Shown in pieces: positions 1 to 32,102 of a stretch of 32,102 nt of DNA (positions are counted from its first letter, which is position 1; every line of letters begins with the position of its first letter). The stretch is from Acidobacteriota bacterium (GTDB taxonomy: Bacteria; Acidobacteriota; Vicinamibacteria; Vicinamibacterales; UBA823): assembly GCA_002730525.1 (NCBI GenBank), contig PCAK01000014.1, forward strand, positions 1 to 32,102, read 5' to 3'. The notes below the pieces were generated by a model that saw only the letters and a list, made by a program, of their open reading frames with translations, made no database searches and was not told where the DNA came from. The position numbers were made by a program, and so were the translations under genes.

Positions 1-268
1 CGCCGAAGGAGGCAATCGCCCCCCCCATACGATCCTCTGGGGCTCGCGGGTCCTGACGACCTGGGACAGCGAGGCCTTCGGATGCGCGTCGACCGGAACA
101 AGCCGGCCAGGGATTGCTGAGAGAGCCGAGCTTCCTTCCCGGTCCGCACTCGGCTCGGTAGAATCGCTTCATGGCAAAGCTGACCGAGATCACTTCAAAG
201 GTTGAGCGTTAGAACCCTGTGTAAGGCTCGATCTTGGATCAGGGAGAAAAAGTCGGAGGGATTACGGC
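1..268. other. Window-edge stretch without an identifiable gene
   Basis: No complete gene is visible. One plus-strand frame is open from the window edge to a stop near 211, and its first third has GC-rich third codon positions, so it could be the tail of a gene cut by the edge. Its translation matches no family I recognise. An eight-cytosine run lies at 19-26. Downstream, the Asp-box gene ends at 269 on the opposite strand, so any gene here would converge on it. Confidence 0.3.
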
Positions 269-2341
269 TCAAGAGGGTGTCGTAGCGCTGAGGATTCCCA
301 CCCTCTGGTTCGTACCTTCAGCGTCATCAGACAAGACGGCAGCGACATACATTCGATACCTCCCATCAGGCAACTGTACTACCCACGGATCATTAAGACT
401 CCATACGTAGAGTCCAACAGGAAGAAAATCTTCTGGAGTGAGAGAAACGACCGGATCCATGTTCCAACTGTGACCTCCGTCCAAGCTCGTCCAAGAGAAC
501 ACTTCTCCCACAGCTCTGTATCCAGGATGCGGCGGTTGAGGACCCTGCACCATGGTGAACAGTCTGATTCGACCGTCAGCTAGGATCAGCGCCCTCGGGT
601 CCCAGTGGATCCAGTGGCAGCTCTTATATTCCTCGTCCTCCAACAAGTTCCGGCGGATGAAAGAAAAGTTCTCCCCACCATCGGTCGAAAGAGCTAATCT
701 CGCTGTCCCGGGGAAGGCACCCAAATAGACAAGTAGGACCTCGTCCTGATCGTTGACAAAGGTGGTATAGACCCCCACCCAGCCCTCATCAATCTCCTGA
801 AGCTTGTACCGAAGTCCTGGGTCCTGCTGGTACCGAACACCGTCTATCGATGTGGAACTCACAAAACCACCACGGCGACGGTCGTACCGGTAAACCCTCC
901 AGCGTCCGTCAGGCAACTGAATGGAACGTGGGTCGTTAATGCCCACGCCGGGGCCTGGCGTTTCTTGCGGGTCTGAAAAGACGAGTCCGTCTTGAGATGT
1001 TGAAAGGAAAGTTGTTCCCTGAAGTTGAGTGTAGAGCCAGATGTCTTCTGTCCGGCTATCTACGCCTGGATGGGGATTAGCCGAACCGTCTACCCGAATT
1101 CCCTCGTCTGGACGGAAGTCTAATTCCCTTGGAATTGCTCCGCCTGCCTTCTTGTACACCCTCTCGTACCAAGGGTTCTCTCCGCACAGAACTGGAGGCA
1201 TCCTTGTCTCTGACGGAGGACTCTGTACCCGGCTGATAGAAAACCGTTCAATCTGAACTTGGGGCGCGCTGGCGCTACTGTCACTCGGTTGGCTCCAAGC
1301 AACAAAGAGTTGGTCGTTTAGAATCGTCATGGTTGGGTGAACGTGGGAGAAGCCAAGTTCGGCCAACTGAATATCCTGCACAACCCTATAGGTCGCATCG
1401 AAGACCATCAAACGCGGATGATACGGGTTGTACCTCATGTCCCTTCCCTCCGCGACAGGACGCCCGATATAGGTGACCAGTGTGTAATCGCCAATCGTTA
1501 CACTGTCCGTAGGAAAGTGACGCTCCAAGCCATCGGCGCCTCCAAGTTCTGCCAACCGAGAAAGTGTGAAATCAGCGGCGACTTCGGTCGCTGTCAAGGC
1601 TCCATTCCCCGCCGGTGAGTTGCTTGACAAGATCCTGAGCCCATTCTGGTGGCGGTGCATACTGTTGCCGATCGCGCCAGAAATGCCGTTGCCACCGACC
1701 GGGAAAATGTGATCTTCGAGAACAACACCATTCAGACTCACCTCTCTGATATGTACCGACCATGACTTACTTCCGGAACTGACGAGTAGGCGGCCCTGCG
1801 ACCATAGCAGGCAGTGATCTGGGAAGTTGTCTACCAAGAAGTCAGACGTTCGGTCGACGATTGGCGCTCGAAAGAGTTCTTCGCCGTCCAACGTAAACCG
1901 TGCGAGGAGTAGAGACTGATCAATGGCCGAGTCCTCGGAGGGCCCTTGTCGAGATCGTCTACCTTCCGCGTAATTCAAGCTTTGATACACGACGATGATC
2001 TCGTCGTTTACTAGTGCAATCCTATGGTCGGCAGGTTCGCCGTACGGTTCGCTAGTACGGGTGATCGGGAAAGGTTTTCCAATGACATTGAGATTGGAAT
2101 CAAGTCGATACACTTGGTGCTTTACTTGACCGCCAATGCTCTGTTTTCGCCCCGGTTCAACAACAGCGACCACTAAGCTTCCATCCGATGCCGACCTAAG
2201 TTCCGGACGATGAGTGCCAATTGGCAACGAAGTGCTAAGTCCTCGAGTGAGGAGAAGAGGGTCCTGGCCATAAGCAAGACTTGGCACAAGACATAGCCCG
2301 ATGATCGACACACGAAAAAACGAACCAAGAATGCATGTCAT
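269..2341 (-). CDS. Secreted sialidase-like (BNR/Asp-box) beta-propeller protein
   Basis: A 690-residue exported protein. A hydrophobic signal peptide ends near an AYG-QD site about residue 25. The C-terminal 300 residues contain Asp-box signatures of the S-x-D-x-G-x-x-W/F type: STDGGENF, SLDGGHSW, and weaker STSQDG and STSIDG copies. This points to a sialidase-fold propeller. The N-terminal half has further blade-like repeats (DGSLVVAV, NDEIIVVY, NDQLFVAW). No catalytic Arg triad could be assigned, so enzyme activity is unproven. I chose the ATG at 2341, which has GGAAG five bases upstream, over an in-frame TTG at 2353. Base composition is visibly lower in GC (near 50 percent) with more A/T at third positions than every neighbour, which suggests horizontal acquisition. 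No operon partner is visible. It could instead be a surface glycan-binding protein. Confidence 0.8.
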   Translation of the reverse strand: MTCILGSFFRVSIIGLCLVPSLAYGQDPLLLTRGLSTSLPIGTHRPELRSASDGSLVVAVVEPGRKQSIGGQVKHQVYRLDSNLNVIGKPFPITRTSEPYGEPADHRIALVNDEIIVVYQSLNYAEGRRSRQGPSEDSAIDQSLLLARFTLDGEELFRAPIVDRTSDFLVDNFPDHCLLWSQGRLLVSSGSKSWSVHIREVSLNGVVLEDHIFPVGGNGISGAIGNSMHRHQNGLRILSSNSPAGNGALTATEVAADFTLSRLAELGGADGLERHFPTDSVTIGDYTLVTYIGRPVAEGRDMRYNPYHPRLMVFDATYRVVQDIQLAELGFSHVHPTMTILNDQLFVAWSQPSDSSASAPQVQIERFSISRVQSPPSETRMPPVLCGENPWYERVYKKAGGAIPRELDFRPDEGIRVDGSANPHPGVDSRTEDIWLYTQLQGTTFLSTSQDGLVFSDPQETPGPGVGINDPRSIQLPDGRWRVYRYDRRRGGFVSSTSIDGVRYQQDPGLRYKLQEIDEGWVGVYTTFVNDQDEVLLVYLGAFPGTARLALSTDGGENFSFIRRNLLEDEEYKSCHWIHWDPRALILADGRIRLFTMVQGPQPPHPGYRAVGEVFSWTSLDGGHSWNMDPVVSLTPEDFLPVGLYVWSLNDPWVVQLPDGRYRMYVAAVLSDDAEGTNQRVGILSATTPS

Positions 2342-2823
2342 GGTGTCTTCCAATGCACAAATGTCGCCGCGATGTCATCCCGCGACGTGGGAAAATAGCA
2401 GATTCCAGAGCCCCCCCCCCGGTTCACCAAGCCAAGCCCCTGGACCCCCCTCGAGCACCCAGTCCGAACTCTAGGTGATGAAATAAAGCAAAGCGCATTC
2501 CAGTCGCCCGTGGCTCGCCCGGGCGCCACGCAAGCTCACGAGACAGCGGCGGAATCCAGAAAGAAACGCCAACCTGCTCACGCACCCGGCGGTTGCCGAC
2601 CGCCGGAGCTCGCCGTTCGTGCACTTCGTGAGACGGTGCCTGTCCTCTCATGGGTACAACGTCCCGCTCACCACCCACGCTTCATGGCCGTTGGGGTCGT
2701 CCCCGGTAGCATGAGGCTGCGCACCTCACCTCGCTAGGCCGACGATGCCTGACTTGGGGCTACACTCCTTGACGTTTGGGTGGTAGGTGGCATCGTAGAT
2801 AGCCGAAGTCGTACACTCCGAGC
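2342..2823. other. 482-bp intergenic stretch with a 10-cytosine run
   Basis: This gap separates the divergent Asp-box and PIG-L genes and must hold both promoters. I could not identify convincing -10/-35 pairs. A run of exactly ten C lies at 2411-2420 and further C-rich blocks at about 2436-2452. Composition changes from the lower-GC block to the high-GC chromosome at about 2500. Short open frames on both strands resemble no family I know. It could contain decayed sequence marking the edge of an acquired island. Confidence 0.4.
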
Positions 2824-3660
2824 GTGCCCCCCTCCCCTCGCCTCCTCGTCCTGACCGCACACCCCGACGACCCCGAGGTCTACGCGGGCGGATTGATTTG
2901 CGGGTACCGGTCGCTTGGCCGAGAGGTGAAGCTGGTCTCGGTGACCGACGGCGGGGCGGGACATCAGGAGAAGACGGCGGCGGAACTGGCGCCCCTTCGG
3001 CGGGCGGAAGCGGCGGCTGCTGGGGCGGTCGTCGGCGCGTCCTATGAGGTCTGGGAGTTTCCGGATGGCCGGCTGCTACCAACGTTGGAGGTGCGCGAAC
3101 GGATCATCCGTGAGATCCGAGCGTTCCGTGCCGATCTGGTCCTGACACATCGGACCTGCGACTACCATCCGGACCACCGCGCGGTGGCGCAGGCGGTGCA
3201 GGATGCGTCGTATCTGGTGACGGTTCCGGCCGTGGTCACGGAAACGCCGGCGCTACGCCGCGGTCCGGTGGTCGCCTACCTACCGGACCTGTTCGAGCGG
3301 CCGGCGCCGTTGCGTGCTGATCGCGTGATCGACGTGACGCCTCACCTCGATACGATCGTCCGGATGCTCACCTGCCACGCGTCGCAGGTCTTCGAGTGGC
3401 TGCCCTACCAGGCGGACACACTCGACACGGTGCCCACGGTTCCTGAAGAACGGCTGGCCTGGGTGAAGGAGTGGTTCGTCGAGCAGATTAGGCCGTGGGC
3501 GAACCGGTACCGCGATGCGATGGTGGCGGCCTTCGGCGAATCGGACGGCCAGGCGACCGACCTGGTCGAGATCTTCGAAATCAGCGAGTATGGACGCCAG
3601 CCCAACGCGGCGCTGCTCGACGAGTTGTTTCCACTTTCCATTGACCCGATGACCCGCTGA
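2824..3660 (+). CDS. PIG-L family N-acetylglucosaminyl deacetylase-like protein
   Basis: A 278-residue zinc-dependent deacetylase of the PIG-L/LmbE family, which removes N-acetyl groups from GlcNAc-type sugars or conjugates. The N-terminal AHPDDPE motif supplies ligands His13 and Asp16. The second motif, HRTCDYHPDHRAV, supplies His118, with His115 and Asp117 beside it. Length is normal for the family. Translation starts at GTG 2824; no strong ribosome site precedes it, but the AHPDD motif 12 residues in fixes the start closely. There is no signal peptide, so it is cytoplasmic. It is followed after 15 bases by an M48 protease on the same strand, a probable two-gene operon. The family also includes mycothiol/bacillithiol-type deacetylases and many enzymes of unknown substrate, so the substrate is not assigned. 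Confidence 0.9.
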   Translation: MPPSPRLLVLTAHPDDPEVYAGGLICGYRSLGREVKLVSVTDGGAGHQEKTAAELAPLRRAEAAAAGAVVGASYEVWEFPDGRLLPTLEVRERIIREIRAFRADLVLTHRTCDYHPDHRAVAQAVQDASYLVTVPAVVTETPALRRGPVVAYLPDLFERPAPLRADRVIDVTPHLDTIVRMLTCHASQVFEWLPYQADTLDTVPTVPEERLAWVKEWFVEQIRPWANRYRDAMVAAFGESDGQATDLVEIFEISEYGRQPNAALLDELFPLSIDPMTR

Positions 3661-3675
3661 GGGAGCCCCACCGAG

Positions 3676-4896
3676 ATGCCACCACGCGAGGATCTGCAAG
3701 CCCAGGGCGACCGCGATCTGCGTGAGCGGCTGCTGGCCGAACGCGCGATTAGCAACGCGATCGAACAGCTCGAGAAGAAGGGCGTCGGGGAAGGTGCGCG
3801 GCGGCAGCTCCTGGCAACGGCGATGCGCCTGACGAAGGAGATGGCGCCGGAGCTGCACGAGATCATCGACGGCTGCCTGAAGACTCTCGGGGTCGACGGC
3901 CCGCTGGAACTGTTCGTCTATCCGGAGCCGAGCTTCAACGCGGCGGCGGTACGGCCGGAAAAGGGTCGGCTGTTGCTGATGGTGTCGTCGGGCGCGCTGG
4001 AAGGGTTCGAGGCGGACGAGCTGCGGTTCATCGCCGGCCATGAGGTCGGCCACTACCTCTTCGATCACCATACGATTCCCACGGCGGCGCTCCTGAGCGG
4101 CGGCAGGAAGCTGGGCCCGGAGCTGACGCTGCGGCTCTTCGCCTGGCAGCGCTACGCGGAGATCTCGGCCGATCGAGCGGGTCTGGTCTGCGCGGGCGGG
4201 CTCGAGCCGTCGGCGCGCAGCCTGTTCAAGCTGGCTTCGGGGCTTTCGGGCGACCGCGTGAAGATCCGCACTGACCAGTTCCTGGCCCAGGTCGCCGACC
4301 TGCGCCTAGAAGCCGAGGCCGGGGCCACGGGTGACGCACCGGTACGCGGCGACTGGTTCGCGACGCACCCGTTCAGCCCGCTCCGATTGAGGGCGGCCGA
4401 GTTGTGCGCCGCCTCGGAGATCATGACGCCGGGCGGCACGACGCGCGAGGAACTCGAGGCCGAGGTGGCGCAGTTGATGGGCCTGATGATTCCGAGCTAC
4501 CTGCAGGAACGCTCGGACACGGCGGAAGCGATGCGGCGGCTGCTCTTTGCCGGCGGCATCGCCGTGGCGTACGCAAAGGGAGAGATCGCCGAGGAGGAGA
4601 TGGCGGAGCTAGAACGGCTACTCGGCCTGGGCTCGGTACCGCCCGGCGTCGATCCCGAGGCGGTCCTGGCCGATCTGCCGAGCCGGATCGAGAGCGTTCG
4701 CAAGAGCGTGCCGCCGCTACGCCGGGTGCAGGTGGTGCGCGACATCTGCCTGGTCACCCGCGCCGACGGCCACGCGACCGACGCGGAGGTGCAGGTCGTC
4801 TGTGAGATCGCCGCCGCGGTCGAGGTCGATCTGTCGGTCGTCATGGCCGGATTCGATCTGAGCAATGCGGCGTGCGGGTGTGAGAAGGCGGACTGA
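3676..4896 (+). CDS. M48-type metalloprotease with C-terminal TerB-like domain
   Basis: A 406-residue protein. Residues 80-235 form an M48 (Ste24/HtpX-like) zinc peptidase domain: HEVGH at 122-126 gives two His ligands and the catalytic Glu, and the downstream EISADRAG supplies the expected third Glu ligand. Unlike HtpX there is no obvious transmembrane segment or signal peptide, so it appears cytosolic. Residues about 285-400 are helical with an RADGHATDAE motif, resembling the acidic metal-binding signature of TerB/DjlA-type tellurite-resistance domains. The peptidase-TerB fusion is the notable feature. The ATG at 3676 follows a GGGAG stretch inside the 15-base gap after the PIG-L gene, so co-translation is likely. 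The TerB assignment rests on motif and position only. Confidence 0.85.
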   Translation: MPPREDLQAQGDRDLRERLLAERAISNAIEQLEKKGVGEGARRQLLATAMRLTKEMAPELHEIIDGCLKTLGVDGPLELFVYPEPSFNAAAVRPEKGRLLLMVSSGALEGFEADELRFIAGHEVGHYLFDHHTIPTAALLSGGRKLGPELTLRLFAWQRYAEISADRAGLVCAGGLEPSARSLFKLASGLSGDRVKIRTDQFLAQVADLRLEAEAGATGDAPVRGDWFATHPFSPLRLRAAELCAASEIMTPGGTTREELEAEVAQLMGLMIPSYLQERSDTAEAMRRLLFAGGIAVAYAKGEIAEEEMAELERLLGLGSVPPGVDPEAVLADLPSRIESVRKSVPPLRRVQVVRDICLVTRADGHATDAEVQVVCEIAAAVEVDLSVVMAGFDLSNAACGCEKAD

Positions 4897-4980
4897 GCAC
4901 CAAGGAAAAACCTGAGGTGGCTTCCCGGCTTCAGGGGGTCTCCGACGCCGTCACCGGTCGCCAACCACGAAGGCCGCCTC

Positions 4981-5207
4981 CTACTCGAGCGTCCGGCCCA
5001 TCGCCTCGGCGGCTAGGAGCTGCTGCTTGGCCTGGGCGACCTGCGGCGTCAAGACATTCACCTCCTGTGTCGCACTGACGAGTTGCTGGCGAAGTAGCTG
5101 CAGCTGATCGCACGCGGCCGCCACACGCCCGGGCTGAAAGCCGCGACCGCACCCAGGATCGCGGCTGCCCGCAAGAGACGATGACATCGCTGGCGCTGGG
5201 CATTCAT
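4981..5207 (-). pseudogene. Small secreted coiled-coil protein interrupted by a frameshift
   Basis: Two minus-strand frames together look like one gene. From the ATG at 5207 one frame encodes a textbook signal peptide (basic start MNAQRQRCHRLLR, then hydrophobic AAAILGAVAA) up to about 5130. The adjacent frame then encodes a Gln/Leu-rich helical segment (CDQLQLLRQQL, VAQAKQQLLAAEA) ending at the TAG at 4981. Losing one base, or gaining two, around 5115-5130 would join them into a protein of about 75 residues. Neither half makes sense alone. It could be a genuine frameshift mutation or a sequencing error in the GC-rich CCCGGGCG stretch. It lies downstream of, and codirectional with, the TatA-like/M48 gene. 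Confidence 0.5.
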
Positions 5208-5414
5208 GGTGGTAGCTCGGGCCGAGCAAACGGGAAACGGAATCTGGCGGAAGCCGGCGGGGTGGTGATTCACCTGACGGCCCTTCACCTCGAACGGGTC
5301 CGTGAGAGGACCGCCTGACAGGGCCGCGCGTTTCAAGGCTACCGTACGACTGACCTCAGGAACAGGAGCAAGATGGAGGGGCCCGGCGAAGCCCTGCGTC
5401 ACGTCGTCGTCACC
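5208..5414. other. Short gap without a supported gene
   Basis: 207 bases separate the frameshifted secreted-protein relic from the M48/TatA-like gene upstream of it. I see no recognisable domain, strong hairpin or promoter. The relic could be read from a promoter here or from readthrough of the Fic-M48 transcript. Confidence 0.3.
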
Positions 5415-6446
5415 CTACGTCACGATCTTGATCGCCTCTCCGATGCGCGGGGGCTTGGTGACGGGATAGCCGTTCAGGATGGCGAGTGTGGCGGCGTCGA
5501 CCGGCTTGCTCGCGAGGCTCTGCCAACTATCGCCGTCGGCGATGGTATGTGCGGCGAGGCGATGACCGGGGCCGTCGCCGAAACGTAGCCCCTGGATCTT
5601 CTGCCGGTAGCCGCTCCGGTTGTCACCCGTCGGCCGATTCCTGACGCGTGTGACGGTGTCTTCCAACTCGGCGACGCGGTCGGGTGACGAGGGGTGCGTC
5701 GAAAGCCAGGTGGGGACCTCTTCCCCGCTGGCATCCTGCAACCGTCCGAGGGTCGTCAGCACACGCGGCAGCCCCGCCGGGTCCCAGCCGCACGCGGCGA
5801 GATAGCCGACGGCGAGGCGGTCGGCCTCAAGTTCGTCGTCGCGCCCGTAGCTCAGGAAGAGCATGCCGAGCCCTTTATCAGCAAATCCACTCAAGGTACG
5901 TGCAGCGGGCCAGAAGATCCGGACGAGCCAGAGCCCGGCCTGCGCGCCCTGCTCGCGCGTGTAGCCCTTGGCGCGGTGGCGCGCGGTGACGTGGCCGATC
6001 TCGTGCGCGAGCACACCGGCCAGCTCGGCCTCGTCGCAGAGATAGGCCAGAAGGCCCCGCGTCAGATAGATGAAGCCGCCGGGTGCGGCGAAGGCGTTGA
6101 CAGACGAATCGTCGACCACACTGAACCGCCAGGGTAACTGGGGCCAGTGCGAGGCCTTGGCCATCTTGAGGCCGACGCCGTGGATGTATTGCTGGAGGTC
6201 GTCGTCGTCGTAGAGCCCCCACTTCTGCTGCACCTCGGCGTGGGTCCGCCGGCCGAGCGCCAACTCCTTCTCGAGTGACATCAGCGTGAATTCCTTCTCG
6301 CCGGTCACCGGGTTGGTCACCCAGACCTTCTTCTTGCCGACCTTGACGGCGGCCTTCGTCGTGTCGGCGGCGCGCGACAGCCGGGAGGTGCCGAAGACCA
6401 GCACGATGATGAGGACGATGAGGAGGAGTTCGGCGGCGCCGATCAT
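5415..6446 (-). CDS. M48 metalloprotease with TatA-like N-terminus and LysM-like tail
   Basis: A 343-residue membrane-anchored zinc protease. HEIGH at 148-152 and the EADR Glu at 207 are the M48 zinc site, and the SSVNAFAAPGG segment before it is typical of BepA/YfgC- and LoiP-type proteases. The first 40 residues are unusual: an acidic residue at position 6, one hydrophobic helix, then FG (18-19), Arg and a Lys-rich amphipathic stretch. This is the layout of TatA/TatB translocase subunits rather than a cleavable signal. The C-terminal 45 residues (HTIADGDSW, LNGYPVTKP, GEAIKIV) look like a LysM or BepA-type tail. The gene overlaps the upstream Fic gene by four bases, so the two are translationally coupled. 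A role in envelope-protein quality control is inferred from the protease family. Confidence 0.88.
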   Translation of the reverse strand: MIGAAELLLIVLIIVLVFGTSRLSRAADTTKAAVKVGKKKVWVTNPVTGEKEFTLMSLEKELALGRRTHAEVQQKWGLYDDDDLQQYIHGVGLKMAKASHWPQLPWRFSVVDDSSVNAFAAPGGFIYLTRGLLAYLCDEAELAGVLAHEIGHVTARHRAKGYTREQGAQAGLWLVRIFWPAARTLSGFADKGLGMLFLSYGRDDELEADRLAVGYLAACGWDPAGLPRVLTTLGRLQDASGEEVPTWLSTHPSSPDRVAELEDTVTRVRNRPTGDNRSGYRQKIQGLRFGDGPGHRLAAHTIADGDSWQSLASKPVDAATLAILNGYPVTKPPRIGEAIKIVT

Positions 6447-7615
6447 GGGGTCACGCCCCGTTCCGTGCCTTCACTCAAGATACCCAGGTATTGCCCGTAG
6501 GCAAAGAGCCGGTTCCGTCGTTGACCGGTCAGTTCGCGGGCGATCCCGAGTTCGATCAGCAGGTCCATCGCCTTCGACGCCGCAGGAAACGACAGTTGCG
6601 TGGTACGCGAAACCTCCTGGATGGAGGAAATCGGGCGTGCTTTGAGCGCTTCGTGTACACGCAAGGCGGACCCGGCTCGGCGCTTGAGCGGCTCGAATCT
6701 GGTGCGGTCGGCCTGAAACAACTCTCCCAACTGCTCGGCGGTCGCAACCGCTCCGACGGCCGTGCTCCGCACACCCTCGAGGAAGAACGCCAGCCATCGC
6801 TCCCAGTCGCCGTCGCGACGGACGACGTCCAGCAGGTCGTAATAGGTCGAGCGATGCGCCTTGAAGTAGAGGCTGAGGTACAGCAGTGGCTCACGGAGCG
6901 CACCAGTGTGGCAGAGGAGCAGCGTGATCAGCAACCGCCCCACCCGGCCGTTGCCGTCCAGAAAGGGGTGAATCGTCTCGAACTGGAGGTGCGCGATGCC
7001 TGCTCGAATCAGCACAGGTAATGCATCGTCGTCGGCATGGAGGAATTGCTCGAGGTCGGCCATGCAGGCTTCGACCTCGGCGTGAGGTGGCGGCACGAAG
7101 ACGGCGTCGCCCGGCCTGGTCCCACCGAGCCAGTTCTGCGAGCGACGGAACTCGCCTGGAAGCTTCCCGCTGCCGCGTCCTCGCGAGAGCAGCACTTCGT
7201 GGATCTCCCGAATGAGACGGTTGGACAGCGGGAAACCACCTCTGAGTCGACTGAGACCGTGCTCGAGCGCCGCAACGTAGTTCGAGACCTCGGTCACGTC
7301 ATCGATGGGGACACCGGGCGCCTCATCGAGCTCGAAGAGGAGGAGATCCGACAGCGACGATTGAGTCCCCTCGATCTGTGACGAGAGGACGGCCTCCTTG
7401 CGGACGTACGCGTAGATGAAGAGCGACTTGTCGGGCAGTAGCGCCGACACTCCATCCAAGCTGCCCACCGCATGCTGCGCCGCCTCGAAGGCCCTTTGGA
7501 GATCGCCGCCGAATGCCACGGGAGGTCGGGGAGGCAGCGGCGCCGGCACGAATGCACGGACGCGTTCTCCTCCGGTGCTCGTGACCACGTATTCTCCTGG
7601 CTTGTTCCGCTTCAC
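6443..7615 (-). CDS. Class II Fic family protein with C-terminal winged helix
   Basis: A 390-residue Fic protein, predicted to transfer AMP (or another phosphate-containing group) to hydroxyl side chains of target proteins. The catalytic loop HPFLDGNGRVGR starts at His216 and is complete. The flap region GEFRRSQNWLGG (155-166) is present. The N-terminal inhibitory helix carries S78-x-x-x-E82-G83, the class II autoinhibition motif, so activity should be restrained by Glu82. The last 80 residues look like a winged helix-turn-helix (ISSIQEVSRTTQLSFPAASKAMDLL), as in many Fic proteins that may bind DNA. The start is GTG at 7615 with GGGA upstream. It is first of a two-gene unit with the TatA-like M48 gene and follows an AT-rich region full of palindromes, consistent with autoregulation. 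There is no Phd-type antitoxin gene. Confidence 0.93.
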   Translation of the reverse strand: MKRNKPGEYVVTSTGGERVRAFVPAPLPPRPPVAFGGDLQRAFEAAQHAVGSLDGVSALLPDKSLFIYAYVRKEAVLSSQIEGTQSSLSDLLLFELDEAPGVPIDDVTEVSNYVAALEHGLSRLRGGFPLSNRLIREIHEVLLSRGRGSGKLPGEFRRSQNWLGGTRPGDAVFVPPPHAEVEACMADLEQFLHADDDALPVLIRAGIAHLQFETIHPFLDGNGRVGRLLITLLLCHTGALREPLLYLSLYFKAHRSTYYDLLDVVRRDGDWERWLAFFLEGVRSTAVGAVATAEQLGELFQADRTRFEPLKRRAGSALRVHEALKARPISSIQEVSRTTQLSFPAASKAMDLLIELGIARELTGQRRNRLFAYGQYLGILSEGTERGVTP

Positions 7616-7755
7616 TTCGATCCCGTGGGCTCAGCTGAGTTGAATAACGCCGCTTGTTATTAATATTTAGACGTTAAAGTTAAATATAATTCGTCCTGAA
7701 AAACAAGCGCTTGACGAAAATCCTCTGTAACACGCTCTAAATATTAGAGTTGTTA
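7616..7755 (-). promoter_or_regulatory. AT-rich control region with nested palindromes upstream of fic
   Basis: This is the most AT-rich stretch of the segment. It contains CTCAGCTGAG (7630-7639); AATAAC/GTTATT arms with a 7-base loop (7643-7661); the perfect palindrome CAAGCGCTTG (7704-7713); CTCTAA-ATA-TTAGAG (7735-7749); and an 11-bp perfect inverted repeat TAATATTTAGA (7661-7671) / TCTAAATATTA (7736-7746). The spacing suggests operators for a dimeric regulator, possibly the Fic protein's own winged helix. Several -10-like AT-rich hexamers are available on the minus strand, and I cannot choose one. The 7735-7749 palindrome also follows the DoxX stop closely and could contribute to transcript termination. 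Confidence 0.6.
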
Positions 7756-8409
7756 CTACCAGAGCGGCAGCCGCGGATACCGGCGGTGGAGCCAGTAGTC
7801 GGCGCCGAACGAGCGGCCGGCGGCGCCGAGGAGGATCGGCAAGAGGTAGAAGAACGTCAGCCAGTGGCCGCCGACCGGCAGCAGCGGGTCGCCGGCGAGG
7901 CAGGCGTAGTTGAACGCCAGGTACATGCCCAAGGCGGCGCCTAGCCGGGTGGCGGCGCCGAACGTGAGGCTGAGGCCGACGAGCAGTTCCGCGACGGTCA
8001 CCAGGAAGGCGACAGTGCCGATCCAGGGCAGGACCGTCTCCTGGGCGAACCCGACGATGAGGCCGTAGCTCTGGCCTGTGGCGAGCAGATCGTTGATCCG
8101 TCGCGCCATCTCGGTGGTCGTGGCGGTCGTCATCCAGTGCCAGCCGCTCCCGAGCCAGAACGACCCCAGGACGACCCGGATGACGACCAGCAGCACGCGC
8201 GGGACCCTGGCCGAGAGGCTGTCCTTGATGAAGCGGGTCGCGGTGACGGGTTCGAAAAGACCGGCACCGGCCGGCGTGACGTCAATGGCCGACTGGGCCG
8301 CCGGGTTCGGTCGGGCCTCCGCCTTGGATTTCCGGGCCGCCTGCCGGGTCGTGGCAACGACGACGAGCAGGATGAAGGCGATGACGAGGATTTCGAAGAG
8401 GCCGAGCAC
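7756..8409 (-). CDS. DoxX family integral membrane protein
   Basis: A 217-residue membrane protein. An N-terminal single helix (FEILVIAFILLVVV) with a following basic stretch precedes the DoxX domain. The domain spans about residues 65-217, with several hydrophobic helices and typical segments (VVIRVVLGSFWLGSGWHW, TVAELLVGLSLTFG, LTFFYLLPILLGAAGR). DoxX proteins are linked to quinone-dependent redox or disulfide stress systems, but the biochemical role is poorly defined. The N-terminal helix has an acidic residue at position 6, as in the TatA-like start of the nearby M48 protease, but it lacks the FG hinge. The start is GTG at 8409 and its ribosome site is weak. It is the last gene of the five-gene operon, 17 bases after the U32 gene, so translation may depend on upstream reading. 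Confidence 0.85.
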   Translation of the reverse strand: MLGLFEILVIAFILLVVVATTRQAARKSKAEARPNPAAQSAIDVTPAGAGLFEPVTATRFIKDSLSARVPRVLLVVIRVVLGSFWLGSGWHWMTTATTTEMARRINDLLATGQSYGLIVGFAQETVLPWIGTVAFLVTVAELLVGLSLTFGAATRLGAALGMYLAFNYACLAGDPLLPVGGHWLTFFYLLPILLGAAGRSFGADYWLHRRYPRLPLW

Positions 8410-8426
8410 CGGAAGAGATTAAACCA

Positions 8427-9425
8427 TTAGCCCGCTACGTCGCGGTAGTAACACATGTAGCTGGAGTCGCAGAGGTCGGGTGTGTCGCGCAGCGCCTTGG
8501 CGAACGCGGCAGCTTCTTCGGGTGGGGCGCCGGCCCCGAGCTTGTCGATGACGGCGCGGACGAGCTTGAGGCTCACGAGCTTCCTGACCGCGGGCGCCTG
8601 GCGTCCGGAGATCTTGATGGCGGTGACGCCGATGTCGGCCAGCTCCGCGATGGCGCAGAGACCGCAGGCGCCGTTCTGCAGCCCGCGATGCGAGACGGTG
8701 CAGCCGCCCCCGACGTGCCAGACCCAGTCGCGGTAGTCGCGGTACTGCTCTTCGAGCTGCCCCGATTCGACGCTGGCCAGCCTCGAGGTCGCCGAGTGGA
8801 AGGTGTAGGCCTGCTCCCGGTGGCAGAAGGCGTCGCCCACGCTGTGGGTCGTCAGGCAGAACCCCTCGGTGTAGGGGCAGCCGTCGTTGAGGACGAAGGC
8901 TTCCCATTCGATGTCGGGCCCGGCGCTGGCGACGAGGCGCGCCATCTCGGTCAGCCCGAGGTCGCGGGGCAGGATGACCCGCGACGCGCCCAGCTCCTGG
9001 TAGAAGCCGGCCGCCTCGGCGCTGAAGCAGGCGCCGAGCGAGCTGACATGCAGCGGCGTCTCGATGCCCGCCTCCCGCAGCGCCAGCATCAGGGCGGGGT
9101 CGGCGACGATGAGCGCGGCGACGCCGAGGCCCGAGGCCCGGCGGGCCAGCTCGAGGACGAGCGTCAGCTGGTCCTCGGTGTAGTGGTGCGCGTTGAGCGT
9201 GAGCGACACCGGGATCGAGTAGCGCTGCGCGCTGTCGACCAGCGTGCCGAGCGCGTCGTAGCTCAGCAGGTTGGCTCCCTTCGGGCTCCGGCGGTTGAGC
9301 CAGATGGCCACGTTGTACCGCTCGAGCCACTCCGGCGGCGTGAGGCCGCAGTAGAACTCACCGGCGCCGTTCTCGGCGAGCATCTCGACTTCGTCGGCCG
9401 AGCTGATCGGACAGGCGATCTTCAT
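8427..9425 (-). CDS. U32 family protein, UbiU-like
   Basis: A 332-residue U32 protein. These adopt a TIM-barrel-like fold and commonly carry a [4Fe-4S] cluster. The start MKIACPISS followed by GAGEFYCGL is typical of the family. The motif GCPYTEGFC puts Cys183 and Cys190 seven residues apart, the same spacing as UbiU Cys169/Cys176. Cys201 and Cys242 (with 254 and 257 near) could complete a cluster. UbiU with UbiV performs oxygen-independent ubiquinone hydroxylation in Proteobacteria; other U32 members modify RNA. The ATG at 9425 was chosen because an in-frame extension upstream overlaps the other U32 gene and lacks family similarity. It lies 23 bases after the UbiV-like gene. The substrate is unknown, and ubiquinone would be unexpected if this is an acidobacterium. 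Confidence 0.87.
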   Translation of the reverse strand: MKIACPISSADEVEMLAENGAGEFYCGLTPPEWLERYNVAIWLNRRSPKGANLLSYDALGTLVDSAQRYSIPVSLTLNAHHYTEDQLTLVLELARRASGLGVAALIVADPALMLALREAGIETPLHVSSLGACFSAEAAGFYQELGASRVILPRDLGLTEMARLVASAGPDIEWEAFVLNDGCPYTEGFCLTTHSVGDAFCHREQAYTFHSATSRLASVESGQLEEQYRDYRDWVWHVGGGCTVSHRGLQNGACGLCAIAELADIGVTAIKISGRQAPAVRKLVSLKLVRAVIDKLGAGAPPEEAAAFAKALRDTPDLCDSSYMCYYRDVAG

Positions 9426-9448
9426 GGTCGGGTCTGACACCGGTGCGA

Positions 9449-10444
9449 TCAGATCGGAAGTTGCGGCTGATAGATGACCCGCTCGACGCCCCGCGACTCG
9501 GCGTCGGTCAGGGTGGTACGCAGCCGGTCGGCGGCGCGCGAGTAGAACACGGTGTTCCCCCGATGAAACATCCGGACGGGCCCACCGGGCACAGGCGCCG
9601 CGTCGGGATCGCCATTGGCGGCGAATTCGGCGAAGTGCCGCTGGCACTCCTGGGCGCACTCCCGGGCGGCGATGAACTTCTCCGCCTTCGGCCGGCCGAG
9701 CGAGGCAAACAGACAGACGCGCCCGGTGGCGACGAATCCGTAGGGCATGTGGAGGCCGGCGGCGACTGGCAACGGTTCGAGCTCGACGTCGCGCGCCTGC
9801 CCCTCGGCGTGACCGAAGCCGACGTCGTCCATCTCGACCATCCGGATGCCGAATTGATCGAGGAACGTCCGGTAGGCGGGCACGGTGAGGTTCGACTGCC
9901 GCAACGCGGCGTGTGCCGGTGGCGGCAGCTGCGGATGGCCATCGTAATAGGCGGTGGCCAGCGGGTCGCGGAGCGTCTTGTGGAGCAGCCGGCCCAGCAC
10001 CGGAGTGAGCGTCGGGAACTCGCGCCGCAGGAAGCGCAGCACGCCCCAGTCGTTGACGACTACCTCGGCCTCGTCGCCGCGTCCGGCGACCGGCGCGAAC
10101 GGAGCCAGCCCGGCCAGGCCTTCGAGCCGCGACAGCAGCGGGCGGAGGCGATCGATGCCGTCGTCGGTGACATACGGCGTGAGCAGCGTGAGGGCGAGCC
10201 CGCGCTCGGCGGCCGCCGTGTGCGCCCGCTCCAACAGCTGGACTGACGGAATCAGCCGTTCGCAGAACTCGTTGCCTAGGTAGACCCGGGTGACCTGAAT
10301 CGGACCGAACAGCTCGTCGACCACAGCGCGCGTCGCGCTCTGGACGGTGTCGGTGGCTCCGGACGACGGCGACGACCGCTCAACCGCCGGCAGATCGAGA
10401 TGCTCGATCTCCTCGACCGTCCTGATGTGAAGGGCCCACTCCAT
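9449..10444 (-). CDS. U32-related protein, UbiV-like partner
   Basis: A 331-residue protein more divergent than its neighbour. The core VVNDWGVLRFLRREFP (129-144) corresponds to the NDxGxxRLL region of U32/UbiV proteins. Cys61, Cys244, Cys263 and Cys267 form one N-terminal Cys plus a C-terminal cluster ending C-x3-C, which parallels the UbiV set Cys39/180/193/197. A cluster-binding protein that dimerises with the adjacent UbiU-like protein is the natural inference. There is no signal peptide or membrane helix, so it is cytoplasmic. The ATG at 10444 lies 10 bases after the arylsulfotransferase stop, so it is translated within the same operon. The pairing and order suggest an obligate heterodimer, but the substrate cannot be read from sequence. 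Confidence 0.72.
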   Translation of the reverse strand: MEWALHIRTVEEIEHLDLPAVERSSPSSGATDTVQSATRAVVDELFGPIQVTRVYLGNEFCERLIPSVQLLERAHTAAAERGLALTLLTPYVTDDGIDRLRPLLSRLEGLAGLAPFAPVAGRGDEAEVVVNDWGVLRFLRREFPTLTPVLGRLLHKTLRDPLATAYYDGHPQLPPPAHAALRQSNLTVPAYRTFLDQFGIRMVEMDDVGFGHAEGQARDVELEPLPVAAGLHMPYGFVATGRVCLFASLGRPKAEKFIAARECAQECQRHFAEFAANGDPDAAPVPGGPVRMFHRGNTVFYSRAADRLRTTLTDAESRGVERVIYQPQLPI

Positions 10445-10454
10445 CGCTGGCCGG

Positions 10455-11828
10455 CTATCGAGGCACGCGGAAGTCTTCGATCGGCGGCGGGATGACGGCG
10501 GTTTCGACCGGCCGGTCGAGCTGCGGCACCCAGTCGTAGGGGACGCGGTAGGCGCGGAAGATCCGGTTGGTCCGGACCGGGTCGTCGGCGAAGTAGGGGC
10601 TGACGTACTCCCAGACGATCTCGCTGTCGGTCGTCAGTTCGAAGATCCGCCCGCCCGCCCCCTCCGTGATGAGCGTGTTGCCATTCGGCAGCCGCTGCGC
10701 CGAGCTGACGTAGTTGCTCAGGAACCGGATCCGCTCGCTGCCGCCGATCGAGTACTCCCAGGCCTTCTCGAACGTGACGGGGTTGATCTCGAGCACTCTG
10801 GAGTAGTGCCGCCCGGCGACGTTCCGCCCGGTGGGCGCGGCGGGGTTCGGCTCGCCGTAGCCGGAGGCGCCGCCGTTGTCGAAGACGAGGAGGTACCCCG
10901 CGCCGGGCAGCCCCTCGGGAATGATGTGTGGGTGGTGCTGGCCGATGATCTGGCCCAGCTCGGCCAGCGCCGGATGGTCGCGATAGTCGGGCCCCATCCT
11001 CCAGACGATCGCTCCCGAGCGGTCGGTGATGCCGATGACGTTCGCGTCGCGGCTGCCCCAGAGCACGTTGTCGGGATGGAACCGCTCGTCGCCGCCCTCG
11101 TACCACCGGTTCGGCCCGACGTAGGACATCGAGTTGATGTGCAGCCACTCGGCGCTGCCGCGGGTCTCGTTCCACCCGGGGAAGCGATAGATCGCGTTGC
11201 GGGCGGCTTCGGAGAAGCCGAATTCCTCGACGTGGTCGCTCGGCAGCCACTCCCAGACGACGTCGCCGTCCCAGGCGACCTCGACGATGTAGTCGTCGAG
11301 GAGCAGCTTGTCGGTGATCTCGGGCCGCAGGACCTCTCGGCGCGACAGGATGAGGGTGCGCCCGCGATCGACGAGTGGCTCGGCGCCGGGTGCGTAGTAG
11401 CCGGCGGGACTCCCCTCGCGCTGCCAGTCGTGATGCTGCCGGGCCATCCAGGTCGGATCTTCCCCTTCAGCCTCGACCAGCTCGGTGCGGTCGAACCGCC
11501 AGACGGTCTCGCCATCCCAGTTCACCTGAATGAGCGCCGGCGTCTCCTGGTATGGCCGGCCCCGCCGGGTCGCGCCGCCGACGACGTCGCCGCCCGGCAA
11601 CACACGGGCCGGTCCGGGCACTGCGGCCACTTCGGTCCAGCGTTTCACCAGGTTGCCGTTCATGTCGACGAGCGCGGTGCCGCCGTCGCCGGGCGTGTCG
11701 AAGACGGTGTAGCCGGACCAGGCCCGGTCGGGGTCGAAGATCGTCGTGCCGGTCGGGTAGACCGAGGGATAGGTGAGGAGGAGGGTGGGGGCAAAGAGGA
11801 AGGTGAAGATGAGGAAGAGTCGCTTCAT
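10455..11828 (-). CDS. Arylsulfotransferase (ASST)-like beta-propeller protein
   Basis: A 457-residue protein with an N-terminal hydrophobic helix (LFLIFTFLFAPTLLLTY), either signal or anchor. It is followed by repeated blades with ASST signatures: DRAWSGYTVFD, ALVDMNGNLVKRW and GETVWRF, then LHINSMS (His230) and QHHPHIIPEG (His298/299/301), which precedes LLVFDNGG. The bacterial ASST enzymes transfer sulfate between phenolic compounds through a His intermediate in the periplasm. The His-rich motifs here fit, but I cannot confirm the full set. Many homologues in environmental bacteria have unknown function. The ATG at 11828 (MKRLF) with GGGG just upstream is preferred to a longer frame that would overlap the BI-1 gene. 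It lies five bases after BI-1, so the pair is cotranslated. Confidence 0.85.
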   Translation of the reverse strand: MKRLFLIFTFLFAPTLLLTYPSVYPTGTTIFDPDRAWSGYTVFDTPGDGGTALVDMNGNLVKRWTEVAAVPGPARVLPGGDVVGGATRRGRPYQETPALIQVNWDGETVWRFDRTELVEAEGEDPTWMARQHHDWQREGSPAGYYAPGAEPLVDRGRTLILSRREVLRPEITDKLLLDDYIVEVAWDGDVVWEWLPSDHVEEFGFSEAARNAIYRFPGWNETRGSAEWLHINSMSYVGPNRWYEGGDERFHPDNVLWGSRDANVIGITDRSGAIVWRMGPDYRDHPALAELGQIIGQHHPHIIPEGLPGAGYLLVFDNGGASGYGEPNPAAPTGRNVAGRHYSRVLEINPVTFEKAWEYSIGGSERIRFLSNYVSSAQRLPNGNTLITEGAGGRIFELTTDSEIVWEYVSPYFADDPVRTNRIFRAYRVPYDWVPQLDRPVETAVIPPPIEDFRVPR

Positions 11829-11833
11829 TGCCC

Positions 11834-12592
11834 CTACCGTCTCGATTGCAGTTTGGCCAGCAGCCTGAGGATCTCCAGGTAGAGCCAGATCAGGGTGACG
11901 AGCAGGCCGAAGGCGCCGTACCACTCCATGTACTTCGGCGCGCCCTTCTCGGCACCTTCCTCGATGAAGTCAAAGTCGAGGACGAGGTTGAGGGCGGCGA
12001 TGACGACGACGAAGAGACTAAAGAGGATGCCGAAGGTGCCGCTCGAGTGGATGAGCGGCACGTTGATGCCGAACAGACCGACGACGAAGCTCAGCATGTA
12101 AACGAGGAAGATGCCGCCGGTCGCGGCGACGATGCCGAGCTTGAAGTTCTCGGTCGCCTTGATGAGGCCGGTGCGATAGGCGAAGAGCAGCGAGCCGAGC
12201 GTGCCGAACGTCAGGAAGACGGCCTGGCTGACAATGCCCGGGTACTGCTGCTCCATGATGTACGAGATGCCGCCCAGCGCGGCGCCTTCGAGCGCGGCAT
12301 AGAGCGGCGTCGTGTAGGGCGCCCAGGTCTGCTTGAAGACGGTGACCATCGCCAGAATGAACCCGCCGATGAACCCGCCCCAGATGAGCCCCATCGGCAA
12401 GGTGCCGGCGGTCCCCTGGCCCCAGACGTAGGTGGCCGTAATGAAGAGGATGGCCAGCGACATCGCCGTCTTGTTGACGGTGCCGGTGACGGTCATGACG
12501 TCGTCGGCAAGACCAACGGTGCGCGGGGCGGATTCGAAGGTCTTGGCGCCGAGCGCCGGGTTGCCGGAGCGGAGCGCGAGATGAGCTGACAT
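11834..12592 (-). CDS. Bax inhibitor-1/YccA family membrane protein
   Basis: A 252-residue polytopic protein of the BI-1 (TMBIM) superfamily, whose bacterial members are pH-sensitive calcium-leak channels or FtsH-associated proteins. The N-terminal signature RSGNPALGAKTFE and TVTGTVNKTAMSL matches the bacterial YccA-like subgroup. About seven hydrophobic segments follow, and the Asp pair in LDFDFIEEG near the C-terminus matches the di-Asp region of the family. I chose the ATG at 12592, which has AGGA seven bases upstream, over an upstream in-frame ATG. It is the first gene of the five-gene operon (spacers of 5, 10, 23 and 17 bases), so its upstream region should hold the operon promoter. Confidence 0.92.
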   Translation of the reverse strand: MSAHLALRSGNPALGAKTFESAPRTVGLADDVMTVTGTVNKTAMSLAILFITATYVWGQGTAGTLPMGLIWGGFIGGFILAMVTVFKQTWAPYTTPLYAALEGAALGGISYIMEQQYPGIVSQAVFLTFGTLGSLLFAYRTGLIKATENFKLGIVAATGGIFLVYMLSFVVGLFGINVPLIHSSGTFGILFSLFVVVIAALNLVLDFDFIEEGAEKGAPKYMEWYGAFGLLVTLIWLYLEILRLLAKLQSRR

Positions 12593-12903
12593 GGGTGGTC
12601 CTTTCGCCTTCCACAGTATCATTGGGGCATGGCCGAACATGACGGCGCTTCGCGGCCGCGCCGGTCAGGTCATCACGCGGCTGGAAGCGGAAATCTCCTC
12701 GGGTGTACTGGAGCGGAACGACAAGGTCGAGATGGTGACGACCGGGAGAACAGGCCGGCCGAGCGTCTGCCCGGCCGGTTGTAGGCAGGCCTTCGGGCTT
12801 CGCCCGGCCAGACAGCCCTAAAGGACTGCCCTACGAATGGAGATGTAGGGCAGGGCTTCAGCCCTGCCGGGGCGAGCCCGCAAGGCGATGCCCGAACCTA
12901 CCC
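12593..12903. other. 311-bp gap: BI-1 promoter side, coding-like fragment and repeat copy A
   Basis: The left part should contain the promoter of the BI-1 operon on the minus strand; GATACT (complement of 12614-12619) is a weak -10 candidate. A plus-strand frame from ATG 12639 has GC-rich third positions and a plausible helical stretch (ITRLEAEISSGVLERNDKVE) before running into the dispersed repeat at 12792. It may be the start of a truncated gene, but I recognise no family. The right part is the composite hairpin element described separately. Confidence 0.4.
12792..12896. repeat. Composite two-hairpin intergenic element, copy A
   Basis: Outer arms TTCGGGCTTCGCC (12792-12804) and GGCGATGCCCGAA (12884-12896) pair with one mismatch. 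Inside are a degenerate hairpin, CAGCCC/GGACTG (12813-12828), and a perfect one, GGCAGGGC-TTCA-GCCCTGCC (12849-12868). CTGCCCTAC (12826-12834) can also pair with GTAGGGCAG (12845-12853), so two alternative folds exist. The right flank (CGAGCCCGC then GGCGA) matches copies B and C. It lies between the GGT stop and the BI-1 promoter side. Confidence 0.85.
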
Positions 12904-14595
12904 CTACCTCGGCGCCGAGGCACCGCCGTTCTCGTTGTCAGCAGCGCCGATGAATATCCCGTCCTCGACGAAGATGGAGTTGGCGTCGCCTCCCCCACCG
13001 CGCGCGACGCGGTGCCCCATCACGGTCAACTGCTTCACGAAGTCCTCGTACTCAGGATCCTCGAACCCCTGGAAACCCACGCGGTCGGGGAACCACTGCA
13101 TGTTCAAGCGCGGCGCGTCGACGGCGTCGCGGATGTTCATGTCGAATTCCAGGACGCCGAGCGTGACGTTCAGCACGGTATTGATGATCGTCCGGCCGCC
13201 GGGGCTCCCGGTCACCAGCACCACCTTGCCGTCGCGCGCGGCGATGGTCGGTGACATCGAACTGAGCATCCGTTTCTCGGGCACGATGAGGTTGGCGTCG
13301 GTGCCGATGCTGCCTCGGTTGTTCGTCACGCCCGGGTTCCGGTTGAAGTCGCCCATCTCGTTGTTGAGCAGGAAGCCGGCGCCCTCGACGACGACGCCCG
13401 AGCCATAGCCCGACTCCAGCGTGTAGGTGTTCGACACGGCCATGCCGTTCCGGTCGATCACGGAATAGTGCGTCGTCTCCTCGCTCTCCTCGACCTCGGT
13501 CAGCCGCGGGCCGATCTTCTCGCTGGGCGTCGAGTGCGCCGGATCGATCGAGGCGGCCAGTTCGCGCGCGTATTCCTTCGTCGTCAGGTGACGCGGGATG
13601 TCGATGAAATCGTCGTCGCCGAGGTAGCGCGCGCGGTCGGCGTAGGCACGGCGCATCGCCTCGATGATGAGGTGCGCGGTGTCGGGCGACCAGCGGCCCT
13701 TCGACTTCAGGTCGAAGTTCTCGAGGATGCCGAGCATGATCGTCAGCGCGATTCCGCCCGAGCTGGGCGGCGGCGAGCTGAAGACCTCGGTGCCGCGGTA
13801 GGTCGTGCGGATCGGCTCGCGCAGGAGCGCGGTGTAGCGCGAGAGATCTTCCTTCGTGATGTAGCCGCCACCGCGCTCCATCTCGGCGGCCAGCAGGTCG
13901 GCGGTCTCACCGGCGTAGAAGCCCTCGTTCCCCAGCTCGGCGATCCGCCGCAGTGTCCGGCCGAGATCGGGGAGGACGAGCCGGTCGGTGACGACCCACG
14001 GCTCCGTCCCGCCGTTCTTCCCGTAGACCCGTTTGAACTCGGCGTTCTCGGAGCGCTCGACCGTTCGGTTGAGCGCCTCGGCGAGGCTGTTCAGGACGAA
14101 GCCGTCCTCGGCGAGCTCGACGGCCGGCATCACCAGCGCTTCCCAGGGCAGCGTGCCGAACGTCTCGTGCGCCAGGACGAAGCCGGCGACCGTGCCGGGC
14201 ACGCCGACCCATCGATGGTTCTTCCGGCTACCGCCCTCGATGAACATCTCCTCGGTAGAGGCGAGCGGCGCCTTCTCGCGATAGTCGACGAAGGTCGGCG
14301 CCGTGCCGTCGCCCGGATGGACGAGCATGAAGCCGCCGCCGCCGACGTTCCCGGCCGACGGATGCGTCACGGCCAGGGCCAAGCCGGTCGCGATCGCCGC
14401 GTCGACGGCGTTGCCGCCCTGGGCGAGGATCGACGCGCCGACATCCGAGGCGTCGACCGATCGCGACACGACCATGCCGTAGTCGGAAGTGGCGTCGCGA
14501 TGGTCCTGGGCCAGTGCGGCCGGGGCCGCGACGACCAGCGCCATGACGACAATCAGGCTGAACCGGAGGGTCTGACGGGTGCGGGCGCGAAGCAT
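12904..14595 (-). CDS. ggt: Periplasmic gamma-glutamyltransferase
   Basis: A 563-residue Ntn-hydrolase proenzyme that hydrolyses or transfers gamma-glutamyl groups, for example from glutathione. A signal peptide (LIVVMALVVAAPAALAQ) covers about residues 13-30. The large-subunit signature AGNVGGGGFM is at 81-90. The autocleavage site and nucleophile lie in TTHYSV, so Thr374 is the predicted first residue of the small subunit, after ESEE. The downstream GSPGGRTIINTVLNV and LLNNEMGDF segments complete the active site, and the length matches the family. The ATG at 14595 is supported by AAGGAG seven bases upstream. A perfect TATAAT lies 34 bases upstream. It is flanked on both sides by dispersed hairpin elements and appears monocistronic. 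Confidence 0.96.
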   Translation of the reverse strand: MLRARTRQTLRFSLIVVMALVVAAPAALAQDHRDATSDYGMVVSRSVDASDVGASILAQGGNAVDAAIATGLALAVTHPSAGNVGGGGFMLVHPGDGTAPTFVDYREKAPLASTEEMFIEGGSRKNHRWVGVPGTVAGFVLAHETFGTLPWEALVMPAVELAEDGFVLNSLAEALNRTVERSENAEFKRVYGKNGGTEPWVVTDRLVLPDLGRTLRRIAELGNEGFYAGETADLLAAEMERGGGYITKEDLSRYTALLREPIRTTYRGTEVFSSPPPSSGGIALTIMLGILENFDLKSKGRWSPDTAHLIIEAMRRAYADRARYLGDDDFIDIPRHLTTKEYARELAASIDPAHSTPSEKIGPRLTEVEESEETTHYSVIDRNGMAVSNTYTLESGYGSGVVVEGAGFLLNNEMGDFNRNPGVTNNRGSIGTDANLIVPEKRMLSSMSPTIAARDGKVVLVTGSPGGRTIINTVLNVTLGVLEFDMNIRDAVDAPRLNMQWFPDRVGFQGFEDPEYEDFVKQLTVMGHRVARGGGGDANSIFVEDGIFIGAADNENGGASAPR

Positions 14596-14628
14596 AGGGG
14601 TCTCCTTCGGCAAATAGGTCGAAGGAGA

Positions 14629-14634
14629 ATTATA
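14629..14634 (-). promoter_or_regulatory. Candidate -10 box (TATAAT) of ggt
   Basis: A perfect TATAAT on the minus strand lies 34 bases before the ggt start, giving a leader of about 26 bases that holds the AAGGAG ribosome site. No TTGACA-like box is found at 16-18 bases upstream. That position falls inside repeat copy B, so the element may replace or mask the -35 region. Confidence 0.5.
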
Positions 14635-14640
14635 CCGCCT

Positions 14641-14760
14641 GGGCTTCGCCTGGCCGCTCGCCCGGCAGCCCTGAAGGGCTGCCCTACGCGTAGCTCGAAG
14701 TGTCGGCGATTGCAGGGCAGGCATTCATGCCTGCCTGGACGAGCCCGCAGGGCGAAGCCC
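14641..14760. repeat. Composite two-hairpin intergenic element, copy B (most complete)
   Basis: The best-preserved copy. Perfect outer arms GGGCTTCGCC (14641-14650) and GGCGAAGCCC (14751-14760) enclose two perfect 9-bp hairpins: GGCAGCCCT/AGGGCTGCC (14664-14672, 14675-14683) and GGCAGGCAT/ATGCCTGCC (14716-14724, 14727-14735). The layout is a three-way junction of about 120 bases. It lies between the cytochrome-PQQ gene end and the ggt promoter, abutting the TATAAT box. Confidence 0.9.
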
Positions 14761-14768
14761 AACCACCT

Positions 14769-16916
14769 CTACCTTCGCGTCCCGACCCGGCCGCCGGGCA
14801 GCTTGAAGACGTAGAGCGCGTTGCCGGTATTCGGATGGCGGACGTCTGGCGTGAGGAGACTCGGCACGTTGCGCGGGCTGCCGCCGCCCAGGCCGGCCGT
14901 GGCGGCGATGTATTGCTCGCCGTCGACCTCGAACGTAATCGGGAAGCCCTGCACCGACGTGCCGAGGCGCGTTTCCCAGAGCACCTTGCCACTCTCGACG
15001 TCGTGCGCGCGGAAGTAGCGATCGAGGTCGCCGGCGAACGCCAGCCCTGTGGCGGTCGTGAGGACGCCGGTCAGAAAAGCCGCGCGCTGCTCGAAGCTCC
15101 AGACCTCCTCGAGCGTCTCGACGTCGTAGGCCGCCAGCTTGCCCAGGTTGCCGTCGGTCCCCGGCATCTCGAACCACTTCCGGTCGGCCTGCGACCCGCC
15201 GGAGCCTTCTTCGAGCACGACCTCCCGCCCGGAGATCTCCAGGCAGCTCTGGCTGAGCGGCGTGATGAGGACGTTGGCCTCCGGACTGTAGGCCATCGCC
15301 ATCCAGTTGTGCCCGCCCGCGGTACTCGGGCAGACCGAGACCCACTGCGACACCTCGGCCGTGGCGATGTCGGCGCGGTAGGTCACGGTGCCGGTGTCGG
15401 GGTCGATCCGATCGAAGACGTTCTGATAGACAGTTTCCTTGTGGCCGAGGAACTCGCCCGTCTCGCGGTCGAGCTTCCAGAGGATGCCGTGCTTGCCGAT
15501 CGTGTAGAGCAGCTTCCGGCCGTCGACATCGATGAGCACCTTCTCGAACACCTCGTCGAGGTCGAGCGACTCGCCGGGCACGTGCTGCCGGTACCAGACG
15601 ATCGCCCCGTCGTCGGGATCGATCGCCAGCGTCGAATTGGTGTAGAGCGCGGCATCGTCGGTCGTCATGCCGCGGCTGGCCGCGACCCAGGGCTTCGCCT
15701 GCGCGGTCGGCCAGTAGATGAGGTCCAGCTCCGGATCGTAGCTTCCGGCGATCCACGAATCGCCGCCGCCCCTGAGCGTCAACGGCAGGTCGCCCCAGGT
15801 GTCGCCGCCCGGCTCTCCGGGCTGTGCAATGGTGAACGTCCGCCAGAGTTCCTCTCCAGTCTCGACGTCGTGCGCGGTGATGAAGCAGCTCTCCTCCTGG
15901 AACCGCTGGCAGCCGTTGATGCCGTTGATGACCTTGCCGCGAACGACCAGCGGGCCGCTGACGTTCGTGTAGCCCTTGGTGTGGTCGGCGATCTGGGTCT
16001 CCCAGATGACTTCGCCGGTGTGCGCGTCGATCGCCACCATGAAGGCGTCCTTTGTCGGCAGGAAGATCTTGTTGTCGTGGAAGCCGAGGTTGCGCATCGT
16101 CGTGAAGCCGCGCAGCATCTGCTCGGGCAGGTCGCGCCGGTACTCCCAGAGGAGCGTCCCGGTCTCTGCGTCGAGCGCCTGAATGACGTTGCCAGGATTC
16201 GGCAGGTACATGACACCGTCGTGGACAAGCGGCGTCGGCTGATTCGTGCCGTCGCCCATCGCCCAGACCCACGCGAGCCTGAGATCGTGCACGTTGCCGG
16301 CCGTCACCTGGTCGAGCGGACTGTAGCCCCAGCCGTCGTAGGTCCGGCGGAACATCAGCCAGTCGGCCGGGTCGGGGTCGACGAGCGCCGCATCGGGCAC
16401 CGGGCTCAGTTCTCCGACCGGCAGGTAGTTCGTCGTGCTGTTGCCGACGACGATCGGCTCGGCCGGGTCAGGCTCAGTCGCCGGCGCGGGCGCGGCGCTG
16501 GCGACTCCGGTCGAGGGCTCGCCATTCATGACCCCGGTCGACCCCAGGGCCAGCGGCGCACTACCCGCGCCGATCCCGTTCGCCTGCAGCAGGTAGGCGA
16601 CGATGTTGACGTAGGTGCGATCGGTGACCGAGTCGTCGCCTTCCGGCGGCATCGTGGCGCGGATGTACTCGAGCAGCTCACCCACCGGCCGATCACCCCA
16701 GGCGTTCCGGAAGTTCGGACCGGCCAGTTCGGGCGCCTCGAACGCACCGGCGAAATCGGACATGTGGCAGCCGGCGCAGTCAATCTCGTAGGCCTCGGCG
16801 CCGGCCTCGGCCTGCGCCGCAGTGTAGACCGGCGCCGCTTGCGCCCGGACGTGCGCGGGTACTGCGGTGAAGACGGCGACGACGAGCGCGGGGACGACGA
16901 ACACCTCTGGCTTCAT
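14769..16916 (-). CDS. Cytochrome c-PQQ-type beta-propeller fusion with altered active site
   Basis: A 715-residue exported protein: signal peptide (1-26), cytochrome c domain with CAGCH at 47-51 and likely axial Met89, an Ala/Pro-rich linker (about 117-160), then a quinoprotein propeller (about 180-715) with blade motifs such as [14 protein letters not shown]. Classical quinohaemoprotein dehydrogenases put haem at the C-terminus; here it leads. Compared with MxaF-type enzymes, the vicinal Cys pair is absent. The GAE(F/L)G Glu region is replaced by a Cys-flanked insertion (336-344), and the GTGNP Asn aligns with Gln406. Only Asp452-x-Asp454 remains at the catalytic-Asp/lanthanide-Asp position. 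PQQ use is therefore doubtful. The gene follows the CHRD gene by six bases, an operon. Confidence 0.85.
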
Positions 16917-16922
16917 GACCGC

Positions 16923-17357
16923 TTACTCCGATGGGAGGATCCAGCCGCGCAGCTCGCCGCCGGGGTTGGTCTCGGTGTGAATCTGGACGTAGTAGCCGCC
17001 GCCACGCAGCATCTCGACCTCCTCGTCGCTGAGGGTGACGCCGCCACCGACGAGTCCGTCGGCGCTCTTGCTGACGCTCAGTTGAAACGCGATCGGCCCG
17101 CGCTGCCCCGGTGCGCCTTCGTGCACATGTGCGGCGATCGCCGCCGACCCCATCCCGTCGAACGCACCGGTCAGGAACAGCTGGCTCTCGATGAGGACGA
17201 CGGTAACCGCTCCGGTGCCGGACGTCGTCCGCGCCGTCTGGTTGTCGATCGGCACGACCGAGAGCCGAACGGTGAAGGTCTCGTCGGCCTGAGCCGTGGC
17301 CGGCCCCAGCGCGACCGCGACCATCGCCAGCAGTCCGGCCGAAATGAATCGTCGCAT
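16923..17357 (-). CDS. Secreted CHRD domain protein
   Basis: A 144-residue exported protein consisting of a signal peptide (cleavage near AQA-DE, residue 24) and one CHRD domain. The hallmark segments are AAHVHEGAPGQRGPIAF (75-91) and YVQIHTETNPGGELRGWI (123-140). CHRD domains were named from chordin; the bacterial role is unknown, although the conserved His residues suggest metal or ligand binding. The ATG at 17357 has a strong GGAGG ribosome site. It is transcribed away from the GH116 gene and is followed after six bases by the cytochrome-PQQ fusion, so the two are probably made together and may interact in the periplasm. Confidence 0.92.
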   Translation of the reverse strand: MRRFISAGLLAMVAVALGPATAQADETFTVRLSVVPIDNQTARTTSGTGAVTVVLIESQLFLTGAFDGMGSAAIAAHVHEGAPGQRGPIAFQLSVSKSADGLVGGGVTLSDEEVEMLRGGGYYVQIHTETNPGGELRGWILPSE

Positions 17358-17516
17358 CGGATCCTCCTCCCCGCGCGTCCGCCGCGGGGCCTCAGGATAC
17401 CGGATTGCGGGAGTCGAGCGTGCAACGGCTGGGCAGGGCAGGCTTTCAAGCCTACCGGGACGAGCCGCAGGCGAAGTCCTTGCACGTCCCACCGCCCCGG
17501 GCGTAGAGTCGGGCGC
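17358..17516. promoter_or_regulatory. Divergent promoter gap between CHRD and GH116 genes
   Basis: This 159-base gap must hold both the CHRD-operon and GH116 promoters. It also contains the partial repeat copy C. I see no strong sigma70-type -10/-35 pair on either strand. The spot is informative because the repeat sits in a pure promoter region, where a terminator would serve no purpose. Confidence 0.45.
17431..17482. repeat. Composite hairpin element, copy C (right half only)
   Basis: Only the second hairpin and right flank are present. AGGCTT-TC-AAGCCT (17440-17453) lies within a GCAGGGCAGGC context, and is followed by GGGACGAGCCGCAGGCGAAG, which closely matches the right flank of copies A and B. 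No left arm is seen, so this is a truncated copy in the divergent CHRD/GH116 promoter region. Confidence 0.8.
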
Positions 17517-20291
17517 ATGAGCGACAAGAAGCCAGATGCCCAGCCTCCCGCGGAGGCCGAACCCGACAGCTGCGGGCCGGGCTCGGACTGCGGTTGCGGT
17601 CCGGATCCGAGCGGCAACCTCGCCCGCCGTGACTTCATCCGCCTGGCCGGCCTGACGACCGCGGTCGCGGCCGCGGGCGCGGCCTGCGCCCCCGACGCGC
17701 CGGGCACGGCGCCCACGCCGGCCGCCGCACCGATCTCCGAGTCCGAGCAGGCCGCGCTCGACGACCCGGACTGGCCGGTCCTGAAGGTCTACGGCCCGGA
17801 GTTCATCGACCGGATCGCCCTGCCGCTCGGCGGCATCGGCACCGGCACGGTGTCGCTCACCGGCTTCGGCAGCCTCCGCGACTGGGAACTGATGAACCGC
17901 CCGGCGAAGGGGTTCACGCCAAACGCCGGATCGCCGCCGTTCTTCGCGATCTATATAGAGGATGGCGAAACCCGCCACTGCCGGCTGGCCGAGGGGCCAC
18001 TGCCGCTCGACGAGTACGAGGCGAGTCACGGCGCCGCGGCGCCGAACGCGCGGCTGCCCCGCTTCAGCCGGTGCAGCTTCGCCGGCGGCTACCCGTTTGG
18101 GCGCGTGATGCTGAGCGACGACGAACTGCCGCTCGAGGTGCATCTCAAGGCGTTCAACCCGATGGTCCCGGCTGACGCCGACGCGAGCGGCATCCCGGTG
18201 GCGGCGCTCACCTACGAACTCAGGAACACGACCGACCGACCGCTGCGCGCGTCGGTGGCCGGCAGCCTGCCCAACTTCATCGGGATGGACGGCTGGGAGA
18301 CAACCCGCGACTGGAAGGGTGACCGCATTCCGGCCGGTGCCGACGGCAACACGAACCGCTTCCGCGAAGGGAACGGCGTGCGTGGCCTCTACATGGAGTC
18401 GAGCGGTGTCGCGCCCGACGCGCCGGCGGCGGGCACGCTGGCCCTGACGACAACCTCCGACGGCGACGTCAGTCATCGCACCGACTGGATCGCCATGCAC
18501 TGGGGTAATTCGATCCTCGATTTCTGGGATGACTTCTCGGCCGACGGACGTCTGGACGAACGCGATGCGTCAGGCAGCGCGACGCCGATGGCCTCACTCT
18601 GTGTCGAGGTCGACGTGCCCGCGGGCTGCACGGTCGAGGTGCCGTTCTTGCTGACCTGGCACTTCCCCAACCGCTACAGCTGGACGCGGCCCGAGGAAGA
18701 GTGGACTGAGGACGACCGGATCGGCAACTACTACGCCGAGCAGTACACCGACGCGTGGGAGGTGGCCGAGCGGACCGCGCTGGCGCTGCCGCGGCTCCAG
18801 GCACGAACGGTCAGCTTCCTCCGGGCGTTTCTCGGCAGCGACCTGCCCGACGAGGTCAAGGAGGCGGCGCTCTTCAACGCGTCGACGCTCAGGACGCAAA
18901 CCTGCTTCCGGATGCCCGACGGACGCTTCTTCGGCTGGGAGGGCAACGCCCCCAACAAGGGTTGCTGTCACGGGTCGTGCACGCATGTCTGGAACTACGA
19001 GCACACGACGGCGTTCCTCTACGGCAGGCTGGCGCTGACGATGCGCGAGGTCGAGTTCGGCCACGCCACCGACGACGACGGCCTGATGAGCTTCCGCATC
19101 GGCGTGCCGCTCGATCGCGCGCAGGAGTGGGGCCTGGCCGCGGCCGACGGCCAGATGGGCTGCATCATGAAGATGTACCGCGACTGGCAGCTCTCGGGCG
19201 ACGAGGCGACCCTCAGGACGCTCTGGCCGAAGGTGCGCGCCGCGCTGGAGTTCGCCTGGATCCCCGGCGGCTGGGATGCCGACAAGGACGGCGTCATGGA
19301 GGGCGCGCAGCACAACACGATGGATGTCGAGTACTACGGTCCGAACCCCGAAATGGGGTTCTGGTACCTGGGCGCGCTGAGGGCGAGCGAGGAGATGGCG
19401 CGCGCGGTCGGCGACGAGGCGTTCGCCGACGAGTGCCGCGACCTCTTCGACCACGGCTCGGCCTGGGTCGACGCCAACCTCTTCGACGGCGAGTACTACA
19501 TTCACGAGATCCAGCCGCCGAGCGATCCCTCTGCTATTGCGCCGAGTCTGCTGATCGGCATGGGTTCGGAGGATCTCAGCAACCCCGACTTCCAGCTCGG
19601 CCCCGGCTGCCTCGTCGATCAACTCGTCGGCCAGTTGATGGCGCATACCTGCGGCCTCGGCTATCTCGCCGCGCGTGAGAATGTCGCGTCCGCGCTCGAG
19701 AGCATCTGGCGGTACAACCGGCGCGAGAACCTGCAGTCGCACTTCAACTCGATGCGGACCTACGCCCTGGCCGGCGAGTCGGTCGTCCTGATCGCCAGCT
19801 ACCCGAAGGGCCGACCCGACAAGCCGTTCTCGTACTTCACCGAGGCCTGGACCGGCCTCGAGTACACCGCCGCTGCCGGGATGTTCTACGAGGGGATGAC
19901 CGACGAAGGCCTCGCGACCTACCGGCTCGTCCGCGAAAGGCACGACGGACGGAAGCGGAACCCCTACGACGAGCCGGAGTGCGGTCACCACTACGCGCGC
20001 GCCATGGCGGCCTGGGGCGCGGTGCTGGCGCTCAGCGGCTTCCAGTACTCCGCCGTGACGAAGTCGATGACGGTAACGAGCGCGCCCGGCCGGTACTTCT
20101 GGTCGAACGGCTACGCCTGGGGCAGCTGCGAGGTCGGGGCTGGCGGCGGCGTGAGCCTGACGGTCGTCGAGGGCGCGCTGCCGCTCGAGCGGTTCGCACT
20201 CGTCGACGGCAGCGCGGCGACCTTCGAGGCCGGCCACACGCTGTCGGCCGGCACGACCGAGCAGATCCAGGTCGAGGGGGCCCCGGCATGA
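17517..20291 (+). CDS. Tat-exported GH116 family glycosidase (GBA2-like)
   Basis: A 924-residue enzyme of the GH116/non-lysosomal glucosylceramidase type, which hydrolyses beta-glucosides or related glycosides. The N-terminus has a Cys-rich stretch (DSCGPGSDCGCGPD, 17-30), then a Tat signal with RRDFIR at 37-42, a hydrophobic core and Cys57, which could be lipidated. The N-terminal beta domain starts with ALPLGGIGTGTVSLTGFG, a GH116 hallmark. The C-terminal helical toroid includes CCHGSCTHVWNYEHT and DGVMEGAQHNTMDVEYYGPNP. Asp603 is the likely acid/base by comparison with GBA2 DGLPDRTYD. Glu495 is a candidate nucleophile, less certain because the spacing is shorter than in characterised members. 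ATG 17517 was chosen because it sits directly before the Tat signal; the open frame upstream is antisense shadow. Confidence 0.93.
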   Translation: MSDKKPDAQPPAEAEPDSCGPGSDCGCGPDPSGNLARRDFIRLAGLTTAVAAAGAACAPDAPGTAPTPAAAPISESEQAALDDPDWPVLKVYGPEFIDRIALPLGGIGTGTVSLTGFGSLRDWELMNRPAKGFTPNAGSPPFFAIYIEDGETRHCRLAEGPLPLDEYEASHGAAAPNARLPRFSRCSFAGGYPFGRVMLSDDELPLEVHLKAFNPMVPADADASGIPVAALTYELRNTTDRPLRASVAGSLPNFIGMDGWETTRDWKGDRIPAGADGNTNRFREGNGVRGLYMESSGVAPDAPAAGTLALTTTSDGDVSHRTDWIAMHWGNSILDFWDDFSADGRLDERDASGSATPMASLCVEVDVPAGCTVEVPFLLTWHFPNRYSWTRPEEEWTEDDRIGNYYAEQYTDAWEVAERTALALPRLQARTVSFLRAFLGSDLPDEVKEAALFNASTLRTQTCFRMPDGRFFGWEGNAPNKGCCHGSCTHVWNYEHTTAFLYGRLALTMREVEFGHATDDDGLMSFRIGVPLDRAQEWGLAAADGQMGCIMKMYRDWQLSGDEATLRTLWPKVRAALEFAWIPGGWDADKDGVMEGAQHNTMDVEYYGPNPEMGFWYLGALRASEEMARAVGDEAFADECRDLFDHGSAWVDANLFDGEYYIHEIQPPSDPSAIAPSLLIGMGSEDLSNPDFQLGPGCLVDQLVGQLMAHTCGLGYLAARENVASALESIWRYNRRENLQSHFNSMRTYALAGESVVLIASYPKGRPDKPFSYFTEAWTGLEYTAAAGMFYEGMTDEGLATYRLVRERHDGRKRNPYDEPECGHHYARAMAAWGAVLALSGFQYSAVTKSMTVTSAPGRYFWSNGYAWGSCEVGAGGGVSLTVVEGALPLERFALVDGSAATFEAGHTLSAGTTEQIQVEGAPA

Positions 20292-20315
20292 TCTACCGGG
20301 TCCGCGGGCGGTTGA

Positions 20316-20511
20316 GCGCGGCCTGCACAGCTGTGGAGGCCACGCTGCTTGAAGGATGTGTTGTTTCTCACGCTGTGGCAGGTGTCCCAAGCAGCGGACT
20401 GGGGACCGCGTCAGTGTCTCCGGTGTGACGGCTTATTCTTCGTGACTTGGCGCAACAGCAGGAAGCAGTACTGCACCAGGTCGTGCAATAACCTGGCGCG
20501 TGTGAACCGCC
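20316..20511 (+). pseudogene. CGNR zinc-finger protein fragment
   Basis: Just after the GH116 stop, one frame reads LTLWQVSQAADWG, then CLRC and YCTRSC about 25 residues apart, then NNLARVNRHRHR. That matches the C-terminal CGNR zinc finger (C-x2-C ... C-x3-C with basic tail) of bacterial ABATE/CGNR regulators. The N-terminal domain is missing, and the frame enters unrelated sequence after about 20511, where response-regulator sequence begins in another frame. It is a 3-prime-end relic without a plausible start. It could be transcribed with GH116 but should not make a functional regulator. Confidence 0.6.
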
Positions 20512-20718
20512 ATCGCCACCGGTCTCGACGTCCTGAGGCCGCTGCGCCAGCACCTCGAGCTGAAGAAGATTCCGATTCTGGTCTGGACCGGATCGATGCT
20601 CTCGGAGGACGAGGAATGGGCGGTCGCCCGCCACGGTGCCCACCTCTTCCAGAAACCGGAGATCCGGACGCTCGTTAACTTCCTGGATCAGCTACTGGAT
20701 CACGACACGCCGAACTAG
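20512..20718 (+). pseudogene. Response-regulator receiver domain, C-terminal fragment
   Basis: This frame encodes about 68 residues ending at the TAG at 20718: TGLDVLRPLRQHLELKKIPILVWTGS, then EEWAVARHGAHLFQKPEIRTLVNFLDQLL (continuous with a short loop). It shows the second half of a CheY-like domain: a hydrophobic beta4 strand ending in TG at the conserved Thr/Ser position, a GA turn, and the KP signature. The phosphoacceptor Asp and acidic pocket of the N-terminal half are missing. It begins where the CGNR fragment stops, so two unrelated truncated genes meet near 20511. Confidence 0.65.
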
Positions 20719-20761
20719 CGCCCACCGGCCGGCGGAAGGTCGCGGGGCGGTGAGACGCTAC

Positions 20762-20914
20762 CTAGCCCCCGGACACCTCGTCGTCGACGGCGCGCAGGAG
20801 CCGCTTCTGGCAGTCGGAACAGACCCAGACCGGCGGATCGTTCGGGTTCGAACTGATCTGGTGCTCGCTGCCTTCTTCACGCTGCTCGTTGCAGATGGCG
20901 CATTCGGTTGGCAT
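20762..20914 (-). CDS. Small zinc-ribbon protein (50 residues)
   Basis: A compact 50-residue protein with C-x2-C near the start (ECAIC) and C-x2-C later (VCSDC), a classic zinc-ribbon spacing of about 25 residues, and an acidic tail. The family is unrecognised; such proteins often bind nucleic acid or act as chaperone-like adaptors. The ATG at 20914 is preferred because a GGGGAG ribosome site and a perfect TATAAT precede it; a longer in-frame start at 20974 would run over that promoter. It is an intact island among gene relics (response-regulator tail downstream, permease tail upstream). Confidence 0.72.
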   Translation of the reverse strand: MPTECAICNEQREEGSEHQISSNPNDPPVWVCSDCQKRLLRAVDDEVSGG

Positions 20915-20948
20915 CGGCTCGTCTCCCCTCTGAACGCTGAAGGCGGCG

Positions 20949-20954
20949 ATTATA
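20949..20954 (-). promoter_or_regulatory. Candidate -10 box (TATAAT) of the zinc-ribbon gene
   Basis: A perfect TATAAT on the minus strand, preceded by GGG, lies 35 bases before the start codon. This is nearly the same spacing as the TATAAT box of ggt. A weak TTGTGC lies 16 bases further upstream at the -35 position. Confidence 0.5.
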
Positions 20955-21035
20955 CCCATCCCGGTTCGATGCACAAGCGGAGAGTGCGGGCGTGGCCCGG
21001 GAGTCTTTAGGCTCTACGGTTTACGCAGACCAGCG

Positions 21036-21101
21036 TCACTCGTAGGACAGGGCCGTCAGGGGATCGAGGCGGGAGGCGCGCCAGGCGGGTGAGGCGGCGC
21101 A
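21036..21101 (-). pseudogene. MacB/FtsX-type ABC permease, C-terminal relic
   Basis: About 20 codons ending in TGA at 21036 read ASPAWRASRLDPLTALSYE, which closely resembles the invariant end of MacB-like permeases (PAxRAARLDPxEALRYE). Upstream in frame the similarity vanishes before reaching the PQQ gene stop at 21119. This is a 3-prime remnant of an otherwise lost gene, on the same strand as the PQQ dehydrogenase. Confidence 0.6.
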
Positions 21102-21118
21102 GGACCGCCCCGCGCCGG

Positions 21119-22765
21119 CTACTCTTCCAGCCCGAACGTGAAGATGGTGTTGCCGGCCGCGATCGTGACGCGCTGCTGCCCTCCGACGCTGTAGGTCATC
21201 GGGCCGGCGTGGACCATGCCACCGACGTTCACTACCCACAACTCCTCACCGGTTCTGGCATCGAGCGCGAAGAAGTAGCCATCGACCGTCCCGCCGAACA
21301 GCACGTCGCTCGCGGTCGTGAGCACGCCCGACGATGAACGCGGCTGCACCGGATAGTCCCAGGCGGTCTCGCCGGTCTGCGGAACGATGGCGCGCACCGC
21401 GCTGTAGTACGCCTCGCGCGGACGCGGCCGCCGGCCGCCGCCGCCGGTAAAGGTCTCGCCGGGGACGTACTCGTCCTCGCGCATGAAGTAGATCTGCTCG
21501 CTGTCGTAGGCCATGACGTAGAGCAGCCCGGTGCTCGGGCTGAAGCTGGGCGACCACCAGTTGGCCGCACCTTCGATCGGCGGCGAGACCAAGGTCCCCT
21601 CGACGCTCGGCAGCATGTTGGGGATGCGAACCGGCCGGCCGTCCTCGGCGATCCGCTCGGCCCAGGTCTGCCGCCCGAACGGCGTACCGCGCAGGAAGTC
21701 GCCCGACTGCCGGTCGAGGACGTAGAAGAACGCGTTGCGGTTCGGCCAGAGCATCATCTTCCGGGCCCGGCCGTCGAACTCGATGTCGGCCAGCACCGGG
21801 ATCTGCGTCGCATCCCAGTCGTGCACGTCGTGCGGCGTGAACTGGAAGTACCAGTCGAGCTCGCCCGTGTCGGGATCGAGCGCCAGCACCGAATCGGAGT
21901 ACAGGTTGTCGCCCAGACGCGCCTCACCGTTCCAGTCGGGCCCAGGGTTGCCGGTGCCCCAGTAGACGAGGTCGGCATCGGGGTCGTACGACCCGGTCAT
22001 CCAGGTCGGCGAGCCGCCGGTCTTCCACGAATCGCCCGCCCAGGTCTCGTTCCCGGGCTCGCCCTCGCCCGGAATCGTGTAGAACCGCCAGACCCGCTCG
22101 CCGGTCTCGGGATCGTAGGCGTCCAGAAATCCACGGATGCCGAACTCGCCGCCGGCGATCCCGGTGATGATCTTGTCCTTAACGACGAGCGGTGCGGCGG
22201 TTTTGCTGTAGCCCAGGTGGGCGTCGGCGACCTCGGTGTCCCACAGCACAGTGCCGGTCCGCGCGTCGAGCGACACGAGGTGCGCGTCGAGTGTGCTCAT
22301 GAAGAGGCGCGTCCCGAGCACGGCGACGCCGCGGTTGTTCCGCCCGCAGCAGTAGTTCACATCCTCGGGCAGGTCGTGCTCGTAGCGCCAGAAGACGCGC
22401 CCAGTCGTGGCGTCGAGCGCGATGACGGTGCTCGGCGATTCGGTCACGTACATCATGCCGTTGATGACCAGTGGCGTCGTTTCGGCGCGGTCAAGATCGC
22501 GGAGCTGATAGACCCACTTGAGCCGCAAGCGATCGGCGTTCTCGACCGTTACCTGGTCGAGGCCGCTGTAGCGCTGACTGCTGTAGTTGCCCGAGTACAT
22601 CAGCCAGTTCTCGGGCTCGTCGGCCGAGTTGAGGAGGCGTTCGTAGGTGACCGGCGTGAACACCGGCGCCGGACCCGATGCATCGGTCTGCTGGGCGTCG
22701 AACGTTCGGCCGGCGGCGACAACGATCGTGAGGGCGCACAGCGCGATCAGGGCACGGCGGGTCAT
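21119..22765 (-). CDS. PQQ-dependent alcohol dehydrogenase (quinoprotein), lanthanide-type motif
   Basis: A 548-residue periplasmic quinoprotein that should oxidise alcohols or aldehydes. It has a signal peptide (1-25) and an eight-bladed propeller with repeated ALDxxTGxxxW tryptophan-docking motifs. Active-site features of the MxaF/XoxF class are intact: vicinal Cys139-Cys140, Glu207 in GGEFGIRG, Asn273 in GTGNP, and catalytic Asp316 in PHDVHDWD. Asp318 two residues later is the extra ligand that marks lanthanide-dependent enzymes. Electrons should go to the dihaem cytochrome encoded just upstream, whose stop overlaps this ATG by four bases (ATGA). The ATG at 22765 is supported by that overlap and the signal peptide; the longer frame upstream is antisense-like noise within the cytochrome gene. 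Confidence 0.93.
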   Translation of the reverse strand: MTRRALIALCALTIVVAAGRTFDAQQTDASGPAPVFTPVTYERLLNSADEPENWLMYSGNYSSQRYSGLDQVTVENADRLRLKWVYQLRDLDRAETTPLVINGMMYVTESPSTVIALDATTGRVFWRYEHDLPEDVNYCCGRNNRGVAVLGTRLFMSTLDAHLVSLDARTGTVLWDTEVADAHLGYSKTAAPLVVKDKIITGIAGGEFGIRGFLDAYDPETGERVWRFYTIPGEGEPGNETWAGDSWKTGGSPTWMTGSYDPDADLVYWGTGNPGPDWNGEARLGDNLYSDSVLALDPDTGELDWYFQFTPHDVHDWDATQIPVLADIEFDGRARKMMLWPNRNAFFYVLDRQSGDFLRGTPFGRQTWAERIAEDGRPVRIPNMLPSVEGTLVSPPIEGAANWWSPSFSPSTGLLYVMAYDSEQIYFMREDEYVPGETFTGGGGRRPRPREAYYSAVRAIVPQTGETAWDYPVQPRSSSGVLTTASDVLFGGTVDGYFFALDARTGEELWVVNVGGMVHAGPMTYSVGGQQRVTIAAGNTIFTFGLEE

Positions 22766-23571
22766 GGCAGGCTCTCCTCGGTCCGCAACGAAAACAGGTA
22801 GGCGATGAGGTCGTCCAGCTCCGACGCCGAGAGGTCTCCGTCGTAGCTCGGCATTGTCGACGTCTCGATCCGCTCGCGCTCGCGCAGCCCGCGCTTGGTG
22901 ACCGACCAGAGGTTCTCGTCGGCGTCCAGCAGGCGGTACGAGTAGGTGTCCTCGTTCATCCGGATCCCCTCGAGGGTCCGGCCGTCCTCGTAGGTCACCT
23001 TCACCGACCACCAGCGCAGCGCGACATCGCGGTCGGGCTCGAGCAGGTCGGCCCTGAGTTCGGCCGGCGACCGGCGGTCGCCGATGGTCGTGAGGTCGGG
23101 GCCGAGCAGGCGACCGGTGCCGGCGATCATGTGGCAGGTCGCGCACGCGCCCCTGCCCGCATACACGCGCCGGCCGGCCTCGACGTCGCCCGGGAGCGAG
23201 ATGCTCTCCGGGGGCTGATTGATGGAGCGGAGAAAGGTGATGATCCGCCAGACCGTCTGGTCGGTTCGTCCGCGAGAGATCGGCGGCATCCCGGTGTCGG
23301 GCACGCCCTCGGAGATCACCCGGAAGAGGCCGGCGTCGCTCTGCGCCCGGCGGAACCGGTCGCGGCGTAGGCTCGGGCCCTCGTCGCCGCTGGCGTCGAA
23401 GCCGTGGCAGCGGCTGCAGTGCATCCCGAACAGCCGCTGGCCGGCATCGACGTCCTCGAGCGAAGTGTGGGGGTTTTCACCTTCCTGCACGGCCAGGCCG
23501 GGGCTGGGACCCAGGACGATCGATGCGGCGACCAGGGCGAATCCAGCGTGTCTCCCCTGCAACCAGATCAT
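22762..23571 (-). CDS. Periplasmic dihaem c-type cytochrome
   Basis: A 269-residue exported protein with a signal peptide (1-28) and two cytochrome c domains: CSRCH at 52-56, with likely axial Met95 in GMPPIS, and CATCH at 143-147, with a later Met in TSTMPSYDGDLS. The second half (GPDLTTIGDRRSPAELRADLL onward, with TYEDGRTLEGI) resembles the haem-binding domain common in Planctomycetes/Acidobacteria cytochromes. It is probably the electron acceptor of the PQQ dehydrogenase that follows and overlaps it. The ATG at 23571 has AAGGA seven bases upstream and gives a proper signal peptide. It is transcribed divergently from the DUF5916 gene across a 164-base gap. Confidence 0.92.
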   Translation of the reverse strand: MIWLQGRHAGFALVAASIVLGPSPGLAVQEGENPHTSLEDVDAGQRLFGMHCSRCHGFDASGDEGPSLRRDRFRRAQSDAGLFRVISEGVPDTGMPPISRGRTDQTVWRIITFLRSINQPPESISLPGDVEAGRRVYAGRGACATCHMIAGTGRLLGPDLTTIGDRRSPAELRADLLEPDRDVALRWWSVKVTYEDGRTLEGIRMNEDTYSYRLLDADENLWSVTKRGLRERERIETSTMPSYDGDLSASELDDLIAYLFSLRTEESLP

Positions 23572-23735
23572 GGCGCGTCCTTTCAAAGGTGTGATCGGAC
23601 ACCCAGCATACTGGAATCCGCCCACCGGGGGTCAAATCGAGCCGGCTTCCGGCGTCCCGACGGAAGCAACGGTCGGCACCCGAGCGTCGTCATCTATACC
23701 AAGGCCTCGAAAGCACGTTACAATCCCAAGGACTC
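23572..23735. promoter_or_regulatory. Divergent promoter gap, cytochrome/PQQ operon and DUF5916 gene
   Basis: This 164-base gap must hold both promoters. On the plus strand TACAAT (23719-23724) is a -10 candidate, but it lies only 11 bases from the DUF5916 start, which would imply a very short leader. TATACC near 23696 is an alternative. No TTGACA-like box was found for either. The cytochrome side has AAGGA as ribosome site and no clear -10. Confidence 0.4.
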
Positions 23736-26165
23736 ATGCGCCGTTATTCTCGACAGATCACACTCCTCTCGCGCCGACCCTACTGCCTGGCTCCGATCTT
23801 GGCGCTCGGCCTGGCGCTTACGACGACACCGGCCCACGCCCAGCAGACCGTACGGGTTCAGGTCCCGGGCCAGCTCTCGGACCAGCAGGACGAGCAGGAC
23901 CAGGCGGAGACGGCCGGGCAGTCGAGCGGCAACTTCGACAACGTGGCGTTCGACGGCGAACTGCCGGTGTCGTTCGACGGCCCAGCGCCGCCGGTTCCGC
24001 CGCAGGTCGTCAGCCGCGACGACAACGGCCGCGTGACGATCCGCGCGATCCGGATCGGCGAGGAGTTGATCATCGACGGCCGGCTCGACGAGCCGATCTA
24101 CTCGCGTCTCGAGCCGGTCTCGAACTTCATCATGCAGGAGCCGGAGGAGAACATTCCGGCGACCGAGCAGACCGACATCTGGATCCTGTTCGACGACACG
24201 AACCTCTACGTCTCCGGACGCAACTGGGACAGCCAACCGGACCAGATCATCGCCAACGAGATGCGGCGCGACGGTCGCAACATCGGACAGAACGACAACT
24301 TCACGCTGGTGCTCGACACGTTCTACGACCGGCGGAACGGTTTCTACTTCCAGACCAACCCGCTGGGCGCGCTGATGGACGGTTTGATCACGGACGAGCG
24401 TCAGCTCAACCGTGACTGGAACACGGTCTGGGACGTCCGGACGACGATGGACGACGAGGGCTGGACCGTCGAGATGGTCATTCCGTTCAAGTCGCTCCGC
24501 TACGGCCCGGGCCGCGACCAGATCTGGGGGCTGAACGTCCGGCGGGGCGTGCAGTGGAAGAACGAGGACTCGTTCATCACTGCGATCCCGCGCGCGCTCA
24601 GCTTCAGTGCGCAGTACCGGCTGTCGCTCGCCGCAACGCTGGTCGGCCTGCAGACTCCTGGCATGTCGAGGAATCTCGAGATCAAGCCGTATGCGATCTC
24701 GTCCGTCACCGGCGCCCGCGATGACGCCGACGTCATCAGTGACGACCTGGCGGGTGATGTCGGTCTCGACGGGAAGTACGGCCTGACGCAGGGGTTGACG
24801 GCCGACTTCACGGTGAACACCGACTTCGCCCAGGTCGAGGACGATGACGAGCAGGTCAACTTGACCCGGTTCAGCCTCTTCTTTCCCGAGAAGCGCGAGT
24901 TCTTCCTGGAAGGCCAGGGGATCTTCTCGTTCGGCGGCGCCGGCGGCCGGCGCGGCTTCGGGGGAGGTGGCGGTGGAGGTGGCTCGGCGCCGATCCTCTT
25001 CTTCAGCCGTCAGATCGGCCTCAGCGGGCGCGACCCGGTCCCGATCCGCACGGGCGGCCGCGTCACCGGCCGCGCCGGCGCGTTCACGCTCGGCCTGTTG
25101 AATGTCCAGACCGGCGAAGCCGGGGATGTCGACGCGCTGGCCACCAACTTCTCGGTCGTCCGCGTCCGGCGCGACATCTTCCGCCGCAGTTCGATCGGCT
25201 TCATGGGAACCAACCGATCGGTGGCAATCGACGGCGACGGATCGAGCCAGTCCTACGGTATCGACGCCGCCTTCTCGTTCCTGGAGAACCTGAATATCGC
25301 CAGCTACTACGCCCAGACCCAGACGCCTGGGCTATCGGGTGAGAACACCAGCTACTCGGCGAGCATCCGGAACGAAGGCGACCGGTACGGCTTCAGCGCA
25401 TCGCACCTCCTCGTCGGCAAGAACTTCAACCCGGAGGTCGGATTCGTCCGGCGCGACGATTATCGCCAGAGCCGCGCGCAGCTGCAGTTCTCGCCGCGGC
25501 CAACCAGCATCCGCGCCATCCGCCGGTTCGAGTTCAAGAGCGACATCAACTACATTACGAACGAGTCGACCGGCATCCTCGAGAGTCGTGATGTCGGCGC
25601 TGAGTTCCAGGTTTCATTCGAGAACACCGACCGGTTCACCGTGAACGCCGGTGACAAGTACGAGTTTCTCTTCGAAGACTTTCGGATCGCCGACGGCGTC
25701 GTGCTGCCGCCGGGCGGCTACAATTTCAGCGATGTCCGAGTGAGCTACTGGATGGGCTCGCAGCACAATCCCGCGGGCAACATCAGCGTCACCCGCGGCG
25801 GATTCTTCAGCGGCGATCGAACGCAGCTCAGCTATTTCGGGCGAATTGAAGTCAGCCCGCAGTTGTCGGTCGAGCCGCGGGCTTCGGTCAACTGGATCGA
25901 CCTGCCGCAGGGCAGCTTCAACACGCGACTCGTGAGCGCGCGCGCCAACTACACGCTGTCGCCGCGGATGTTGGTCGCGGCGCTGGTCCAGTACAACTCG
26001 AGCAGCGACTCGATCAGCACCAACGTCCGGTTCCGCTGGGAGTACGAGCCCGGCAGCGACATCTTCGTCGTCTACAGCGAGGGCCGCGAAACCGACCACC
26101 GCGGCTTCCCGCGAATCGCGAACCGCGGCTTCGTCGTCAAGTTCACGAAGCTGTTTCGGATGTAA
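23736..26165 (+). CDS. DUF5916 outer-membrane protein with CBM9-like N-terminal domain
   Basis: An 809-residue outer-membrane protein. A signal peptide ends near AHAQQ (residue 33) and is followed by an acidic, Gln-rich linker (44-62). Residues about 105-290 form a CBM9-like beta-sandwich: IDGRLDEPIYSRLEP, DIWILFDDTNLYVSGR, and a carbohydrate-binding-type EMVIPFKSLRY. The remainder is a DUF5916 barrel with LTADFTVNTDFAQVEDDDEQVNLTRF split across its first strands, the FFPEKREFFLEG motif, and amphipathic strands ending in FVVKFTKLFRM, a barrel-closing tail. A Gly-rich loop with eight consecutive Gly lies near residues 405-418. Likely roles are binding or uptake of glycans or other ligands; the family has no established function. 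ATG 23736 has AAGGA close upstream. Confidence 0.93.
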   Translation: MRRYSRQITLLSRRPYCLAPILALGLALTTTPAHAQQTVRVQVPGQLSDQQDEQDQAETAGQSSGNFDNVAFDGELPVSFDGPAPPVPPQVVSRDDNGRVTIRAIRIGEELIIDGRLDEPIYSRLEPVSNFIMQEPEENIPATEQTDIWILFDDTNLYVSGRNWDSQPDQIIANEMRRDGRNIGQNDNFTLVLDTFYDRRNGFYFQTNPLGALMDGLITDERQLNRDWNTVWDVRTTMDDEGWTVEMVIPFKSLRYGPGRDQIWGLNVRRGVQWKNEDSFITAIPRALSFSAQYRLSLAATLVGLQTPGMSRNLEIKPYAISSVTGARDDADVISDDLAGDVGLDGKYGLTQGLTADFTVNTDFAQVEDDDEQVNLTRFSLFFPEKREFFLEGQGIFSFGGAGGRRGFGGGGGGGGSAPILFFSRQIGLSGRDPVPIRTGGRVTGRAGAFTLGLLNVQTGEAGDVDALATNFSVVRVRRDIFRRSSIGFMGTNRSVAIDGDGSSQSYGIDAAFSFLENLNIASYYAQTQTPGLSGENTSYSASIRNEGDRYGFSASHLLVGKNFNPEVGFVRRDDYRQSRAQLQFSPRPTSIRAIRRFEFKSDINYITNESTGILESRDVGAEFQVSFENTDRFTVNAGDKYEFLFEDFRIADGVVLPPGGYNFSDVRVSYWMGSQHNPAGNISVTRGGFFSGDRTQLSYFGRIEVSPQLSVEPRASVNWIDLPQGSFNTRLVSARANYTLSPRMLVAALVQYNSSSDSISTNVRFRWEYEPGSDIFVVYSEGRETDHRGFPRIANRGFVVKFTKLFRM

Positions 26166-26171
26166 TTCGGA

Positions 26172-26235
26172 GCGCGGCCCTCAAGGGCCGCGCCACAGGG
26201 TACAACGGGAGGCGGACGCAGGCATGAGCCTGCGT
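26172..26235. repeat. Composite hairpin element, copy D (between convergent genes)
   Basis: There are two perfect hairpins: GCGCGGCCCT/AGGGCCGCGC (26172-26181, 26184-26193) and ACGCAGGC-ATGA-GCCTGCGT (26216-26235). The two-hairpin order and spacing match copies A and B, but the sequence has drifted and the outer arms are not evident. It starts seven bases after the DUF5916 stop and ends 13 bases before the aminotransferase stop. It could act as a bidirectional terminator, although no T-run follows. Confidence 0.75.
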
Positions 26236-26248
26236 TCACAACCAACCG

Positions 26249-27541
26249 CTATTGCGTCGGGATCGACCCAGTCTCGGCGATCTCCAGCATCACGTCGGCG
26301 AACTGGTCGATCTCCTGGACGCGGGTGTAGACGTTGGGCGTCACCCGCAGCCCCTCGTAGTCGTCCCGGATGATCGGCACCAGGACGATCCGATAGCGGT
26401 CCCACATGTAGGAGTTGATCTCCCGCGTGTCGACGCCCTCGATCTGGACGTTGGCGAGCGCCCAGGTCTGGCCGGGTTCGAGCGACGAGTTGATCTTGAT
26501 CCGCGGGTGATCCTTCAGCCGGTCGGCCCAGCGCATCGTCAGGTAGCGGAACCGCGCGGCCTTCCGCTCGACCCCGATCGCCTGGTGGAAGGCCAACGCC
26601 TCGGCAATCGCCGCCTTCGGCCCGGCCATGTGGGTGCCGATCTCCTCGAACTTCCGGATGTTCGTATCCTGGTTCTGCCGCGCCGCCTGCAGCGGCCACG
26701 TCCGCTCGATGTTCTCCTGACGCACGTACAGGAAGCCGGTCCCGTGCGGCGCGAGCAGCCACTTGTGCAGACTTGTCCCGTAGTAGTCGCACTCGAGATC
26801 GCGCAGCTTGAACGGGAAGTGCGCGAACGCGTGGGCGCCGTCGCACATCGTCAGGATGCCACGCGCCCGGGCGATCCGGCTCAACCGCTGCACCGGGAAG
26901 AGCTGGCCCGTCAGGTTCGTGATGTGGGTGAAGTGCATGATCTTCGTCCGCGGCGTGATCGCGGCTTCGAACCGCTGGACGAGATCATCTTGGGTCGTCG
27001 GCACGGGAAAGCTGATCCGCTTCACGACGATGCCGTCGCGCCGCTCGCGCTGGGCCCAGGTCGTCAGCATCCGGCCGTAGTCCTGGTCGGTCGTCAGGAT
27101 CTCGTCGCCCGGCTCGAGGTCGATGCCATTCTGCGCGATCTGCATCGATTCACTCGCGTTACGCGTCAGCGCCAGCTCCTCGGTGTCGCAGCCGGCTTCG
27201 TCGGCCAGGCGACGGCGCACGGTCTCGATGTTCCGCGACAGTTGGCCGCGGTAGAACACCGGCAGCTGGTTCGAGAAATCGAGATACCGCTTCAACGCGT
27301 CATGGACGACGCGCGGCGTCGGACAGCTGTTGCCGTTGTTCAGGTTGGTCAGGGTCCGGTCGAGCGTGAACCCCATCTGGATCTCGCGCCAGAAGAACTC
27401 GTCCTGGGCCACCTGCTCCGGGGTCTGGGCGGAAACCGACTGCGCGGCCTCGGCGATCGCCTCGACGCCGTTCACCTTGGTGGCGACCGTGGCCGCACCG
27501 AGCAGCCCGGTGTTCTGAAGAAAGGCTCGTCTACTCCACAT
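26249..27541 (-). CDS. Tat-exported class V aminotransferase (isopenicillin-N epimerase/desulfurase-like)
   Basis: A 430-residue fold-type I PLP enzyme. The N-terminus SRRAFLQNTG plus a hydrophobic stretch is a Tat signal, which fits a cofactor-loaded periplasmic protein. The class V core is complete: LTRNASESMQ (phosphate-binding region, 125-134), CDGAHAFAH (233-241) with cofactor-binding Asp234 and His237, and GTSLHKWL with the Schiff-base Lys260. The stretch from Asn68 (NNGNSCPTPRVV) matches the family substrate region. No desulfurase catalytic Cys loop was recognised, so an epimerase, kynureninase-like or lyase activity is equally possible. The ATG at 27541 has a strong GGAGGT site. It ends facing the DUF5916 gene and appears monocistronic. 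Confidence 0.92.
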   Translation of the reverse strand: MWSRRAFLQNTGLLGAATVATKVNGVEAIAEAAQSVSAQTPEQVAQDEFFWREIQMGFTLDRTLTNLNNGNSCPTPRVVHDALKRYLDFSNQLPVFYRGQLSRNIETVRRRLADEAGCDTEELALTRNASESMQIAQNGIDLEPGDEILTTDQDYGRMLTTWAQRERRDGIVVKRISFPVPTTQDDLVQRFEAAITPRTKIMHFTHITNLTGQLFPVQRLSRIARARGILTMCDGAHAFAHFPFKLRDLECDYYGTSLHKWLLAPHGTGFLYVRQENIERTWPLQAARQNQDTNIRKFEEIGTHMAGPKAAIAEALAFHQAIGVERKAARFRYLTMRWADRLKDHPRIKINSSLEPGQTWALANVQIEGVDTREINSYMWDRYRIVLVPIIRDDYEGLRVTPNVYTRVQEIDQFADVMLEIAETGSIPTQ

Positions 27542-27579
27542 CTCGTTACCTCCAGTGGGTGGGAAAGGCTCCTACCCTA

Positions 27580-28032
27580 TCATTCGGGCAAGGCGAATGC
27601 GACGTAGCTGTCGCCCGACCGGGTACCCATCTTGCCGCCGCCGGCCGCGATGACGACGAACTGGCGACCGTTGGCCAGATAGGTGGCCGGGGTGGCGTAG
27701 CCGCCGGCCGGCAACTCGATTTCCCAGAGCAGGGCGCCCGTGTCGGTCGCAAAGGCGCGGAACTTTTCGTCCTGGGTCGCCCCGATGAAGACCACGCCGC
27801 CGGCCGTGACGATCGGCCCGCCGTAGTTCTCGGTGCCGGTCGGGGGCACGCCGCGATCGGTTAGGTCGTCGAACTCACCGAGCGTCACCTGCCAGCCGAT
27901 CGTGCCGAAGTTCAGGTCGATCGCCGTCAGCGTGCCCCACGGCGGCGCGATCGCCGGGTGGCCCGCGGCGTCGAGGAATCGGATGTAGCCGCTCGACGTG
28001 TAGGCCGGCGCGACGGTGTCGGCCGCCTCGAG
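27580..28032 (-). pseudogene. PQQ glucose-dehydrogenase-type propeller, C-terminal fragment
   Basis: About 150 residues matching the C-terminal end of membrane/soluble PQQ dehydrogenases of the GDH type: [76 protein letters not shown], then a stop at 27580. A normal protein is over 600 residues. Here similarity stops at about 28032, where opposite-strand SRPBCC sequence begins, although the frame happens to stay open to 28182. No start codon or ribosome site is credible. It is a relic 5-prime-truncated at a hairpin, lying 38 bases upstream of the aminotransferase gene on the same strand. Confidence 0.82.
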
Positions 28033-28050
28033 CGCGGCAAGACGCTCGAG
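28027..28050. repeat. Perfect inverted repeat at a gene-relic junction
   Basis: CTCGAGCG (28027-28034) and CGCTCGAG (28043-28050) are perfect 8-bp arms around an 8-base loop. The hairpin spans the point where the truncated PQQ gene (minus) and truncated SRPBCC gene (plus) meet, so it may mark or have caused the break. Confidence 0.75.
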
Positions 28051-28245
28051 CACACCTGGATGTCCGAGCCGACGCAGGGTCTGGAGAGCGTCGTAACGGT
28101 CACCTTCGCGCCGGTCGACGGCGGCACCGAGGTGACGCTCCGTCACGCCAACGTGCCCGACACCGGGGAAGGACGCGGCCACAAGGAAGGCTGGGCGGGG
28201 TGTCTCGACGAGTTGGCGAAACGCGTCGAGGGCGCAACGGCGTAG
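28033..28245 (+). pseudogene. SRPBCC/AHSA1 domain protein, C-terminal fragment
   Basis: About 70 residues ending in TAG at 28245 match the C-terminal half of AHSA1-like SRPBCC (START-fold) proteins: [30 protein letters not shown], then [17 protein letters not shown]. Full members have about 140-160 residues, so the N-terminal half is gone. The frame extends upstream by chance to 27958, but that part is antisense to the PQQ relic and unrelated. It converges on the ribokinase gene, whose stop is six bases away. Confidence 0.75.
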
Positions 28246-28251
28246 GTCTCC

Positions 28252-29187
28252 TCACCCACTCGCCCGGCGTGTCCATGCGTCCTCGAACGCCTGTCGCGAG
28301 GCGAACGCCTTCTGGGTGCCGACCTCGGTCGTCGACAGCGCGGCGAACAGGCTGGCCCGGGCGAGCGCATCGGCCTCGGGCCGACCCTCGGCGAGGAAAA
28401 CGGCGAGGCTGCCAATGAAGGCGTCGCCCGCGCCGCTCGTGTCCTTGGCCACGACCGGGAACGGCTCGATTCTCACCACACCCTCGCCGCTGGCCAGGAC
28501 CGCGCCCTGTTCGCCGAGTGTGACGATGACCGCGGCGAATCCCTTCGCCACGAGCGCGCGCCCGCAGGCTTCGGCATCGGCTACGGTCTTCACCGGACGA
28601 CCCGCGACCACCTCCGCTTCGGTCTCGTTCGGAATGAAGTAGTCGACCGCCGAGACCTTCGCCAGGTCGAGCGGTTGCCCCGGCGCCGGGTTCAGGATGC
28701 AGCGGACACCGTGCCGCTTCGCCACGGCGATCGCGTGATAGACGGTCTCGAGCGGAATCTCGAGCTGCAGCACGAGAGCGTCGGCGCCGCGGATCAGCTC
28801 CTCAGCCAGATCGACGTCGTCGGGACGCAGGTGCCCGTTCGCGCCGGGCACGACGAGAATCCGGTTCTGGCCCGATGAGTCGACGAAGATCGGCGCCACA
28901 CCGCTCGACACCTCTGGAACCTGCTGGACGTGCGCGACGCCGACGCCGAGCGTTCGCAGGTGCTCGCGCGTCGCGGGGCCGAACAGGTCGTCGCCGACCC
29001 GCGCCACCATCTCGACCTCGGCGCCGCACAACCGGGCCGCCACCGCCTGATTGGCACCCTTGCCGCCGAAGCCGAGATCGAACCGATCGGCGAAGACCGT
29101 CTCGCCGGGGCGAGGGAAGGTATCGACGAACGTCGTGAGGTCGACGTTCGCGCTTCCGACGACGACGATGCGGGGCGGCGACGCCAT
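28252..29187 (-). CDS. rbsK: Ribokinase (PfkB family)
   Basis: A 311-residue PfkB-family sugar kinase that phosphorylates ribose to ribose 5-phosphate in the cytoplasm. GSANVDLTTFVDTFPRPGET begins the substrate lid, and GGKGANQAVA (41-50) is the PfkB signature 1. DTSGAGDAF (249-257) is signature 2, with Asp255 as catalytic base and the anion hole beside it. NPAPGQPLD and PNETEAEVV (187-195) are typical of ribokinase rather than fructokinase. The start at 29187 lies 13 bases after the nucleoside hydrolase stop, so it is the third gene of the operon. It would capture the ribose released by that hydrolase. Confidence 0.93.
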   Translation of the reverse strand: MASPPRIVVVGSANVDLTTFVDTFPRPGETVFADRFDLGFGGKGANQAVAARLCGAEVEMVARVGDDLFGPATREHLRTLGVGVAHVQQVPEVSSGVAPIFVDSSGQNRILVVPGANGHLRPDDVDLAEELIRGADALVLQLEIPLETVYHAIAVAKRHGVRCILNPAPGQPLDLAKVSAVDYFIPNETEAEVVAGRPVKTVADAEACGRALVAKGFAAVIVTLGEQGAVLASGEGVVRIEPFPVVAKDTSGAGDAFIGSLAVFLAEGRPEADALARASLFAALSTTEVGTQKAFASRQAFEDAWTRRASG

Positions 29188-29200
29188 GAGCCGTTCCGTC

Positions 29201-30232
29201 CTAGCGGCTCACGCGCTCGACGAACATTCTGATGAACCGATCCCAGTCGAGGTCGTACTGCACCTGGACGCGCGGCGCACCCTCGGCGCCTGGCCACGGC
29301 TCGTCGCTACCGACCGACACGCCGTAGTTGATCCCGTGCAGCGCGTCGACATCGACGAACATCTCCTGCGTGGTGACGAGCGTCGGGTCGATGAGGCTGG
29401 CCACGGCGACCTGGTCGTACATGAGATCGCTACGGTCGGGATTCGCGGCATAGCGAGGTCCGAGCCTCTGCCGGGCGAGGCGGGTGATCGGTGTGTCGCG
29501 CTCGACGATCGCCTCGTACCACTGGCGCGTCAGCCCGGTCTTGCGCGACACGTTCAGCGGCGACAGCATCGTCGGAATGCCGGCGCGCAGCACGCTCCGG
29601 GCGGCCTCCGGATCGACCCAGAAGTTGAACTCGGCGTTCGGCGTGACGTTCCCGTGCCCGTCGGGCAGGCGCGCGATCGCACCGCCCATGATGACCAGTT
29701 GCTTGACGCTCGACGCGAACCGCGGATGCTGGCGGATGGCCATCGCGACGTTGGTGAGTGGGCCAATGGCGACGATCGTGACTTCGCCCGGGGCGTCGAG
29801 GACGGTCCGCACCATGAAGTCCATCGCCGAGCTCGACTCGGCCGACTTCGAAGCGAACCCGCCCGCAGGCATCGGCGGCGGATCGTCGGAATACCATTCG
29901 CCGTACTCGCGCCGCGCGAAGTCGGACGGCGCGTGCACCAGCGGCATGTCGGCGCCCCGGTAGACCGGAAGCTCTTCGCGGCCCGAGATCTCGAGCATCT
30001 TCAAGACGTCGGCGGTCGCCCGCTCGACGCTGAAGTTGCCGGCCACGGTTGTGACGCCGAGAATCTCCAGCTCGGGCGAACCCAACGCCAGAGCGAGGGC
30101 CCAGCCATCATCGGTCGGCGGCAGGCCGAAGTCGGTGTCGAAGATGACCTTGTGGGGCTGAGCGTGCGTCGTGGCGGCCAGTGCGCACATCAGCGTCATC
30201 ATCATCATGGCGATCCCGAGCCAGTGTCGCAT
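29201..30232 (-). CDS. Secreted inosine/uridine-preferring nucleoside hydrolase
   Basis: A 343-residue IUNH-family hydrolase that splits ribonucleosides into base and ribose. A signal peptide (1-24, ending TTHAQ) directs it to the periplasm. The calcium and ribose site is DTDFG (32-36) followed by Asp41-Asp42. The usual motif is DTDxGxDD, so a three-residue insertion (LPPT in place of one residue) separates the halves, as in some exported homologues. GPLTNVAMA and IMGGA are present, as is NFWVDPEAA, and the C-terminal MYDQVAVASLIDP replaces the usual xHDPLA motif while keeping its Asp. ATG 30232 is separated by one base from the transporter stop and has GGAG in the transporter tail, so translation is coupled. 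Confidence 0.92.
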   Translation of the reverse strand: MRHWLGIAMMMMTLMCALAATTHAQPHKVIFDTDFGLPPTDDGWALALALGSPELEILGVTTVAGNFSVERATADVLKMLEISGREELPVYRGADMPLVHAPSDFARREYGEWYSDDPPPMPAGGFASKSAESSSAMDFMVRTVLDAPGEVTIVAIGPLTNVAMAIRQHPRFASSVKQLVIMGGAIARLPDGHGNVTPNAEFNFWVDPEAARSVLRAGIPTMLSPLNVSRKTGLTRQWYEAIVERDTPITRLARQRLGPRYAANPDRSDLMYDQVAVASLIDPTLVTTQEMFVDVDALHGINYGVSVGSDEPWPGAEGAPRVQVQYDLDWDRFIRMFVERVSR

Positions 30233-30233
30233 C

Positions 30234-31214
30234 TCAGGCTCCGTAGGCGCGGGCAATGACCACGATGGCCAGCAGGTAACAGAGGAACATCGCCGCCAGA
30301 AAACGCCCCGACCGTCGGGGCGCCCCGTGAAACTCCCGCCAGACGAACACCCCCCAGGCCGCAGCGACCATCGGCGCCGCCTGCCCGATCGCATACGCGA
30401 TGGCGACGCCGACCATGCTCGCGGCGACGAAGTTAAAGACGCCGCCGATCCCCCAGACCACCCCACCCAGGAGACCGAGCGCATGCTCCCGCCACGGCAC
30501 AGCCACATAGTCGGCATAGGTGACGGGCGGACCGGACAACGGCCGGCGCATGAAGTAGGTGTTGACCGGCACGCAGCAGACCAGCGCGCCAAGCGTGAAG
30601 CAGACCGCGACGGTGTACGGCCCGAGCGGCGAACCGGTCGTCAATGCGCGCGTGACCAGCGGCGCGAAGAGCCCCATGAGCACGCCCGAGACGAGGCAGA
30701 TGCCGATGCTGCGGCGCGACGTCGGCCGGCCGGCGTCCCCCAGGCCGGCGTAGGCCTTGCCGTCGAAGACGACCGCGACCACGGCCAGTGCGACGCCGAG
30801 CGCGAGCAGCAACCCGCTGCCGGTCGGCTGGAGGGCGTAGCTCAGCGCGACGCCCTCGATCAGCGCGATGCCGATGGCGATCGGGAACGCGATCGCCAGG
30901 CCGGCCATCTCGATGCCGGCCACCAGCAGCAGGTTAGCGACGTTGAAGATGACGCCGGCCGCGACGGCGTAGACGATGTTGGCCGTGTCGGCCGCGCGCA
31001 GGTTCGCCAGGAAGCTGTCGCCGCTCGAACCGAACGACCCGAGCGTGAGCGCCAGGACGAGCGAGGCCAGGACGATGCCGAATGCATAGTCCCAGTAGAA
31101 CAGCTCGAATCGGTAGCCGCGTGTCAGCTTGAAGGCATTGGCCCACGACCCCCAGCAGATCATGCTGGTGAGCATCATCAAGAGGGCAACCGTGAAGGTG
31201 GCCGGTAAGAACAT
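30234..31214 (-). CDS. GRP/ureide-permease-like sugar or nucleoside transporter
   Basis: A 326-residue inner-membrane protein with about ten hydrophobic helices. The N-terminal MLTSMICWGSWANAFKLT and RFELFYWDYAFG segments are characteristic of the DMT-superfamily GRP sugar transporters and plant ureide permeases. Repeated Gly-rich helices (AGVIFNVANLLLVAG, GLLGGVVWGIGGVFNFVA) support two five-helix halves. Operon context, with nucleoside hydrolase and ribokinase downstream, suggests that it imports ribose or nucleosides. The ATG at 31212-31214 immediately follows the TGA of the degraded phage reading frame, so the operon promoter must lie within the phage relic or repeat copy E. Confidence 0.87.
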   Translation of the reverse strand: MFLPATFTVALLMMLTSMICWGSWANAFKLTRGYRFELFYWDYAFGIVLASLVLALTLGSFGSSGDSFLANLRAADTANIVYAVAAGVIFNVANLLLVAGIEMAGLAIAFPIAIGIALIEGVALSYALQPTGSGLLLALGVALAVVAVVFDGKAYAGLGDAGRPTSRRSIGICLVSGVLMGLFAPLVTRALTTGSPLGPYTVAVCFTLGALVCCVPVNTYFMRRPLSGPPVTYADYVAVPWREHALGLLGGVVWGIGGVFNFVAASMVGVAIAYAIGQAAPMVAAAWGVFVWREFHGAPRRSGRFLAAMFLCYLLAIVVIARAYGA

Positions 31215-31721
31215 TCAGGTGTCTCGCGATCCCAGGACTGGGTGGCGCGGGACTTCAGTCCCGCGATCCGCGATCCGCAGGATCGCGCTCTTCAACAGCG
31301 TGCCGGCAGCCTTCGCAAGCGTCTGCAGCCTCGCCATGAAACCCCACGCCGCCTCCTCGATGTCCTCGGCCTTCGCAAACTCTTCCTGCGTGTCGAGTAC
31401 AAGCGGCTCATAAACAACTCCGAGCGTGTACCGCTGCTCCTCATGCTTCGACAGCACGTGGAACTCACTCTTCTGCGCAGTACCCGTCGCAGAGACAAAC
31501 TCCTTCGGCTCATAGCCGTGCGATTTCAACTACCCTCTCGCTTGCGCCTGGGTGAACTTCGCGGCGTTGAACCTCAAACTCTGCACGGTGAGAGGCGCGT
31601 CAGGACTACTCTTCAGCGCGCCCATGATCGCGTCCACACCCTCGGCGAGAGTCTTCCTTCCCTCAATCCTCACCGAGCTCGGGTGCTTGATCCGCGCAGA
31701 GTGTTCTCGTGCATACGGCAT
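31215..31721 (-). pseudogene. XkdF-like phage protein with in-frame amber codon and truncated C-terminus
   Basis: Two contiguous, in-frame pieces form one gene. From ATG 31721 the product begins MPYAREHSARIKHPSS and runs to QSLRFNAAKFTQAQARG. Then comes TAG at 31530-31532, then LKSHGYEPKEF. In homologous phage proteins this junction reads AxxWLKxHGYxP, so TAG replaces a Trp (TGG). The following residues, RYTLGVVYEPLVLDTQEEFAKAEDIEEAAWGFM, match the start of the XkdF putative phage serine protease domain (continuous in the sequence). The rest of that domain is missing, and the frame runs instead through repeat copy E to a TGA at 31215. It was probably the prohead-protease-type gene of a prophage or gene-transfer-like element. 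Confidence 0.78.
31246..31287. repeat. Composite hairpin element, copy E
   Basis: CGCGGGAC-TTCA-GTCCCGCG (31246-31265) has the same stem length and TTCA loop as the second hairpin of copy A. A second perfect hairpin CGCGATCC-GCA-GGATCGCG (31269-31287) follows. It lies where the XkdF-like sequence loses similarity and just upstream of the transporter start, so it forms both the truncated end of the phage gene and part of the operon leader. Confidence 0.75.
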
Positions 31722-31724
31722 CGC

Positions 31725-31958
31725 TTAGCCCTCATCCTCTTCAGGTCTATCGTCGAGAGTCGTCTCCTCAAAGACGATACTGCCGACTTGATCCTTCTGT
31801 GCTGTGAGGTGCAGCTCCCCGTCAAGCGTGATCCGCCTAGGTATACCATCCGGGTACGCCGGACACACGACAACCTCACTCAACTCGGTCCCATCCGGCT
31901 GTTCCACTCCACCGAAGTGCCGACACCCGCGCTTGTGACAGTCAGGCTCTGCAATCAT
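31725..31958 (-). CDS. Small Cys-containing phage-associated protein
   Basis: A 77-residue protein with Cys residues near the N-terminus (DCHKRGCRHFGG) and CPAYPDGIPRRI in the middle, then a conserved-looking H-x10-G-x-I-x-F-E tail. Small proteins with CKHxxG ... CxAFPDGIP motifs accompany phage portal/head genes; the function is unknown, though the Cys/His pattern could bind zinc. ATG 31958 is supported by an AGGAG site eight bases upstream. It precedes the XkdF-like gene by three bases, so it is part of the same phage transcription unit. It appears intact, unlike its neighbour. Confidence 0.7.
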   Translation of the reverse strand: MIAEPDCHKRGCRHFGGVEQPDGTELSEVVVCPAYPDGIPRRITLDGELHLTAQKDQVGSIVFEETTLDDRPEEDEG

Positions 31959-32077
31959 TGCAACTGCTCCTCTTCTCGCAGGACATGGACGTCGGTCAGG
32001 CAGACCGTGTCCGGCTGACTGCGATTCAGCCCGAGGCCTCCTCGGAAGGCCGCCAGGCAGATAGCAGCACCCGGCAC
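31955..32077 (-). CDS. Possible short phage reading frame (40 residues)
   Basis: A GTG-started frame ends in TGA at 31955-31957, overlapping the ATG of the next gene as ATGA. It has a plausible C-terminal (QPDTVCLTDVHVLREEEQLQ). The overlap fits a compact phage operon, but the product matches no family I know and may be a truncated gene tail, since a stop lies a few codons upstream of the GTG. Confidence 0.3.
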   Translation of the reverse strand: MPGAAICLAAFRGGLGLNRSQPDTVCLTDVHVLREEEQLQ

Positions 32078-32102
32078 GCACGGACCTCAGCATGCACCGA
32101 TC

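Follow-up and report, generated by a model that had tools for sequence, protein, structure and literature searches.

Dispersed two-hairpin repeat units of the GTAG-tagged REP type in a genus of Acidobacteriota

The window, i.e., the whole stretch of DNA analysed (32,102 nucleotides), is the entire contig C14 of the genome G000 (3.31 Mb, 45 contigs, estimated completeness 99.2%). It carries on its minus strand a gamma-glutamyltransferase gene (12904-14598; PF01019 and TIGR00066 above cut-off), which is flanked by the repeat copies A and B. The gene on the other side of B (14769-16916, minus strand; PF01011, PF13442) encodes a PQQ-type beta-propeller dehydrogenase-like protein with a cytochrome c domain. 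Direct reading of the sequence recovered A, B and a third copy, C, where a preliminary description had placed them and with the features described there. A repeat search joined the three in a 34-nt repeat family (starts at 12845, 14712 and 17433; 79-88% identity), and their limits were refined to 12786-12895 for A, 14639-14762 for B and 17433-17481 for C. Both A and B contain the same unit of about 50 nt twice, as a tail-to-tail dimer with the tags inside. The left unit of A (12786-12834, minus strand) starts with the tag GTAG (12834-12831), followed by hairpin 1 (approximately 12830-12811) and a degenerate hairpin 2 (approximately 12809-12788); it scored 47.5 bits with the model R1 described below, outside the training set. 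The right unit (12845-12895, plus strand) has its tag at 12845-12848, hairpin 1 at 12849-12868 and hairpin 2 at approximately 12870-12893; 8 nt lie between its end and the gamma-glutamyltransferase stop. As read from the sequence, the tags are 10 nt apart in A (12835-12844) and 24 nt apart in B (14688-14711). In B, the left unit (14639-14687, minus strand) contains the tag (14687-14684), hairpin 1 and hairpin 2, while the right unit (14712-14762, plus strand; tag GCAG), assigned by sequence, unit alignment and R1 match, reaches to within 6 nt of the PQQ dehydrogenase-like gene, at its 3' end. Copy C (17433-17481, plus strand, tag GCAG) lies in a divergent intergenic region.

This anatomy changes part of the earlier picture. 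An outer closing stem had been regarded as a module of its own; what was seen there is hairpin 2, which each unit contributes once and which therefore occurs in two inverted copies. In B, the outer arms GGGCTTCGCC and GGCGAAGCCC correspond to the outer portions of this hairpin in its two units. Likewise, the supposedly separate conserved right flank is hairpin 2 of the unit, and C, taken for a partial composite, turned out to be a complete single unit. Copy A can indeed fold in a second way, through CTGCCCTAC and GTAGGGCAG, in which its two inverted tag ends pair with each other. Of the proposed composite two-hairpin design the repeat itself stood, but what looked composite is one two-hairpin unit doubled tail to tail, and the majority of copies consist of just one such unit.

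The alignment of 20 units showed a common order of tag, an 8-bp hairpin 1 with the loop TTCA or similar, one base, and hairpin 2. The tag was GTAG in 17 of the 20 units, GCAG in two (right unit of B, and C) and ATAG in one. In the subfamily of A, B and C, hairpin 2 is built of a 4-bp outer stem GGNC/GNCC, a GA/GAA internal loop and a short inner stem (GGNC-GA-GCC..GGC-GAA-GNCC). In this R1 alignment 97.3% of the cells expected to pair did so, compared with 84.2% in shuffles, and the covariation score of 0.321 exceeded both the shuffled value of 0.092 and all slid versions, which remained far below. For hairpin 1, 99.4% of the cells were paired and five pairs had changed on both sides. One outer pair of hairpin 2 occurs as G-C, A-U, C-G or U-G; the others hardly vary, so that hairpin 1 provides most of the covariation support within this subfamily. 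Units of a second subfamily have the tag GTGG or GTAG and a hairpin 1 of the type CGCGGGNCTTYAGNCCCGCG; their hairpin 2 has 9 bp, and four of its pairs had changed on both sides (covariation 0.280 versus 0.082 shuffled). Compensatory changes, named beforehand as a check on the stems, were thus present in both subfamilies, and the stems also contain G-U pairs. The window holds a unit of subfamily 2 at 31242-31290 on the plus strand, with the tag GTGG and a perfect hairpin 2 (69.4 bits with the model R2, whose training set includes it). A further GTGG-tagged hairpin, GTGGCGCGGCCCTTGAGGGCCGCG, was observed on the minus strand at 26173-26196, directly after the stop of a gene ending at 26165; it resembles hairpin 1 of subfamily 2 and has no clear second hairpin.

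The proposal of a dispersed REP-like family with further copies genome-wide was borne out. A sequence search with the window segment 12700-13000 gave 22 further matches at E<=1e-3 in the host genome, which excludes a chance resemblance, and copy B yielded many further host matches too. R1, trained on 20 units that match by construction, detected 30 units in G000 at E<1e-5, a number that rises to 42 when the threshold is relaxed to E<1e-3. Matches outside the training set included C27:24058 (69.2 bits), C32:114186 (64.9 bits) and C3:31268 (56.7 bits), while some of the weaker matches are units of subfamily 2. At E<=1e-5, R2 found 33 units in G000; the corresponding number for UBA2161 (G001), the other genome of the genus compared, was 8. 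Over both subfamilies, two-hairpin units occupy at least 60 places in G000. Most are single; of the well-supported sites, about four are tail-to-tail dimers (A, B, C5:140561 and C6:20763). Scanning 297 Acidobacteriota genomes with R1 at E<=1e-8, with 20 candidates scored per genome, the two-hairpin form of A, B and C was found in two, both of this genus; many genomes across the order carry a GTAG-tagged hairpin 1 without this second hairpin. By score only, R2 also matched G016, G030 and G039 (E 1e-7 to 1e-5). Rfam searches gave no match for the window and, for eight repeat loci, neighbouring tRNAs and one sub-threshold match, nothing relevant. Another dispersed repeat, CGGGGGCTCGGGGCGAAGCCCCGACC-like and not obviously GTAG-tagged, was seen at L207:6648-6697, with more than 10 matches in UBA2161.

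Some units occur in a long form, identified by direct reading of the copies, in which the hairpin 1 loop is longer by approximately 40-55 nt. Three such copies were found in G000 (L208:1393-1491, L218:997-1095 and L211:1131-1231) and four in UBA2161 (L087:1501-1594, two copies at L236, and L238). Their extra sequence is partly shared (TTGCCACNACCTGCAGG ... GCCCCC.GAAGCG). At C13:1333 the long form is present in UBA2161 and the short form in G000.

The position relative to genes was scored for 23 sites using home-made gene calls, with B set from annotated gene ends and C left out by the gene caller: 14 sites were convergent, 9 tandem and none divergent. Direct reading places C in a divergent intergenic (promoter) region. 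Within 15 nt of a stop codon lay 18 of the 23 sites, compared with a mean of 12.3 for random placement in the same spacers, and at 6 sites the TAG of the tag was itself the stop codon (mean 1.0 at random in these spacers). That GTAG REPs often supply a TAG stop codon has already been reported (PMC3733652). The units sit at gene 3' ends and sometimes provide the TAG stop, like GTAG-tagged REPs. Their location downstream of genes, often between convergent genes, would also suit intrinsic terminators, or unrelated hairpins alike by chance. However, the hairpins are not followed by a T-run, and tag and two-hairpin order are common to dozens of copies; intrinsic terminators were rejected since the T-run is absent and the tag shared, and we regard this reading as a whole as highly improbable.

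The comparison with the sister species covered contig DCWN01000008.1 of UBA2161 (30,225 bp; corresponding to G001:C33) and a handful of other matching sites. UBA2161 is syntenic with much of the window between 10 and 20 kb, at approximately 93% identity. Copies A and C are missing there beside conserved genes: about 6 nt of unrelated sequence stand at the site of A and about 23 nt at that of C. Four units (C13:1333, C40:66396, C3:31268 and C32:52093) are common to both species at matching sites. Shared sites together with the absence of A and C indicate vertical inheritance plus species-specific turnover. The site C27:24058 looked empty in UBA2161 but was not counted as clean, since remnants there may include the tag and a portion of hairpin 2. 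Neither excision nor insertion of a unit was observed.

These data also bear on the idea that the units are functional RNA structures of 3'-UTRs, serving mRNA-end protection, attenuation or damping of translation near the stop, and kept mainly by selection on expression. The G-U pairs and covariation of the stems and the 18 of 23 sites close to stop codons agree with it, as does the precedent of E. coli, where REPs at most 15 nt from a stop codon were reported to lower translation (PMC12306157). On the other hand, covariation is equally expected of hairpins formed by single-stranded DNA, A and C are absent in UBA2161 although the adjoining genes are conserved, the genes next to the units are unrelated to each other, and C is situated in a divergent promoter region. 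As the main explanation we consider this unlikely. A structured-RNA role of the units is nevertheless possible; a 3'-UTR function and a mobile origin are compatible.

At the locus of B, UBA2161 carries 3.8 kb with a 105-aa ORF, a gene for a 183-aa RAYT (REP-associated tyrosine transposase), an ADOP permease gene and one REP, the tag of which forms the permease stop codon. This segment lies exactly between the genes that flank B in G000, as would be expected if B were the scar of a deletion, by recombination between flanking REPs, of a RAYT-bearing segment kept in UBA2161. However, a single clear REP borders the segment. In outgroups of the family the PQQ and CHRD genes are kept, while neither gamma-glutamyltransferase nor RAYT stands beside them; as these outgroups lack the neighbourhood, an insertion in UBA2161 is equally possible and either polarity would fit at B. 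We hold the deletion to be a tentative option, with an appreciable but minor share of the probability; it bears on the history of B alone and not on the nature of the family.

The search for a RAYT/Y1 partner suggested earlier thus had a divided outcome, with one present in UBA2161 at the site of B and none found in G000. The Y1_Tnp profile search of G000 gave no match (controls were positive in 5 of 14 genomes), nor did tblastn with the UBA2161 RAYT, with the reservation that the draft is 99.2% complete and a RAYT could be missing from the assembly. The UBA2161 protein scored 111 bits with the curated RAYT family NF047646 (cut-off 80). In a tree of 29 Y1 proteins of the order it fell into a group of six (support 92/99), which includes all three genes of the order with GTAG hairpins of the present design within 400 nt (L117, L121 and L122); the same 400-nt scan found near L118 a GC-rich hairpin with a GCGG tag, which is of a different design. 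RAYT genes flanked by a REP with a similar hairpin 1 were found in G019, G042 and G016 of the order, and the one of G019 is surrounded by GTAGGGCAACCCTTCAGGGTTGCC-type REPs. Because the UBA2161 RAYT groups with GTAG-flanked RAYTs and that of G019 is surrounded by REPs, a link between RAYT and the GTAG units is likely for the genus, although the UBA2161 gene is not flanked in this way. Co-occurrence among 60 genomes was weak and was left aside as evidence, with Y1 genes in 15 of 20 genomes with R1 matches versus 21 of 40 without.

Taking all observations together, A, B and C probably belong to a family of GTAG-tagged REPs, with A and B as REPIN/BIME-like dimers, non-autonomous, spread by a RAYT seemingly lost here and retained as 3'-end hairpins. 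A RAYT, an HUH/Y1 single-strand transposase, would have used the tag and hairpin of single-stranded units as its recognition site and so mobilised these non-autonomous elements, either singly or in pairs. Units would have been kept mostly at gene 3' ends, either tolerated there or acting as 3'-UTR hairpins. The RAYT would then have been lost in G000, while one persists in UBA2161 where G000 has B. Mobility of the units is probable; recognition by a RAYT, movement and an effect at the RNA level are what we infer from the pattern. Certain findings weaken the reading as GTAG-tagged REPs. G000 is without a RAYT and yet richer in R1 units than the RAYT-bearing UBA2161 (42 versus 12 at E<1e-3), no GTAG hairpin lies closer than 400 nt to the UBA2161 RAYT, the nearest REP being approximately 2.8 kb away, and most copies are single. 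It is further conceivable, though we give it the smaller part of our confidence, that the mobile unit is a fixed module in which the perfect hairpin 1 after the tag and also hairpin 2 (with its GA/GAA internal loop in the subfamily of A, B and C) would be read by the transposase. Such a class would have a long and a short form, with a difference of about 40-55 nt in the hairpin 1 loop, and these would interchange at one site between species. If the transposase does read hairpin 2, a further mode of REP recognition would join those already known from groups 2 and 3, one each of two.

The GTAG-tagged REPs (Di Nocera et al., 2013; PMC3733652) share with the present units the GTAG (or GYAG/GTRG) tag before a palindrome, a stem of 6-9 bp with a loop of 2-4 nt (8 bp in hairpin 1 here), many dispersed and mostly intergenic copies, single units next to inverted dimers, the bias for gene 3' ends and the use of the tag as stop. 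In contrast, the 24 families described have one stem-loop per unit, whereas here hairpin 2 is present in most units of both subfamilies, and some units have a hairpin 1 loop enlarged by additional sequence. Since the extra module leaves the defining features intact, the two-hairpin unit is a variant of GTAG REPs. It has a partial precedent in the Pseudomonas TIRs, where hundreds of copies combine a GTAG unit with a further stem-loop (PMC3733652); compared by description, the GTAG-1 units are degenerate there, while tag and hairpin 1 are intact here. The REPINs of Pseudomonas fluorescens SBW25 resemble A and B in their two inverted REPs with a spacer that may form one large hairpin (PMC3116915), but are inverted doublets, as opposed to mostly single units in G000, where some four of the well-supported sites are dimers. 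Substrates of TnpA-REP (RAYT) in E. coli and Stenotrophomonas also have the GTAG tag before the palindrome (PMC8266576), and the UBA2161 protein belongs to the same curated transposase family. Hairpin 1 is perfect like group 3 REPs; the irregular GA/GAA stem is found in the second hairpin. Acidobacteriota are not among the phyla listed for GTAG repeats (PMC3733652), and one genus of this phylum is added here to the known carriers. In this pair of species, matching sites can be compared for units gained or lost, for the long versus the short form and for whether a RAYT is there.

Two further differences between the species were noticed along the window. The stretch 156-10168 is 98.7% identical to G001:C33:1-10000 (L231), with approximately 83-96% in the rest and a step in identity near 9-10 kb; judged by identity, the two species may have exchanged this stretch recently, or it may reflect an effect of assembly or binning. 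At 12739-12744 UBA2161 is about 1 kb longer (L126:7757-8806) and carries a pair of similar ORFs (147 and 144 aa), neither of which had a match in Pfam or NCBIfam; what is left of them at this place in the window seems to be a fused remnant.
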